From positions 310,001 through 374,000 of the forward strand of contig NZ_JAGSPJ010000002.1 of NCBI RefSeq assembly GCF_018139545.1: a DNA stretch of 64,000 nucleotides, in the 5' to 3' direction. Under the pieces are notes generated by a model. The model was not told the origin of the DNA, did no database searches, and was given only the letters and a program-made list of their open reading frames with translations. The DNA is from Affinundibacterium fentianense. GTDB lineage: Bacteria; Pseudomonadota; Gammaproteobacteria; Burkholderiales; Burkholderiaceae_D. This document shows, piece by piece, positions 1 through 64,000 of this stretch; the stretch's first letter is position 1; every line of letters starts with the position of its first letter. The position numbers and the translations under genes are program-made.

Positions 1-671
1 CACAAAGTAAATGCAATCCCCGCACTTACAAAAACTAAAAACATCGCGATACGTAAAGGTGCGCCAGACAAGAGTGGTACGTTCGCAATACCTTGCGCCA
101 ACGCCACACCAAACGGATTCATCCAAGATGTGCCAAATCCAATTTGGCTCGCAACGTAGGTAATCATCACACCAACTTCAGGTGGGTATCCAAGCCGTAA
201 AATCAGTGGCAATAACAAAGCTAGAAAAGCAATCGTTTCCTCCCCCATTCCGAATACGGCGCCACCGGCAGCAAAAGCAGCAAATAAGGTCCCCAGTAGC
301 AAACGTGGATGATTTCCTGTGATCACCATTAAACGTAGCAAGCCACGATCAACAGCTCCGGTCGCATTGATCACGCCAAATGCACCACCGACTAACAGAA
401 TAAATGCAATTACTCCAATCGCAGAGCCGCTTCTACTACCTGAGGTCATACCTTCAAAAGGCGCATTTAAAAAACCAATCTCTTTACCACTAGCAAACAT
501 GGAAATACTGATATTGTGTTCCGCAACTCGAAAAGACTGAAGCGAAATTGGCAAACCCTTTTCAAAGTATCCAGCGGATACCCATGGCACCACTATGGCA
601 ATCAACAAGGCTGCAAAGAGCAAGATGATTAGGGTATTCGGAACTTTAAATCTGCTACGCTGATCACTCAT
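1..671 (-). CDS. YfcC-family permease, C-terminal part outside the window
   Basis: The gene starts at the ATG at 671 and runs off the left edge, so only about the first 223 residues are visible. They show a short cytoplasmic N-terminus, a first membrane segment at about residues 12-32, and several later hydrophobic helices. The motif FGMGEETIAF, followed by a segment rich in L, and the later GTSWMNPFG resemble the YfcC / C4-dicarboxylate-uptake-C superfamily, whose members are inner-membrane carriers often linked to basic amino acids or peptides. It follows the TonB receptor gene on the same strand but is separated from it by a strong terminator, so it probably has its own promoter. In this neighbourhood it could import arginine, ornithine or the Asp-Arg dipeptide; this is inference from context. 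An AbgT- or NhaC-like assignment is the main alternative. Confidence 0.7.
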   Translation of the reverse strand, partial: MSDQRSRFKVPNTLIILLFAALLIAIVVPWVSAGYFEKGLPISLQSFRVAEHNISISMFASGKEIGFLNAPFEGMTSGSRSGSAIGVIAFILLVGGAFGVINATGAVDRGLLRLMVITGNHPRLLLGTLFAAFAAGGAVFGMGEETIAFLALLLPLILRLGYPPEVGVMITYVASQIGFGTSWMNPFGVALAQGIANVPLLSGAPLRIAMFLVFVSAGIAFTL

Positions 672-712
672 CGGGACCGGTCCTATGTTTAGTTATGATC
701 ATTTCCTCGTAT

Positions 713-735
713 AAAAAAACCCCACCTAGGTGGGG
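713..735 (-). terminator. Rho-independent terminator of the TonB receptor gene
   Basis: A perfect palindrome CCCCACCTAGGTGGGG at 720-735 is followed, reading on the minus strand, by seven T residues. It lies just downstream of the TonB-dependent receptor stop and upstream of the YfcC permease start. Confidence 0.85.
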
Positions 736-764
736 CGCTGAGGGGCTTTGGGGGGCGATTCAGC

Positions 765-3521
765 TTAATTGAATTTATACTGCAAATTCACAAAGATAGA
801 GCGTCCACGTGGATCACCGTAGGTTGGATCCCAAGTCACTTCGAAATAGCGAGATTGATTTGTAAATGGTGGTGCTTTATCCAAAATATTGATGACACCT
901 GCGCGCAACTTCAAGTTTTTAGTGAACGCATAACTGCCTGTCAAATCCCAAAGAGAATAGGCTTCAACATCACGATCATTCCAACCTGGGTCGGCTAAGC
1001 CTGGAATATTTTGATCACGATAACCGGCAAAATAGGTGTTCCCTAAGGTCAAGTTGAGTGGACCATGCGCCCAATCAAGATTGAGCTTATGACGCCATCT
1101 TTGTACGGCTTTGTCATCACGAAACACACCTAAACCATTTGTCAGTGGTGAATTTGGATCGGATTGGAATTTATACTCAGTCAAATACGTTGCGCCAATA
1201 TTTGCACTAAAGCGCCCAATCGAAGTCGCATCACCGCGCCAATTCAGCGCCAGATCAAACCCAGAAGTATTTAGCTTGCCACGATTTTCTTTTTTAAACT
1301 GCAAATAAGAAACGAAGCCGTCAGAATCGCGCACGACAATATTTGGATTATTGTAATAAACCGGATTATCAAAAACAGTTTGCTCGCCAATTTCCGAAAT
1401 AATATCCGTCTTACGAATCATCCAGTAATCAATACTTCCATTCCAATTTTGATTGGGTTCTAGCACCAAACCGAGTGAGAATTGCTTCGACTTTTCTGGT
1501 TTCAATAATGGATTAGCATAGCGATCCAAATCAAACTGTGCGATTTCACCGGAGACTGGATCTTTCACAAAGCTAGCGATTGTTCCCGATCGTACTGGCA
1601 AAAACATTTCAGAAATCGATGGTGCTCTGAAACCAGTACCAAATGAGGCACGTCCCAACATGGCTTTACTGGGTCGATAACTCAACGCAAACTTAGGATT
1701 CGTGGTGTCTAGATTTTGCGTGGTGACGCCCGATAGAGGATCCTTCACACCTTTATAATGGTCATAACGTACAGCGAATTGTCCTTCCCATTCTTTTGTG
1801 AACGGCGCATTGACCTCTGCATAAAAACCTGCAATATCACGTGAGTTCGACGAATCAGCAAGTAACTCATCAGAACTAGAACGATCACCCTGAACATCGT
1901 TTGTCTTTAGCGCTGGTGTTGAAGAAAACTCGGTTTTTTCACGGCGCATCTCTGCACCAAGCGCCAACATCACATCCCCACCTGCCATAGACATCAACGA
2001 ACGTGTCAACTTGCCGTCGAAACTGTCACTGGTTCCTTTCGCAATACGGGCTGCTCCAGAAATTTTGATCGAGTTCATGAATTTCTTGCCGGAGTCATCC
2101 GTCGGCGCAACGAAGGGGTTATAGAGGCCCTTCGCAATACCATCGAGTAGTTTTGAGCGAGAAACCCATCCGTCGATATCCAAATCGGTCGCTTCATTAA
2201 CGCTATGGTTATATGCCGTATCATATTCCCAACTTCCCAAGCGTCCGTTTGCACCCAATACAAGACGCGAGCTTTCGCTCGTGACTTCTGTAGTGCGGCG
2301 ACCGGCGTCGGTTAAACGAAAGCGGAAATTGACTGGCGTTGTAATACCTGTTTTTGTCTGCAAATCCTTCGGCAAGTAAATTCCCGTGGTCGTTCCATTA
2401 ATACTTCCAGAAGTAGCAGGTGATGCGGCATATGCAGTGACGGCTTTCGACTGTAAAGCCTCAAAGAAAACTTGGTGTTCATCAGAAACTAAGAATGTCG
2501 CCCGCCCGATGAAACTTTGCTTCTCAGACTTTGGATAGACCTCCGAATCGCCCATATAGTTGAATGAACATCCTTCTGTTCCGCCTGGTCCTAAAGGCCG
2601 AACGACATTTGGGCTACCATTCACGCATGACGCTTTACCTAGGCTCACACGGCGACCTGGTGAAGGTAACCATGTTCCACCTGGCCCCGATCCAAATAAA
2701 TACGAAGAACTATTTAATGTGGCTAGTTGAGCTGAAGTCAAATCCACATTCGCGGGAAAGGATGTGCTCGACAATTGCGGCGATAAACGGTCTGGCAAAC
2801 TATATTCCTGCATAAATTTGCGTTCCGAGCTGGCTAATCGTTCCATCCTTTGTACATCCAGCGCGCCGAACACATTGAATCGATCTTTGCCCAAATCACC
2901 AAAGCCGCCTGAAATCGATGCTGTCTTCTTACCACCGCCGCCTTCGCTGGTTTTTAATGCATAGACGTTGATATCGCCACCTTGATAATCTTTACGGGTA
3001 ATGAAGTTAATCACACCACCCATTGCATCAGTACCATAAATTGCCGATGCGCCGTCCTTCAAGACTTCGACTCGTTGAATCGCACCAGCAGGAATGCTGT
3101 TTAGGTCGACGCCTGAGTTATCACCAGGACTCGCAAAGTTTGCGAGCCGACGACCGTTCAGGAGAACTAAGGTACTAGACACACCGAGTCCACGCAGATT
3201 GGCGCCGTTAAAACCACGTTGCCCCCCCATCACATCACTAACACTTACACCATCTGTCAAGCCACCAACATTCGATGAAATTTTTTGCAATAATTCTGCC
3301 GCAGTTGTGACACCAGTTTTGTCGATATCTTCACGTTTAATGATTTCCACAGCCAACGCAGTTTCACCTTCAATACGTTTAATGCTGGAGCCTGTGACTT
3401 CGACACGCTGCAAAGTTTGCGCAGTGACATTCAAACTCAGGGCACTCAGTGCAAACAACACTGCATGAGTGCAACGGGAGCGGCGGAACACGATCGCCTT
3501 GGGCTTGCTAGCTTGTTTCAT
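765..3521 (-). CDS. TonB-dependent outer membrane receptor, candidate cyanophycin or peptide importer
   Basis: This 918-residue protein begins with a basic region and a hydrophobic stretch ending in NVTAQ, consistent with a signal peptide cleaved at about residue 34. The plug domain follows at about 35-170 (LQRVEVTGSSIKR, then VLLNGRRLANF and VEVLKDGASAIYGTDAMGG). The rest has the aromatic-rich strands of a 22-stranded barrel and ends in NLQYKFN, a typical terminal aromatic signature. Such receptors take up substrates too large for porins using energy from TonB-ExbBD. It is transcribed divergently from an exported cyanophycinase, and the shared 295 bp spacer holds ArgR-type operators, so uptake of cyanophycin fragments or beta-Asp-Arg peptides is a reasonable inference. 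The substrate cannot be read from sequence; siderophores are a fallback, although no iron-related genes are adjacent. Confidence 0.92.
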   Translation of the reverse strand: MKQASKPKAIVFRRSRCTHAVLFALSALSLNVTAQTLQRVEVTGSSIKRIEGETALAVEIIKREDIDKTGVTTAAELLQKISSNVGGLTDGVSVSDVMGGQRGFNGANLRGLGVSSTLVLLNGRRLANFASPGDNSGVDLNSIPAGAIQRVEVLKDGASAIYGTDAMGGVINFITRKDYQGGDINVYALKTSEGGGGKKTASISGGFGDLGKDRFNVFGALDVQRMERLASSERKFMQEYSLPDRLSPQLSSTSFPANVDLTSAQLATLNSSSYLFGSGPGGTWLPSPGRRVSLGKASCVNGSPNVVRPLGPGGTEGCSFNYMGDSEVYPKSEKQSFIGRATFLVSDEHQVFFEALQSKAVTAYAASPATSGSINGTTTGIYLPKDLQTKTGITTPVNFRFRLTDAGRRTTEVTSESSRLVLGANGRLGSWEYDTAYNHSVNEATDLDIDGWVSRSKLLDGIAKGLYNPFVAPTDDSGKKFMNSIKISGAARIAKGTSDSFDGKLTRSLMSMAGGDVMLALGAEMRREKTEFSSTPALKTNDVQGDRSSSDELLADSSNSRDIAGFYAEVNAPFTKEWEGQFAVRYDHYKGVKDPLSGVTTQNLDTTNPKFALSYRPSKAMLGRASFGTGFRAPSISEMFLPVRSGTIASFVKDPVSGEIAQFDLDRYANPLLKPEKSKQFSLGLVLEPNQNWNGSIDYWMIRKTDIISEIGEQTVFDNPVYYNNPNIVVRDSDGFVSYLQFKKENRGKLNTSGFDLALNWRGDATSIGRFSANIGATYLTEYKFQSDPNSPLTNGLGVFRDDKAVQRWRHKLNLDWAHGPLNLTLGNTYFAGYRDQNIPGLADPGWNDRDVEAYSLWDLTGSYAFTKNLKLRAGVINILDKAPPFTNQSRYFEVTWDPTYGDPRGRSIFVNLQYKFN

Positions 3522-3701
3522 GCGATAAATCCTTATAAAAGTTGGATCAAATTGAAATTAGCGGCATTCATTCTTAGTGTGAATGCTGGTATTACAGTAT
3601 GTATTCAAATCACTGCACCTTCTTGTTGGCGCTCCTGCATTAAATGGAACGCTTTGAGTGTATGCAGTGTTTGTTCAATTGGGCCGTCTGATCCGACTTG
3701 G

Positions 3702-3743
3702 CGTCGCGCCCTGTGAAACCCGTGTCGCATCCATGCAATGTTA
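3702..3743 (+). promoter_or_regulatory. Tandem ArgR-type operator facing the cyanophycinase gene
   Basis: Two half-sites lie head to tail with an exact 21 bp period: CGTCGC-N8-AA-N5 at 3702-3722 and TGTCGC-N8-AA-N5 at 3723-3743. This is the layout and consensus (TGTCGC-N8-AA-N5, direct repeat) reported for Pseudomonas aeruginosa ArgR. An ArgR of that AraC-type family is encoded downstream at 7675-8685. The operator ends 73 bp before the cyanophycinase start, a suitable place for activation. Binding is inferred. Confidence 0.65.
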
Positions 3744-3760
3744 TTTTGCTTACTTTGTTG

Positions 3761-3802
3761 CAAACTTCCGACAGAGCGACATGCATTTACCAATGTGCGC
3801 AA
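3761..3802 (-). promoter_or_regulatory. Second tandem ArgR-type operator, opposite orientation
   Basis: On the minus strand, TTGCGC-N8-AA-N5 (3802 to 3782) is followed directly by TGTCGC-N8-AA-N5 (3781 to 3761). One half-site matches the ArgR consensus exactly and the other 4 of 6 in its hexamer plus the AA. The orientation faces the TonB receptor gene, but the site lies about 240 bp from that start and close to the cyanophycinase start, so it may instead modulate the latter. Confidence 0.5.
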
Positions 3803-3816
3803 AGTGACGAGGAAGA

Positions 3817-5148
3817 ATGTCAGAAGAAACCAGATTGGTGGCACCATCCACTTCAACAAGTTCTCATGGAAAGGCAAGCATTTTGAAATCTCTTATCTTT
3901 TTTACGCTGCTCGCGACAGCAATGACGAGCATCAACGCGCATGCCGAAAAATCCTCAAACAAAACAGTATTCCAACCCATCGCGGGCATTGTCATACCCA
4001 TGGGTGGTGCTGTGAGAGGGGATAACGATGAGGTGCGTCAACGCGTTGTTGATCTCGCTGGCGGTAAAGGCGCAAAATTTGTCGTGATCCCCACTTCCTC
4101 AGGTAATCCCGTTGCATCAGGAGAAAATGCCGCACACGAACTCCGACGTCGTGGCGCACAAGTTGAAATATTAAAGATTGCTCCGCAGTGGCCCGGGGAG
4201 AATCTAGAGTCCGCGAAGCGTGCGGCCGCTGATCCGGAAAATGTTGCGAAAATCCAAGCTGCCAATGGCGTGTATTTTACTGGGGGTGCGCAAGAACGCT
4301 ATGCTGATGTACTCAACCCCAAAGGCGTTGCCTCACCTGTTCTGCAAGCTGTAAGAGAGTTACAAGCACGTGGTGGGGTAATTGCTGGCACAAGCGCTGG
4401 TGCTGCAATCATGAGTCATGTCATGTTTCGTGACGCACTCAATCCGCTTTTGGTAATGAAAGGTCTGCTCAGAGAAGGCAAAGAAATCGAACGAGGACTG
4501 GGTTTCGCTGGAGAGGAAATTTTTATCGATCAGCACTTTCTGAAACGGGGCAGAATCGGCCGTCTACTCTCTGCGATGCTCGCCAAAGGTTATAAAATTG
4601 GATTGGGTATCGACGAAAATACTGCGGCCGTAATTCGAGGTGCCGATGTTGAAATCGTCGGCGCGACTGGCGCGCTCTTGATCGATCTACGTAATGCAAC
4701 AATACACGCTGGACCGGTCAACGTCAGCAATATTCGTATTTCTTATTTAGACAATGGCGACCATTATGATTTGGAAAAAGGACAGGCACGTGTATTTCAA
4801 GAGAAACTCGGCAAAGGTGAGCTTAAGTTTAGACAACCTGACTTTATTCCGGAATTAGAAAACCCACGTCGTGATTTCCCCGATATTTTAGGTGAAAATG
4901 CAATTCAACGAGCCTTATCACAATTGGTCGATGGAAATCGTGAGTATGTCACCGGTTTCGCCTTCAGCGTTCTCACTGCCAAAGACGATCCCGCACCAAA
5001 TCTAGGGTTTGAATTCGTATTGCGTCGAGACGAACACACTCGAGCCTGGGAAAGCACGGGAATCGATGGGAAAGACTATTCTGTGTTTGATGCAAGACTT
5101 GACGTCCGCCCAATCCGGATGACCGTCCCACTCTTTAAGCCTTGGTAA
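3817..5148 (+). CDS. Exported cyanophycinase (peptidase family S51)
   Basis: Cyanophycinase cleaves the poly-Asp backbone of cyanophycin to release beta-Asp-Arg dipeptides. The 443-residue product has the S51 catalytic set: nucleophile Ser193 in GTSAGA, His240 in IDQHFL and Glu267 in GIDENTA. The His-to-Glu spacing of 27 equals that of Synechocystis CphB as I recall it. The upstream GGAQ motif in YFTGGAQ also fits. A hydrophobic segment at about residues 22-39 after lysines and ending AHA at 41-43 looks like a signal peptide, as in extracellular CphE-type enzymes; the n-region is long, so the true start could be later. GAGG lies just before the chosen ATG. About 110 residues follow the core domain and may form an extra C-terminal domain. 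It is the first gene of a plus-strand operon with the M20 and CphZ genes. Confidence 0.92.
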   Translation: MSEETRLVAPSTSTSSHGKASILKSLIFFTLLATAMTSINAHAEKSSNKTVFQPIAGIVIPMGGAVRGDNDEVRQRVVDLAGGKGAKFVVIPTSSGNPVASGENAAHELRRRGAQVEILKIAPQWPGENLESAKRAAADPENVAKIQAANGVYFTGGAQERYADVLNPKGVASPVLQAVRELQARGGVIAGTSAGAAIMSHVMFRDALNPLLVMKGLLREGKEIERGLGFAGEEIFIDQHFLKRGRIGRLLSAMLAKGYKIGLGIDENTAAVIRGADVEIVGATGALLIDLRNATIHAGPVNVSNIRISYLDNGDHYDLEKGQARVFQEKLGKGELKFRQPDFIPELENPRRDFPDILGENAIQRALSQLVDGNREYVTGFAFSVLTAKDDPAPNLGFEFVLRRDEHTRAWESTGIDGKDYSVFDARLDVRPIRMTVPLFKPW

Positions 5149-6485
5149 TGATTATGCGAAACATTTTCGATCGAGGACTACTCATTTTCTGCGTTGGCGT
5201 TTGCACATTCAGCGCAGAAGTACCTGCCCAACAGGCGTCATTTGACCATGCAAAGCTAGATGCATCGGCCGCACAAACTTTGCCTGATGTCGTGAAGTGG
5301 CGGCGCGATTTACATGCCCATCCAGAATTGGCTTTTCAAGAACAACGTACCTCAGATTTCGTGGCAAGAGAATTACGTGGCATGGGATATGAAGTTCAGC
5401 GCGGGATTGCGGGAACCGGTGTTGTGGGAATTCTTAACAGTGGACGACCCGGTCCAGTCGTTGCCTTGCGTGCAGATATGGACGGCTTACCAGTGCTTGA
5501 ACAAACTGGGCTTTCCTTCGCATCCAAACAACGTATCAAACAACAGGCCAAAAATGGACAGATCGATCTTCCTCTAATGCATGCCTGTGGTCATGATATG
5601 CATGTAGCGATGTTACTCGGTGCAGCGAGGGTTCTCGCTGAGGTGCGAGGACAACTTTCAGGATCGGTGAAATTGGTGTTTCAGCCAGCCGAGGAAGGTG
5701 TCGCAAACGAGCCAAATGGCGCAGAAAGAATGGTGAAGGCGGGTGTGCTTGAGAATCCGAAAGTTGATGCGATGTTTGGTTTACACGTGGGGATCACACC
5801 GCAAGCGACAGGAACAATTTCGCTCAAATCAAGAGGGCTGATGGCGTCAAGCGATACTTTTGATATTTTGGTTAAAGGACGTCAAACCCACGGAGCCTTG
5901 CCATGGAATGGTGTCGACCCTATTGTAATCGCAGCGCAAATCGTTTCGGGCTTACAAACAATCGTCAGCAGGCAAACGAACTTAAGTTTAGCGCCAGCCG
6001 TGATAACCGTTGGCACAATACAAGGTGGACAGCGAGCAAACATTATTCCAAGTGAAGTGCATATGAGCGGCACCATTCGCAGTTTTGAACCTAATATGCG
6101 CAAACAAATTCTCACACAAGTGCAACGTACAGCCGAGCATCTGGCTTCCGCTTCCGGCGCTATTGCTGAGATCCAATTTGATGCGGGTTATCCGGTTACT
6201 TGGAATGATCCTGCGCTTACTGAGAAAATGTTACCTAGCTTGCGACGTGTAGTAGGAAGTGCCTTACTCACTGATATTCCAGTAACGACAACGTCAGAAG
6301 ACTTCTCCTATTTCGGGCAGCAAGTCCCCAGTCTACTTTTTTTTCTGGGTGTCAAACCACCAGCCACTGCAGACGCAGACTGGGCGCCAAACCACTCGCC
6401 TCAATTCAACCCTGATGAAGACGCCCTCCTTACTGGCGTCCGCGCACTTGCTAGCCTCGCAGTCGATTTTTTGACTCGAAACTGA
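5148..6485 (+). CDS. Exported M20 amidohydrolase (hippurate hydrolase-like)
   Basis: The start is taken as the ATG at 5148 that overlaps the cyanophycinase stop (TAATG); an in-frame ATG at 5154 is an alternative. The product of about 445 residues has a hydrophobic N-terminal segment ending EVPAQQ, so it is probably exported. Metal-binding motifs of the M20D group are present: ADMDGLP, MHACGHDMH with Cys147 and His149, FQPAEEG, and a late NHSPQFN. The central dimerisation domain is also visible (SDTFDILVKGRQTHGALPW). The family hydrolyses N-acyl amino acids and amino acid conjugates in a metal-dependent way. Lying between cyanophycinase and CphZ, it may act on cyanophycin-derived or N-acylated peptides in the periplasm. 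Its substrate is unknown and this role is inferred only from the operon. Confidence 0.88.
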   Translation: MIMRNIFDRGLLIFCVGVCTFSAEVPAQQASFDHAKLDASAAQTLPDVVKWRRDLHAHPELAFQEQRTSDFVARELRGMGYEVQRGIAGTGVVGILNSGRPGPVVALRADMDGLPVLEQTGLSFASKQRIKQQAKNGQIDLPLMHACGHDMHVAMLLGAARVLAEVRGQLSGSVKLVFQPAEEGVANEPNGAERMVKAGVLENPKVDAMFGLHVGITPQATGTISLKSRGLMASSDTFDILVKGRQTHGALPWNGVDPIVIAAQIVSGLQTIVSRQTNLSLAPAVITVGTIQGGQRANIIPSEVHMSGTIRSFEPNMRKQILTQVQRTAEHLASASGAIAEIQFDAGYPVTWNDPALTEKMLPSLRRVVGSALLTDIPVTTTSEDFSYFGQQVPSLLFFLGVKPPATADADWAPNHSPQFNPDEDALLTGVRALASLAVDFLTRN

Positions 6486-6493
6486 AAGATCCC

Positions 6494-7612
6494 ATGGAAC
6501 AGACCACAATTACGCTCCCTTCTCCTTCGATCGGTACAACACGCTTTTTACCATTCATTCGGTTTGGCAAACCGGGAACAGGGCCCAAGGCATATATTCA
6601 AGCATCGTTACATGCAGACGAGCTCCCCGGCATGCTTGTTGCACATCATCTGCGAGAGCAACTTGCACACATTGAACAGCAAGGGCTTTTACTCGGCGAG
6701 GTGATTTTGGTACCCGCAGCCAATCCGATCGGCCTTGCACAAACCTTGCTAGGCAGTAGTCAAGGACGCTTTGATCTCCGTACTGGACAAAATTTTAATC
6801 GACTCTTTCATAATCTTTCAGAGATGGTTTTCTCAAGAGTGAAATCACAGCTCTGCGCTGACCCACTGATCAATCAGACACGAATCCGTGCAGCAATTCG
6901 TCAATGCTTGGCGGAACAAACAGTTCATGATGAATTGTCTGCTCAACGTTTGGCCTTAATGCGCCTTGCCGCAGATGCCGACGTCGTTATCGATCTCCAT
7001 TGCGACTGTGAATCAGTTTTACACATTTACACTGGCACACCTTTATGGGAACGCGCTGCGCCGCTTGCCGGCTTACTAGATGCAAAAGTCGCATTGCTTG
7101 AGACCAACTCCGGAGATGACCCTTTCGATGAAGCCTGTTCTCGGATATGGTGGGATCTTGCGAAACTGGTCGACAATCAATTCCCCATCCCTTTAGCATG
7201 TCTCGCGGTGACAGTTGAACTTCGTGGTTTCTCGGATGTGAATCACGTCATGGCTGAAGAGGATGCGACAGCGATCCTCGATTTCCTACGTTTGCAAGGG
7301 ATTATCGCAGGCCCATTATCGCGAGCCGTGCCACTTCCCTGTGATCCAACTCCGCTGGCTGGTTGCATTCCACTGACGGCGCCAACATCTGGACTTGTTG
7401 TCTATCTGCGAGAATTAGGGGAGACTGTAAAAGCTGGTGAACCACTCATAGATTTAATCGACCCAGTAAGCGGCCAAGTACGACAATTGCTAGCACCTGT
7501 GGATGGCATTTACTTTGCAAGAGAAAATCGACGCTACGTGCCACCAGGAACGCGTTTGAGCAAGGTCGCAGGAAAAGAGGCTTTGCGATATGGCTCATTA
7601 CTGTCCGCGTAG
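6494..7612 (+). CDS. cphZ: Zinc-dependent cyanophycin dipeptide hydrolase, AotO/CphZ-like
   Basis: The 372-residue protein belongs to the succinylglutamate desuccinylase/aspartoacylase fold. Zinc ligands are His40 and Glu43 in ASLHADE and His169 in IDLHCDCE; Glu242 in TVELRG is the probable general base. The C-terminal part (about 290-370) carries a biotinyl-lipoyl-like beta region (PTSGLVVYLRELGETVKAGEP), which AotO-type members also have. CphZ, including AotO from the Pseudomonas aot operon, is known to split beta-Asp-Arg to Asp and Arg. There is no signal peptide, so it should be cytoplasmic. It starts 8 bp after the M20 stop and is followed by an ArgR gene, as in aotJQMOP-argR. AstE or another aspartoacylase is the alternative, but the context favours CphZ. 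Confidence 0.82.
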   Translation: MEQTTITLPSPSIGTTRFLPFIRFGKPGTGPKAYIQASLHADELPGMLVAHHLREQLAHIEQQGLLLGEVILVPAANPIGLAQTLLGSSQGRFDLRTGQNFNRLFHNLSEMVFSRVKSQLCADPLINQTRIRAAIRQCLAEQTVHDELSAQRLALMRLAADADVVIDLHCDCESVLHIYTGTPLWERAAPLAGLLDAKVALLETNSGDDPFDEACSRIWWDLAKLVDNQFPIPLACLAVTVELRGFSDVNHVMAEEDATAILDFLRLQGIIAGPLSRAVPLPCDPTPLAGCIPLTAPTSGLVVYLRELGETVKAGEPLIDLIDPVSGQVRQLLAPVDGIYFARENRRYVPPGTRLSKVAGKEALRYGSLLSA

Positions 7613-7674
7613 ACCACATCTGCGGTTTAATGTCGTTGTAGGATGTAAAATCCAGCTGTTCAATAGAAAATACT

Positions 7675-8685
7675 ATGCCAACGCCCTTTCCTGTCTCGTT
7701 GATTTTGCTTCCCGGATTCTCGCTGTTCGCGCTCGGTGCAGTTCGCAGCGTTTTTACGGCTGCCAACGAGGTAAATGGCGAAGTTCTCTATAAAATCACG
7801 CAATATGCTGTGGAGGGTCCACAAGTTTTAGCGCAATGCGGCATCGCACTGACAGCCGTGCCTCTTGAACAACTCAATCTTCAGCAAAATGGGTTCTTAA
7901 TGATCATTGGAGATGAGCGGGTTGACGAGAGTATTACTGGAATAGTAAGCAAACGCCTTCAATCCCAATTTAATCAAATCTACAATGATAGTGGCTGGAT
8001 AATTGGTGCCTGCGGTGCGGGCTCACAAGTTCTCGCAGAATGTGGATTTCTAGAAGGCTACCGAGCTGCAATCCACTGGCAAATTCTGGCGGACGCCGTG
8101 AAACGCTATCCATCCACGATCTTCACGCCTAGTCTATTTGAGATCGACAGAAATCGCATTTCTGCTGGAGCAGGTGCTGCTGTTCTCGATCTCCTTTTGC
8201 ATTGGCTGGGATTACGACATGGCAGCACTTTTGCGGCGGAAGTCGCCGCAATTTTGGGAGTGGACCGACTGCGTAGTAGCGACGAGCGTCAGCCGGTACC
8301 GGCATCTGCTCAGCCCGCACTCGGATCGGCACGCTTGAAGGAAGCATTAGAATTGATGGCTGCCAATTTGGCAGAACCATTACAAGCTGAAGACATTGCA
8401 CAGTTAGTCGGCGTGTCCCGTAGGCAACTCGAGCGTCTGTTTCGACAGCACCTAGATACTTTTCCATCTCGATACTATCTAGAATTACGACTCAAACACG
8501 CGCGTCGCCAACTGAAACAAACAACGCAATCTATATTGCAAGTTGGTCTTGCTTGTGGCTTTACTTCCGGCCCTCATTTTTCTACAACTTACCGTAACTT
8601 TTTTGGTTACACTCCGCGCGAAGAACGCGCACGCCACACCATGCCGCAAATTCACACCAAGAACTCCGAAGAGGACATCCAATGA
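7675..8685 (+). CDS. argR: Arginine-responsive AraC-family regulator, Pseudomonas ArgR type
   Basis: The 336-residue protein has an N-terminal DJ-1/PfpI (GATase-1-like) domain at about 1-190, with IIGACGAGSQVLAECG in the nucleophile-elbow position. A C-terminal AraC HTH pair follows at about 225-320 (EDIAQLVGVSRRQLERLFRQ, then LACGFTSGPHFSTTYRNFFG). Pseudomonas ArgR has this architecture and length and controls arginine transport and the arginine succinyltransferase pathway. Two tandem operators of its known consensus lie at 3702-3802, before the operon. The gene starts 62 bp after cphZ with a weak ribosome site, and its TGA overlaps the astA start (ATGA), so the two are probably translationally coupled. 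It is unrelated to the E. coli hexameric ArgR. Confidence 0.88.
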   Translation: MPTPFPVSLILLPGFSLFALGAVRSVFTAANEVNGEVLYKITQYAVEGPQVLAQCGIALTAVPLEQLNLQQNGFLMIIGDERVDESITGIVSKRLQSQFNQIYNDSGWIIGACGAGSQVLAECGFLEGYRAAIHWQILADAVKRYPSTIFTPSLFEIDRNRISAGAGAAVLDLLLHWLGLRHGSTFAAEVAAILGVDRLRSSDERQPVPASAQPALGSARLKEALELMAANLAEPLQAEDIAQLVGVSRRQLERLFRQHLDTFPSRYYLELRLKHARRQLKQTTQSILQVGLACGFTSGPHFSTTYRNFFGYTPREERARHTMPQIHTKNSEEDIQ

Positions 8686-9710
8686 ATCATATGGACTATC
8701 TGTTGCGCCCAGCAAATTTAGATGATCTCGACACCATCGAGCGTTTCTCGCAAGCCAGTACCTTCGGCATTCACACCCTCAAGCCTGGTCGTGCTCGCCT
8801 TGCGGAACGACTTGAGCGTTCACTCAAAGCCTTCGCTGGCAATGAACCTGTACGTGGCGATGAAATTTATCACTTTGTGCTAGAGGACTTGCGCGAAAAC
8901 CGAATCGTCGGCACAAGCGGCATCGTGACTAGTGCAGGTGTCAATGGTCGCTTCTACTGCTACCGGAATGAATTTTCCGTGCATGCAAGTGATGAGCTTG
9001 GGATCAGCAATCGAGAACATACCTTACGTCTTTGCGAGGATCTTTCTGGGCATACCTTATTGAGTTCTTTTTACATCGAACCAGAATACGGTAATAGCCT
9101 TGCTCCACAATTGCTCTCACGTGGGCGGCTCATGTTTATACGAAATTTTCCTCATCTTTTCGCACAAAGAATTGGTGCAGAAAATCCCGGCCTATGTGAC
9201 GAAGCTGGGAATAGCCCATTTTGGAATGCACTCGGTGGACGATTTTTGAAAATGCCATTTCCTGAAGCGGAACAACGAACGAGAGGCCGCTCCAAGAGCT
9301 TCATTGCCGAGTTGATGCCACGCTCACCAATTTATGTTTCTCTACTAGCAGAGGACGCACAATGGGCAATGGGACAACTGCATCCGGACGGCGAAGTCCC
9401 TTTCGAAATTTTAGTATCAGAGGGATTTGACGTCGATTCATTCATCGATATTTTTGATGGTGGCCCTATCGCTGAAGCGCGCGTTGCAATGCTAAATACC
9501 GTTGTTTCTGCAATTGATGTCGATTTGCGCACAGCGCCATTGATGGCGGGGGAAACGTGCTTGGTCGCAAACATGGAACGATCAGGATTCTGTGCGACAC
9601 TGGCATTTGGCGAATTTATTGAAAACAATTTTTTACAAATACCGAATGACGCGATCGAACGACTTGGTCTTAGGGCTGGTTTGCGCGCTTGCGCAGTTCG
9701 TATCAAATAG
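8682..9710 (+). CDS. astA: Arginine N-succinyltransferase
   Basis: AstA transfers succinyl from succinyl-CoA to the alpha-amino group of arginine, the first step of the AST catabolic pathway. The 342-residue protein matches the family from end to end. The N-terminus (YLLRPANLDDLDTIERF) is GNAT-like, HTLLSSFYIEPEYGNS resembles an acceptor-side motif, and GRLMFIRNFPHLFAQRI and ENPGLCDEAGNSPFW are strongly family-like. It starts at an ATG overlapping the argR stop by 4 bp. The remaining astBCDE genes are absent from the window, so arginine catabolism must be completed by genes elsewhere. The first gene dedicated to using free arginine thus ends the cyanophycin cluster. Its expression is expected to follow ArgR. 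Confidence 0.93.
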   Translation: MNHMDYLLRPANLDDLDTIERFSQASTFGIHTLKPGRARLAERLERSLKAFAGNEPVRGDEIYHFVLEDLRENRIVGTSGIVTSAGVNGRFYCYRNEFSVHASDELGISNREHTLRLCEDLSGHTLLSSFYIEPEYGNSLAPQLLSRGRLMFIRNFPHLFAQRIGAENPGLCDEAGNSPFWNALGGRFLKMPFPEAEQRTRGRSKSFIAELMPRSPIYVSLLAEDAQWAMGQLHPDGEVPFEILVSEGFDVDSFIDIFDGGPIAEARVAMLNTVVSAIDVDLRTAPLMAGETCLVANMERSGFCATLAFGEFIENNFLQIPNDAIERLGLRAGLRACAVRIK

Positions 9711-9768
9711 CCACTCCTAAATTGAATAGGATTTCTTAGCAGATTGAATTCAGCCTGCATCGCCGTCT

Positions 9769-9787
9769 ATCGTTTCAAACGATTTTT
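9769..9787 (+). terminator. Possible weak terminator after astA
   Basis: A small hairpin (ATCGTTT with AAACGAT) is followed by a short T run. The stem is AT-rich and short, so termination strength is doubtful. Confidence 0.35.
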
Positions 9788-9865
9788 GAATATTGGCCAT
9801 ACATTGTGTGCAATCACTTTTTGAGTGCAATATCAATGGTGTCCGACCATGCGCTCACATCAAAC

Positions 9866-9899
9866 AAAAAAAAGCTCCTACAATTTCTTGTAAGAGCTT
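9866..9899 (-). terminator. Rho-independent terminator downstream of the tRNA
   Basis: On the minus strand a stem with arms AAGCTC and GAGCTT, extended by TACA/TGTA pairing, runs directly into about eight T residues. It lies about 21 bp after the tRNA 3' end. Confidence 0.75.
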
Positions 9900-9920
9900 G
9901 ATTTCAAAATACATAAATTT

Positions 9921-9998
<78 letters not shown>

Positions 9999-10147
9999 TA
10001 ATTTGCTTGGCATCCACTGCCTAGCAAAAAGAGGGCTAATTGTATTACATACGACACTCTCAACACAAGGCTTCGCGTCTCGAAATGCTTGATTTGATGC
10101 GGCATTTCAGCCGAAACGCTCAAATTTTCAAAACCACATAGGGAAAA

Positions 10148-10180
10148 TAAAAAACCGCACGATTTTTACTTCGTGCGGCT
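10148..10180 (-). terminator. Rho-independent terminator of rpoD
   Basis: Stem CCGCACGA / TCGTGCGG with an eight-base loop, followed on the minus strand by a run of T residues. It lies about 45 bp after the rpoD stop and closes the rpsU-to-rpoD block. Confidence 0.88.
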
Positions 10181-10224
10181 CTTTCTTTACATGGCATGAT
10201 GTTTTAAGTTAGCTTCGAACTGAC

Positions 10225-13200
10225 TTAATTTCCTTCTAAGAAGCTCTTCAATTTATCAGAGCGTGATGGGTGACGTAGCTTACGTAAAGCCTTTGCCTCT
10301 ATTTGACGAATCCTCTCACGTGTCACATCAAATTGCTTACCAACTTCTTCCAAAGTGTGGTCTGTCGACATTTCGACACCAAACCGCATACGCAAAACTT
10401 TCGCTTCACGTGGAGTCAAAGAATCTAGTACGTCTTTCACTACATTCCGCATGGATGCATGCAGAGCAGCATCCGACGGAGCCAATGTGTGGTTATCCTC
10501 GATAAAGTCACCCAAGTGAGAATCATCGTCATCACCAATCGGTGTTTCCATGGAAATCGGTTCTTTCGCGATCTTCATGATTTTCCGAATCTTATCTTCT
10601 GGCATTTCCATTTTGATGGCCAGCGTCGCTGGATCTGGCTCGGCCCCGGTTTCCTGCAAAATTTGACGAGAAATACGATTCATTTTGTTGATTGTTTCAA
10701 TCATATGCACGGGAATACGAATCGTACGGGCTTGATCCGCGATGGAACGCGTAATCGCTTGGCGAATCCACCAGGTTGCGTATGTTGAGAATTTATATCC
10801 ACGACGATATTCAAACTTATCGACAGCCTTCATCAACCCAATATTTCCTTCTTGAATCAAATCCAAGAATTGCAAACCGCGATTCGTGTATTTTTTCGCG
10901 ATAGAAATGACCAGACGCAAATTTGCCTCTGTCATTTCACGTTTTGCTTTGCGCGCCTTCATTTCACCCGCAGACATCTTCTTATTAATGCCACGTAAAT
11001 CAGGTAATGGCAAAACAACACGTGCTTGCAAATCAATCAGTTTTTGTTGCAACTGTTGAACCGTCGGAACATTTCTTCCCAAGACAGCGCTGTACGAATG
11101 TCCAGCATTCACTTCACCATCGATCCAAGCCAAATTAGTTTCATTGCCAGGAAAAACTTTAATGAAATGTGAGCGTGGCATACCACACCGATTAACTACC
11201 ACGTCTAAAATTTGTTTCTCAACATGACGCACTTCATCAACTTGACCACGCAAAGTATCGCAGAGCTTCTCTACCACTTTGGCGGTAAATCGAATACCAA
11301 GCAATTCATTTGATATTGCTTCTTGAGCCTTAATATAGTTCTTTGAGTTATAGCCTTCTTTTTCAAAGGCTTTACGCATTTTGTCGAAATTTTCCGAGAT
11401 CGTTGCAAATTTTGCGAGTGAATCGCGTTTAAGCTGTTCCAGTTGTTCAGCAGAGATCCCAGCAGCAACAGCCGCAGTATCTTCTTCTTCCTCTTCCTCT
11501 TCGTCGTCTTCCTCTTCGTCCTCTTCGTCCTCGTCACTTTCCGCGACTACGACCGGTGCTTTTTCTTCCTCGGTCTCGGCATTCGGATCGACTAAGCCAT
11601 CGACCATATCGTCAACTTTGATCTCATCGCTCGCAATACGCTCTGCTTGCGCAAGAATTTCTGCAATTGTTGTCGGACACGCAGAAATCGCTTGAATCAT
11701 GTCCTTCAGACCTTCTTCAATTTTCTTCGCAATAACGATCTCACCTTCACGCGTGAGCAATTCGACTGTTCCCATCTCTCGCATATACATACGAACAGGA
11801 TCTGTCGTTCGACCGAAATCAGAATCTACCGTCGACAAGGCCGCCTCAGCGGCAGCCTCGACTTCATCATCATCACTCGCAACAGTAACAACATTATCGG
11901 ACAGCAGCAAAGCTTCCGCGTCAGGAGCCTGCTCATAAACGGCCACCCCCATATCGTTGAAGGTACTGATAATGCCTTCAATCGCTTCTGGATCGACTAC
12001 ATTCTCTGGTAAATGATCATTAATTTCTGCAAAAGTTAGGTAACCACGATCTTTACCCATCTTGATCAGAGTTTTCAAGCGCTGACGGCGGCGCTCCAAT
12101 TCCTCCGCAGTTGCCTCAGGATCAGCAGAGAATGCGTCTTTCAAGAGCGCTTTTTCTTTCGCTTTGCGATCTTTTGCCTTCGCTTTATCCAAGGCTTTCA
12201 TCTCTGCGCGCTCAACTGCGTTTAGCGCTGCCATTTCTTCGTTTTCTGGCTGATATTCTTTAGGCTTACGGCCACGACGACCGGGCACTTTCACGCCTGG
12301 CAATACATAACTAGACGTATCAATACTTGCCAGCAAGGCGGCATCCGTTGTCTGACTCACAGTCGGCGCAGAACCCGTCTTTATTTCTTGTACTTCTGGT
12401 GCTTTTTCAGATTTGGCAGCCCTCGTCGATTTTCTTGCTGGTTTGATTTCTTCTTTTTCAGCTAAATCTGACGTATCGGCTTTAATACTGGCGTTCGATG
12501 CTTTTGTAATCACAGAGGCTTTCTTTGTTGCGGCTGGCGGTGTATCAATTGACGTAACAGGTTTACTTGCAACTTTATCGACTTGCTTACTCAACTTTGG
12601 TTCCGCTTGAGGTTCATTTTTTGTCGCACGTGGTTTTGGCACTTCAACTTCCTTTTTACTGACCGACGATTTTAAATCTTTACTAGAAATCTTGCTCTCA
12701 GCCAATTTTACTGGCTTCTGTTCTACTTTAGGCGGTTTAACGTCTTTCGCAAGGACTTTTTTTGCAGCAACTTTTGACTGACTCGCCAAACTCGTTTCTG
12801 ATTTTGATTTCAATGGCAACGGCTTCTTAGAATTCAATGGCGTTTTCGCGGTCAAGTTTGGCTTAGCTACCGATTTCTGAGGTGTTGACTTCACTTTTGC
12901 AGTGACCTTAGATGCCACATTGGGAACCGACTTTCCTATATTCTTTGGAGTGGACTTTACAGTTGACTTTACAGTTTTCGCAGCCGCTTTTGTTGGAGTT
13001 GGCTTAGCACTCACTTTCGCAAGAGCCTGCGCTCCTGACTTTGTCGGAGATTTCACTGCAGTCTTGATGGACGGCTTAGAAACACTCTTAGAGCCACTCT
13101 TCGTGCTCGGTTTAACGCTTGGCTTAGATACAGCTTTTGTTGAGACCTTAGTTGCAGTCTTCGTTGATTTTGTTCCAAGCTTAGTGGAAGGCGCCGTTAT

Positions 13201-13353
13201 CGCCTTTGTCGAAGACTTTGCAACGACCTTGGCACTTGTTTTATCAGTCGATTTACCTACTGCCTTTGCTGGTATTTTGGGGGCCGTTTTTGTCGAACTC
13301 TTTGTCACTACGGAAGTCAGTTTTTTCGCGGGTTTCTTCATTGCACTAGCCAT
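10225..13353 (-). CDS. rpoD: RNA polymerase primary sigma factor with a giant lysine-rich N-terminal extension
   Basis: The C-terminal part is a canonical housekeeping sigma-70: region 1.1 from about residue 422 ([15 protein letters not shown]), region 1.2 [16 protein letters not shown], region 2.4 [20 protein letters not shown], and region 4.2 ending EERIRQIE-like ([16 protein letters not shown]). The start is set to the ATG at 13353 ([11 protein letters not shown]), because the longer frame would begin with TTG and lacks a ribosome site, giving about 1042 residues against 613 in E. coli. About 330 residues at the N-terminus are Lys, Ser, Thr, Ala and Pro repeats like histone H1 tails. A second odd element is a run of about 24 almost all Asp/Glu residues at about 604-627, in the non-conserved region between 1.2 and 2.1. 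It is the last gene of the rpsU-yqeY-dnaG-rpoD block. Confidence 0.97.
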
Positions 13354-13747
13354 TGAAACAAACCATCCGAAGCGGCAGGGCAAAGTCAAATGAATCGGAT
13401 TCGAACACCTCAATACGCGTCACCGCGCAGTTGGGGTCTCCACCATTCAAACTTAACTTTTCTGAGCGTCGGTGTTTTGGGTTACTCGGAGGAGCATATG
13501 CTCACCTAAACAACACATTCTTATGATGAACAGCCTTTGCCAATGTGACTGTAAAAAAAGAATGAAAACAACCTAAGACCTTGAATCGAAAGCCTTTAAT
13601 TATATCACTTGCCACTCTTTTACTCAATGCAGAGGTCAAACATACCACCCAAAGAGTTTATTTTCCGTAAAGCAATTTAATTCATCATTCATTGCAATTT
13701 GAATATCTTTTATTTGAAATGATTATCCAGCTTTTGCGAAATTCAAA
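13354..13747. other. Intergenic spacer between dnaG and rpoD
   Basis: About 390 bp without a convincing gene. It is AT-rich near dnaG and holds a short GC-richer patch with partial inverted repeats near 13440-13505. Its length suggests that rpoD has its own promoter here, as is usual within macromolecular synthesis operons, but I could not assign clear -35 and -10 boxes. The TTG-initiated N-terminal extension of rpoD into this spacer is not credible. Confidence 0.5.
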
Positions 13748-15547
13748 TTAAACACTGCTGTTCGACGCTTCCTGTTCTGCTTCTCTTCGAATTGCATCTT
13801 GCAACTGCATAATTTCCCGATATCGTGCTACATCAGCGGGTTCACGAAGACCTCGTTGCGCTAATTGCTCCATTTCCATTTTTAGCACTTGAGTACGCAT
13901 TTGGCGCAATGCACCAGTCAGTTCCATCCCGACAACGCCAATTTCAGACTCAGACTGCTCGGCAATTTCTGCAATTAATCCATCAAAATCAGATCCAGTT
14001 GCACGCAAATTCTCCGCCAATGCCGCAAAATTTGCCTGCTCACCCATTGGCTGCGCAATTAATACTAATTGCCTCAACATTTCCGCGCCATCAGGTGCAA
14101 TTTTAGCGGCACACTCCAACATTGCAGGGGTCAGCATGACAGCCAGCGAAGGATGTGCGACTAAAATTCTCATGACTTGTCGCTCCAAACCAACAGGAGC
14201 ACTTCGTCGGCTCTTAGGTGGAGCAATCTTCGCCCTTGCAACCGGTTGACTCAACTCAAATAGGCTTTCAATTTCCGCAGGCGTCGATTGCGTTATTTGT
14301 GCCAGATTTCGTACCAACTGCAAACGCAAACCCGACGGAACCATTTGCTGCAATAGTGGTTTCGCATCAAATTGCGTCTTCGCTCGCCCCTCCGCAGTAC
14401 CAAGATCATTTTCCGCACTGACTTCACGAATAAAAAACTGTGACAATGGCATAGCATTCTGTACTTCTGTAGCAAAAGCGTCTGCACCGAACTCACGCAC
14501 AAAACTGTCAGGATCATGCTCGACGGGTAAGAATAAAAATTTAATGACCTTATTGTCGTTCACATGCGCCAAACACGCATCCAATGCCCGTCGTGCTGCC
14601 CGTCGACCAGCGCTATCACCATCAAAACTAAACACGACATGATCCGTTTGACGTAGTAATTTTTGTACATGGGTAGAAGTGCAAGCCGTTCCCAAAGTCG
14701 CAACCGCTTGTGGAAATCCCAACTGAGCAAGCGCGACAACATCCATATAACCTTCAGTCACTAACACATATCCAGCATCACGAATAGCCTGTCGCGCTTC
14801 AAAAAGTCCGTATAACTCCATGCCTTTTTGATAAAGTGGAGTTTCTGGGGAGTTTAAGTACTTTGGTTCCCCTTGATCCAAGATACGTCCACCAAATCCA
14901 ATAACTTGCCCTTTCGCATTTCTGATCGGAAACATGATCCGATCTCGAAATCGATCATAACGTTTACGATGCGCCCCCTCCTCATCACTTTTATCAATTA
15001 CCATTCCGGCTTCCGCCAAGGCATGGGCAGAATAGTCTGGAAAAACTGACCTCAGACTATCCCAAGCGCCTGGAGCATATCCAAGACCAAATCGTGCCGC
15101 AATTTCACCTGTCAACCCACGTTTTTTCAGATACTGAATGGCGTGATCAGCGCCTCGCAATTGCTGTCGATAAAAGTCACAAGCCTTGCTCATCACTTCA
15201 CTTAATGCCAGACTTTTTGCTGTATGCTCCGCACGCTGCGCCGGCAACATCCGATCGTCATCGGGAACGACCATGCCGTTGTTTAGAGCGAGATCTTTAA
15301 CTGCATCGACAAAGCTTAGGCCAGAATATTCCATAAGGAAGCCAATTGAACTTCCGTGCGCACCACATCCAAAGCAATGATAAAACTGCTTAGTTGGACT
15401 GACGGTGAAGCTTGGTGATTTCTCATTATGAAATGGGCACAAACCCATATAGTTTGCACCACCCTTTTTTAATTGCACGTACTTCCCAACGACATCAACG
15501 ATATCTACACGTGCGAGTAAATCTTGAATAAAGCTTTGTGGAATCAC
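13748..15547 (-). CDS. dnaG: DNA primase
   Basis: DnaG makes the RNA primers for replication. The 599-residue protein has the N-terminal CHC2 zinc-binding domain with Cys37, His40, Cys58 and Cys61 (GLCPFHNEKSP, YHCFGCGAHG). The RNA polymerase core begins at about residue 120 (YLKKRGLTGEIAARFGLGYA). The TOPRIM region contains VTEGYMDVVALAQLGF and VVFSFDGDSAGRRAA, with the catalytic Glu and the DGD acids. The C-terminal DnaB-interacting region is at about 430-599. Length and domain order are normal. It lies between yqeY and rpoD, as in other betaproteobacteria. Confidence 0.97.
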   Translation of the reverse strand: MIPQSFIQDLLARVDIVDVVGKYVQLKKGGANYMGLCPFHNEKSPSFTVSPTKQFYHCFGCGAHGSSIGFLMEYSGLSFVDAVKDLALNNGMVVPDDDRMLPAQRAEHTAKSLALSEVMSKACDFYRQQLRGADHAIQYLKKRGLTGEIAARFGLGYAPGAWDSLRSVFPDYSAHALAEAGMVIDKSDEEGAHRKRYDRFRDRIMFPIRNAKGQVIGFGGRILDQGEPKYLNSPETPLYQKGMELYGLFEARQAIRDAGYVLVTEGYMDVVALAQLGFPQAVATLGTACTSTHVQKLLRQTDHVVFSFDGDSAGRRAARRALDACLAHVNDNKVIKFLFLPVEHDPDSFVREFGADAFATEVQNAMPLSQFFIREVSAENDLGTAEGRAKTQFDAKPLLQQMVPSGLRLQLVRNLAQITQSTPAEIESLFELSQPVARAKIAPPKSRRSAPVGLERQVMRILVAHPSLAVMLTPAMLECAAKIAPDGAEMLRQLVLIAQPMGEQANFAALAENLRATGSDFDGLIAEIAEQSESEIGVVGMELTGALRQMRTQVLKMEMEQLAQRGLREPADVARYREIMQLQDAIRREAEQEASNSSV

Positions 15548-15576
15548 GCAATCAATCTCACGGAGTAAAAATGACG

Positions 15577-15608
15577 GCGGCTTCGGAGAAAAAATGCTCC
15601 GAAGCCGC
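15577..15608. repeat. Strong 12 bp hairpin between yqeY and dnaG
   Basis: Arms GCGGCTTCGGAG and CTCCGAAGCCGC are perfectly complementary with an eight-base loop. On the minus strand it is followed by a short T-rich stretch (CGTCATTTTTA), so it could be a partial terminator or an RNA processing site tuning dnaG expression relative to yqeY and rpsU. It sits 30 bp before the dnaG start. Confidence 0.65.
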
Positions 15609-15628
15609 GCTAAATATACATGTAAAAC

Positions 15629-16075
15629 TTACTTCGACAACGCAACTTTCACCATTGCAGAAACAACAGTCATATCCGCACGCCCCGCCAATTTAGGCTT
15701 CAATACAGCCATTAACTTCCCCATATCTTGGGGCCCGCTAGCTCCAACTTCAGCAACCGCAGCGTTCACAGCATCCTGAACCTCCGCGTCACTTAATCCT
15801 GCTGGCATATATTGCGACAAAATTGCCAGCTCAGCCTTTTCGATATCTGCGAGGTCCTGCCGCCCTCCGGCCTCAAATTGCGTAATTGAATCTTTACGTT
15901 GTTTGATCATTTTTTCTATGATCGCCAAAACCATCGTGTCATTCAATTCAACTCGCTCATCGACTTCTTTTTGCTTCATTGCAGCTGTGATTAAGCGAAT
16001 TGCACTCAATTTCGCCGTGTCTTTAGCTCGCATTGCAGCCTTCATATCTTCTGTGATTTGCTCTTTCAAGCCCAT
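15629..16075 (-). CDS. yqeY: GatB/YqeY domain protein
   Basis: A 148-residue protein matching the YqeY family throughout: MGLKEQITEDMKAAMRAKD at the start, LSAIRLITAAMKQKEVDER, then a C-terminal helical domain (YMPAGLSDAEVQDAVNAAV). This domain is related to the tail of the GatB subunit of aminoacyl-tRNA amidotransferase, but free-standing YqeY has no settled function. It often lies between rpsU and dnaG in betaproteobacteria, as here, which supports the annotation. Confidence 0.93.
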   Translation of the reverse strand: MGLKEQITEDMKAAMRAKDTAKLSAIRLITAAMKQKEVDERVELNDTMVLAIIEKMIKQRKDSITQFEAGGRQDLADIEKAELAILSQYMPAGLSDAEVQDAVNAAVAEVGASGPQDMGKLMAVLKPKLAGRADMTVVSAMVKVALSK

Positions 16076-16149
16076 AATATCCTCTTAAAATTTCGATTCA
16101 AGCGTTGCATAATTTAACAACACAAGAAAACACAAACAAAAATAACAAA

Positions 16150-16175
16150 GCCCGCTGCGGTACACCGGAGCGGGC
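16150..16175 (-). terminator. Terminator downstream of rpsU
   Basis: Stem GCCCGCT / AGCGGGC extended by CGGT / ACCG with a mismatch between, followed on the minus strand by a T-rich tract. It lies between rpsU and yqeY, so part of rpsU transcription probably ends here. Confidence 0.75.
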
Positions 16176-16243
16176 ATGCAAACCTTAAGAACATGAGTAC
16201 TGTATGACATTAAGCTTTTAAATTCACTCAATGCCAAACAGAA

Positions 16244-16456
16244 TTAATACATCTTCTTAGGCAATTGCTGACTACGAATACGTTTGTAGTGACGTTTAAC
16301 AGCTGCTGCTAAACGACGTTTGCGTTCTGCAGTTGGTTTTTCATAAAACTCGCGAGCGCGCAATTCGGTCAACAGACCGGTCTTTTCGATGGTGCGCTTG
16401 AAGCGACGCATGGCGACTTCGAACGGCTCGTTTTCTTTAAGGCGAATTGTGGTCAT
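16244..16456 (-). CDS. rpsU: 30S ribosomal protein S21
   Basis: The 70-residue basic protein [18 protein letters not shown]... with the C-terminal [19 protein letters not shown] stretch is bS21. S21 binds the 30S platform near the anti-Shine-Dalgarno region and aids initiation. It is the first gene of the macromolecular synthesis block. Length is normal. Confidence 0.97.
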
Positions 16457-16628
16457 GTAAGTTCGGAACCAGTTAAAAATTTATAGGAAGACCGAGATCA
16501 TAACAGAATTTTTAAAAATAGGGAAGTCGACTGATGAAAACTTACGCAAAATTTGTCGCATAAAGTATGCAGAAGTTTTCATTTTAACTATCACATCCTC
16601 ATATTCAAAAAATTTTAGGCGGCAATTG

Positions 16629-17198
16629 CTAGAGAACCGAGTTTCGATTCATACCCAGCCGCACTTCTTTATACAAATCAAGTGCGTGGTCTTCCAATAT
16701 AACGTTTGGCAATTGTGATCGGAAGGCTGGGTAGTTTTTAGAATACGCCGCAGTGCGGGCTTTCGATGCCGACCAGTCACCATGGCTATTTCTATTGACG
16801 ATATGCAACTTTAGTTTCGATGGCCCTCGATTGGGTTGCGTCCTTTCCAATCTAGCTCGCCAATTCCGCAATCCGTGTACGTAGTAATCTTGGCGATCGC
16901 GTCCAGCAAGAACAATCAATGTATCAGTAACGTCTGCATATATCTGCGACAAGTCATCCCAAGGATTAGGCGCGATCGTCTTATCTAGCTGAAAATAAAT
17001 AGATGGAAACAAACGTTGAAGATGCCGCAACTTCGAATTCGGCTCAATCGGATTTCGGACAACATCGTGTTCTCTCGTCAAGACAACTAAATGACCCAAT
17101 TGACGTTGGAAGGCGATTCTCTCGAGATAGTTAAGTAATATCGCATGCCCTTGCGTAGGTGGATTCATGCGCGCAAACAGAAAAATCATTCCAGCCAT
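16629..17198 (-). CDS. HIGH-superfamily nucleotidyltransferase resembling phage-encoded members
   Basis: The start is placed at the ATG at 17198 (MAGMIFLFARMNPPTQGH), because the longer frame begins inside the upstream flavoprotein gene. The product is about 189 residues. The motif RMNPPTQGH is the (H/T)xGH nucleotide-binding signature of cytidylyl/adenylyltransferases, and SASKART near residue 150 takes the place of the second signature (SxTxxR). The wording RMNPPT.GH is typical of nucleotidyltransferases of large myoviruses rather than of bacterial NadD or CoaD. No phage genes are adjacent. It begins 13 bp after the HI0933-type flavoprotein gene and may be cotranscribed. The substrate (NMN, phosphopantetheine, CTP-linked or other) cannot be told. 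Confidence 0.7.
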   Translation of the reverse strand: MAGMIFLFARMNPPTQGHAILLNYLERIAFQRQLGHLVVLTREHDVVRNPIEPNSKLRHLQRLFPSIYFQLDKTIAPNPWDDLSQIYADVTDTLIVLAGRDRQDYYVHGLRNWRARLERTQPNRGPSKLKLHIVNRNSHGDWSASKARTAAYSKNYPAFRSQLPNVILEDHALDLYKEVRLGMNRNSVL

Positions 17199-17211
17199 TT
17201 TGATTCTTGCA

Positions 17212-18435
17212 CTATATTTGTTCGGCGATTCCCTGGCCTGCAGCGACACCAGACGCCCACGCCCATTGGAAATTAAAACCACCCAACCAACCCGTCACAT
17301 CAACCGCTTCTCCAACGAAAAACAAGCCGGGAACTTTCTTTGACATCATACTTTGTTGAGAAAGTTCACGTGTATCGACACCACCACGCGTCACTTCTGC
17401 CTTACGATATCCCTCTGTTCCATTCGGAATTAATTCCCAGCGATTAATTTTCTCGCCAAGCAATTGCAATCTTTTATCAGGCATATCTGCGATTCTAAGA
17501 TTTCCATCAAAACCATGCGCCGCTAACAGCCCCTCGACCAACCGAAGAGGCAAATAAGCTGACAGCCAATTCGTCAAATTTTTCTTACTGCTTGTTTTCG
17601 CCTGAATCAATTCGGTAGACAACGCTACCTCAGGTAACAAATTCAAAAAAATGCTCTGTTTTGGTTGCCAATAGCTTGAAATTTGCAAAATCGCTGGCCC
17701 GGACAATCCGCGGTGCGTAAATAAGAGATCTTCACGAAAAACAATTTTATTTTTCTGACTACCTGTTTCAATATCAACCTCTAACGAAATTCCCGCCATT
17801 GAAACAAAGGCCGCCCAATCGTTTGCTTCAAAAGTTAAGGGAACCAAGGCTGGACGAGGTTCAACTACTTTCAATCCAAATTTCTTCGCAATTCTGTAAG
17901 AAAAATCTGTCGCTCCGATTTTGGGAATTGATAGACCACCGGTTGCAATCACAACGTTGTTGGCCATTAAGATCTTTTCTTCAGTGGTCACAACAAATCC
18001 ATCCGGACTACGATCGATATCCAAGACTTTGCAAGGCATGGCCCAGCTCACTTGACCCGCGTTACATTCAGATCGAAGCATATTAATAATATCTTCTGCA
18101 CTGACATCGCAAAATAACTGTCCTTTGTGCTTTTCGTGAAACGCGATTCGATAACGCTTCACAAGATTCAAAAAATCTTGCGGTGAATACCGAGACAGTG
18201 CGCTCCGACAAAAATGGGGATTATCAGAAATAAAATTTTGCCATGTCGCATGCAAGTTTGTAAAATTACATCGCCCGCCCCCAGAAATCCGGATTTTTTC
18301 GGCTAATTTGCTTGCATGATCGACCAACAGGACAGACTTACCAGCTTGACCTGCGACGGCAGCACACATCATTCCTGCGGCGCCCGCCCCAACGACGATC
18401 ACATCATAGCTTCCGGATTTTTTTGATATTGACAT
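17212..18435 (-). CDS. HI0933/YhiN-family FAD-dependent oxidoreductase
   Basis: The 407-residue flavoprotein begins with the dinucleotide-binding fold VIVVGAGAAGMMCAAVAG at about residues 12-29, then the family signature KIRISGGGRCNFTN. Near the end, GLFFVGEAVDVTGWLGGFNFQ is the conserved C-terminal FAD contact of the HI0933/YhiN/BaiN family. Members are soluble and widespread, and most have no assigned substrate. Length is normal. A small gap of 13 bp separates it from the nucleotidyltransferase downstream. Confidence 0.93.
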   Translation of the reverse strand: MSISKKSGSYDVIVVGAGAAGMMCAAVAGQAGKSVLLVDHASKLAEKIRISGGGRCNFTNLHATWQNFISDNPHFCRSALSRYSPQDFLNLVKRYRIAFHEKHKGQLFCDVSAEDIINMLRSECNAGQVSWAMPCKVLDIDRSPDGFVVTTEEKILMANNVVIATGGLSIPKIGATDFSYRIAKKFGLKVVEPRPALVPLTFEANDWAAFVSMAGISLEVDIETGSQKNKIVFREDLLFTHRGLSGPAILQISSYWQPKQSIFLNLLPEVALSTELIQAKTSSKKNLTNWLSAYLPLRLVEGLLAAHGFDGNLRIADMPDKRLQLLGEKINRWELIPNGTEGYRKAEVTRGGVDTRELSQQSMMSKKVPGLFFVGEAVDVTGWLGGFNFQWAWASGVAAGQGIAEQI

Positions 18436-18519
18436 AATTTCCTAATGAATCGACGTTGCGATTCCTTTGCAAAAACAACTAGAAGCGATGCATTGTAACG
18501 GAAATATGCATAGGTTAAT

Positions 18520-19506
18520 TCAGCAACATTGTTTGACACGTCGTGCGAGCGCGAGGCACAACATGTGTTGCTGACGAATATTTTCTGGAATTTCTATTTT
18601 CCCGTCTAGAACCGACTTAATCCATCTAGCCGTGTGTTCCGCGCCTACGCCCTCCGGCAAATTCACCGACTCAGCGATCAGTTGAGATGACGCTTCTAAC
18701 AATATTTCACGTTGTCCACGGAAATAGGCATCCATTCTTTGCGCACGTCCAGTACTTGCTACAACTTCCCCCTCAGTGCCGCGGCTCAAGACTACAGCAC
18801 CATCCTCCGGAGGTGCGATCTGTTGAAAATAGCAATCCAACATCGCTTGGTATTCAGGATGCGTATATGAACTCAATCGCAATGCTGGCTGAGCAAATGG
18901 TTGTAGGATTTTGACGATCGTATGCGTTGAATTACGCACCCCTAAGATGCGCCTCATCATCAAAATTCTATATATCGCCGGAGACAAAGCTTTCAGAGGC
19001 ATAAAGGCGAGTCGGGTCGTATTCAATTTCGTATCAACTTGATCTACCGTGCTAGCGGCATCGATTTGCAACTCGGTAAATATTTCCGCGCTAGTGACTC
19101 GACCAGGATCTTCCGTAAGGCCATGAACTAACACAGGCGCTCCTGAATTGGCCAGCAAGACAGCAAGAAGAGGCGTTAAGTTTGGGCGTTTACGTGCACC
19201 GTTATAACTAGGAATAATGATAGGCGCGTACTCTGAATTTAAGGGCGCATTTATGACTGGCATCGACGCATGTGCAGCGTCCAAAAAGCCAGCAATCTCC
19301 TCGATGGACTCTCCTTTGATTCGCATTGCCAAAAGTATCCCTCCCATTTCTAGGTCGTTAACACGCCCATCGAGCATTGCACAATACAAATGGCGGGCAT
19401 CGTGACGAGACAAATCTCTTGCGCCATCTTTACCTCGTCCAATTTCTTTAATGTAGGAAGCTGCAATAAAAGGCTGGAGACTAAGTTGATCTTGAGTATT
19501 TTTCAT
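18520..19506 (-). CDS. ybiB: YbiB-like DNA-binding protein (TrpD2 family)
   Basis: The 328-residue protein resembles anthranilate phosphoribosyltransferase: an N-terminal helical domain (AARHLYCAMLDGRVNDLEMGG in altered form) and the glycosyltransferase-3 core with PSYNGARKRPNLTPLLAVLL in place of the TrpD phosphoribosyl-binding loop. That replacement and the later RGTEGEVV are typical of YbiB/TrpD2, which binds nucleic acid and lacks TrpD activity in E. coli. No trp genes are nearby. The role is unclear; LexA-regulated DNA repair is known for E. coli ybiB. Confidence 0.85.
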   Translation of the reverse strand: MKNTQDQLSLQPFIAASYIKEIGRGKDGARDLSRHDARHLYCAMLDGRVNDLEMGGILLAMRIKGESIEEIAGFLDAAHASMPVINAPLNSEYAPIIIPSYNGARKRPNLTPLLAVLLANSGAPVLVHGLTEDPGRVTSAEIFTELQIDAASTVDQVDTKLNTTRLAFMPLKALSPAIYRILMMRRILGVRNSTHTIVKILQPFAQPALRLSSYTHPEYQAMLDCYFQQIAPPEDGAVVLSRGTEGEVVASTGRAQRMDAYFRGQREILLEASSQLIAESVNLPEGVGAEHTARWIKSVLDGKIEIPENIRQQHMLCLALARRVKQCC

Positions 19507-19692
19507 ATCCTAAGCTTACACTGCATCAGACAAAGTTCAAAACTCGCAGAATCAACTACAGAACGTCAATCAAATAAGCATGTTGAAAATGGACATCATA
19601 GTTAGGATACGTTTCTTATAGGGTGGAAATGCTGATGATTTACTGGTATCTTTCGCTATACTTGTTTCTATTCTCATAAAAAAACTCCTACC

Positions 19693-20187
19693 ATGAATTC
19701 TCAAAATTCAAACACGAATGCCGCTTACCAAAAGCTTCACGTCCTATTGGTAGATGATGATGAGTTTCTTCTGGAACTCATGAAAGTGACATTGCGCGAT
19801 TTGGGAGTTGGCAGTGTCGCTTTAGCACACAATGGTTTTGAAGGCCTCAACGCCTATCGACAAAACTCTCAACGTCCCAATCTCATCATTTGTGATTTAT
19901 GTATGCCGCAGTTAGGTGGGATGGAATTATTGAGTCATTTAGCTTTGGATGGTTGCCAGTCGGACATCTTAATCATTTCTGGTCACAATCTTGTTCCTCC
20001 AGTCGACAATCATTGGTCACTTTCTAACTATAATGGCCCTATTCTTAATCTTGCGGAAAAAATCGCACGTATTCAAGGACTCAAAGTCCACGCAAGTTTT
20101 GAAAAACCCATTACTCGTGAAAAAATTATTGAAATGCTCGACGTTGTGATCGCACAAAATTCCCCTCGCCTTCAATCCGACAATTAG
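19693..20187 (+). CDS. Stand-alone receiver-domain response regulator
   Basis: A 164-residue single-domain protein with the CheY-like receiver fold: acidic cluster Asp21-Asp23 (LLVDDDEF), phosphoacceptor Asp68 in IICDLCMP, Ser in ILIISGH, and Lys in the last strand (SFEKPITREKI). An insertion of about 20 residues precedes the final helix. There is no output domain, so it must act through a protein partner. No histidine kinase lies in the window near it. A downstream VOC-family gene is 36 bp away and may be cotranscribed. Confidence 0.9.
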   Translation: MNSQNSNTNAAYQKLHVLLVDDDEFLLELMKVTLRDLGVGSVALAHNGFEGLNAYRQNSQRPNLIICDLCMPQLGGMELLSHLALDGCQSDILIISGHNLVPPVDNHWSLSNYNGPILNLAEKIARIQGLKVHASFEKPITREKIIEMLDVVIAQNSPRLQSDN

Positions 20188-20223
20188 AATTCCCCTGCAC
20201 CGGTCACCTCACAGAGAAACGCC

Positions 20224-20589
20224 ATGATTTTAGGAATGCGAACCGTTATTTATCCCGTCTCTGATTTACAGAAAGCGAAGGACTGGTATACAAAAGTCTT
20301 GGAAAAAGATGCCTATTTTGACGAGGTATTTTATGTTGGCTTTCAGGTCGGTGGTTTCGAATTAGGTTTAATTCCAGACGGAATATCTGGGATTGCAGGA
20401 TCACAAGCGTTGTGGGGAGTAACCGATGTTCAATTCGAGTTAGATCGTCTACTTAAGTTCGGCGCAAGCTTATTAGAACCCGCAACTGAGGTTGGTGGTG
20501 GCATAGTCGTAGCAGCAGTCAAAGATCCTTTTGGCAATCGATTTGGCTTAGTCCACAATCCTCATTTTGATTGCAATGCGGTACGCTAA
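20224..20589 (+). CDS. VOC (glyoxalase/bleomycin resistance) family protein
   Basis: The 121-residue product has the paired beta-alpha-beta-beta-beta units of the vicinal oxygen chelate fold: YPVSDLQKAKDWYTKVL, then GFELGLIP, and PFGNRFGLVHNPH near the end. Members include glyoxalases, dioxygenases and drug-binding proteins. The metal-ligand pattern is incomplete by eye, so the reaction cannot be named. Confidence 0.9.
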   Translation: MILGMRTVIYPVSDLQKAKDWYTKVLEKDAYFDEVFYVGFQVGGFELGLIPDGISGIAGSQALWGVTDVQFELDRLLKFGASLLEPATEVGGGIVVAAVKDPFGNRFGLVHNPHFDCNAVR

Positions 20590-20663
20590 AGAACAAGATG
20601 GGACGCAAGATTAATGAGCAAGCTTGACGAGCGTCCAAACAGTTTTGCAAATCACACAGTTAT

Positions 20664-21347
20664 CTAAATAAGTACCAATAACGCGATCACCAGTAAAACA
20701 AGCGCAACAGCAAAATTAATGCTGCGAGTTACCCACGCTCGTTGGCGCAACCGGTTTGCGATCATTCCCCCAGCGAAAATCGCCAATAGGTCAGCTGGTA
20801 TTGCCGTGATTGGGATTAACGCGGATAAAAAGAAAACAGCGGACGTCGATTTATTCTCAACAAATTGCGGCATAAAAGACAAAAAGAAAATAATCGTCTT
20901 TGGGTTGCTCAATTCAATAATGATGCCATTGATAAACAAGCGAACGATATCGTTTTTTCCTATCGAGGTCTGCTGGGCTTGTATGTTTTTAGCGCGGATA
21001 ACAGAGATTTCAGCCTCCGAAGTGTCATTCAACTCCGCTATCTCATCTTCCTCTATTTTGGTCGCTGACATGAACGAATCATATGCAAGATATAAAAGGT
21101 AAATCGCACCAGCATACTTGACAAGCTGCAATAGCCAAGGGAACTTAACCGCCAACAAACTCAATCCCATTGCTGCAAAAAATGCATGTAAAACACCACC
21201 CATCGCAAGACCTAGTGAGGATGCCATGCCACCACTGACACCATACTGAACACTGCGAGAGAGTACATAAGCCATCGAAGGCCCTGGCGAAGCACTAAGC
21301 AACAACCCAGCGAACGCAACGGTGAGTACCGCGTTTAATTCAAACAT
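20664..21347 (-). CDS. LysE/RhtB-family amino acid exporter
   Basis: A 227-residue membrane protein with about six hydrophobic segments and the family start FAGLLLSASPGPSMAYVLSR, which carries the conserved PGP motif. A hydrophilic loop of about 40 residues (EEDEIAELNDTSEAEISV) at about 95-130 is longer than usual. RhtB-type carriers export amino acids or their derivatives by proton antiport. Its start overlaps the end of the upstream 2OG-Fe(II) oxygenase by 13 bp, so the pair is translationally coupled, which suggests that the exported compound is related to the oxygenase product or substrate. Confidence 0.9.
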   Translation of the reverse strand: MFELNAVLTVAFAGLLLSASPGPSMAYVLSRSVQYGVSGGMASSLGLAMGGVLHAFFAAMGLSLLAVKFPWLLQLVKYAGAIYLLYLAYDSFMSATKIEEDEIAELNDTSEAEISVIRAKNIQAQQTSIGKNDIVRLFINGIIIELSNPKTIIFFLSFMPQFVENKSTSAVFFLSALIPITAIPADLLAIFAGGMIANRLRQRAWVTRSINFAVALVLLVIALLVLI

Positions 21348-22372
21348 GAAGCTTTTCCTTCTAAAAATTGATTCCTATTCACTAGCCCCAGTTTTCCGCT
21401 GTTTATAGTCAATCTTGAATACAAATCCTTTTCCTGACCGTCGCGCATTCTCAAGTAAGCAAAATCTTGTGTCACTTGCTTTAGAAGATGCTCGCCAGCG
21501 ATGACCGGCTGCCGGCTATTTTTCTTGGCTTCAATCATCGGATGTATCACCGACTGATAGTCAAAAGCAGCAAAATAAGGCATGGAAAATCGCTCTTGCC
21601 CAGTATTCAATACACGATGTGGATTGGAACGATAACGCCCGCCTGAGATCACCTCGGCCATATCACCGACGTTCATCACGAGGGTGTTGGGTATGGGTGG
21701 AGCATCCAACCAGTTGCCCCTGACATCGACAGTTTGTAAACCGGGTGAAGTTTGATAAAGCAAAGTAAAGAATTCATAATCGGTGTGCGCTCCCATCATG
21801 CTATGCGTTCTAGCATTGCGTTGCACCGTATTGTTCTCTGGGTAATGAATCAAACGTAGCTGAGCTGTCGGCTTTGACATCATATTTGTTAAAGAATTGA
21901 AGCGCAGCCCCAAAGCTGCTTCAATTGTATGCGTTAGCATACGAGCCAGATCACTCACCGCTTCATAGTAGGAGTAAACAGCAGATTTAAATCCAAGTAA
22001 GTCTGGCCAAGTATTCGGGCCATAGAATATATTTCCTGAGAGGAAATCGATATCGAACGCAGGCAGCTCAAGGCCGATATCATAAGACTCATACATACGC
22101 ATCGCCTCATCAACATACATGCCGCATTCTGAGAAACCAACATAGCCAGAGTGGCGTATCGCACGCGCTATGTCATATTTCTGTTTGAATGCATCTGACT
22201 GTGAAAAGAAGTGCAATGCTGCAGCTTGGGCTGAAGCAATCAATTTTAATGAAATTCCATGGTTCGACAAGTAGCAAAATCCAGTATTCTGCAATGCCGT
22301 ATCTAGCAGTTCTGCCAATTTCGGCTCTCTCGGATTTCGTCTTAGTTCTGTCAAATCAACGATTGGAATCAT
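21335..22372 (-). CDS. 2-oxoglutarate/Fe(II)-dependent oxygenase, isopenicillin N synthase-like
   Basis: The 345-residue protein starts with the non-haem oxygenase N-terminal domain (MIPIVDLTELRRNP, GFCYLSNHGIS). The iron triad is His196 and Asp198 in AHTDYEFF and His252 in SNPHRVL, and Arg261-x-Ser263 is the 2-oxoglutarate (or substrate) binding pair. Family members hydroxylate or desaturate amino acids, peptides and small metabolites, or form ethylene. The substrate cannot be inferred. The coupled LysE-type exporter downstream points to an amino acid-like compound. Confidence 0.92.
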   Translation of the reverse strand: MIPIVDLTELRRNPREPKLAELLDTALQNTGFCYLSNHGISLKLIASAQAAALHFFSQSDAFKQKYDIARAIRHSGYVGFSECGMYVDEAMRMYESYDIGLELPAFDIDFLSGNIFYGPNTWPDLLGFKSAVYSYYEAVSDLARMLTHTIEAALGLRFNSLTNMMSKPTAQLRLIHYPENNTVQRNARTHSMMGAHTDYEFFTLLYQTSPGLQTVDVRGNWLDAPPIPNTLVMNVGDMAEVISGGRYRSNPHRVLNTGQERFSMPYFAAFDYQSVIHPMIEAKKNSRQPVIAGEHLLKQVTQDFAYLRMRDGQEKDLYSRLTINSGKLGLVNRNQFLEGKASCLN

Positions 22373-22782
22373 CGATGCCTCCTCAATAAAGATGGAGCCA
22401 TGATAACAACCATGAATATTAAATTAATATGCAAATAAGACAGCTAAATAGCCTTCTATTCTCCCTTTCAATTCGCGATGACACTATTCTTACCAGCTCA
22501 ACAAAACTATTTACTTTTATACAATAATAGACGCAATTTTTCTGACCAACCATTGATCTCGAAATGATCTACTTGATTACGAGGCTGCCTTTAGAATTTG
22601 CATGGTCATGTCTCTTAGAGTTTGGCCTCTATTGTGAGTACCAATCAAACTTCAATGGCTGAGGGTAAGCTATTTTTTTAATCTTTAAATTATCATCAAC
22701 TCTATTCAACGCGATGACAATGAATTGTCGCCTAAGCAATTCATTGCAAATTAATTGTAAAAAAATTAGATATCGTCCAGTG
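22373..22782. other. Intergenic region without recognised genes
   Basis: About 400 bp of AT-rich sequence between the oxygenase start and the ahpD terminator, with no ORF showing family features. The promoter of the oxygenase-exporter pair must lie near 22380-22480, but no clear boxes were assigned. Confidence 0.5.
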
Positions 22783-22809
22783 AAAAAAAAGCCGCATCAA
22801 CACGCGGCT
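22783..22809 (-). terminator. Terminator downstream of ahpD
   Basis: Stem AGCCGC / GCGGCT with an eight-base loop, followed on the minus strand by eight T residues. It lies about 100 bp after the ahpD stop. Confidence 0.85.
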
Positions 22810-22908
22810 CTTTCCTATCTTGCACTACCGAACTCCGTCAAGATCTGCAGCAAAAGACAAAGCGTCTCAGCATTCATTGGAAAAACTCCCAGAGATTGAT
22901 GAGAATTT

Positions 22909-23442
22909 CTACAAAGATTCGGCAGCGATCACCTGAGAAGCAGCATTGATGACTGCTGCGATCCGTCCTACATCACGTAACTGTGTGGTGGACATGCCTT
23001 CTTTACGGAGAAGATCAAAATGTGATTTGACGCAGAAATGGCATTTGCCAACAATCGAGGCAGCCAAAGCATACATTTCAAAACGGCGCTTATCAACACC
23101 ACCATTCGTCGCATAGGCGTTCATACGAAGTTGTGCCCCCTGACTTTTCAGATCCTCATCATCGGCCATTTCAACGAATGGATACCAGACATTATTCATA
23201 CCCATTAAGGAGGCCGCTGTCAGAGCCGCTTGCACTTCCTCAGGGGCGATGTGCCCTGAGTTCTTAATCAGATCTATCAACACTTTACTCTTCGCTGCAA
23301 ATGCCGCTGCCAAGGCAACCGCTACAGCATCGTTACCTTCCAGACTAGAACGAGCGATTGTACTGTCCACATTCAAACGAATATCTTTTGCATAGTCAGG
23401 AATGCTATTTTTAATCGAAGTTAGAAATTCCATAGTTTTCAC
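22909..23442 (-). CDS. ahpD: Alkyl hydroperoxide reductase AhpD
   Basis: A 177-residue carboxymuconolactone decarboxylase-like protein with the AhpD redox motif Cys134-His-Phe-Cys137 followed by His141 (GKCHFCVKSH). AhpD reduces the peroxiredoxin AhpC, using lipoyl or thiol donors. It follows ahpC by 152 bp, with a strong UUCG hairpin between, so it may be expressed by read-through. No ahpF is present, which fits an AhpC/AhpD system. Confidence 0.94.
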   Translation of the reverse strand: MKTMEFLTSIKNSIPDYAKDIRLNVDSTIARSSLEGNDAVAVALAAAFAAKSKVLIDLIKNSGHIAPEEVQAALTAASLMGMNNVWYPFVEMADDEDLKSQGAQLRMNAYATNGGVDKRRFEMYALAASIVGKCHFCVKSHFDLLRKEGMSTTQLRDVGRIAAVINAASQVIAAESL

Positions 23443-23462
23443 CTATTAATTAGCGTTTTTAA

Positions 23463-23480
23463 AACCCGCCGAAGCGGGTT
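23463..23480 (-). terminator. UUCG tetraloop hairpin between ahpC and ahpD
   Basis: On the minus strand AACCCGC-TTCG-GCGGGTT is followed by TTTTAAAA. The C(UUCG)G loop is very stable, and the T run is short. It ends about 20 bp before the ahpD start, and could act as an attenuator or as an end for ahpC mRNA. Confidence 0.65.
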
Positions 23481-23594
23481 GATTGTATTTTAGCGGAAGG
23501 AAGCACAGAAGTATGTGCTTGATCACTCCACATCATCGAAGACTACTTTGCAATGAGGACCAAAGCTAGGACAGATCGACAATTAACATTCAAT

Positions 23595-24143
23595 TTATAA
23601 AGTCGAACCGCCTACTGAACGATTACATGGACACAATTCATCGGTTTGCAAACCATCCAAAATACGCAAGATTTCAGTCGGATTACGGCCGACATTCAAA
23701 TTATTCACGGATACGTGTTGAATGACATTGTCTGGATCAACGATGAAAGTTGCGCGCAATGCCACACCTGCGTTGACGTCACGTACGCCCAACATATCCA
23801 CTAACGAACCCGTTGCATCGCCGAACGCGTAGTGATTCAACTTATCCAAATCTTTGTGTTCACGACGCCATGCCAATTTGCAAAATTCGTTGTCAGTAGA
23901 ACCGCCCATCAATACTGCATCGCGGTCTGAGAAATCTGACGCTAATTTAGCAAATTCAACGATTTCTGTTGGGCAAACAAAGGTGAAATCTTTTGGATAG
24001 AAATAGATGACTTTCCATTTACCTGGGAAAGAAGCTTCAGTAATCGTTTCAAAAGCAGACACGCCGTTCTCTTCATGATGATTAAAGCCAGGTTTTGCTG
24101 CTGGCACACTGAATGCGTCAAGTTTTTGTCCAACTGTTTTCAT
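23595..24143 (-). CDS. ahpC: Alkyl hydroperoxide reductase AhpC, typical 2-Cys peroxiredoxin
   Basis: AhpC reduces organic peroxides, hydrogen peroxide and peroxynitrite. The 182-residue protein has peroxidatic Cys57 in DFTFVCPTE and resolving cysteines near the end (Cys171 and Cys173 in ELCPCNRS), as in mycobacterial-type AhpC that pairs with AhpD. Its partner gene is directly downstream. OxyR control is usual for this family; half-site-like ATAG and CTAT are present upstream near 24288-24310 but not at OxyR spacing. Confidence 0.95.
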   Translation of the reverse strand: MKTVGQKLDAFSVPAAKPGFNHHEENGVSAFETITEASFPGKWKVIYFYPKDFTFVCPTEIVEFAKLASDFSDRDAVLMGGSTDNEFCKLAWRREHKDLDKLNHYAFGDATGSLVDMLGVRDVNAGVALRATFIVDPDNVIQHVSVNNLNVGRNPTEILRILDGLQTDELCPCNRSVGGSTL

Positions 24144-24490
24144 TGATTTCTCCTAGTTAATTGAGATGAGTATTACATTTGTTGTCGCTAATTCTTTTTT
24201 AAAGACATAAAAAGCAGAACATCGACAAATTCCGTTTAAATTCACAACTGAGACGAAGCTTACCACTATGAAACATTCAAATCCAATAGATATTTTCTAA
24301 ATCACTATTAGCCTCTACCTAAGTCGATTCGCTTTTAAGATATCCTTAAATCACAAAATCCAGAGAGCAGAATAGTCGGTAATGACAATTGCCGTGACAA
24401 AAAAACGCTTAACAAAACAACTTTTGCGGTTTGCATCCCAAATTATGTCGCATATCGTGCGCAAAAATCTGCGAACACATGTTGAGCCGC
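24144..24490. other. Divergent spacer between ahpC and psd
   Basis: About 350 bp, AT-rich, holding the promoters of both genes. Nothing else with family features was found. Fragments of OxyR-like half-sites occur near 24288-24310 without the 11 bp period. Confidence 0.45.
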
Positions 24491-24496
24491 TATAAT
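24491..24496 (+). promoter_or_regulatory. Likely -10 box of psd
   Basis: A perfect TATAAT lies 32 bp before the GTG start of psd. The -35 region at the right distance is poor, so this is only a moderate call. Confidence 0.5.
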
Positions 24497-24527
24497 CCGA
24501 ATTCTTTACTTACATGACGAGTTCCCC

Positions 24528-25367
24528 GTGTTTGATCGTTTAGCCGTCCTTCCGCAATATTTCTTACCCAAATATTTATTAACAGCGTTTGCAGGTCTCG
24601 TTGCCAATGATCGTGGAGGCAAGCGTACCACGCGTCTCATCAATTGGTTCGTTAAAAAATACAAGGTCAATATGCTAGAAGCAGCAAATCCGGACACTGC
24701 TAGCTATGCGAGCTTTAACGAATTTTTCACACGTCCATTGCGCGCCGATGCTCGCCCTATTGCGTCTGCAAAATATGTATGCCCAGTTGATGGGGCGATA
24801 AGTGAATTCGGTAAAATTAAGCATGGACAAATTTTTCAAGCAAAAGGCCATTACTTTTCAACCGTTGCGCTAGTCGGTGGTGATGTCGACCTCGCCGCAC
24901 AATATCAGAATGGCCAATTCGCGAATATCTATTTAAGTCCTCGTGACTACCATCGGATCCACATGCCTTGCGATGGTCAACTAAAAAAAATGATCTATGT
25001 CCCGGGCGAATTATTTTCTGTGAATCCGACAACTGCTCGCGGTGTTCCTGGTCTCTTCGCTCGAAATGAACGAGTCGTCTGTGTATTCGACTCCCCGCAT
25101 GGAGAATTTATTTTAGTTCTCGTAGGCGCCACGATTGTCGGCAGTATGCAAACCAGCTGGCATGGCATTGTGAATCCTCCTCGTAGCAAAGAAATCCGCG
25201 AGTGGTCTTATTCCGATCACAGTGTATTTTTAAAAAAGGGCGAGGAGATGGGACGCTTCCTACTCGGATCGACGGTTGTAATGCTATTCCGCGAAGATAG
25301 CATGCAATTCAATCCAAAATGGAAAGCCACAGCGGCAGTAAAGCTTGGAGAGGAGATGGGTGCATAG
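24528..25367 (+). CDS. psd: Phosphatidylserine decarboxylase proenzyme
   Basis: Psd converts phosphatidylserine to phosphatidylethanolamine at the inner membrane. The 279-residue proenzyme starts with GTG (24528); no in-frame ATG precedes it. It shows the family stretches FNEFFTRPLR, YLSPRDYHRIHMPCDG and the self-cleavage motif LLGST, where cleavage before Ser248 would create the pyruvoyl cofactor and the small alpha subunit. His in the YHRIHMP segment and an Asp upstream (PVDGAISE) are the other catalytic residues. It is a single-gene unit divergent from ahpC. The usual partner pssA is not in the window. Confidence 0.96.
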   Translation: MFDRLAVLPQYFLPKYLLTAFAGLVANDRGGKRTTRLINWFVKKYKVNMLEAANPDTASYASFNEFFTRPLRADARPIASAKYVCPVDGAISEFGKIKHGQIFQAKGHYFSTVALVGGDVDLAAQYQNGQFANIYLSPRDYHRIHMPCDGQLKKMIYVPGELFSVNPTTARGVPGLFARNERVVCVFDSPHGEFILVLVGATIVGSMQTSWHGIVNPPRSKEIREWSYSDHSVFLKKGEEMGRFLLGSTVVMLFREDSMQFNPKWKATAAVKLGEEMGA

Positions 25368-25586
25368 CCTATTTGTTACTTCCAACAACCTATTATTCTT
25401 TCGACCTCTGATCCATAAGGGTGAGAGGCAAAAAGGTTGTCACAGAGATAAAAATCTTTCGACGAAACGATCTGATTAAGAGATCATTTCTACACAATTC
25501 GCAGACTAAAATACCTATCTTGATCCTTGAATTTGGAACAAGCTTGACCCGCCACAAGTAAATATGCATTGCATTGCACAAACTTC

Positions 25587-25615
25587 TTGCATCAACTTGA
25601 AACTTGATACATAAT
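25587..25615 (+). promoter_or_regulatory. Candidate promoter of the TonB-like gene
   Basis: TTGCAT and CATAAT separated by 17 bp. The -10 box overlaps the left edge of the palindrome at 25613-25643. Confidence 0.45.
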
Positions 25616-25643
25616 CTAAATACGAATTATTCTTATTTAGATT
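25613..25643. promoter_or_regulatory. 31 bp near-perfect palindrome before a TonB-like gene; possible Fur-type operator
   Basis: Outer arms AATCTAAATA (25613-25622) and TATTTAGATT (25634-25643) are exact complements, and the core is GAAT-T-ATTC; only one base pair breaks the symmetry. The central 19 bp (25619-25637) matches the E. coli Fur consensus at about 11 positions by my count. It ends one base before the ATG, so it could also hide the ribosome site as an RNA hairpin. TonB genes are commonly iron-regulated. Confidence 0.6.
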
Positions 25644-25644
25644 A

Positions 25645-26313
25645 ATGTTTAAAGTCGCTGCTATGAACGCTCTGCAAGGCACCCTATTTCCACGTCAATT
25701 TGCAACTGGTAGTCTTATCGCCGCTTTGCATATAATTGTATTTGGTTTCATCATTTTGAATCCAAATAAACACTTTCAGGCAACACCTAAAGAAACGATC
25801 GTCCTGATGATGCCAAGCTCTATGCCTAAATTGGCGGCACCGATGGAAAAAGTTAAACAGGTACAGAAAACAACTCCAAATCAAGCAGCTCTTCCGCGAC
25901 AAATCGCAATACGAGACATGACTCAAGACGCTATTGCGGTGAGCCCTATTCAAGTGGAAGAAAGCCTACACGCTACACCAAGCCATATCACGCCAACCCC
26001 CACCATAGCTACCAAGGTGGAGCCAGTCGGGCCAAAAATCATTAGTGCTGTCGAATATATTCAAGCACCACAAGCAGACTACCCTCCAATGGCTCGACGC
26101 TTAGGCGAGGAGGGTCGAGTTGTAATGCAAGTCCTTGTCAACGACAAAGGGCGCGCAGAAAAAGTGGAGATCCTAAAATCCTCAGGTTTCAGTCGACTCG
26201 ACGAATCGGCCAAGATAGCCTTATTTAGAGCACTGTTTAAACCATATGTTGAAGATGGTAAAGCAACAACAGTATTAGCAACGGCGAGTATCAATTTTTC
26301 ATTAAGAGGTTAA
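25645..26313 (+). CDS. TonB family energy transducer
   Basis: A 222-residue protein with a short cytoplasmic N-terminus, one membrane anchor at about 20-38 (GSLIAALHIIVFGFIIL), a central Pro/Gln/Thr-rich periplasmic spacer and the C-terminal TonB domain (ADYPPMARRLGEEGRVVMQVLVN, then SGFSRLDESAKIALFRALF). It spans the periplasm and passes proton-motive energy to TonB-dependent receptors. No exbB or exbD is adjacent, so the motor must be encoded elsewhere. It might serve the receptor at 765-3521, but any other receptor is equally possible. No clear ribosome site precedes the ATG; the palindrome occupies that space. Confidence 0.92.
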   Translation: MFKVAAMNALQGTLFPRQFATGSLIAALHIIVFGFIILNPNKHFQATPKETIVLMMPSSMPKLAAPMEKVKQVQKTTPNQAALPRQIAIRDMTQDAIAVSPIQVEESLHATPSHITPTPTIATKVEPVGPKIISAVEYIQAPQADYPPMARRLGEEGRVVMQVLVNDKGRAEKVEILKSSGFSRLDESAKIALFRALFKPYVEDGKATTVLATASINFSLRG

Positions 26314-26335
26314 GCTGCCGCTCAAAAAATATCCT

Positions 26336-26368
26336 AAAAAAAAGCATGCTAAAGCATGCTTTTTTTTA
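26336..26368. terminator. Bidirectional terminator between the TonB-like gene and GST
   Basis: Two GCATGC blocks separated by TAAA, flanked by A and T runs on opposite sides, form a hairpin that works on both strands between two convergent genes. Confidence 0.88.
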
Positions 26369-26369
26369 T

Positions 26370-26978
26370 TCACTCTGGAAGAGTATCTTTAAACGACGTG
26401 CGTTCACTTAATTTATCAAACAATTTTGCCAAATTTGGATATTCCTCTCGCCACCCTACCTGAGGGAACCGAAACGCTAACCAACCCAAGCAGCATCCAA
26501 CACTTATATCGGCCAAAGTTAGATGATTTCCCACACAATATGCCGACTCACCCAAGCCTTGCGACATCGCCTTTAGCCCTGCATTGACTTTGTCCCACTG
26601 CCGATTGATCCACGATTCGCTTTGGAGCGAGGGCTCACGCAAAGTATGCTCAAGTCGTATCAAAACGGCAGCATCAAGAATACCATCGGACAAAGCTTCC
26701 CAGTTTTTGACCTCTGCACGTTCACGTCCGTGGGGCGGAATCAACTTTCCAACAGGTGTCAAAGTATCTAAGTACTCAACAATGACTCTTGAATCGAACA
26801 TAGCTCCACCGTCCTCCATCAAAAGACAGGGAATTTTACCCAATGGATTTGACTGTTGAATCGTAGTGTCGTTTGACCAAACATTTTCGAGCAGCAAGGC
26901 GTAATCCAATTTTTTTTCCGCTAAAACAACACGGACTTTTCTTACGTAAGGACTAGTCAAAGAGCCGATTAATTTCAT
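26370..26978 (-). CDS. Glutathione S-transferase family protein
   Basis: The 202-residue protein has a thioredoxin-like N-terminal domain (MKLIGSLTSPYVRKVRVVLAEK, then NPLGKIPCLLMEDG and DSRVIVEYLD) with the glutathione-binding SxxV-like start, and an all-helical C-terminal domain (LTLADISVGCCLGWL). GSTs conjugate or reduce electrophiles and peroxides in the cytoplasm. The catalytic residue is probably Ser9 in TSPYVRK. It is a single-gene unit convergent with the TonB-like gene. No substrate clue. Confidence 0.93.
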   Translation of the reverse strand: MKLIGSLTSPYVRKVRVVLAEKKLDYALLLENVWSNDTTIQQSNPLGKIPCLLMEDGGAMFDSRVIVEYLDTLTPVGKLIPPHGRERAEVKNWEALSDGILDAAVLIRLEHTLREPSLQSESWINRQWDKVNAGLKAMSQGLGESAYCVGNHLTLADISVGCCLGWLAFRFPQVGWREEYPNLAKLFDKLSERTSFKDTLPE

Positions 26979-28773
<1,795 letters not shown>

Positions 28774-28797
28774 TCAAGCGATCAGGAGTCTTATAAG

Positions 28798-28838
28798 AAA
28801 AAGGGGCATTAAGTATTCGATACTTAATGCCCCTTTTT
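28798..28838. terminator. Bidirectional terminator between purB and the M4 protease gene
   Basis: A 14 bp perfect stem (GGGGCATTAAGTAT and its complement, 28803-28833) with a three-base loop is flanked by A and T runs, so it can end both convergent transcripts. Confidence 0.92.
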
Positions 28839-28921
28839 CTACATTGAATGCAATTTAAAACTAAATATCACGAAAAAAACGACATCAAATCTTTCGATTT
28901 AATGTCGACTTCGATGACATA

Positions 28922-31112
<2,191 letters not shown>

Positions 31113-31115
31113 TAT

Positions 31116-31137
31116 ATTAGTTCTACTTCGAACTAAT
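31116..31137. promoter_or_regulatory. Inverted repeat overlapping the promoter of the b561-YceI-MarR operon
   Basis: Arms ATTAGTTC and GAACTAAT are exact complements with a six-base spacer. The left arm overlaps a -10-like TATATT at 31113-31118, and the repeat ends 19 bp before the first start codon. The operon ends with a MarR-family gene, so autorepression at this site is likely; binding is inferred. Confidence 0.6.
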
Positions 31138-31156
31138 TTCCAATTTAGGAACGTCT

Positions 31157-31702
31157 ATGAGTCGATATCCAAGCCTCAACATTGCTATACATTGGCTACT
31201 TGCCATCATGATCCTTATTGCTTTCGCAATGGGGTTTTATATGGTTGACTTAACGATTAGCCCGAACAAACTCAAACTTTTTGCGTGGCACAAATGGCTA
31301 GGTGTCAGCATTTTGGGATTGGTTGGTATTAGGCTACTTAGTAGACTGATTTTGGGAGCTCCAGCCTACCCGGCATCGATGAAACTATGGGAGAAATACA
31401 TCGCCAATCTCACTCACATTATTTTGTATATCCTGATGTTTGCGGTTCCGATCTCTGGCTATTTATATACCTATGCGGCTGGGTTTCCTATCGTATATTT
31501 AGGCTTGTTTGAACTACCTGCAATCATCCCACCTCTTACAGAGCAAAAGAATCTGCTCAAAGACTTACACGAAACCCTAACCATGAGTATGCTCATTGTT
31601 TTAATTTTGCATTTACTTGCTGTGATTAAACATCAATTCATTGACAAGGACGAGATTCTTTACCGAATGCTTCCCATCCAAAGAAAGAGTGACCAAAAAT
31701 GA
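31157..31702 (+). CDS. Cytochrome b561 family protein
   Basis: A 181-residue inner-membrane protein with four hydrophobic segments. Candidate haem-ligand histidines are in NIAIHWLLA, AWHKWLG, NLTHIILY and LHLLAVIKHQF. The family carries electrons between the quinone pool and periplasmic acceptors; the E. coli member CybB has superoxide:ubiquinone oxidoreductase activity. It is the first gene of an operon with two YceI genes and a MarR gene, and its stop overlaps the first yceI start (ATGA). This cytochrome-YceI pairing is common in proteobacteria. Confidence 0.93.
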   Translation: MSRYPSLNIAIHWLLAIMILIAFAMGFYMVDLTISPNKLKLFAWHKWLGVSILGLVGIRLLSRLILGAPAYPASMKLWEKYIANLTHIILYILMFAVPISGYLYTYAAGFPIVYLGLFELPAIIPPLTEQKNLLKDLHETLTMSMLIVLILHLLAVIKHQFIDKDEILYRMLPIQRKSDQK

Positions 31703-32265
31703 TTTCCTTCAATAAAGCAAACAAAATCAGTGCTGTATTCTTGATGCTCATGAGTTTTTGCATCGTGGCAGCTACCCCAGCGGGCATAGACAATACTAAA
31801 AGTAGTATCAATTTCGTATTCAAGCAAATGGAAGTGCCTGTACAAGCAAAATTTAAAAAATTTCAAGCAAGCATCGACTATAACCAGAATAAACCTGAAG
31901 CCTCGACAGCTAAAGTCGAAATTGATTTAAATAGTGTTGATCTCCCAGCACCTGAATATAACCAAGAGGTACTAAAAAAAGAATGGTTTAACGCTGCACA
32001 ATTTCCCAAAGCAATTTTTACTTCAACAGGAATGAAATCTTTGGGTGCCGGAAAATTGGAGGCGACAGGCAATCTTTCAATTAAGGGCAAAAGTATCGTC
32101 GTTAAATTTCCTTTGACTATCAAGCCAGAGGGGAAGGGGTTTAATTTCGAAGGTACATTACCAATCAAACGTTTGCAGTTCAACATTGGTGAGGGAGAGT
32201 GGAAGGATACCAGTATGGTCGCCGACGACGTCCTCATCAAATTTAAAGTAGTCACCAATCCTTAA
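31699..32265 (+). CDS. YceI family periplasmic lipid-binding protein, first copy
   Basis: A 188-residue protein with a signal peptide (hydrophobic to about residue 25) and the YceI beta-barrel: the family start IDNTKSSINFVFKQMEVPVQ, the central WFNAAQFPKAIFTSTG and a C-terminal KDTSMVADDVLIKFKV. YceI-type proteins bind polyisoprenoid chains in a lipocalin-like pocket. It overlaps the cytochrome b561 stop and precedes a second, diverged yceI. It may carry a quinone or polyprenoid for the cytochrome; that link is inference. Confidence 0.92.
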   Translation: MISFNKANKISAVFLMLMSFCIVAATPAGIDNTKSSINFVFKQMEVPVQAKFKKFQASIDYNQNKPEASTAKVEIDLNSVDLPAPEYNQEVLKKEWFNAAQFPKAIFTSTGMKSLGAGKLEATGNLSIKGKSIVVKFPLTIKPEGKGFNFEGTLPIKRLQFNIGEGEWKDTSMVADDVLIKFKVVTNP

Positions 32266-32284
32266 CTTTCCAGGAGATCTAGCA

Positions 32285-32854
32285 ATGAAACTAAATCAAT
32301 TAATCGCAATCGGCTTGTTCGCAGTGGCAGCTCCAAGTTTTGCGCAAACCTACAAAATCGACCCTAGCCATACTTATCCAAGCTTCGAAGCTGATCACAA
32401 AGGGATCTCTTTCTGGCGTGGCAAATTTACCAAAACAGAAGGTACGATTACACTAGATCGTGCTGCCAAAACCGGCACAATGTCAATCACCATTGATGCA
32501 AACTCCATCGATTTTGGTCATCAAAAAATGAATGATCATGCCAAAAATAAGGACATGTTCAATGCACCTCAATTTCCAACCATTACCTATGTAGGCAAAT
32601 CCATGAAATTTGATGGAGACCGCTTGGTATCAGTCGATGGCGAGTTAACTTTACTTGGTGTCACTAAGCCAGTTGCATTAACTGTCAACAAATTCAAATG
32701 CATTCAAGATGCGATGACCAAAGCAGAAATCTGTGGTGCGGATGCCAGTGCTGAATTTAAACGTAGTGACTTCGGAATGAATTTTGCGTTGAATTGGGGC
32801 TTCTCTCCAGACGTCAAATTATCGATCCAAGTTGAAGCTGTGAAGTCAAACTAA
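32285..32854 (+). CDS. YceI family periplasmic lipid-binding protein, second copy
   Basis: A 189-residue protein with a clear signal peptide ending PSFAQT (about residue 21), then the YceI barrel: YKIDPSHTYPSFEADHKG, DMFNAPQFPTITYVGKS and a C-terminal FALNWGFSPDVKLSIQVEAV. It contains a pair of cysteines (KCIQDAMTKAEICGA) not seen in the first copy that could form a disulfide. It lies 19 bp after the first yceI; the two differ strongly and are not a recent duplication. Confidence 0.94.
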   Translation: MKLNQLIAIGLFAVAAPSFAQTYKIDPSHTYPSFEADHKGISFWRGKFTKTEGTITLDRAAKTGTMSITIDANSIDFGHQKMNDHAKNKDMFNAPQFPTITYVGKSMKFDGDRLVSVDGELTLLGVTKPVALTVNKFKCIQDAMTKAEICGADASAEFKRSDFGMNFALNWGFSPDVKLSIQVEAVKSN

Positions 32855-32899
32855 TATAAAAGCCGAATAGAGTGAGGTATCAACCCCACTCTATCGCAA

Positions 32900-33346
32900 A
32901 TGGCAGACGGCGTTATGGACAAAAGATACCTACGCAGCATTCGCTTACTATCTGAATGCATGCAATTGTTTGAAAAAGCTTCTAGCAAACGCGTTCGAGC
33001 GCTGGGATTTACCGATTCTCAATTCGATATTATTGCCACCTTGGGAAACACCGCAGGCATGACTTGCAAAGAACTGGGTGAAAAAACACTGATAACAAAA
33101 GGAACTCTGACTGGCGTCTTAGATCGACTAGAGGCAAAGGGCATCATTCAACGTGAGCGCGGCGCAGACAGGCGTCAGCTATTCATCAAACTCACTGAAT
33201 TTGGTGAACATCAATTTCAACTCTCTTTCCCAGAGGTTGTTAATGATGGACGGCGCGCTTTTAGCGCCTATACGCAAACCGATTTTACGATACTTGAAGA
33301 ACAATTAATGAAATTAAAAGATACACTCAGCTCGCATTTGGATTGA
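32900..33346 (+). CDS. MarR-family transcriptional regulator
   Basis: The 148-residue protein has the winged-helix DNA-binding core (MTCKELGEKTLITKGTLTGV, then LEAKGIIQRERGADRRQLFI with the wing Arg/Asp motif). The amphipathic ends form the dimer interface. It is the last gene of the b561-YceI-YceI operon and a palindrome of MarR type overlaps the operon promoter. There are no cysteines in the OhrR redox positions that I can see, so a small-molecule effector is more likely than peroxide. A later ATG at residue 6 (MDKRYLR) is a possible start. Confidence 0.92.
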   Translation: MADGVMDKRYLRSIRLLSECMQLFEKASSKRVRALGFTDSQFDIIATLGNTAGMTCKELGEKTLITKGTLTGVLDRLEAKGIIQRERGADRRQLFIKLTEFGEHQFQLSFPEVVNDGRRAFSAYTQTDFTILEEQLMKLKDTLSSHLD

Positions 33347-33400
33347 GTGGAATCAGTCTCCAATCAACTCAAACGAGTGTCATCAGTTAACAGCACATAC

Positions 33401-33430
33401 AAAAAAAGACGGGTTGCGCCCGTCTTTTTT
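33401..33430. terminator. Bidirectional terminator between marR and secA
   Basis: GACGGG-TTGCG-CCCGTC flanked by seven A and six T residues, between two convergent genes. Confidence 0.9.
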
Positions 33431-33449
33431 CATTTTCACACCGTATGAA

Positions 33450-36212
33450 TCAAGCCAACTTACCGTGACATTGTTTGTATTTCTTACCGCTTCCGCATGG
33501 GCACAAATCGTTTCTTCCGATTTTCAATCCATGTTCAACATATGGCAACTGATCTCCCTCAATCGCTGGAGTTGGCGCTAACATTTCTTCAGGCGATGCA
33601 TTTGCATCGAATTCGGCGTGTTGGTAATGTACATTCTCAACTTGTGACTGCGCCATTTGTTGCTCTGCCGCTTCAATTTCTTCACGAGACTGAATGCGCA
33701 CCGTCACCACAATACGCACAACCTCATTCTTAATCATATCTAACATCTGGCCAAACAATTCAAACGCTTCACGTTTATATTCTTGTTTTGGATTTTTCTG
33801 CGCATAACCTCGCAAATGTATTCCCTGACGAAGATGATCTAATGCAGCCAAATGTTCGCGCCAATGATTGTCAATGCTTTGTAACATCACGCTACGTTCA
33901 AAGCCAGCAAATGCTTCTTTACCTACCAATTCGACTTTTGCATCGTAAACAGCTTTAGCAGCCCCGATCACGCGTTCGATGATGTCTTCATCGGACAAGT
34001 TTTTCTCAGTTTCGAGTAAATCGACCAAATTGAGCTCTAAACTCCATTCAGCGGCTAAGCTTGCCTGCAAACCCGCTAAATCCCACTGCTCTTCAACTGT
34101 CTCCTCTGGGACATACTGACGCACAAGATCATGAAACATGCCGTCCCGCAAAGAAGCGATCATGTCAGACATGTCGACAGCCTCAAGCAATTCATTCCGC
34201 TGCTGGTAAATTACTTTACGTTGATCGTTCGCTACGTCATCGTATTCTAACAATTGTTTACGAATATCAAAATTCCGTGCCTCAACCTTGCGTTGTGCAG
34301 ACTCAATAGAGCGGCTAACTATCCCCGCTTCAATTGGCTCGCCTTCCGGCATTTTCAGGCGATCCATAATTGCACGTACTCGATCGCCCGCAAAAATTCG
34401 CAACAATGCATCGTCTAATGAGAGATAAAAACGTGAAGACCCAGGGTCTCCTTGACGCCCAGAACGTCCGCGCAATTGATTATCAACTCGACGAGATTCA
34501 TGACGCTCTGTCCCAACAATGTGCAGACCACCAGCAGCAACCACCTGATCATGCAAGGACTGCCATTCATCACGTAATTTTTGCGACTGACTGTGTTTTT
34601 CTGCGTCCGACAAATTATCGGATGCTTCAATCATTTGAACCTGTTTAGCCACATTGCCACCAAGGACAATATCTGTGCCGCGACCCGCCATATTGGTTGC
34701 AATGGTAATCGCTTTTGGACGCCCCGCTTGTGCAATAATTTCTGCTTCGCGAGCATGTTGCTTCGCATTCAAAACATTGTGTGGAAGCTTGGCTTTATCT
34801 AAGATACCTGAAAGTAGCTCAGAATTTTCGATCGATGTTGTGCCAACCAGCACTGGCTGTCCACGCTCATAGCAATCTTGAATATCCTTAAGCATTGCGC
34901 CATATTTTTCTTGCGCAGATTTATAAACTTGGTCTTGCCGATCTTTACGTTGAGAAGGTCTATTCGGAGGAATAACTACTGTCTCCAAATTATAAATCTC
35001 TTGGAATTCATACGCTTCTGTATCTGCTGTACCTGTCATCCCAGATAACCGGGCGTACATACGGAAATAATTTTGGAATGTAATCGAAGCGAGTGTCTGA
35101 TTTTCGTTTTGAATGCGCACACCTTCTTTTGCTTCAACGGCTTGATGCAGTCCATCTGACCAGCGCCGCCCTGTCATCATGCGTCCTGTAAACTCATCAA
35201 CGATTACGATCTCATCATTCAAAACAACGTAGTGTTGATCTTTAAAATAAAGGGCATGTGCACGTAATGCAGCGTACAGGTGATGTACTAGTGAAATGTT
35301 CGCAGCGTCATACAGTGAGGCGCCTTCGGGCAATAAACCCATCTGAGTCAGAATACGTTCAGCTTTGTCATGCCCAGCTTCGGTTAGCAAAACTTGGTGC
35401 GACTTCTCATCTTTCGTAAAGTCGCCTGGCACCTCAACGACACCTTTCCCATCGGGAGTTTCCTCACCAATTTGCAAGGTAAGTAACTTCGGAACTTCAT
35501 TGATTTTGTAGTAAAGTTCCGTATGATTCTCGGCCTGTCCCGAAATAATCAAAGGTGTGCGCGCTTCGTCAATTAAAATCGAATCTACTTCATCAACAAC
35601 GGCGAAATTTAACGCGCGCTGAACCCGATCTTTGGCTTCGTACACCATATTGTCGCGCAAATAATCAAATCCATATTCATTGTTGGTGCCGTAAGTGACA
35701 TCAGATGCATAAGCAGCTTGTTTAGCATCGTGTTCAAGCTGAGACAAATTCACGCCCGTGGTTAACCCTAACCAGCCATACAACTGTCCCATCTGATCCG
35801 CATCACGCTGCGCCAAATAGTCATTTACAGTCACGACATGCACACCTTTACCAGAGAGCGCATTGAGATAAATTGGCAAGGTTGCCATTAAAGTCTTACC
35901 CTCGCCAGTACCCATTTCCGCAATCTTGCCAAAATGCAATGCCATACCACCGATCATTTGTACGTCGAAGTGCCGCATTTTTAGCACCCGTTTGCTCGCT
36001 TCACGGCAAACTGCGAATGCTTCAGGCAACAGCGTATCTAAAGTCTCGCCCTTCATCAAGCGCTGTTTGAACTCTGGTGTTTTAGCCTTCAATTGCTCAT
36101 CCGAAAAAGCTTCATACTTAGGCTCTAAGGCGTTGATTTCACGGACAATTTTTTGATATTGTTTCAAGAGACGCTGATTGCGACTACCGAATATTTTGGT
36201 CAGAAATGACAT
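33450..36212 (-). CDS. secA: Preprotein translocase ATPase SecA
   Basis: SecA drives protein export through SecYEG. The 920-residue protein has the Walker A motif [10 protein letters not shown] near residue 105, the DEAD-like [17 protein letters not shown], the second nucleotide-binding domain ([16 protein letters not shown]) and the C-terminal SecB/lipid-binding zinc motif [14 protein letters not shown]. Length and order are normal. It is the last gene of the cell envelope run that starts at mraZ and is separated from the M23 peptidase gene by about 200 bp. Confidence 0.98.
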
Positions 36213-36414
36213 GCTAGTAGTGGGTTATGAAGGGTAAGGTTCTAAAACACTGCAAAAAACGCAAGATTGCAGCAGATATGATTAACTTTTTATTTTAACA
36301 TGCCTCACACAGCTTTCCAGAATTTATCCTATTTAGAAAGCGAAGTTAGAATCGAGATGGAGACAAATCGAACAAATTCAAGATCAAGAGAATGCTGCTC
36401 CCGCACAACTCGCT

Positions 36415-37398
36415 TCAATTTGGCAATTGGCGATAGTAATTTGCAAGTTTTGAATGATCGACCCGGTCATTGCCAGGATTGAGAAACTTATGTGGATTTT
36501 GAGCGACACCTTTAATTCTGACTTCAAAATGTAAGTGTGCTCCAGTCGACCGTCCCGTCGATCCAATATTGGCAATATGTTGACCCCGTTTCACAATATC
36601 CCCAACTTTCGCCAACAATTTAGAAGCATGAGCATAGCGAGTGATCATGTCAGCACCATGATCAATTTCCAACATATTCCCAAACTCAGGGTGATACTCG
36701 GCGGCAACCACAACCCCACCCGCCGCAGCGACTATGGGGGTACCCGTTGGAGCCGAAAAGTCCAAGCCTTCATGAAAGGCGGTCCGACCTGAAAATGGGT
36801 CGAGGCGTCGCCCAAACGTTGACGCATTGTAACCAACATTGACAGGAACAATGGTCGGCAACAATTTTGCTTGAAGCTTGTAGCTCATCAATTTTGATTC
36901 AACAACATTCAAATAATCAGAACGATAATTCAGATCTTTTGATAAGGCGTCGAGGGCAGTCTGAAAGTCTTGCAAGCTCAAATCTTGTTTGGCTGTATCA
37001 GCAACAATCTCAGCACCGCCGCGAGCTGGTGCTTCTTTGAAATTAAACTCCTCTGGCTTAACACCTGCTAAGCCCTGCACTCTCTCTCCAAGTGCATCAA
37101 GTCGAATCAATTGCGCTTGCATCTCACCAATTTTGACCGCCATCGCATTCAAATTCTCTTTCAAGTATTTGTCGTTGCCTGTCAATGATACATTCGCGGA
37201 AGCTTGAAAAGCCTGTGGCAATATACTCTTCATTAAGGTCGAATCGGTCGACGCGATGCGACCTAAAATACCCATCAATACAAATGCGACTAGCAATACT
37301 AATAATGCAAATGCTGAGAGAAAAGCAAATAAATGTTTTGATGACAAAGTAACTGACTTTGCCCGAGTCAAGCGAGAATGCATGATAATCACTTGCAT
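36415..37398 (-). CDS. M23 family (LytM-type) peptidase, membrane-anchored
   Basis: A 327-residue protein with an N-terminal membrane anchor at about 25-47, a coiled-coil-like stretch at about 70-150, and a C-terminal LytM/M23 domain. The zinc site is visible in AFHEGLDFSAPTGTP and GAHLHFEVR, so the endopeptidase is probably active rather than an EnvC-type activator. GGAGG lies 9 bp before the ATG. Peptidases of this type cut peptidoglycan cross-links. It lies between the dciA-like gene (divergent) and secA, a usual betaproteobacterial order. Confidence 0.93.
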   Translation of the reverse strand: MQVIIMHSRLTRAKSVTLSSKHLFAFLSAFALLVLLVAFVLMGILGRIASTDSTLMKSILPQAFQASANVSLTGNDKYLKENLNAMAVKIGEMQAQLIRLDALGERVQGLAGVKPEEFNFKEAPARGGAEIVADTAKQDLSLQDFQTALDALSKDLNYRSDYLNVVESKLMSYKLQAKLLPTIVPVNVGYNASTFGRRLDPFSGRTAFHEGLDFSAPTGTPIVAAAGGVVVAAEYHPEFGNMLEIDHGADMITRYAHASKLLAKVGDIVKRGQHIANIGSTGRSTGAHLHFEVRIKGVAQNPHKFLNPGNDRVDHSKLANYYRQLPN

Positions 37399-37449
37399 TA
37401 AGCATTACCTCCGTGATCAACAAGACTGAATTATGGTAATGTGCCGTTT

Positions 37450-37947
37450 ATGCAATTACCTCATCCGACTTACCGACTAAATGTCAAACGCAGCAAAAAA
37501 ATGGCTCAAAGCAATGAAATAGCATCATTTTTACGTCAAAATGATAAATTATCGCCATTATTACCGACTGTTAAGAGGAACATTTCGCTTCAAAAAGAAT
37601 GTCGAAGCATTTTGCCCGCTATCTTTGATGCGTGCGAGGTTCTTAACCTCAATGATGAACATCTTGTGATGTCTGCACCAAACGCCTCTATTGCAACGAA
37701 ATTAAAACAGCAGTTACCAAAACTGCAGATACATTTGCAACAACGAGGATGGCAGATTAACGCAATCAAGATTAAAGTACAAGTGAAACGCGTTATCGAA
37801 AAGCCCACAGCTATCAAACAGGCTCTTCTTACAAGGCCAGCTTTGAATGCATTTCAAAATTTAGAAAATAGCTTAGAAGCAACCCCACAAAATGCCGAAC
37901 TAAAAGCAGCTCTGAGTCGATTGCTTAGTCGAAACCAAATCAAATAG
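37450..37947 (+). CDS. dciA: DciA-like protein (DUF721), probable DnaB helicase loader
   Basis: The product of about 165 residues carries a KH-like DUF721 fold (LLPTVKRNISLQKECRSILPA, NDEHLVMSAPNASIATKLKQQ) and a basic C-terminal tail. DciA is the ancestral loader of the replicative helicase in bacteria that lack DnaC. The frame opens at GTG 37441, ATG 37450 or ATG 37501; none has a strong ribosome site and 37450 is a compromise. It is divergent from the M23 peptidase and convergent with lpxC, as in related betaproteobacteria. Confidence 0.75.
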   Translation: MQLPHPTYRLNVKRSKKMAQSNEIASFLRQNDKLSPLLPTVKRNISLQKECRSILPAIFDACEVLNLNDEHLVMSAPNASIATKLKQQLPKLQIHLQQRGWQINAIKIKVQVKRVIEKPTAIKQALLTRPALNAFQNLENSLEATPQNAELKAALSRLLSRNQIK

Positions 37948-37990
37948 AAACTGAGCCAAAACTCTAATCTGATAAAACCAAGTCAATAAC

Positions 37991-38926
37991 TTAGTTCATT
38001 GCCCATTCTCGTCGCTCTTGATCAGCATAGGAACGGGGCGCCATTTGATCATCTTCAAAACTAACAATTTCAAAAGAGTCAGGCTGCGACAATAAAACTC
38101 GTAAAAGTTGATTATTCAATCCGTGCCCTGATTTGTGCGCAACATAACTTGCTAAGAATGGGTGTCCAATTAGATATAAATCACCGATTGCGTCCAAGAT
38201 TTTATGACGAACGAATTCATCATCAAATCGCAATCCATCTGCATTCAGGATACGATACTCATCCATTACAATCGCATTTTCCAACGAGCCACCGCGAGCC
38301 AAGCCAATCCCTCGCAACATTTCGACATCTTGCATAAAACCAAACGTGCGGGCTCGAGCAACATCTTTCACATAGGATACTTGCTCAAAATCGACTTCAG
38401 CCGTTTGACTAGTGCCATCAACAGCAGGATGATTAAACTCGATAAAGAAATGTAACTTAAATCCATCATAGGGCTCTAACCTCGCCCACTTCTCTGACTT
38501 TCCTGTACCTTCTCGAATCTCAACAGGCTTCAGAACACGTATGAATTTTTTTGCGGCTAATTGTTCTTCCATGCCTGCTTGCTGTAGCAAATAGACGAAA
38601 GAGGAAGCAGAACCGTCCATAATAGGGATCTCTTCCGCACTAACATCGATATATAAATTATCAATACCTAGGCCCGCGCAGGCTGATAACAAGTGCTCGA
38701 CTGTCGACACTTTGGCGCCTTCTTTGATTAAGGTCGACGCCATTTTTGTGTCACCAATATTTAACGCAGTTGCTGGAAACACGACAGGCGGCTGCAAATC
38801 AACCCGTGTAAATACGATTCCAGTGTCAATTGGTGCAGGGCGTAGAGTCAAGGTGACCTTGGTCCCAGAGTGGACACCAACCCCGATTGTTTTTACTTCT
38901 TGTTGTATTGTTCTTTGCTTTAACAT
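37991..38926 (-). CDS. lpxC: UDP-3-O-acyl-N-acetylglucosamine deacetylase
   Basis: LpxC makes the committed step of lipid A synthesis. The start is the ATG at 38926 ([19 protein letters not shown]), giving 311 residues, the normal length; the upstream extension would begin too early. Zinc ligands are in [10 protein letters not shown] and [13 protein letters not shown], with His also in [12 protein letters not shown]. It lies downstream of ftsZ and a peroxiredoxin gene on the same strand. Confidence 0.97.
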
Positions 38927-38990
38927 AGCGAGATTATAAAGCGCGATGGAATATCGCACGGGCGTTTCCAAACTACGTATTCAACAGACA

Positions 38991-39023
38991 ACAACAAGCG
39001 CACCATGAAAGCGCACTTGTTGT
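38991..39023 (-). terminator. Possible terminator between peroxiredoxin and lpxC
   Basis: Long imperfect hairpin with arms ACAACAAG and CTTGTTGT plus inner GCGC pairing, but without a good T run on the minus strand. Confidence 0.35.
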
Positions 39024-39048
39024 ACTTATAACTGACTCAAAGCGAAAT

Positions 39049-39555
39049 TTAAGCTAATTGGGCCAACATGGTTTCTGCATTGGACACAGCAAAATTACCA
39101 CCCTCTTCCACATTCAGATGCTTCACAGTACCATCAACCACAACCATAGAGTATCGCTGTGAGCGCACTCCCATACCAAATTTGCTGAAATCCGCGTCGA
39201 GTCCCAAAGCTTTACTAAACGCAGCATTGCCATCAGCCATCATACGGACAATACCCGTTGCCTTTTGGTCGCGCCCCCAAGCACCCATTACAAACGCATC
39301 ATTCACTGAAATACACCAGATTTCATCGACGCCTTTTGCTTTTAAAGCCGCAGCATGCTCAACATAGCCAGGTACATGCTTTGCGGAACAAGTCGGTGTG
39401 TACGCACCAGGCAAACCGAAAATTGCAATCGTCTTACCCTTTGTGAGGGCAGCTACATCAAAATTATTGGGGCCTAAAGAACAGCCCTCTGATTCCACTT
39501 CAATGAACTCCGCCAAGTTTCCCGCTGGTAGTTGATCACCTATTTTGATGCTCAT
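39049..39555 (-). CDS. Peroxiredoxin 5-like thiol peroxidase
   Basis: Start set at the ATG at 39555 because GGGAG lies 7 bp upstream and the protein then has the family length of 168 residues. The motif GLPGAYTPTCSAKHVPGY carries the peroxidatic Cys56; Cys25 and a further Cys in WCISVND are possible partners. The family reduces peroxides using glutathione/glutaredoxin or thioredoxin. It lies between ftsZ and lpxC and is bounded by hairpins, so it is probably transcribed on its own. Confidence 0.93.
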   Translation of the reverse strand: MSIKIGDQLPAGNLAEFIEVESEGCSLGPNNFDVAALTKGKTIAIFGLPGAYTPTCSAKHVPGYVEHAAALKAKGVDEIWCISVNDAFVMGAWGRDQKATGIVRMMADGNAAFSKALGLDADFSKFGMGVRSQRYSMVVVDGTVKHLNVEEGGNFAVSNAETMLAQLA

Positions 39556-39670
39556 AATGTGCTCCCTTTTAAATTCTAACAATAACAAAAAAGTCGACTG
39601 AAAATCATCCCAAGTTGAATTCCAGCGAAGTTTGCAAGTATGCCTTAAACAAAAGAAACCTGCAGAAAGC

Positions 39671-39700
39671 AAAAACGCCAGTCAGTCGACTGGCGTTTTT
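39671..39700. terminator. Bidirectional-looking terminator downstream of ftsZ
   Basis: AACGCCAGTC and GACTGGCGTT arms flanked by A and T runs. It closes the dcw cluster about 47 bp after the ftsZ stop. Confidence 0.9.
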
Positions 39701-39746
39701 TGTTTGCGAAACTCAATTACTCGCTTGAGTCTAGGATTCAATCTAC

Positions 39747-40943
39747 TTAGTCAGCCTGTTTTCGAAGAAAAGCAGGGATATCGTAGGTTTCCATCCCATT
39801 TTTTTCTAATGCTCGAACCTGCTCCGTCGCAGAATGACGCCACACAGCTGGCTTTGTCAAACTGTCGAAACCGGCACTAACCGTCGTCGTTTTGCTCACA
39901 CCACTTGCAACAGCAGGGCTTGCCATCATCACTGGCTCATCACTAGTACCTGTACGCAAAACAGGTGTTTGAACTAACTGGATATTTTTCTTGCCACGCC
40001 CCAAACCTGTTGCCACCACAGTCACGCGAATCTCATCACCCATTGCATCATCGTAAGCAATACCCTGAGCAATCGATGCATCTGGAGCCGCAAAGGCGCG
40101 CACAGCCGCCATTACCTCTTTGATTTCTTTACCCTTCAATCCGCGGCTTGCAGTCACATTCACTAACACACCTCGCGCACCGGACAAATCAATTCCATCT
40201 AACAACGGTGAAGCAACCGCTTGTTCTGCAGCGATACGCGCACGATCGACACCAGAAGCTGTCGCCGTTCCCATCATCGCCTTACCTTGTTCGCCCATAA
40301 TCGTTTTCACGTCATTGAAATCGACGTTAATATGACCTGGTACATTAATAATTTCAGCGATACCAGCAACTGCATTATTCAACACGTTATCAGCATGACC
40401 TAACCATTCGATCATGCTGTCATCTTCGTAAATCTCTTCAAGTTTTTCATTTAAGATGATGATCAATGAATCAACGTGTTTAGATAGTGCATCTAAACCT
40501 TCATCAGCAATATCCATACATTTCTTGCCTTCGTAAGAAAATGGTTTAGATACCACCGCGACAGTCAACGCACCTTGTTCTTTCGCGATTTGGGCGACCA
40601 CTGGTGCAGCACCTGTACCTGTACCACCGCCCATACCTGCAGCGATGAAAACCATATGCGCACCGCGCAATGCGTCTTCGATACGAGAGCGAGAATCTTC
40701 CGCCAATTGACGACCCACTTCAGGTTTCATACCAGCACCAAGACCAGTCTCACCGATTTGAATCACATTATGTGCACTAGATTGTGTCAGCGCTTGAGCA
40801 TCGGTATTTGCAGCGATGAACTCCACGCCCGAAACACCTTTATTAATCATGTGCTGAACTGCGTTACCACCTGCGCCACCGACACCAACAACTTTGATCA
40901 CTGTGCCTTGCGTAGCGTTATCGACCATATCGAACTCCATCAT
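39747..40943 (-). CDS. ftsZ: Cell division GTPase FtsZ
   Basis: FtsZ polymerises into the Z ring. The 398-residue protein has the tubulin signature [11 protein letters not shown], the N-terminal [13 protein letters not shown], the T7 loop region [12 protein letters not shown] and the C-terminal peptide [11 protein letters not shown] that binds FtsA and ZipA. GGGGGA lies just before the ATG at 40943. A 179 bp gap before it may hold an ftsZ promoter. Confidence 0.98.
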
Positions 40944-41122
40944 GAATCCCCCAAGTAGGCAGTTTTCAGTCGCTAATCCTCACACGATGTGACGCCTAGC
41001 GAATAAAAACTGTAATTCACACCATTATAAAATGATTACAGCAATTATTTGTGAAAAATCTGCTGTAAATCGCCTCATTTCGTCTATAAAACAAACACTA
41101 TTTTTTAAAACAAAAGATGGAA

Positions 41123-42355
41123 TTAAAAATTCCCTTGAAACCACTCTTTCATACGCTGCCAAACTGCACTGGCAGAACCTGCTTGACGAGTCACAATATG
41201 ACCACGTAAATACTGCTTCTTCGCTTCCAACAACAAACCTAATACCGTTGCATAACGTGGGCTACGAACCACATCAGCTAACTGACCGCTGTAGGCCGGC
41301 ATCCCCAATCGCGCAGGTTTAAGAAAAATATCTTCCGCCATTTCGACCATTCCTTGCATGGTCGAAGATCCACCGGTCAAAACAATTCCCGATGACAGGA
41401 CATCTTCATATCCAGATTCGCGTACAACTTGATGAACCAACGCGAATAATTCCTCAACTCGAGGCTCGATTACTGCCGCTAAAGCTTGGCGCGATAGGGA
41501 TCTAGGTCCACGGTCACCCAAGCCTGGCACTTCAAGACTATCCGCAGGATCTGCTAACACTTGTTTTGCTACACCAAAGCGAATTTTGATTTCTTCCGCT
41601 TCTGAGGTTGGAGTACGCAAAGCCATCGCAATATCATTCGTAATTTGATCTCCTGCAATTGGGATGACCGCGGTATGGCGAATCGAACCTTCGCTGAAAA
41701 CTGCCACATCGGTGGTGCCGCCGCCGATATCAATGAGTACAACGCCCAATTCTTTTTCGTCGTTCGTTAAGACTGCATCCGCTGAAGCCATCGGTTGCAA
41801 AATCAAATCCGACACTTCTAAGCCACATCGACGCACGCATTTCACGATGTTCTGAACGGCCGAAACCGCCCCAGTAACAATATGCACTTTGACTTCTAGA
41901 CGAATGCCACTCATCCCAATTGGTTCCCGCACATCATCTTGACTATCGACGATAAACTCTTGTGGCAAAGTATGAAGCAACTGTTGATCAGTCGGAATAT
42001 TCACCGCCTTCGCCGTTTCAATCACACGCGAGACATCCATTGCGGTCACTTCTTTGTCTTTAATTGCGACCATGCCGCTCGAATTAAAGCTGCGAATATG
42101 ACTGCCTGCAATGCCCGTATATACTGTACGGATTTTACAATCTGCCATCAGCTCAGCTTCTTCCAAGGCGCGCTGTATCGATTCGACAGTCGCTTCGATA
42201 TTCACCACGACGCCTTTTTTTAATCCTCGCGATTCATGCTGTCCGAGCCCGATCACTTCATGACGACCATCTGGCATCACTTCTGCGACGACCGCTACGA
42301 TTTTCGAAGTTCCGATATCTAGGCCAACGATTAAATTTTTTGCGTCTTTTGTCAT
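41123..42355 (-). CDS. ftsA: Cell division protein FtsA
   Basis: FtsA is an actin-like ATPase that anchors FtsZ to the membrane. The 410-residue protein has the phosphate-1 motif GLDIGTSKIVAVVAE, the 1C domain typical of FtsA, phosphate-2 GVVLIDIGGGTTDVAVFSEG, adenosine motif IVLTGGSSTMQGM and an amphipathic C-terminal helix (SAVWQRMKEWFQGNF). Confidence 0.97.
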   Translation of the reverse strand: MTKDAKNLIVGLDIGTSKIVAVVAEVMPDGRHEVIGLGQHESRGLKKGVVVNIEATVESIQRALEEAELMADCKIRTVYTGIAGSHIRSFNSSGMVAIKDKEVTAMDVSRVIETAKAVNIPTDQQLLHTLPQEFIVDSQDDVREPIGMSGIRLEVKVHIVTGAVSAVQNIVKCVRRCGLEVSDLILQPMASADAVLTNDEKELGVVLIDIGGGTTDVAVFSEGSIRHTAVIPIAGDQITNDIAMALRTPTSEAEEIKIRFGVAKQVLADPADSLEVPGLGDRGPRSLSRQALAAVIEPRVEELFALVHQVVRESGYEDVLSSGIVLTGGSSTMQGMVEMAEDIFLKPARLGMPAYSGQLADVVRSPRYATVLGLLLEAKKQYLRGHIVTRQAGSASAVWQRMKEWFQGNF

Positions 42356-42464
42356 AATCTTTCACTTACCAATCTAAAGTGCTTATTGCCTTTTATAGCT
42401 CCGACATTGCTAAGCAACATCGAAGTCTGCATTCTCGACATCCAGTTATGTTATGCGAAGGATG

Positions 42465-43226
42465 TCATCTTCCGTTCAACACTACGTCCTTGCTACCAGC
42501 CCTCAAAGCCAGTCCATTTGGGTAGCGCATATCAACACTAACAATGTTTCCTTGTAGGCGAGTAACCAATTGCGGATACACTTTCACCAATTGATCAACT
42601 CGCTTTTTCAAACCTTTAGCATCCTGAGCTTTGCCCAACTCAACTTGCATACCATTGTTGAGTTTCACACTCCATGCATAACGAGTTGAATATTCGACTA
42701 ATTCAGGTTCCAATCCAATTTGCGCAAACCACTCTTTGAACTGGCGATACTGTGCAACAACTTCCTTTTCACTACCATCTGGCCCTGAGAATCCGACCAA
42801 CTCCACGTCCTCTTCGGCTTCAGCCAAATTCGCGGTAAACACATCTCCAGCAATGGAAACCAAACGACCATCCTCGCCCCAAGTTCCCAATACCTCATGC
42901 TCATCAATACGAACGATCAATTTATCTGGCCAAACACGTTGGACACTTGCCTTCCTCACCCAAGGGACCAATTCAAATGCCGCCCGAACTGCATCCAAAT
43001 TAGTCGTGAAAAAATTTCCACTTATTTTGGGCAATGCTTGATCTCGTATCGTCAAGGCATTCACATGACGCAAATTCTGCTGACTATCCGCGACCACACG
43101 CACAACATGCAAGTTAAAAACTGGTCGATTGATCACCCACCAAACGCCCGATACCGCCATGGCAAGCAACACAAAGCTGAATAAGACATTCGCGATCGCA
43201 TTTAACAACCTTACGTCTTGCCACAT
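42465..43226 (-). CDS. ftsQ: Cell division protein FtsQ
   Basis: A 253-residue bitopic protein with one N-terminal membrane segment (about 12-33), a POTRA domain (FNLHVVRVVADSQ...) and the FtsQ beta domain (PWVRKASVQRVWPDKLIVRIDE). FtsQ links FtsB and FtsL to the early division proteins. It follows ddl by 28 bp. FtsB is not in the window, as usual, since its gene normally lies beside eno. Confidence 0.95.
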   Translation of the reverse strand: MWQDVRLLNAIANVLFSFVLLAMAVSGVWWVINRPVFNLHVVRVVADSQQNLRHVNALTIRDQALPKISGNFFTTNLDAVRAAFELVPWVRKASVQRVWPDKLIVRIDEHEVLGTWGEDGRLVSIAGDVFTANLAEAEEDVELVGFSGPDGSEKEVVAQYRQFKEWFAQIGLEPELVEYSTRYAWSVKLNNGMQVELGKAQDAKGLKKRVDQLVKVYPQLVTRLQGNIVSVDMRYPNGLALRAGSKDVVLNGR

Positions 43227-43254
43227 AAATTCATTTAACTTTCTACGAACTAAA

Positions 43255-44199
43255 CTAGTTTGAATCTGGTGCTGTTTTCAATCTTGCTGTTTTCAAGATT
43301 TCAATACACACATCTTCATAACTCATACCTGCCGCCTTTGCCGCCATCGGCACCAAAGAGTGCCCTGTCATTCCTGGCGAAGTATTAATTTCAATCAAAA
43401 AAGGTTTGTCATCGGAAGAGCGTAACAAGACGTCGATCCGAGCCCAACCTTCGCAGTTCACTGCACGATATGCTGCCTCGCACATTGTTTTGATTTCTAA
43501 TGCCAGCGTGTCATTAATAGGGGCAGGGCAAAGATATTGCGTATCATCGGTAAAATATTTATTTTGATAATCATAATTCCCGTCAGGAGCAACGATCTCA
43601 ATCAAGGGCAACGCATACGCACTTGCTCCGCGACCCAAAACTGCCACAGTCAATTCGCGGCCTTGAATAAACTCTTCTGCTAAGACTTCCTCGTCAAAGC
43701 CTGCAGCCAGTCGATACGCTGCGGAAAGCCCTTCCGCTGCGACGACTTTTGTGATGCCAATAGTGGATCCCTCGTGCGGAGGTTTAACAATCAAAGGCAA
43801 TCCCAATTGTGTTGGTATTTGTTCGAGATCTGTATCCTTATTGAGCACAGCATATTTTGGCGTTGTCAGTCCATGGTATAGCCAGATTTTCTTCGTGAAA
43901 ATCTTATCCATCGCTAGCGACGAAGCCATTACCCCACTCCCCGTATAGGGAATCCCTAATTGTTCCAATGCACCTTGCAAGCTGCCGTCTTCACCAAATC
44001 GTCCATGCAATGCAATAAAGACGCGATCGAATTTTTCCGCGGCGAGTTCGGCCAAACTGCGCTCGGCAGGGTCAAATCCATGCGCGTCAACACCACGACT
44101 TCTTAACGCATTCAACACTCCCGTTCCCGACATGATAGACACTTCGCGTTCCGCAGAGCGACCGCCAAACAAAACACCAACTTTACCTAACTCTTTCAT
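43255..44199 (-). CDS. ddl: D-alanine--D-alanine ligase
   Basis: The 314-residue ATP-grasp enzyme joins two D-alanines for the peptidoglycan stem peptide. The start ([18 protein letters not shown]) and C-terminal [15 protein letters not shown] signature identify DdlB. It lies between murC and ftsQ as in other dcw clusters. Confidence 0.97.
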
Positions 44200-44248
44200 G
44201 ATCTATTCTTTCAATCTAACGTTCACATATGTGGCGGTATTACTTGAT

Positions 44249-45634
44249 TCAATGTGCTGCGGCCAACTTCGCTGGTACCGAACTTATCGAACCAGCCCCC
44301 ATCACAATTAACACATCACCAGCGTTCAACATTTGCCGCAAAGCGGCAGGCATTTCGTTCATCTCTTCGACAAAAATTGGTTCAACTTTTCCGAGTACCC
44401 GAAGGGCTCGCGCCATGGCTCTGCCATCTGCCGCTACGATAGGCGCTTCTCCCGCGGCATAAACCTCAGCGAGAACTACAGCATCGGCAGTCGAGATAAC
44501 TTTCACAAAATCTTCAAATAAATCACGCGTCCGAGTAAACCGATGTGGTTGGAAAGCTAGCACCAAACGGCGTCCCGGATACGCGCCTCGAGCCGCCGAC
44601 AGAGTAGCTGCCATCTCAACAGGATGATGTCCGTAATCATCAACCAAAGCGAAACTCCCCCCTGTTTCCAACGGGATTTCTCCATATCGCGTAAATCGCC
44701 GTCCTACTCCATTAAATTCGCTCAGTGCTTTTTGCGTCGCGGCATCTTCAACCCCAACCTCCCGAGCGATTGCTATCGCTGCGCAAGCATTCTGAACATT
44801 GTGCATACCGGGTTGATTTAGGCTGACCTGCATGTCTGCATAGCCCTTTTGAACCACCGTAAAATGCATCTTTCCATCCGCGGCACTGGCATTAATCGCA
44901 CGAACTTCTGCTTCTTCATGAAAACCATAAGTAACGATGGTTTTTGTAATTCTGGGCATGATTTCTCGAATATTTGCGTCATCCATACACAGCATCGCGA
45001 CACCATAGAAAGGTAAACGCTGAGTAAAATCGACAAATGCTTGCTTCAATTTGGCGAAATCATGGTCATATGTTTCCATGTGATCTGCATCGATATTTGT
45101 GATCACTTCTATGACTGGCAATAGATTAAGAAACGATGCATCAGATTCATCTGCTTCTGCAACGATGTATTGACCGCTGCCTAACTTCGCATTCGCACCA
45201 GCGCTATTTAGCAATCCTCCAATCACGAACGTTGGATCTAAACCGCCTTCTGCCAAAATACTCGCGACCAAACTTGTTGTGGTCGTTTTACCGTGTGTAC
45301 CCGCAATTGCGATACCACTTTTCAATCTCATTAATTCCGTCAACATTAAAGCTCTCGGAACAACAGGGATATGTCTCTCGCGTGCGGCCACGACCTCTGG
45401 ATTATCTGACTTGACAGCTGTCGATATGACGACTGCATCTGCACCTTCAATATTGCTCGCCGCATGTCCTATGATGACCCTTGCACCAAGACTTGCCAAT
45501 CGTTGTGAAGCAACATTGCTACTTAAATCGGAACCCGAGATGACATAACCTAAATTCAATAGCACCTCAGCGATACCGCTCATGCCTGAGCCGCCAATAC
45601 CAACAAAATGCAAGTGCTTTACTTTATGTTTCAT
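44249..45634 (-). CDS. murC: UDP-N-acetylmuramate--L-alanine ligase
   Basis: A 461-residue Mur ligase with the N-terminal Rossmann domain ([17 protein letters not shown]), the ATP-binding loop [11 protein letters not shown] and the C-terminal [18 protein letters not shown]. It adds L-Ala to UDP-MurNAc. Confidence 0.98.
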
Positions 45635-45656
45635 TTTTTCTTCTCTACAAAATTCT

Positions 45657-46739
45657 TTAGGTCAGTTCTTCGATAATTGTGGCGATCGTATCGGTTGCTT
45701 CGCGCCTCCCAAGCTGATAAGCGGCTGTGGCGAGTTGCAAACAATGCGCTCTTCTCATGTCTTGAATGAGTTGCGCCAAGCTACTGGGATTTAATTCCAC
45801 TTGCGGCAAATGCACTGCTCCACCAGCTCCACTTAACCATTCTGCATTCGCTCTTTGATGCGAAGTACTCGATGCAACCAACGGAATCAAAATACTTGCG
45901 ACACCGGCTCCGGTTAATTCCGAAACTGTAATCGCACCTGCTCGACAAATCACCAGATCAACTTCTGCATAACGACGTGGCATATCTTCTATGAAGTCGA
46001 GCACCTCAGCATTCACGCCAAGTCGACTATAACGTTGACGAAGCTCCTCCACATGCTGCTTGCCTGACTGATGGGTAATCAGTGGTCGACTTTGCTCAGG
46101 GATCAGTGCAAGCGCCTCTGGAACAATTTCATTGAGCGCTTTCGCACCCAAGCTACCGCCAACAACCAAAATTCGAAGGGGGCCTTGACGTGCCGGATAC
46201 CTCTCAGCTGGTGGTGCAACGGCGCAAATCTCGCGGCGAATAGGGTTACCTGTCAAAACCATTTTTTTATCATAAACCGGCGTAGCGGAAGGCAACCCAA
46301 ACATCAATTTTCTTGCAAAAGGTTTTAAGAGCTTGTTCGAGAGTAAAAGTGGCGCATCCGCATTCATCACGATAACAGGCTTCCCCATCAATGCACTACT
46401 GATTCCCCCTGGTACCGTAACGTAGCCGCCCATTCCTAACACTAAATCAGGTCGACGCCTTCTAACGATATCAATGCAAGCAAAGAAACTTCCTATCAAC
46501 TTTATTGCGCCATTGATACTGTGTCGCAAACCTTTTCCCCGCATACCTGTGAAATCAAGCTGATCCATCGGAATGCCGTGTTGCGCAACGATCGCTGTTT
46601 CCATCCCCGCTTTCGTTCCCAACCAAGATACAGTCCAACCACGTGATTGCATTTCTGCCGCGATAGCAAGTCCAGGAAAAATATGTCCGCCGGTTCCCGC
46701 GGCCATAATCATGAGATGCTTCGTCGTTAATTTGCTCAT
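45657..46739 (-). CDS. murG: UDP-GlcNAc transferase MurG
   Basis: A 360-residue GT-B glycosyltransferase with the glycine-rich start [18 protein letters not shown] and the later [13 protein letters not shown] and [15 protein letters not shown]. It converts lipid I to lipid II at the inner membrane. Its start overlaps the ftsW stop (ATGA). Confidence 0.98.
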
Positions 46740-47953
46740 ACACGCCCCCCGCGCATCATCAATCGATTTTCATAGTCGATTCGAAGTAACAGGGTCAAAC
46801 CGATACAGTTAATTAGAACACCTGAACCACCATAACTCATCAAAGGCAAGGTCAAACCCTTGGTCGGAAGAACGCCAAGGTTGACGCCCATATTAATAAA
46901 GGTCTGAACACCAATCCAAATCCCGATACCTTTAGCAGCCAAACCAGCAAATGTCGCGTCCAAAACAATCGCTTGCCGTCCAATATCGAACGCACGCTTC
47001 ACGATCCAGTAAAACATAAAAATCACGGTGATCACACCCACAAAGCCAAGCTCCTCACCGATGACAGCTAAAAGAAAGTCTGTATGCGCTTCCGGAAGGT
47101 AATGCAACTTTTCAACACTCGCACCTAAACCCACTCCAAATAGTTCACCACGTCCAAATGCAATCAAGGAGTGCGTCAGCTGATATGCTTTTCCGAGTGC
47201 ATTATCTTCCTCGAATGGATTCAAGTAGGCAAAAATACGCTCCCGTCGCCAAGGCGACAACAGAATGACTGAAGTAAAGATCCCAACCAAGGTCGCAGCA
47301 ATGCCGCCAAACCAAATGCCATTAATTCCACCCAAAAACAAGATGCCCATCGCGATGCAAACAATCACGCCAAATGCGCCAAGATCTGGTTCGAGTAGTA
47401 GCAGCAATCCCAGCACAGCTACCGTGATCATCATCGGCAAAAAGCCCTTGGTCAATTTATGCATGAACTCTTGTTTTCGCACTGTGTAGTCAGCGGCATA
47501 CAACACCATGAATAATTTCATTAACTCAGAGGGCTGCAAATTAAATACTTTGAATGACAACCATCGTTTCGCACCATTTACGCCTTTACCTAAACCGGGA
47601 ATCAAAACCATCACAAGTAAAACTAAGGTCGCAATGAACAAGTAAGGCGCTGCTTTCTGCCAAGTCTCTACTTTCACCCGAAAAACCAAAAAGCTAACAA
47701 CGATAGAGAACGTGACAAACATCGCTTGTCTTACTAAAAAATGATTATTTTTGTAGTTTGCATATTTAGGTGAATCGGGCAAAGCAATCGATGCGGAATA
47801 CACCATTACCATACCGAATGTCATCAAAATTAAGGTCACCCATACCAAACTCTGATCGTACTCCATCATCTTTGAACGCTGCACAAATTGAGGCGCCGTC
47901 TGCGACGCAGACGAAGAACGCCAAAAATTCCAATTGAGCAGCAATTGCTTCAT
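46736..47953 (-). CDS. ftsW: Lipid II polymerase FtsW (SEDS family)
   Basis: The start is set at the ATG at 47953, which overlaps the murD stop (TGATG); the frame could be extended two codons to a TTG. About 405 residues, ten membrane segments, SEDS signature [18 protein letters not shown], and [18 protein letters not shown] near the end. It polymerises lipid II with FtsI. Confidence 0.97.
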
Positions 47954-49455
47954 CAGCAAATTTCCCCCTGACTCAGCGCAATTTCACGTACTGAATCCAC
48001 AAACACCTGCGCACGATGCGCATAATTTCTGAACATATCGAGACTCGCGCAAGCTGGCGAGAGTAAAACGATATCGCCGGCTACAGCAATCTCGGCAGCA
48101 AGTAATACTGCATCTTCCAATGTTTTCAAAAGTGTGACAGTCACACCTGAGACTTGAAGAGCTGCTTGAATTTGTACAGCATCTTTTCCAATCAACAGAA
48201 CTTGCTTAACATAGCGAGAAATGGGTAGCGCAAGCGGCTGAAAATCCTGTCCTTTGCCATCTCCACCAGCAATCAAAATAATATGTTTGCCAGACCCGCC
48301 TTTTTCTTCACCAAGTCCCTGCAATGCAGCAACGGTTGCGCCAACATTGGTACCTTTACTGTCGTCGAAATAGTCAACATCTGCGATCGTCGCGACGCGT
48401 TCAACACGATGTGGCTCGCCCTTATATTCGCGCAAAGCATGCAAAAGTGGTGCTAACGGTAGTCCGATTCCTCTGCAAAGTGCCAGTGCAGCCAAGGCAT
48501 TGGCTGCGTTATGTTGCCCGCGGATTTGCAAGGCATCTGCTGGCATCAGGCGACTGACCGTCACGGGAAGTTCTAAGTTTTCTTTCTTACGTTTGCGCGA
48601 GCTGGTCGATTCTTCCTCATCAGCATTTGCGACAGCAAGCCAGGTCATTCCTTGTTCATTTAACAAACCAAATTCTCCATCTGCTTTTGGTGCGTGAACC
48701 GAGAAGCTGGTGAAACGAACGTTTGGCCGCTGCATTGCAAGTACTTGCTCGTCATCACGATTGAGGACTTGCAAAGTATTCGTACCGAAAATTCTTGCTT
48801 TGTCAGCCGCGTAATTTTTCATATCACCATGCCAGTCAAGGTGATCCTGCGTAAGATTCAAAACCGTCGCAACATCCGGCTCCAAGCTAACATTGGTGTG
48901 CAATTGAAAACTAGACAGCTCCAAGATCCATACTTGAGGCAAACTATCACTATCAACGCATTCACACAGAACATCTAACATCGCAGGGCTGATGTTGCCA
49001 GCAATTTTTGCCTGCATCCCAGCACGCAAACACAATTGCCCCGTAAGACTGGTCACGGTCGTCTTTCCGTTTGTTCCAGTGATAGCGATGATTTTTGGAT
49101 GATACTTTTTGTCTGTCTGTAATTGCCGCAATGCTTGCGCGAACAATTCGACTTCGCCCCAAACCGGAATTCCACGTTCATTCGCCAATTGCAGAAGTGG
49201 ATACAATTCACCATTAGGCGCAAGTCCAGGGCTAACGAAAATAATCTCAATTCCGTCAAGGCTACTGAGTCGAAAACCACCGCCAATAAACTCAACTTCT
49301 GGATCCAAAGCACTTAACGCTGCAAGTCGTTCTGGATTGTCTCGGGTGTCGGTCACACGCAAGACTGCGCCGCACCGTTTTAACCAACGTGCCATAGCTA
49401 ACCCGGATTCACCGAGACCAGCAATCAACACACGTTTTTCGAGAAAATTTATCAT
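47953..49455 (-). CDS. murD: UDP-N-acetylmuramoylalanine--D-glutamate ligase
   Basis: The start is set at the ATG at 49455 ([18 protein letters not shown]), as the longer frame begins with TTG. The product is about 500 residues, somewhat longer than the usual 440-450. ATP loop [11 protein letters not shown]. Between the central and C-terminal domains a basic/acidic insertion ([18 protein letters not shown], about residue 280) lacks counterparts in E. coli MurD and is probably a surface loop. It adds D-Glu to UDP-MurNAc-L-Ala. Confidence 0.97.
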
Positions 49456-49528
49456 CACAAACCAAGCATTCAAATATGAAATTAGAGAATCCTCGATTAA
49501 ACAAGGACACGCCTTAAGATTGAAACTT

Positions 49529-50698
49529 TCAACGTAACTTTAAGGAAGACAGTCCCAACAATACCAACAACATCGTAACGATCCAAAACCGCACCACGAC
49601 TTGCGTTTCTTTCCAACCCTTTTGTTCAAAATGGTGATGGAGGGGTGCCATCAAAAACAATCGTTTCCCTACTCCGTATCTTTTTTTGGTGAACTTAAAA
49701 TAAGTCACTTGCAACATGACTGAAAAGGTTTCGACAACAAAAATTCCACCCATGATAAACAAAACAACTTCCTGGCGAACGATGACAGCTATGGTACCAA
49801 GTGCACCGCCGAGTGCTAAGGCACCAACATCCCCCATGAAGACTTGGGCAGGATGTGCGTTAAACCATAAGAATGCCAAACCGGCTCCTGCCATTGCGCC
49901 GCAGAAGATAAGTAATTCTCCAGCACCGGGGATAAAAGGAATCAACAAATATTTTGAATATCCTGCGTGACCGGTTAAGTAGGCAAAAATGCCAAGAGCA
50001 GAACCAACCATGATCGTCGGCATAATTGCTAAGCCGTCGAGTCCATCGGTCAAATTAACCGCGTTGCTGGTGCCCACAATGACGCAAAAAGTCAGTGCGA
50101 TGAAACCCCATACTCCGAGTGGATAATTAAAAGTCTTAAAGAAGGGAATAATCAAATCCGCTTTCGGTGGCAAATCCATACTCAATCCCGATTGCACCCA
50201 TGCAAAGAATAGTTCCATCACTTTACTATTCGTCGGAGCTGAGACAGAAAATGCGAGATAGATTGCTGCCACGATGCCTATCAAAGATTGCCAGAAAAAT
50301 TTTTCCCGCGATGCCATGCCATTCGGATCACGGTAAACAACTTTGCGATAATCATCGACCCAACCCACAGCGCCAAAACCGAGAGTGACAATCAAGACAA
50401 CCCAAACAAAGCGGTTACTCAAATCTGACCAAAGTAAAGTGGAAATCCCGATCGATATCAGAACCAATGCTCCGCCCATGGTCGGAGTACCCGATTTAAT
50501 CAGATGTGTTTGCGGACCATCAGTGCGCACTGCTTGTCCAACTTTTAAACGTGTCAACATTCTTATGACTGCTGGACCGGCAATCAAACCGATAGAAATC
50601 GCCGTCATGGTTGCAAATACAGCGCGAAAGGTAATAAAACCGAAAACGCGAAAGAAACCAATATCCTGTTTAAAAAGTTCTGCTAACCAAAGCAACAT
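49529..50698 (-). CDS. mraY: Phospho-MurNAc-pentapeptide transferase MraY
   Basis: A 389-residue protein with about ten membrane helices. The family motifs are [11 protein letters not shown], the DDYRKV acid pair, [10 protein letters not shown], and the final [15 protein letters not shown]. It makes lipid I on undecaprenyl phosphate. Confidence 0.98.
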
Positions 50699-50719
50699 AG
50701 TTTTATTCCTTTTTTTTCG

Positions 50720-52105
50720 TTATTGTTTTAGGGAGATTTGATTTTCAATTTGCGTTGGATACATCAACTGCGCAACGACGCGCTCCATCTTCATAAAGCG
50801 CGAACCCTTAACTAGAATCGTATTGTCACTACTGGCTAATTTTTCGAGCGCCAGATGCAAGCCTTGAATTTCGTCAAAATGTTGTCCCGATTCACCAAAA
50901 GCTTGGCTCGATGCCTTGGCCAATTGACCAAGACTCATCAAAACATCAATCCCACATTGCTTGGCATAAGCACCAACTTCTCGATGAAATTCAATGCCAT
51001 CCGCACCGACTTCACCCATATCGCCCAAGACTAAAATTTTCCGATGCGATGCTCCCGCTAAAACTTCAATCGCTGCTTTAACTGAATCGGGATTTGCATT
51101 GTAGGTATCGTCGATAATTCGAGCACCGAGCGCTGCTTGTTTAGGTTGCAGTCGACCAGCGACTGGTGAAAAAGCCTCTAAGCCCGCAACGATGGCGCTC
51201 ATAGGAATACCAATTGCTGTACAGCAGGCCGTTGCGGCCAATGCGTTTAATACATTATGTTGACCCGCAGCCGTGAGTTGCAGCCTTGTCTTTGCACCAC
51301 GAACAGTTAACTCAACATCACTTCCAAAGTCTTTTACAAGAAACGTCGCAGAAACATCTGCATTCGGGTCTAAACCAAAACTTAAGTGCTGGCAATGTGC
51401 CGCCTGTTTTTGCCAAATTGGGGTGAATGCATCACCATAGGGATAGACAGCAAGCCCTTCAGATGACAGACTTTGTAACACACATCCATTTTCAATTGCG
51501 ACTGCTTCAACTGTTTGCATGAATTCTTGATGTTCACGCTGGGCATTGTTCACTAGTGCGACAGTGGCTTGTGCTGTCGCGCTCAATACTGCAATTTCAC
51601 CAGGGTGATTCATGCCCAATTCTAGGACAGCGGCTTGCTGACTAGCATGCAAACCGAATAAAGTTAACGGTACACCGATTTCATTGTTCAAATTGCCCTT
51701 GGTCGCGAGCACACGGTCGGTGCCATAATGTGTCGACAAAATCGAAGCGATCATTTCTTTCACTGTCGTTTTGCCATTACTTCCAGTGACGGCAATCAAA
51801 GGCAGTGAAAATTGTTGGCGCCAGTAGCGGGCGATTTCTCCCAATGCTCGCTTGGTGTCAGGTACCAAAAGTGCAGGAGCCTCAAACCCTTGCGGGATGC
51901 GCTCAACAATCACTCCAACCGCGCCAGCGGCGATCACGTCATTCAAAAAATCATGTGCATCAAAATTTTCTCCTTTCAGCGCAACAAATAGATTGCCTGA
52001 AGTGATTTTTCGACTGTCAGTGCTAATGCCCTTGAATAGTACATTTCCTGTGGCACGAGAATTCACCACTTGACCTTCTAGCTCTTGTAAGGATGCTTGT
52101 ATCAA
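50720..52105 (-). CDS. murF: UDP-MurNAc-tripeptide--D-alanyl-D-alanine ligase, TTG start
   Basis: The 461-residue Mur ligase adds D-Ala-D-Ala and has the ATP loop TGSNGKTTVKEM. Its start codon is TTG at 52105, overlapping the murE stop (TTGA) with GGAG six bases upstream, and no in-frame ATG lies near the expected N-terminus. This makes murF expression dependent on coupling to murE. Confidence 0.96.
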   Translation of the reverse strand: MIQASLQELEGQVVNSRATGNVLFKGISTDSRKITSGNLFVALKGENFDAHDFLNDVIAAGAVGVIVERIPQGFEAPALLVPDTKRALGEIARYWRQQFSLPLIAVTGSNGKTTVKEMIASILSTHYGTDRVLATKGNLNNEIGVPLTLFGLHASQQAAVLELGMNHPGEIAVLSATAQATVALVNNAQREHQEFMQTVEAVAIENGCVLQSLSSEGLAVYPYGDAFTPIWQKQAAHCQHLSFGLDPNADVSATFLVKDFGSDVELTVRGAKTRLQLTAAGQHNVLNALAATACCTAIGIPMSAIVAGLEAFSPVAGRLQPKQAALGARIIDDTYNANPDSVKAAIEVLAGASHRKILVLGDMGEVGADGIEFHREVGAYAKQCGIDVLMSLGQLAKASSQAFGESGQHFDEIQGLHLALEKLASSDNTILVKGSRFMKMERVVAQLMYPTQIENQISLKQ

Positions 52106-53646
52106 TTTACTCTCCGCATCGCGCTATTGGTTGCCACGGTTGCCAAGGCCAACAATGCATGTTCTTCATCTGAAAATGGCCATTTCTTACCATTAATCTC
52201 TTGGTAGGCCTCGTGTCCTTTACCTGCAATCAAAATCACATCATTGATCTGTGCATGTTTAACTGCATACAATATCGCACTAGCGCGATCTTCTATCGTA
52301 TGCACTTCTCCATCCATACCTTGGACAATATCTTGAATAATTTTTGTCGGATCTTCTGTCCGCGGATTATCACTAGTAACAACAACGTGTTGCGCTGATT
52401 GTGCGATCTTTCCCATCTGTGGTCGCTTTCCAGGATCACGGTCACCACCGCAGCCAAACACACACCAGAGTTCACCTTGGCGTTCTGCACAAACTTCACT
52501 CAAGGTTTGTAAAGTTTTTTCTAATGCATCGGGGGTATGGGCGTAGTCAACAACAACCATCGCCTGACCAGGACCACCTAACAATTGCATCCGACCTGTC
52601 ACTGAAGTCAGCTTTTCAATGCTTGCAATCGATTTTTCCCACGCAATGCCGCTCATCAACAAGACGCCAAGCACACCAAGTAGATTACTGACGTTAAAAC
52701 GTCCTATTGTTTGGCTACGAACCATGCCACTTCCGAACGGTGACTCAACATAAAATTGCGTTCCACTATGTGTCGTTCTCAACTGACTTGCGCGCAAGCA
52801 GGCTTGGTGAATCTCACCGGGATAATCAATCGAATAAGCCAGTACTTTCAAATTCGGCTCAGACTTTGGTAAGTCTCGAATCAACTGTTGGCCGAATTCG
52901 TCATCTGCATTGATGACGGCAGCTTGTAGGCCCTCCCAGTGAAACAAGGCCTCTTTTGCAGCGGCATAAGCTTGCATGGTTTGGTGATAATCAAGATGAT
53001 CGCGAGTTAAATTCGTGTATAAAGCGACGTCAAAATGTAAGGCATTTAAACGACCTTGATGTATCCCAATTGAGGATGCCTCAATTGCAAAAGCTTTCGC
53101 ACCATTTTGCTTTAGCGACGCTAAACGACGTTGGAGTTGAATCGCATCCGGAGTCGTAAACCCAGTTTCCTCTAATCTTCCAAGTACTCCTTCGCGGTAA
53201 CTGCCGACACCCAATGTGCCGATAACAGCGCACGCTTCGCCTTGCATAGAAAGGGCACGGGCCAACCATTGTGAACAGGAGGTTTTACCATTTGTGCCTG
53301 TCACAGCAATACTGGTCATACCTTGGTCAGGTTCCCCATACCAAAGTTTAGCGATCAAACCAAGCCGTGCCAAAAGCCCGGACACTGCATAATGGGGAAC
53401 GCTGATTTCAATCGTCTCCTCAAAGTCAGTTTGTTCATAGACGATTGCTGCCGCGCCACGTTCAATTGCATTCTGTATGAATGCACGACCATCGCCTTTA
53501 GCGCCAGCAATTGGAAACGCAAAAAATACATCCCCCGATTGGATTTCTCGTGAATCCGAACTCAAATTTGGGCGCACCTTCGACGGTGGGAGATTCGCAT
53601 CCAACCACGCAAAAAGATCATTAATGACTGCGTCTCTTTTTTCCAT
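52102..53646 (-). CDS. murE: UDP-MurNAc-tripeptide synthetase MurE, meso-diaminopimelate type
   Basis: The start is the ATG at 53646, which overlaps the ftsI stop (TGATG). About 514 residues. ATP loop TGTNGKTSCSQ and amino acid specificity motif DNPRTEDP, where DNPR marks meso-diaminopimelate-specific enzymes and so a Gram-negative type stem peptide. Confidence 0.97.
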   Translation of the reverse strand: MEKRDAVINDLFAWLDANLPPSKVRPNLSSDSREIQSGDVFFAFPIAGAKGDGRAFIQNAIERGAAAIVYEQTDFEETIEISVPHYAVSGLLARLGLIAKLWYGEPDQGMTSIAVTGTNGKTSCSQWLARALSMQGEACAVIGTLGVGSYREGVLGRLEETGFTTPDAIQLQRRLASLKQNGAKAFAIEASSIGIHQGRLNALHFDVALYTNLTRDHLDYHQTMQAYAAAKEALFHWEGLQAAVINADDEFGQQLIRDLPKSEPNLKVLAYSIDYPGEIHQACLRASQLRTTHSGTQFYVESPFGSGMVRSQTIGRFNVSNLLGVLGVLLMSGIAWEKSIASIEKLTSVTGRMQLLGGPGQAMVVVDYAHTPDALEKTLQTLSEVCAERQGELWCVFGCGGDRDPGKRPQMGKIAQSAQHVVVTSDNPRTEDPTKIIQDIVQGMDGEVHTIEDRASAILYAVKHAQINDVILIAGKGHEAYQEINGKKWPFSDEEHALLALATVATNSAMRRVN

Positions 53647-55406
53647 CACAAACTCTCCTGTACGCTAGGTTCAGGAATAATATTCATCACTGAAGAATCC
53701 GGCACGACGTTCATCGAGCGCAAGACATTGGCAACGATTGCAGCAAACACGGGACCCGCAACGTCTCCCCCATAATAAACTCCACCACTCGGCTCATCGA
53801 TCATGACGGCAACAATAATGCGCGGCTTCGACGCTGGCGCGAACCCAACGAAATCGCCGACATATTTATTCACATATTTGCCGTGTTCAATTTTGTGCGC
53901 GGTACCAGTTTTGCCAGCGACACGATAGCCGGGGACACGTGCTTTTGTCGCCGTACCGCCCGGCTGCGTCACGCTTTCCAACATTTCGCGCATTTGCATC
54001 GCCGTTTTTTCAGAGATGACGCGTGTGCCGACTGGCATCTCTGCGGATTGCTGGAAAGTCAGGGGAATCATGTCGCCATTCCGAGCAAAAATCATATAAG
54101 CACGTGCGATCTGCAACAAAGAAACCGATAGACCGTGGCCATAACTCATCGTTGCTTGCTCAATCGGTTTCCAAGTTTTGTAGTTGCGCATACGGCCAGC
54201 GACAGCACCTGGGAAACCAATCTTCGGCTGCTGCCCAAAGCCTAAAGTCGCGAACATTTCCCACATTTCTTGTGCTGGGATTTGTAAAGCCATTTTAGCG
54301 GTACCAATATTTGACGATTTCTGAATGACGCCTGCCACCGTTAAAGTACCTTGACGATGTGCGTCATGAATTGTTGCAGATCCAATCGTCATGTGACCGG
54401 GCGCTGTTTCAATCACGGTTTCTGGCTTGACTCTACCTGTATCCAAGGCCAATGCCACGGCAAACGGCTTCATCGTTGAGCCAGGCTCAAAAGTATCCGT
54501 AATGACGCGATTCCGCAATTGCGCACCTGTCAACACTGAGCGATCGTTTGGGTTGTAGGTTGGCAAGTTTACCAAGGCTAATATTTCGCCTGTTTGCACG
54601 TTCAATACCACCGCACCACCCGCTTTCGCCTTGAATTTCTCAACGGCATCTTTGAGGTGTGTGTAAGCTATATATTGAATTTTACTGTCCACCGATAAGG
54701 TCAGATCTTTTCCGTCATGCGGTGGTCGTATGGATTCAATATCTTCGACCACGCGCCCCAAGCGATCTTTAATAACGCGTCGACTCCCAGTTTTTCCAGC
54801 AAGGTTTTTTTCAGATGCAAGCTCAATACCTTCTTGCCCTTTATCCTCAACATTGGTGAATCCAACAACGTGCGCCATCACCTCGCCTTCTGGGTAAAAG
54901 CGTTTGTATTCTTTCTCCGTTTTAATCCCTGGAATATCTAGTGCAAGAATTTTATCAACCAGTGCTTGCTCTGCCTGACGCTTTAAATAAACAAACTGGC
55001 GATCACTCACCAATTTTTTTCGCAGATCTATCTCGCTGATTTCCAACAATGCAGCGAGTTGCGCAATCTTCTCTTGCGGCGCTTCAAGCACACTTTCAGA
55101 GCTCGCCCAAATTGCTTTCACCGGCACTGAGGAGGCCAATACTTGTCCGTGTCTATCTGTAATTTTGCCGCGAGTCGCTGACAACTCTAAGGTACGAGCA
55201 TATCGACTCGCCCCTTGTTTTTGCAAAAATTCAGTGGTCATTCCTTGCAGCCACATTGCCCGAAACATTAAGCCAAAAAATGCACCAAACATCAAAAACA
55301 ATACCAGACGCGAACGCCAAATGGGCAGTTTCACTTCCAATACAGGACTAGAAGAGAAAGCAACGCCTTTACCAGCAGCTGTACGAGCATTCGATGGACG
55401 ACTCAT
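53646..55406 (-). CDS. ftsI: Division transpeptidase FtsI (PBP3)
   Basis: A 586-residue bitopic protein: N-terminal membrane segment at about 30-50, a pedestal domain and the transpeptidase domain with Ser in EPGSTMKPF, KSSN in QKSSNIGTAK and KTGT in AGKTGTAHK. It cross-links septal peptidoglycan with FtsW. Start overlaps the ftsL stop (ATGA). Confidence 0.98.
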   Translation of the reverse strand: MSRPSNARTAAGKGVAFSSSPVLEVKLPIWRSRLVLFLMFGAFFGLMFRAMWLQGMTTEFLQKQGASRYARTLELSATRGKITDRHGQVLASSVPVKAIWASSESVLEAPQEKIAQLAALLEISEIDLRKKLVSDRQFVYLKRQAEQALVDKILALDIPGIKTEKEYKRFYPEGEVMAHVVGFTNVEDKGQEGIELASEKNLAGKTGSRRVIKDRLGRVVEDIESIRPPHDGKDLTLSVDSKIQYIAYTHLKDAVEKFKAKAGGAVVLNVQTGEILALVNLPTYNPNDRSVLTGAQLRNRVITDTFEPGSTMKPFAVALALDTGRVKPETVIETAPGHMTIGSATIHDAHRQGTLTVAGVIQKSSNIGTAKMALQIPAQEMWEMFATLGFGQQPKIGFPGAVAGRMRNYKTWKPIEQATMSYGHGLSVSLLQIARAYMIFARNGDMIPLTFQQSAEMPVGTRVISEKTAMQMREMLESVTQPGGTATKARVPGYRVAGKTGTAHKIEHGKYVNKYVGDFVGFAPASKPRIIVAVMIDEPSGGVYYGGDVAGPVFAAIVANVLRSMNVVPDSSVMNIIPEPSVQESL

Positions 55407-55678
55407 TTTTTCTCCTCCGCAGATAAGTACTGGGTACGATCAGGAGTAACATGGGCCATCCCTAACTCTTTGCTTGCAACACTTTCGATACGTGAATGTT
55501 TTCCATAGGTGGATTGATCTAGCTTCAATTGCGCCCATTCAAGTTCATACTGTTGGCTTAGTGTCTGTGCACGCTCAATCTCAATGAACAAGCGCCGTGC
55601 TTGATATTGAGAATTGATGAGCGAAAGAGCACACACAACCAAAAGTGAGCCCAATACTAGATTGACACGGGTTCCCAT
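55403..55678 (-). CDS. ftsL: Cell division protein FtsL
   Basis: A 91-residue small bitopic protein with one membrane segment (LVLGSLLVVCALSLIN) followed by a leucine-zipper-like periplasmic coiled coil. Start set at the ATG at 55678 overlapping the rsmH stop (TGATG). It links FtsQ, FtsB and the FtsWI synthase. Confidence 0.94.
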   Translation of the reverse strand: MGTRVNLVLGSLLVVCALSLINSQYQARRLFIEIERAQTLSQQYELEWAQLKLDQSTYGKHSRIESVASKELGMAHVTPDRTQYLSAEEKK

Positions 55679-56634
55679 CAATCCGCTCCACTCAGGCGTT
55701 CTGCAACGCGCAAGATTGCAGAGCGAGCACGTGGATTACGCATAACTTCTTGCTCAGTCGGCTTAAGTCGTGAAATCAATTGCATCTCTGGCTTAGGCAG
55801 ATCAACTGTGCGGATTGGCAGACGACGATCCGGCTGCGGAACTTTCACTTTAGACGCAAAAAACTGCTTAACGATTCTATCTTCAAGCGAATGAAAACTG
55901 ATGATCGACATGCGTGCAGCAGGCGCCAAACTTGCATAAGCCGCGTTCAAACCGATCTCGAGGTCTTCAAGCTCCTTATTGATGAAAATCCGTATAGCTT
56001 GAAAGGTGCGAGTTGCCGGGTCTTTGCCCTTCTCGCGAGTTTTGACGGCGTGTGCAACGAGTTCGGCGAGTTGCCTAGTACTTGAAATGGACTCGCTCGT
56101 CCGGCGAGCAACAATCGCCTTTGCAATCTGAAAAGCAAACCGTTCTTCCCCATAATTTTCTATCACCTCTCTAATTTTTTGTTCGTCTTCATGCGCTAAC
56201 CACTCAGCCGCCGAAAGGCCTCGTGTGGTATCCATACGCATATCAAGTGGGCCATCATTCCTAAAACTAAAACCGCGCTCAGCATCGTCAACTTGAGGGG
56301 AAGAGATCCCCAAGTCCATCAGCACGCCATCAACTTTCGCGATGCCCAAATTCGACAATTGCCGATCCATTTCTGCAAAACTTTCATGCACAATCGTAAA
56401 TCGTGAATCCTGAATTTGGGCTGCATTTGCAATCGCATAAGGATCTTTATCAAAAGCGATCAGACGACCACTTGGCCCAAGTAAGCTAAGAATCTTTCGA
56501 CTATGGCCACCTCGTCCAAATGTGCCATCGACAAATACACCGTTCACACGGTCGCCTTGAATCGCGAGCGCTTCAATGGCCTCATCTAGCAACACCGTTT
56601 GGTGACTCAGCTCTTCCGGATTAATAGCAGTCAT
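55678..56634 (-). CDS. rsmH: 16S rRNA C1402 N4-methyltransferase RsmH
   Basis: A 318-residue SAM-dependent methyltransferase with the motif [15 protein letters not shown], and [20 protein letters not shown] and [18 protein letters not shown] typical of RsmH/MraW. It methylates C1402 of 16S rRNA. It lies 9 bp after mraZ. Confidence 0.97.
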
Positions 56635-56643
56635 GACGCGCGA

Positions 56644-57072
56644 TCAAAAGGAAAAATTACTCAGCGCTTCAGGCATACCACCTGCAAGTGCCTCAGCTTC
56701 GTTTTCAGCGAGACGAGCCGCATCCCATATTTCAAAATGGGATCCCATACCAAGCAACATGACGTCTTTTTCTAAGCCAACAATATTGCGTAACTCTGGG
56801 GCTACTAAAATTCGACCGTTCCCATCCATTTCCACATCACAAGCGTTGCCAAGAAAAATCCTTTGCCAAGCTCGCGCTGCCATTGGCCATGCGGCGATTT
56901 GTTCTCGGTGTGCTTCCCAAGTTGGACGAGGGAACAGCAGCAAACAGCCATGAGGATGCCGTGTCAACGTCACACGCCCATCGCACTGCACGCTAAGGGC
57001 GTCACGATGCTTCGCAGGAATCGACATCCTGCCTTTCGCATCGAGATTCAGTGCTGAAGCGCCTTGGAACAC
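56644..57072 (-). CDS. mraZ: Transcriptional regulator MraZ
   Basis: A 142-residue protein made of two AbrB-like MraZ repeats ([17 protein letters not shown], then [18 protein letters not shown]). MraZ binds direct repeats in front of its own gene and controls the dcw cluster; four such repeats lie at 57126-57165. Confidence 0.97.
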
Positions 57073-57125
57073 GGGAATATCCTATTGTTGTTCATCATCA
57101 GAAGAATTCGGTGACAAAGTCTCAA

Positions 57126-57165
57126 ATCAAACCACAAAAGAACACTTTTTCACACATTTTCCCAC
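57126..57165 (-). promoter_or_regulatory. MraZ-box array, four 10 bp direct repeats
   Basis: On the minus strand GTGGGAAAAT, GTGTGAAAAA, GTGTTCTTTT and GTGGTTTGAT follow one another with an exact 10 bp period, ending 54 bp before mraZ. MraZ is known to bind TGGGN-type repeats spaced by 5 bp (10 bp period). One repeat matches well, the others partially. Confidence 0.75.
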
Positions 57166-57459
57166 TTTAGTGGATGACTCGAACGGGGTCAAGCGAATTC
57201 ACACACGAAAATGTGAAATAAATGAATAAAGTCAATGACTTAGCGCCGACACTTAAATCTAGACAAAAGGGAATATCTCAATAAATTAGAGACTTACGAA
57301 AGATACTGAAAGTAGCACCTTACAAATAATCATGTGTTTTCATGATTTAAGATGCCAGATGGCGCGGAATAAAAAAAGCCACATGACTTAACTGACGTTG
57401 CAGGGCGCATCGACAGTCGACTAGGAATCAAAATCTGGGCAGTTGTCCGCCCAAACCGA
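57166..57459. other. Spacer upstream of mraZ and downstream of the GGDEF-EAL gene
   Basis: About 290 bp, with the promoter of the dcw cluster expected near the MraZ boxes. No clear terminator for the GGDEF-EAL gene was found; a T run at 57367-57374 on the minus strand has only an imperfect stem. Confidence 0.45.
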
Positions 57460-60400
57460 TTAGAGAAGTTGAAAAAATTCCTGCTGAGGTATCGCCTTCG
57501 AGTAATAAAACCCTTGGTACTCATCACAACCAGCTGTGACGAGAGTTTGCAGTTGTACAGCATTCTCAACGCCCTCGGCAACCACTTTCAAACCAAGCGT
57601 TTTTGCCATCGCTACAATCGCTTTGACAATGGCGGTATCGTTAGGATCAGCGGGAATATCCATAATAAATGATCGATCAATCTTCAAATTATCAACGGGG
57701 AAACGTTTTAAATAGGCTAATGAAGAATAACCGGTCCCAAAATCATCGATCGAGAGCGTAAAGCCAGCAGCTTTCAAATCATCCATATGCGCGATCGCCC
57801 GTTCATGATTCTGCATCACCATACTTTCAGTGATTTCAAATTCAATGGCACTGCTAGGTATCTCCCAAAAATTAATGACATTACTTAATTCGCGAAGCAA
57901 TCCATCATCACTAAACTGGGCGCCTGATAAATTGATCGCAATGCGGCCAAACTCCTTCCCTGCCGAACGAAAATTCGCAACATCACGGCATACCATGTCC
58001 AAAATCTGCATTCCCAATCGGCCGATCAAACCAGACTCTTCTGCTAGCCCGATAAACTCAGAAGGAAAAACCAAGCCACTATCAGGTCGATTCCAACGCA
58101 CAAGCGCCTCTGCACCGACTACTTTCCCCGTCACAACACTCACTTTGGGCTGGTAATAGACCACGAATTCTCGGTTTTCTAAGGCTTTTCGCAATTGCGC
58201 CTCATAGGCTAGTCGTTCGACCGTATGCACGTTCATGTTCGGGTCGTAAAACTGATAGTTATTCTTGCCATTATGCTTCGCTCGATACATGGCAATTTCT
58301 GAATTTTTCATCAACACCTGCGCATCACGTCCATCATCCGGATACATCGCAATTCCTATACTTGCACTGATTTGCAATTCTTGTCCTTGCACCATGAACG
58401 GGGTCGAAGCCGAATGCAATAAGCGATCTGCAATATCGGTCAATTCACGCGGTGATTTATCTCTATCCAAAAACAACATAAACTCATCGCCACCGACTCG
58501 AGCAAGCGTATCCGACTCAGAGATGGATGCTCTTAAACGTGCAGATATTTCACGCAAGACTTGATCACCAGCTTCGTGGTCGAAACTATCGTTGATTGCC
58601 TTAAATCGATCGAGATCCAGCATAAATACCGCCAAGGTACCTTTGCTTGCTTGCGCGTACATCAAGGATTTTGCTAAATATTGACTGAATAGAAACCGGT
58701 TTGGCAGCTTAGTCACTTCGTCATAATGTGCGAGTCGGATCGCTTTTTCTTCAGCGCGCTTTCCTTCAATCGCAATACTTGAAACATCCGTGGCAATACT
58801 AATTAAGCTCAAATCTTCGTTACTCAAAGCGGCTGAGGATTCTGTGAACAAAGTAAAAGTGCCGAGTATCAGTCCCGTTTTACCCATAATCGGCCAAGAT
58901 CCCACTGCCGCGTAATTCGCCAACAATTTTCGTTGTGCGATGAACTCCATCGCTGGCGACTTCGGAATTTCTTGTGTCCAGACTGGTACCACTTCTAAAA
59001 CGGCTTCACTCCACACTCCATTGCCGTGACAAACTGGCGCGTCAGTCAGTTGACGACGCAAAATTTCCGGAAAATGATGTCCTATCGTTTGCGTAAAAAG
59101 TCGCTGATCAAGTGAGAGGAGCTGCACGCCGCAATGCCAATGCGGATTATTCTTTTCAACAAAATGACACGTATCAATCAAAATCGACTCGAGGCTTTCA
59201 CTACTTCCAATCAACTGTAACAATTGATTCTGGCCCTGCAGTAACTTTTCTGCGTGTTTGCGCTGCGAGATATCACGCATAACGCAAAAAATAATCGGTT
59301 CTGATGAAATTTTAATGCGACTCAACGTCACTTCACTAAACCAGTCTTTACCACGACGGTGCGCGATCCATTCAAACTTCTGCACTTTTCCTTTGAAGGC
59401 CAAATCGACAAATTTCTTAATCGATTCTGCTTTTTTTGCTGCAACAGTCGGTTGCGTATAACGCCAATCCGCTGAAAATTCTCCAATATCGAGACTGTAT
59501 AGATCCGCTTTACTGTCGACAGCTAACATCTCCAAAGCATTTTGATTGCCATCGACAAAATGGTAAGACCGATCAATCAGTAAGATACCGTCCTGTGCAT
59601 CTTGAAAAAGCAAACGATAACGACGTTCGCTATCACTCAACTTCTCCCGCGACTGCTTTAGATGTTTCACTTTCTTAAACAACAAGGCAGCAAGTAAAAG
59701 ACTCACCAAAATCGCTAAACCAGCAAACAACAAGCTCTGTTGCATGCGCTTATGCCATTCCAACAAAATCATATCGAGATCACGGCCTATCACCACAACC
59801 AGCGGGAAATCCTTCATTTTTAAATAGGCGTAACTCGTCAATCGATCGGCACCGATCAAGGTACTTTCGTACCGACCATTCTCCGCAAAACTATTCTTAA
59901 GATTAAGCGCAACGTCCGCATCGACTTCAGGTTTAAAAGATGAATGCTGACTCATCGCTTGTACAATGACTTGAGCGTCTTTGTCATATAGGGAAATTTT
60001 TGCTCCAGCATCCTTTGCAACACGCTCATAAAACTCTTGGAAATAACTAAGATTAATTTCCGCCTGCACTTGTCCAATAGATTGACCACTCGAATCAAAT
60101 ACATTCCGCGCAAGCGGTAGAATCGCTTGCTGCGATTTTTTAGGCAAATACGGTGAGCCCAGCCTGACCGTTTTTTGATAAGCGTTAACAGATTGATTTA
60201 AATAGCTGATGTGGTCGTTTTTAGAAAGATCGACCTGCTCAATTGGAAAGCGCAGCGACGAAGCCCATAGCATTCCACGGCGGTCTACCAGCGCTAGGGC
60301 GGAAATAAACTGTGAATCACGACGCTGATTGCTCAGGATGGTGCGTACACTCGCTTCATCCTTCAGATTCGCGTCATTTTTTGTTTGTAATTCTTCTGCC

Positions 60401-60630
60401 ACAGCAACAGTCGCCCTCGCCGCGTCGTGCAAAATTCGATTGGCATGCTCCTCAAGAATTCTTAAATTCAGCAGACTATTTTTATTCGCTGTGGCAAGCG
60501 TCAATGCTTTATCTTGCGCAATTGACCACCAAGTTTGACCGAGAATCGCAATAATCAACAGTAACACGCAACTGGTCAGGAGCCAGACAGGGACTTCCCA
60601 CACCTCGTTTTTTTTTGTTCGACTCCCCAT
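57460..60630 (-). CDS. Membrane-bound sensor diguanylate cyclase/phosphodiesterase
   Basis: Start set at the ATG at 60630 (GAGGG upstream), giving about 1056 residues. Order: membrane segment at about 16-38, a periplasmic dCache-like sensor to about 290, a second membrane segment near 300-320, PAS (about 335-450, YRLLFQDAQDGILLIDRSYHF), GAF-like (about 470-620), GGDEF (about 640-800) and EAL (about 820-1056). The active-site motifs are intact: LARVGGDEFML, and GAEALVRWNRP with DDFGTGYSSLAYL. It could make and break cyclic-di-GMP in response to an extracytoplasmic ligand. The ligand is unknown. Confidence 0.95.
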   Translation of the reverse strand: MGSRTKKNEVWEVPVWLLTSCVLLLIIAILGQTWWSIAQDKALTLATANKNSLLNLRILEEHANRILHDAARATVAVAEELQTKNDANLKDEASVRTILSNQRRDSQFISALALVDRRGMLWASSLRFPIEQVDLSKNDHISYLNQSVNAYQKTVRLGSPYLPKKSQQAILPLARNVFDSSGQSIGQVQAEINLSYFQEFYERVAKDAGAKISLYDKDAQVIVQAMSQHSSFKPEVDADVALNLKNSFAENGRYESTLIGADRLTSYAYLKMKDFPLVVVIGRDLDMILLEWHKRMQQSLLFAGLAILVSLLLAALLFKKVKHLKQSREKLSDSERRYRLLFQDAQDGILLIDRSYHFVDGNQNALEMLAVDSKADLYSLDIGEFSADWRYTQPTVAAKKAESIKKFVDLAFKGKVQKFEWIAHRRGKDWFSEVTLSRIKISSEPIIFCVMRDISQRKHAEKLLQGQNQLLQLIGSSESLESILIDTCHFVEKNNPHWHCGVQLLSLDQRLFTQTIGHHFPEILRRQLTDAPVCHGNGVWSEAVLEVVPVWTQEIPKSPAMEFIAQRKLLANYAAVGSWPIMGKTGLILGTFTLFTESSAALSNEDLSLISIATDVSSIAIEGKRAEEKAIRLAHYDEVTKLPNRFLFSQYLAKSLMYAQASKGTLAVFMLDLDRFKAINDSFDHEAGDQVLREISARLRASISESDTLARVGGDEFMLFLDRDKSPRELTDIADRLLHSASTPFMVQGQELQISASIGIAMYPDDGRDAQVLMKNSEIAMYRAKHNGKNNYQFYDPNMNVHTVERLAYEAQLRKALENREFVVYYQPKVSVVTGKVVGAEALVRWNRPDSGLVFPSEFIGLAEESGLIGRLGMQILDMVCRDVANFRSAGKEFGRIAINLSGAQFSDDGLLRELSNVINFWEIPSSAIEFEITESMVMQNHERAIAHMDDLKAAGFTLSIDDFGTGYSSLAYLKRFPVDNLKIDRSFIMDIPADPNDTAIVKAIVAMAKTLGLKVVAEGVENAVQLQTLVTAGCDEYQGFYYSKAIPQQEFFQLL

Positions 60631-60936
60631 CCAATCCCTCTCATTCAGCAAAATTAATGCAGATCTCCGCATTTTGTGCGAATACCGCGAGCCTACTGTA
60701 TTGCCTGCTTACTCTGTGTATATGAGTGTAACACCGTGCCTATGATACAACACAATAGCCCCTAGTTAAATCGACACTTTGCCACTAAGAATGCGCTTAA
60801 ACTGAGAATCATTGCGGGACTCGGAATGCGTACTAAAGATAACGAAACACATGCATTCGGTGAAGAAAATCAGGAACGCGAGCGCGAGCGTGATAGGGAA
60901 TGAAATGAATTGGGGGATGTTTACGAAATTAAAAAT
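60631..60936. other. Spacer between the GGDEF-EAL gene and rnpB
   Basis: About 300 bp holding the GGDEF-EAL promoter and the 3' flank of rnpB. No gene and no clear terminator were recognised. Confidence 0.45.
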
Positions 60937-61316
60937 ATGAAGCAGGCCGGTAGGCCGGATTCTGTTACGGTGTTTTGCATCGCTACAAAACACTATGACA
61001 ATCATTCCTCTAGGCGACGAATTACTCCGTCGCTCAAGCTTTCTACCCGCACGCTCAGCGAGCCACCTCAACGCGTGCCTATTTGAAATTGCTCCGAGTG
61101 GAGGTTACCGCGTTTCACCCTTTGTGGTTTAGTATCCGCTTACGCTTCGCTACTCCCCAAAGACTCGTCTCTGTGGCCCTATTCCTCGCCTTATACCTCA
61201 GCTTGCGCTTTGGCTTTCAACGTCCGGCCGTTAGCCGTCACCCTGCTCTATGGAGTCCGGACCTTCCTCCCGTTAGCATGTTGCCATGCCAACCAGCGAT
61301 TGTCTGGCCTGCTTCA
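60937..61316 (-). ncRNA. rnpB: RNase P RNA, bacterial class A
   Basis: Ribozyme component of RNase P, which trims tRNA 5' ends. On the minus strand the 5' end GAAGCAGGCCAGACAATCG and the 3' part CCGGCCTACCGGCCTGCTTC pair to form helix P1. Conserved blocks are present: AGGAAGGTCCGGACTCC (P3-J3/4 region), GGGTGACGGCTAACGGCC, GGGTGAAACGCGGTAACC, and AGAGGAATGATTG and ACAGAATCCGGCCTA near the 3' end. Length of about 380 nt is normal. Ends are approximate. Confidence 0.95.
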
Positions 61317-61403
61317 AGACGTATTGTAACAGACCTATGGTCTTTCCCAAAAACATAGGAACGCGAACAATCCCACATTTCAATATTTTTGGGATCGGGG
61401 CCT

Positions 61404-62009
61404 CTATTTTTCTTTTGAGTTCAACATTTTTTGCTTCAGAGCTTCGTCAGCAGGTTGCTTACCGATCCAAATTCTCAGAACCGCATTGTAAAAAGTGGCA
61501 TCATTAATTGTTTCGCCAATTTTCGTTCCATTAAATTGACAAACAATCCCAGTGCCTGGAATCCAATCAAAAGTCAGAACATCGCCTTTTTTCAAAACGG
61601 GAACCAAGGAAAACATCTGTCCAAACGTTATCATGGGCTTGATTAATTTCGCCCGCTCATCAAGCTCAAGGTTATTGCGTAAGCCGTCCATAAAACGCTG
61701 CCCGAGATCATCGTTACTTAAATCTCGCATCATCACCAAAGTCACTCGTTTTGCACCTGGCAATGCCAATACATCGGCCGGCGTACTTTTCAATTCAGGT
61801 AAATACAATGCTGCAACATACACTTTGAAGAAAACTTTGTAGCGAACACCGGCTCCATTGAGCTTCAAACTTTGCGTCCCAACTTGCACAGTCTCGTCTA
61901 ATTTCACTCCTGAGACCGTGACGTTATCAGCATTCGCTCCGAAACTAGTCACCGACAGCACCGCGAACGCTGCTGCACAGCAGCGAATAATGTTTAATAA
62001 GAATTTCAT
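61404..62009 (-). CDS. Chalcone isomerase-like exported protein
   Basis: A 201-residue protein with a signal peptide ending GANADN (about residue 28) and the bacterial chalcone-isomerase-like domain: VQVGTQSLKLNGAGVRYKVF, VYVAALYLPE, FMDGLRNN and GDVLTFDWIPGTG. Such proteins keep the fold without the plant enzyme's active site; a periplasmic ligand-binding role is supposed for the family. It sits alone between rnpB and the ATP-grasp gene with about 175 bp before it. Confidence 0.9.
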   Translation of the reverse strand: MKFLLNIIRCCAAAFAVLSVTSFGANADNVTVSGVKLDETVQVGTQSLKLNGAGVRYKVFFKVYVAALYLPELKSTPADVLALPGAKRVTLVMMRDLSNDDLGQRFMDGLRNNLELDERAKLIKPMITFGQMFSLVPVLKKGDVLTFDWIPGTGIVCQFNGTKIGETINDATFYNAVLRIWIGKQPADEALKQKMLNSKEK

Positions 62010-62184
62010 ATTGTCTCCTAAGCTACTACATTTATCATTTCAAATGAATAATCGAACGCTCGTACTATTCTTTCACGCTTAAAGATAGAGAGAATTCGGG
62101 TTTCATGCAAGCAATTCAGTAGAGAATACGCGAATAAATCTTTAACCTTGAGACACCGTGAGCATATTCATCATAAACCTCTAT

Positions 62185-63990
62185 TTAAACATCAGAGTTT
62201 GCTCGGGCGCTCTCATTCAACATAAGGGAAAAAATCTCTTCTGGGACACTGTCCACTATACTGATCGAACCAGAAATTTTTTGTAGCACAGTCAACCAAT
62301 TCGAGCTCAGCGTCAGGTTTTGAACAATACTTGAATCAAAAAATTCAAGTGGAGCACCAAACTGCATGAATTGCTCAGCACTAACAGCGATGACAATCGA
62401 CCTTGCCTGCTTTATTTTCAACAACATATAAATCGAAGCCCAAACCTGATCACTGCGACATTGGATCGACAAAGAGCCAAGCCCAGCCTGCGCACCACAA
62501 ACCCATGCGATATGGTCAGGCTTCGGGAAACTAACTATCGCACGTTCCAATCGATCTAAATCTTTGGCCGCTATCACCATGAGTCGCGTCGCGATGCGTC
62601 CTGTTTCAAGCCCAAGTAATTCTCGCGCAACACGCTGAATGAAAAGACCTGATGCGAGAAAAACGTCGAGACCCGGTGTCGAATTCACCTCAATAAAAGC
62701 GCCTCGATTGACCGTCCATGATTGACTGATATCAGGAGAGATATAGTCCAGACCCGCAATACTCAGTCCTAAAGCTTGTGAAATCATCTCGGCCATCATC
62801 CGAATATCGGGATGAACTTCATCTAAAACTTCAATCAAAAAACCACCCGTCGATACATTGGCATTGCTGCGTAGCACGGCGACTTGCCCAAGCTCCAAAA
62901 TCGTCTCCAAACACAAACCTTGGGCGGCCAAATGCGTCTGCATGACCTCATCAATTTCGATGACACGAAGGTAGCCACTTCTGTGCAAATTACCTGACCT
63001 TTGTTGATTTAACTCGGCGACTAATTCTCTGATCGACTTTACCCCATCGCCTCTGACTTGAGCCGCTGCACGGCGCACCACAGAACACAATTTCCCGTTG
63101 ACTGTCGTCAATCGATAATCCTGCCCTTGAATATGCGATTCCATCAAAATATCATGCTCAGAAAACGTTCTTGCATTCAGAAACGCCGCTTCGAGTTGTT
63201 CGAGATTGTTGATACCAGCGGTCACACCCGCACCTTTACCTAAATGGATCGGTTTAACCACACAAGGCCATCCAACATGCTGCACGGCTAAGGGTAAGTC
63301 CTCGACAGTTTTTACCATGGTGAATGGCGGACTTGGCGCACCAATGTTGTCGAAAAAATTTTTACACAATTGCTTATTTGCGGCGATTTTAGTGCCGAGG
63401 ACACTATCTTGATCGGACAGAGATTCATAAAATATGCGCGATCTTGAGCCCCAGCCAAATTGCCAATAACCTACCGCTCGAATATATGGCAGCACGGGCA
63501 CCTTCAACTGACGCGCGGCATCCATCAAAATTGTCGCTTGATAGTCAGGATGCTTTTTGCGACACAAGTTCCATAAGCCATCTAACGCGGTTCGAACTGC
63601 TGCAAGGGAAAACCCTGGCTCATGGCATTTCAACATCATCCTGAGTGCCAGTTGCATTGCCCGAAAACTCAACTCGGCTTCATGGAAGCCGAGATACATG
63701 CGCAGACCATTCGAAGTACGAACTGCATTCGCCTGATGCAAAAAACCACGAACTTCGGTCAAAGCAGACAATGCCCATTGACTTGCCAAGCGAGCAAAGG
63801 CGAGCTCGACATCTGCCTCCAAAGTGGCTGAAGATTCACACCAATCTGGAAAATATCTCACGACCGAATCGCACATTTGTTGCAAGATCGAAGTATCAAC
63901 ATCCACAAATTGAATTTGTGCGACGATCACTGGCTCCAACGAGTAGGGATTGGGACCGTAATAGGTCGCCATCAAGTCCAATTTAATCAC
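62185..63990 (-). CDS. Cyanophycin-synthetase-like ATP-grasp ligase lacking the Mur-ligase half
   Basis: At least 601 residues. The frame stays open to the window edge, so the start is uncertain (GTG 63990, ATG 63972 or beyond). The N-terminus (YYGPNPYSLEPVI) corresponds to the GPN-containing CphA N-domain. The ATP-grasp domain spans about 210-450, with Lys246 in VVKPIHLGKGAGV, GDGVKSIRELVAELN, NVSTGGFLIEVLDEVHPD and metal-binding EVNSTPG (Glu434, Asn436). In CphA this domain adds Asp to the backbone. After it only about 150 residues remain, with no P-loop (no GxxGKT), where CphA has a Mur-ligase domain of some 380 residues that adds Arg. It may therefore make a different aspartate-type peptide or work with a partner. 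Confidence 0.85.
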   Translation of the reverse strand: MIKLDLMATYYGPNPYSLEPVIVAQIQFVDVDTSILQQMCDSVVRYFPDWCESSATLEADVELAFARLASQWALSALTEVRGFLHQANAVRTSNGLRMYLGFHEAELSFRAMQLALRMMLKCHEPGFSLAAVRTALDGLWNLCRKKHPDYQATILMDAARQLKVPVLPYIRAVGYWQFGWGSRSRIFYESLSDQDSVLGTKIAANKQLCKNFFDNIGAPSPPFTMVKTVEDLPLAVQHVGWPCVVKPIHLGKGAGVTAGINNLEQLEAAFLNARTFSEHDILMESHIQGQDYRLTTVNGKLCSVVRRAAAQVRGDGVKSIRELVAELNQQRSGNLHRSGYLRVIEIDEVMQTHLAAQGLCLETILELGQVAVLRSNANVSTGGFLIEVLDEVHPDIRMMAEMISQALGLSIAGLDYISPDISQSWTVNRGAFIEVNSTPGLDVFLASGLFIQRVARELLGLETGRIATRLMVIAAKDLDRLERAIVSFPKPDHIAWVCGAQAGLGSLSIQCRSDQVWASIYMLLKIKQARSIVIAVSAEQFMQFGAPLEFFDSSIVQNLTLSSNWLTVLQKISGSISIVDSVPEEIFSLMLNESARANSDV

Positions 63991-64000
63991 ATTATTCTCA

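Follow-up and report, generated by a model that had tools for sequence, protein, structure and literature searches.

A putative ArgR-controlled cyanophycin-utilisation locus with a TonB-dependent receptor in the genus Undibacterium

Organisation of the locus

Cyanophycin is a nitrogen store rich in arginine, produced by cyanobacteria and some other microbes. The window discussed here (the whole stretch of 64,000 nucleotides that was analysed) belongs to a freshwater bacterium of the genus Undibacterium. The genes and sites at its positions 1–9710, and one gene beyond its edge, are listed below with the basis of each assignment; functions are predicted from family membership, which is assigned by sequence.

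1..671, minus strand: YfcC-type (YfcC/DcuC) permease, N-terminal part, cut by the window edge (PF03606, NF008611)
765..3521, minus strand: TonB-dependent receptor, TBDR (Plug PF07715, barrel PF00593)
3702..3717, plus strand: half-site of an ArgR box, degenerate, matching at 7 of the 9 fixed positions (by eye; 5 bp before the 3723 box)
3723..3738, plus strand: exact ArgR box TGTCGCN6GNAA (motif search; also kept in the aligned Undibacterium relatives)
3766..3781, minus strand: exact ArgR box TGTCGCN6GNAA (same evidence)
3817..5148, plus strand: S51 cyanophycinase of the CphE type, predicted to be exported, 443 aa (TIGR02069, alignment, motif positions, PDB matches)
5142..6485, plus strand: M20 amidohydrolase, TIGR01891 type, predicted to be exported, accessory (TIGR01891)
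6494..7612, plus strand: CphZ, predicted beta-Asp-Arg dipeptide hydrolase (PF24827; best structure match 8ein)
7675..8685, plus strand: AraC-family ArgR-type regulator (family match; neighbours as in aot/aru-like loci; ArgR boxes 5' of S51)
8682..9710, plus strand: AstA/AOST-alpha homologue (TIGR03243; sole PF04958 match in the genome)
L003:16082-17242: NSAR/OSBS-family (N-succinylamino-acid-racemase-like) gene, 10 bp downstream of YfcC

The seven genes named in a preliminary description of this DNA are all present, and profile searches match each to its family. The complete YfcC gene (L003:17253-18671) extends beyond the window; it is separated from the receptor gene by a gap of 93 bp and the two are probably in one operon. 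A scan of positions 3400–10300 for promoter and terminator patterns gave no excess over shuffles (7 vs. 7.0 and 7 vs. 7.8). The host genome contains a second locus of the same kind; neither this locus nor the NSAR/OSBS-family gene beyond YfcC could be seen in the preliminary description.

The cyanophycinase and its partner hydrolases

The S51 protein passes the equivalog cut-off of TIGR02069 (145.8 vs. 126.6 bits) and matches the PDB cyanophycinases 7uqv, 3en0 and 7uqw. The Ser193/His240/Glu267 triad, previously described as intact, is found at these positions, and is invariant across 12 aligned exported-type S51 proteins, including that of the window. The pocket residues of CphB are Gln101, Asp172, Gln173, Arg178, Arg180 and Arg183 according to PMC3235067, and all six counterparts are kept in the window (Q159/D238/Q239/R244/R246/R249). 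The enzyme is therefore predicted to cut cyanophycin to beta-Asp-Arg. It has a hydrophobic N-terminal segment, of Sec type as read by eye; a crude hydropathy test, whose intracellular-type control was invalid, was passed by 108 of 125 exported-type S51 ORFs.

The closest characterised enzymes are called CphE, from P. alcaligenes DIP1 and P. anguilliseptica BI. From what PMC3235067 describes of them, they resemble the window protein in size class (1260 bp for the CphEal gene), N-terminal export signal (putative and read by eye in the window), S/H/E triad and pocket residues. In the published description CphEal has a threonine where the window enzyme has Gln239, which is the CphB residue. The window S51 also differs in its setting: a TonB receptor, CphZ and ArgR accompany it in two putative operons that diverge.

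CphZ matches the structure 8ein with 258 bits, compared to 127 for 3fmc, the next family member, and 100 for 3lwu. It is closer to 8ein and 8eip, which we take to be the CphZ entries, than to other members of the AstE/AspA family. CphZ1 has the motifs HADE at 40, DLHC at 167 and TVELR at 240, which CphZ2 shares and which presumably correspond to the zinc-binding HxxE, the distal histidine and the glutamate that differs between 8ein and 8eip. Hydrolysis of beta-Asp-Arg is thus the predicted function.

The M20 protein passes the TIGR01891 cut-off (342 bits) and has a signal peptide, as read by eye. Among the surveyed loci it occurs only in the Undibacterium locus A, in L140 (Pseudoduganella) and in L141 (Massilia). 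We know of no role in cyanophycin metabolism for M20 or NSAR-like enzymes, a fact which would suit a locus whose true substrate is another isoaspartyl or arginine-rich peptide, cyanophycin being incidental. The S51 family indeed includes PepE and MccG, which have different substrates according to PMC9239234. This reading is very improbable: the S51 protein is over the cyanophycinase equivalog cut-off and keeps the pocket residues, its partner matches CphZ best, and ArgR boxes lie upstream.

The ArgR-type regulator and its boxes

The best NCBIfam model for the regulator is GbdR, at 252 bits, below the cut-off of 480. The ARG box consensus is TGTCGCN6GNAA and tandem sites are spaced by 5 bp (PMC10963909). 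Both exact boxes of the window fall in the gap between the receptor and S51 genes, upstream of S51. Exact boxes occur at 22 of 40 ArgR-bearing loci (they are absent from the other 18). RpiR-bearing loci have none (0 of 23), and among the 62 remaining loci one has such a box; the expectation is 0.004–0.012 per region. The motif by itself is not rare across the window, with 2 found vs. 0.72 expected, a number reached by 18 of 100 shuffles. The boxes point to ArgR control of the two putative divergent operons, and arginine may be the inducer. They were not named in the preliminary description.

The TonB-dependent receptor and its cargo

When homologues were searched with the receptor alone, an S51 gene was found within 1.5 kb in 29 of the 30 best matches, including that of the window; the exception has no S51 gene in the 19.9 kb around it. 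It had been asked whether receptor homologues sit beside genes for unrelated substrates, and the best matches instead sit near S51. Of the more distant receptors (45–51% identity), only 9 of the 20 chosen adjoin S51, so the receptor family at large has other uses. The S51-adjoining receptors cluster on a tree of 63 chosen rows (4 label changes vs. 11.2 in shuffles, with 0 of 500 shuffles as low). The tree was built with FastTree only and has one very long branch (L072), hence only label clustering, and not branching order, is used.

The preliminary description knew of no described unit that pairs such a receptor with a secreted cyanophycinase and an M20 enzyme. For a receptor close to a cyanophycinase, a case based on genome context had already been published in 2012: Tang et al. 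proposed cyanophycin as the substrate of a receptor of Citromicrobium sp. JLT1363 which, as here, adjoins a cyanophycinase (PMC3400609). It is a single example, and the passages of that paper which concern it make no mention of CphZ, ArgR boxes or a reciprocal test.

The cargo of the receptor is possibly the dipeptide or, equally, oligomers. The beta-Asp-Arg dipeptide has a mass of 289 Da (computed by hand) and could be admitted by porins, so that a TBDR fits a larger cargo better. The receptor might then import cyanophycin oligomers that S51 and M20 finish in the periplasm, in a manner similar to SusC/D-type selfish uptake. The Sec-type N-termini of both enzymes (by eye) agree with this, as does the scan of genome contigs, in which S51 is accompanied by the receptor more often than by any other partner (45 of 60 loci). 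Against it, some of the loci were inspected by eye and showed no SusD-like protein, and PMC3235067 describes CphE enzymes that work in the medium and a polymer that is insoluble. Oligomer import is a serious candidate whose chances we place somewhat below even.

The YfcC-type permease and the NSAR-like enzyme

Both YfcC proteins miss the equivalog cut-off of 500 (PRK11588/NF008611), with 478.8 bits for YfcC1 and 390.4 for YfcC2, and to our knowledge no YfcC-type carrier has a tested function. The enzyme encoded after YfcC passes TIGR01928 (303 bits, cut-off 200.65) and has the motifs KLK, DAN, EQP, DES and IKQ, presumably the catalytic motifs of the enolase superfamily. It shares these motifs with NSAR/OSBS enzymes such as 2zc8 (297 bits), which are labelled N-acylamino acid racemase, and differs from them in adjoining a TonB receptor and YfcC. 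Two other identities, dipeptide epimerase and MenC of the menaquinone pathway, were rejected as first choices. The best matches are NSAR/OSBS enzymes, and MenC is unlikely because no menD match of this genome passes the cut-off (66.7 and 55.3 vs. 244.2 bits).

A beta-aspartyl group is an amino-succinyl group, which makes beta-Asp-Arg structurally very similar to N-succinyl-arginine. On this ground, the NSAR-like protein might be the first beta-aspartyl-dipeptide epimerase of the enolase superfamily. Its substrates would be beta-Asp-D-Arg or other units of wrong configuration, from cyanophycin that is aged or non-standard, and its product the L form, which CphZ can cleave. M20 would trim similar N-acyl-arginine bonds outside the cytoplasm and YfcC-type carriers would import beta-Asp-Arg. 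As a whole, this proposal is speculative and rather unlikely to be right.

AstA and the fate of arginine

The AstA homologue scores 315 bits against TIGR03243 (AOST subfamily, cut-off 284.35), and is below the equivalog cut-offs of both AstA and AOST-alpha. It had been proposed to start arginine degradation. A working AST pathway beginning with AstA was rejected for this genome: the host genome (99.4% complete) has no match to PF04996 for AstB and no AstD over the cut-off (best TIGR03240 score 237.8 vs. 579.3), which distinguishes it from the P. aeruginosa aru system, and it has an arginase over the cut-off. AstA therefore likely opens no succinyl pathway here, and arginine probably leaves through arginase.

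A three-enzyme pathway of N-succinyltransferase, racemase and desuccinylase performs D-to-L amino-acid conversion; no paper on this pathway turned up in a literature search. Such a module could be formed by AstA, M20 and the NSAR-like enzyme, merely sharing the locus. The three families are all present, AstA lacks its classical next step since AstB is absent, and the low menD scores leave the NSAR/OSBS-family gene without a likely role as MenC. The signal peptide of M20 (by eye) would however make it miss a cytoplasmic N-succinyl product, and AstA occurs without NSAR or M20 in many loci. We hold this alternative to be quite improbable.

Distribution among relatives and known systems

The neighbourhood search that had been suggested, for receptor, S51 and CphZ together, shows that the gene set recurs across Burkholderiales, so the grouping is not due to chance. 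It recurs with either YfcC or the AotJQMP transporter. The survey of the order took in exported-type S51 loci for which 5 kb of sequence was available on either side. TBDR and CphZ occur together in 13 of these 20 loci, with YfcC in 5 of the 13, Aot genes in 8 and both in none. TBDR, CphZ and YfcC are found in 22 of 25 in the genus survey, and the record of U. macrobrachii has this locus too (L136). In the scan of genome contigs, TBDR is the only one of these partners beside S51 in 20 of the 60 full-flank loci, and S51 is alone in 10. These counts are not independent, because the loci are related. In the phylum survey, which records matches without neighbourhoods, TIGR02069 is matched in 48 of 397 genomes, in 15 of them over its cut-off; statements on the spread of the gene set cover the listed loci.

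AotO of P. aeruginosa is reportedly CphZ, as Sharon et al. are said to have found in PNAS in 2023. The aotJQMOP-argR/aru genes of that species and the window share CphZ, ArgR and AstA-type genes, and four Aot-type ABC-transporter genes are found in some loci related to that of the window. The window adds the TonB receptor and the cyanophycinase, and YfcC replaces the ABC transporter. For strain L21-Spi-D4, a "cyanophycin utilization locus" has been described (Ben Hania et al., cited in PMC10206079) in which, as here, scavenging is served by a cyanophycinase together with a transporter and a dipeptidase for isoaspartyl dipeptides. As far as the citing text describes it, the dipeptidase there is IadA, whereas the window has CphZ, a TonB receptor, putative ArgR control and YfcC. 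A literature search for cyanophycin and Undibacterium found no paper.

Source of the polymer

The preliminary description assumed that the cyanophycin is made by other organisms. In that form it lacks support, for the host genome encodes the cyanophycin synthetase CphA (975 bits, cut-off 850) with a CphA-like gene next to it, and the polymer could therefore be its own or that of siblings. The same machinery would then recycle cyanophycin released by lysis. Most Undibacterium genomes (39 of 43) have CphA over the cut-off, and the host genome has no short cyanophycinase of the intracellular type (both TIGR02069 matches are of the long exported type), which is in line with recycling. On the other hand, exported-type S51 is over the cut-off in only 25 of these 43 genomes, compared to the near-universal CphA. 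Three nearly complete, CphA-bearing genomes (G204, G234 and G321) have no TIGR02069 match, so their own turnover cannot depend on the locus. The TonB receptor and the signal peptides (by eye) also point outward. Recycling is possible, yet less probable than not by a clear measure.

Proposed pathway and significance

That the locus degrades and takes up extracellular cyanophycin, as first proposed, is supported by the tie between receptor and S51 (29/30), the match of CphZ to 8EIN/8EIP and the ArgR boxes. Judging from what the sequence shows, namely gene families, catalytic residues, recurrence of the gene set and boxes, it is likely an ArgR-controlled cyanophycin-utilisation locus. S51 (CphE type) would cleave cyanophycin to beta-Asp-Arg beyond the inner membrane, in the periplasm or outside the cell. 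The dedicated receptor would carry cyanophycin-derived oligomers or the dipeptide across the outer membrane, and the YfcC-type permease, in place of AotJQMP, would move beta-Asp-Arg over the inner membrane. CphZ would hydrolyse the dipeptide to Asp and Arg. The two divergent operons, TBDR-YfcC-NSAR and S51-M20-CphZ-ArgR-AstA, would be activated by a Pseudomonas-type ArgR acting at the boxes between them. Arginine would then exit probably through arginase and not the AST pathway, and M20 and the NSAR-like enzyme would be accessories of one branch.

If this is true, cyanophycin would be a food for which many Burkholderiales are specially equipped, with uptake by an outer-membrane receptor, as for polysaccharides. 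Substrates would be assigned to one clade of TonB receptors and to YfcC-type carriers, and an exogenous polymer would join the ArgR regulon. The flow of nitrogen from cyanobacteria to heterotrophs would become testable by single genes.

Organization of the locus

The window (contig C50, 310001-374000) lies in a genome of 4.23 Mb which is 99.4% complete. The preliminary description had assigned seven genes at one end of it to the use of extracellular cyanophycin, and each of them was found in its place in the gene list and by family profile matches. They encode a TonB-dependent receptor (TBDR), a YfcC-type permease, a putatively exported cyanophycinase (S51), a putatively exported amidohydrolase (M20), a putative beta-Asp-Arg hydrolase (CphZ), an AraC-type regulator (ArgR) and AstA. 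The permease gene crosses the window edge; in L003, a stretch of the same contig, its full length is 17253-18671. An eighth gene, outside the view of the preliminary description, lies 10 bp further on (L003:16082-17242). Its product belongs to the N-succinylamino-acid racemase/o-succinylbenzoate synthase family (NSAR-like; TIGR01928, 303 bits for a cut-off of 200.65), and its top structure match is 2zc8. The genes form two divergent rows separated by a 295-bp gap:

Minus strand: TBDR, YfcC, NSAR-like (gaps of 93 and 10 bp)
Plus strand: S51, M20, CphZ, ArgR, AstA (overlap of 7 bp, gaps of 8 and 62 bp, overlap of 4 bp)
Beyond the AstA end of the locus: tRNA-Met gene
10225-13413, minus strand: RpoD-like ORF (identified by eye), beyond the locus, past AstA

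From the gene spacing, we infer that each row may be a single transcript.

Two features of the surroundings can be mentioned. The RpoD-like ORF (1062 aa from the listed start) has a very long, repetitive N-terminal extension rich in Lys, Ala and Thr. Upstream of the window, L003:59-10443 contains, by eye, a cysteine-rich repeat protein with many "TTTQTCCP"-like units (L003:5903-6700), with a LanC-like protein, a phosphotransferase-like protein and two kinase-TPR proteins nearby; the region resembles a cluster for a peptide natural product whose precursor has several cores.

Predicted cyanophycinase and dipeptide hydrolase

The S51 protein scores above the cut-off of the cyanophycinase equivalog model, matches the solved cyanophycinases 7uqv, 3en0 and 7uqw, and has an N-terminus which, by eye, predicts export. 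Its length is close to that of the secreted CphE enzymes, unlike that of the 27-kDa intracellular CphB. The catalytic triad, described earlier as intact, is indeed so: Ser193, His240 and Glu267 are invariant in an alignment of 12 exported-type relatives. The residues of the CphB pocket (Gln101, Asp172, Gln173, Arg178, Arg180 and Arg183, according to PMC3235067) align with Gln159, Asp238, Gln239, Arg244, Arg246 and Arg249, and the spacing of the last five (Asp238 to Arg249) is identical to that in CphB.

For the CphZ-like protein (6494-7612), the match to 8ein reaches 258 bits, compared to 127 for the family member that follows. Within the part displayed, one Glu-to-Ala substitution sets 8eip apart from 8ein, and the window protein has Glu at this position. 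We take 8ein and 8eip to be the structures that Sharon et al. 2023 determined for CphZ.

Predicted regulation by ArgR

The top NCBIfam model of the AraC-type regulator is GbdR, with a score below the cut-off; the protein is called ArgR because of its neighbours and of the boxes in the TBDR-S51 gap. In Pseudomonas, the ArgR box is TGTCGCN6GNAA, in tandem repeats 5 bp apart (PMC10963909). The gap contains:

3702-3717: degenerate third half-site, read from the sequence, exactly 5 bp ahead of the next box
3723-3738, plus strand: exact ArgR box
3766-3781, minus strand: exact ArgR box

The number of boxes in the window is unremarkable (two exact boxes in 64 kb for 0.72 expected, and at least two in 18 of 100 shuffles) but their placement is remarkable. 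Among 125 loci, which share descent and are not independent trials, the 570 bp around the start of S51 contain an exact box in 22 of 40 loci with ArgR, in none of 23 with an RpiR-type regulator and in 1 of 62 with neither, for an expectation of 0.004-0.012 per region calculated from the rest of the loci. The looser motif TGTCGCN8AA is found in 25, 0 and 1 loci, respectively. The exact box is absent from this region in 18 of the 40 ArgR loci; the box-positive loci belong to seven named genera (Undibacterium, Pseudoduganella, Massilia, Roseateles, Ideonella, Rubrivivax and Inhella).

Conservation of the gene neighbourhood

The combination of receptor, S51 and CphZ, for which the preliminary description proposed a neighbourhood search, recurs in 13 of 20 loci of the order and 22 of 25 of the genus. 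In the order, the cyanophycinase model TIGR02069 matches in 71 of 399 genomes, above the cut-off in 30. Neighbourhoods were analysed for long-frame hits (32 loci: 30 by place, L043-L072, and the two of this genome); 11 were excluded (5 without an S51 frame passing the match rules, 6 below 35% identity to the references), which left 21, 20 of them with 5 kb of flank on each side. In these 20, a TBDR lies within 2 kb in 14 and CphZ within 10 kb in 14; the 13 loci with both include 5 with YfcC, 8 with AotJQMP genes and none with both transporters. One locus has only the TBDR, one only CphZ, and in five S51 is alone. Two short-frame hits of the intracellular type (L074 and L075) adjoin CphA.

The genus survey listed 39 hits, of which 33 loci were examined (6 hits below the cut-off were left out) and 3 dropped for low identity. 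Among the 25 of the remaining 30 with full flanks, the 22 loci with TBDR and CphZ also have YfcC; one has CphZ and YfcC, one CphZ, and one none of them. A wider contig scan used the best 80 of 475 relatives, and is therefore weighted to near relatives; 4 duplicates were removed and 60 of 76 loci had full flanks. In these 60, a TBDR is present in 45, CphZ in 29 and both in 24; the TBDR is the sole partner in 20 and occurs with Aot genes in 1, CphZ occurs without TBDR in 5, and S51 is alone in 10. Weak Aot-like hits (24-36% identity, other strand) accompany YfcC in two of the 60 loci; these hits were taken for unrelated ABC genes. Among the matches listed, named hosts with all or most of the unit include Undibacterium, Pseudoduganella, Massilia, Niveibacterium, Aquabacterium, Roseateles, Ideonella, Rubrivivax, Inhella, a Rhodocyclaceae MAG and a Steroidobacteraceae MAG.

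Some loci depart from this layout. In L145, L146, L152, L174 and L175, the receptor-cyanophycinase pair looks duplicated (TBDR-S51 TBDR-S51 in tandem ahead of CphZ-YfcC-ArgR). In three loci of the same family (L044, L045 and L048), exported-type S51 genes without TBDR adjoin, by eye, parC-like ORFs and in some cases also an argH-like ORF; the S51 of L044 has a neighbouring CphZ.

Some of the loci combine CphZ and S51 with AotJQMP-type genes, and others combine them with YfcC. AotJQMP and AotO/CphZ reportedly enable the use of beta-Asp-Arg in P. aeruginosa. On the basis of this swap and of that report, the window-type YfcC clade is predicted to import beta-Asp-Arg or its products. Neither of the two YfcC proteins of this genome (the second is described below) reaches the YfcC equivalog cut-off, hence the name "YfcC-type"; the putative model-library label for YfcC is "Basic amino acid antiporter".

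Genomic linkage of the receptor

A search with the receptor only, in 294 genomes of the family, gave matches in 99. In the best 30 loci, that of the window included, S51 lies within 1.5 kb of the receptor in 29; the sole miss (L228) has no S51 in 19.9 kb around the receptor. Among 20 chosen receptors at 45-51% identity, S51 is a neighbour in 9 and absent in 11. One of these 11 (L265) has CphZ, YfcC and RpiR next to the receptor, directly after which the contig stops. In a tree of chosen receptors (51 S51-linked and 12 unlinked, L265 being scored as unlinked), the linkage label changes 4 times, compared to 11.2 in shuffles, and none of 500 shuffles is as low. The link between receptor and cyanophycinase therefore holds for the near clade but does not extend to the family at large. 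The preliminary description had considered the case in which receptor homologues always lie beside unrelated substrates: the near clade speaks against it, while the 45-51% range is mixed.

Another of the 11 receptors without S51 is encoded by this genome itself (C56:116135; L246:8982-12922); it is 45-48% identical to that of the window and adjoins a Cupin_8 gene. Members of its sub-clade are located away from cyanophycinases.

Predicted fate of arginine and accessory enzymes

AstA had been proposed to start arginine degradation. This pathway does not hold, as the genome gave neither a match to AstB nor an AstD hit above the cut-off. The genome encodes an arginase (286.4 bits for a cut-off of 227.6), through which arginine would exit. 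The AstA homologue, present in a single copy, is found with ArgR in many loci.

M20, whose nearest PDB entries are YxeP and IAA-amino-acid hydrolases, occurs in L140, L141 and 7 of the 30 genus loci (the seventh, L119, is cut by a contig end); 6 of the same 30, and L140, carry the NSAR-like gene. The Massilia locus L141 has S51, M20, ArgR and AstA, and CphZ was not found within its stretch. In chemical terms, a beta-aspartyl group is an amino-succinyl one; beta-Asp-Arg could therefore be a substrate of enzymes that handle N-succinyl or N-acyl arginine.

A second locus and putative cyanophycin synthetase genes

The same genome has a second locus and synthetase genes on another contig:

L004 (C45:711500-731000), genes at L004:2550-10946 = C45:714049-722445: YfcC2, CphZ2, RpiR, TBDR2, S51_2
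C45:675998-680787 (L073), at a distance of about 33 kb: CphA, adjacent to a shorter CphA-like gene

YfcC2 and CphZ2 are divergent from the RpiR-type regulator, TBDR2 and S51_2. The identities between the two loci are 34% (YfcC), 47% (CphZ), 38% (TBDR) and 35% (S51). The four genes are therefore grouped twice, in different arrangements, under another regulator. In genome G411, the second-locus arrangement has no recognised TBDR between RpiR and S51 (L113:8900-9573), possibly a loss.

The preliminary description assumed a polymer made by other organisms. A foreign source is not required, since this genome encodes a CphA scoring above the cut-off (975.3 bits for 850). Despite the presence of CphA, the search of this genome gave no short cyanophycinase of the intracellular type. 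In Undibacterium, CphA is above the cut-off in 39 of 43 genomes and exported-type S51 in 25 of 43, so the turnover of a cell's own polymer does not depend on the window locus everywhere in the genus.

A third CphA-like protein (C62:135149-137494, L037; 881-aa frame) scores 626 bits, below the cut-off of 850. Among the genomes of the genus search, this is the only one with a third CphA hit at E 1e-150 or better.

Relation to known loci

The preliminary description knew of no described unit that pairs a TonB-dependent receptor with a secreted cyanophycinase and an M20 enzyme. A receptor close to a cyanophycinase gene was in print in 2012: Tang et al. report a TonB-dependent transporter near a cyanophycinase gene in Citromicrobium and propose cyanophycin as its substrate (PMC3400609). 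Ben Hania et al., as cited in PMC10206079, described a "cyanophycin utilization locus" that includes a transporter; PMC10206079 also describes clusters of cyanophycinase with isoaspartyl dipeptidases. The full-text literature searched, which covers few subscription papers, yielded, in the parts consulted, no description of the window-type unit, and the same kind of search found no paper pairing cyanophycin with Undibacterium.

The window locus is best read as a real, conserved, ArgR-linked locus for a predicted use of cyanophycin, with a putatively dedicated outer-membrane receptor. This reading suggests testable roles for one clade of receptors, for a carrier of the YfcC type and for two accessory enzymes.
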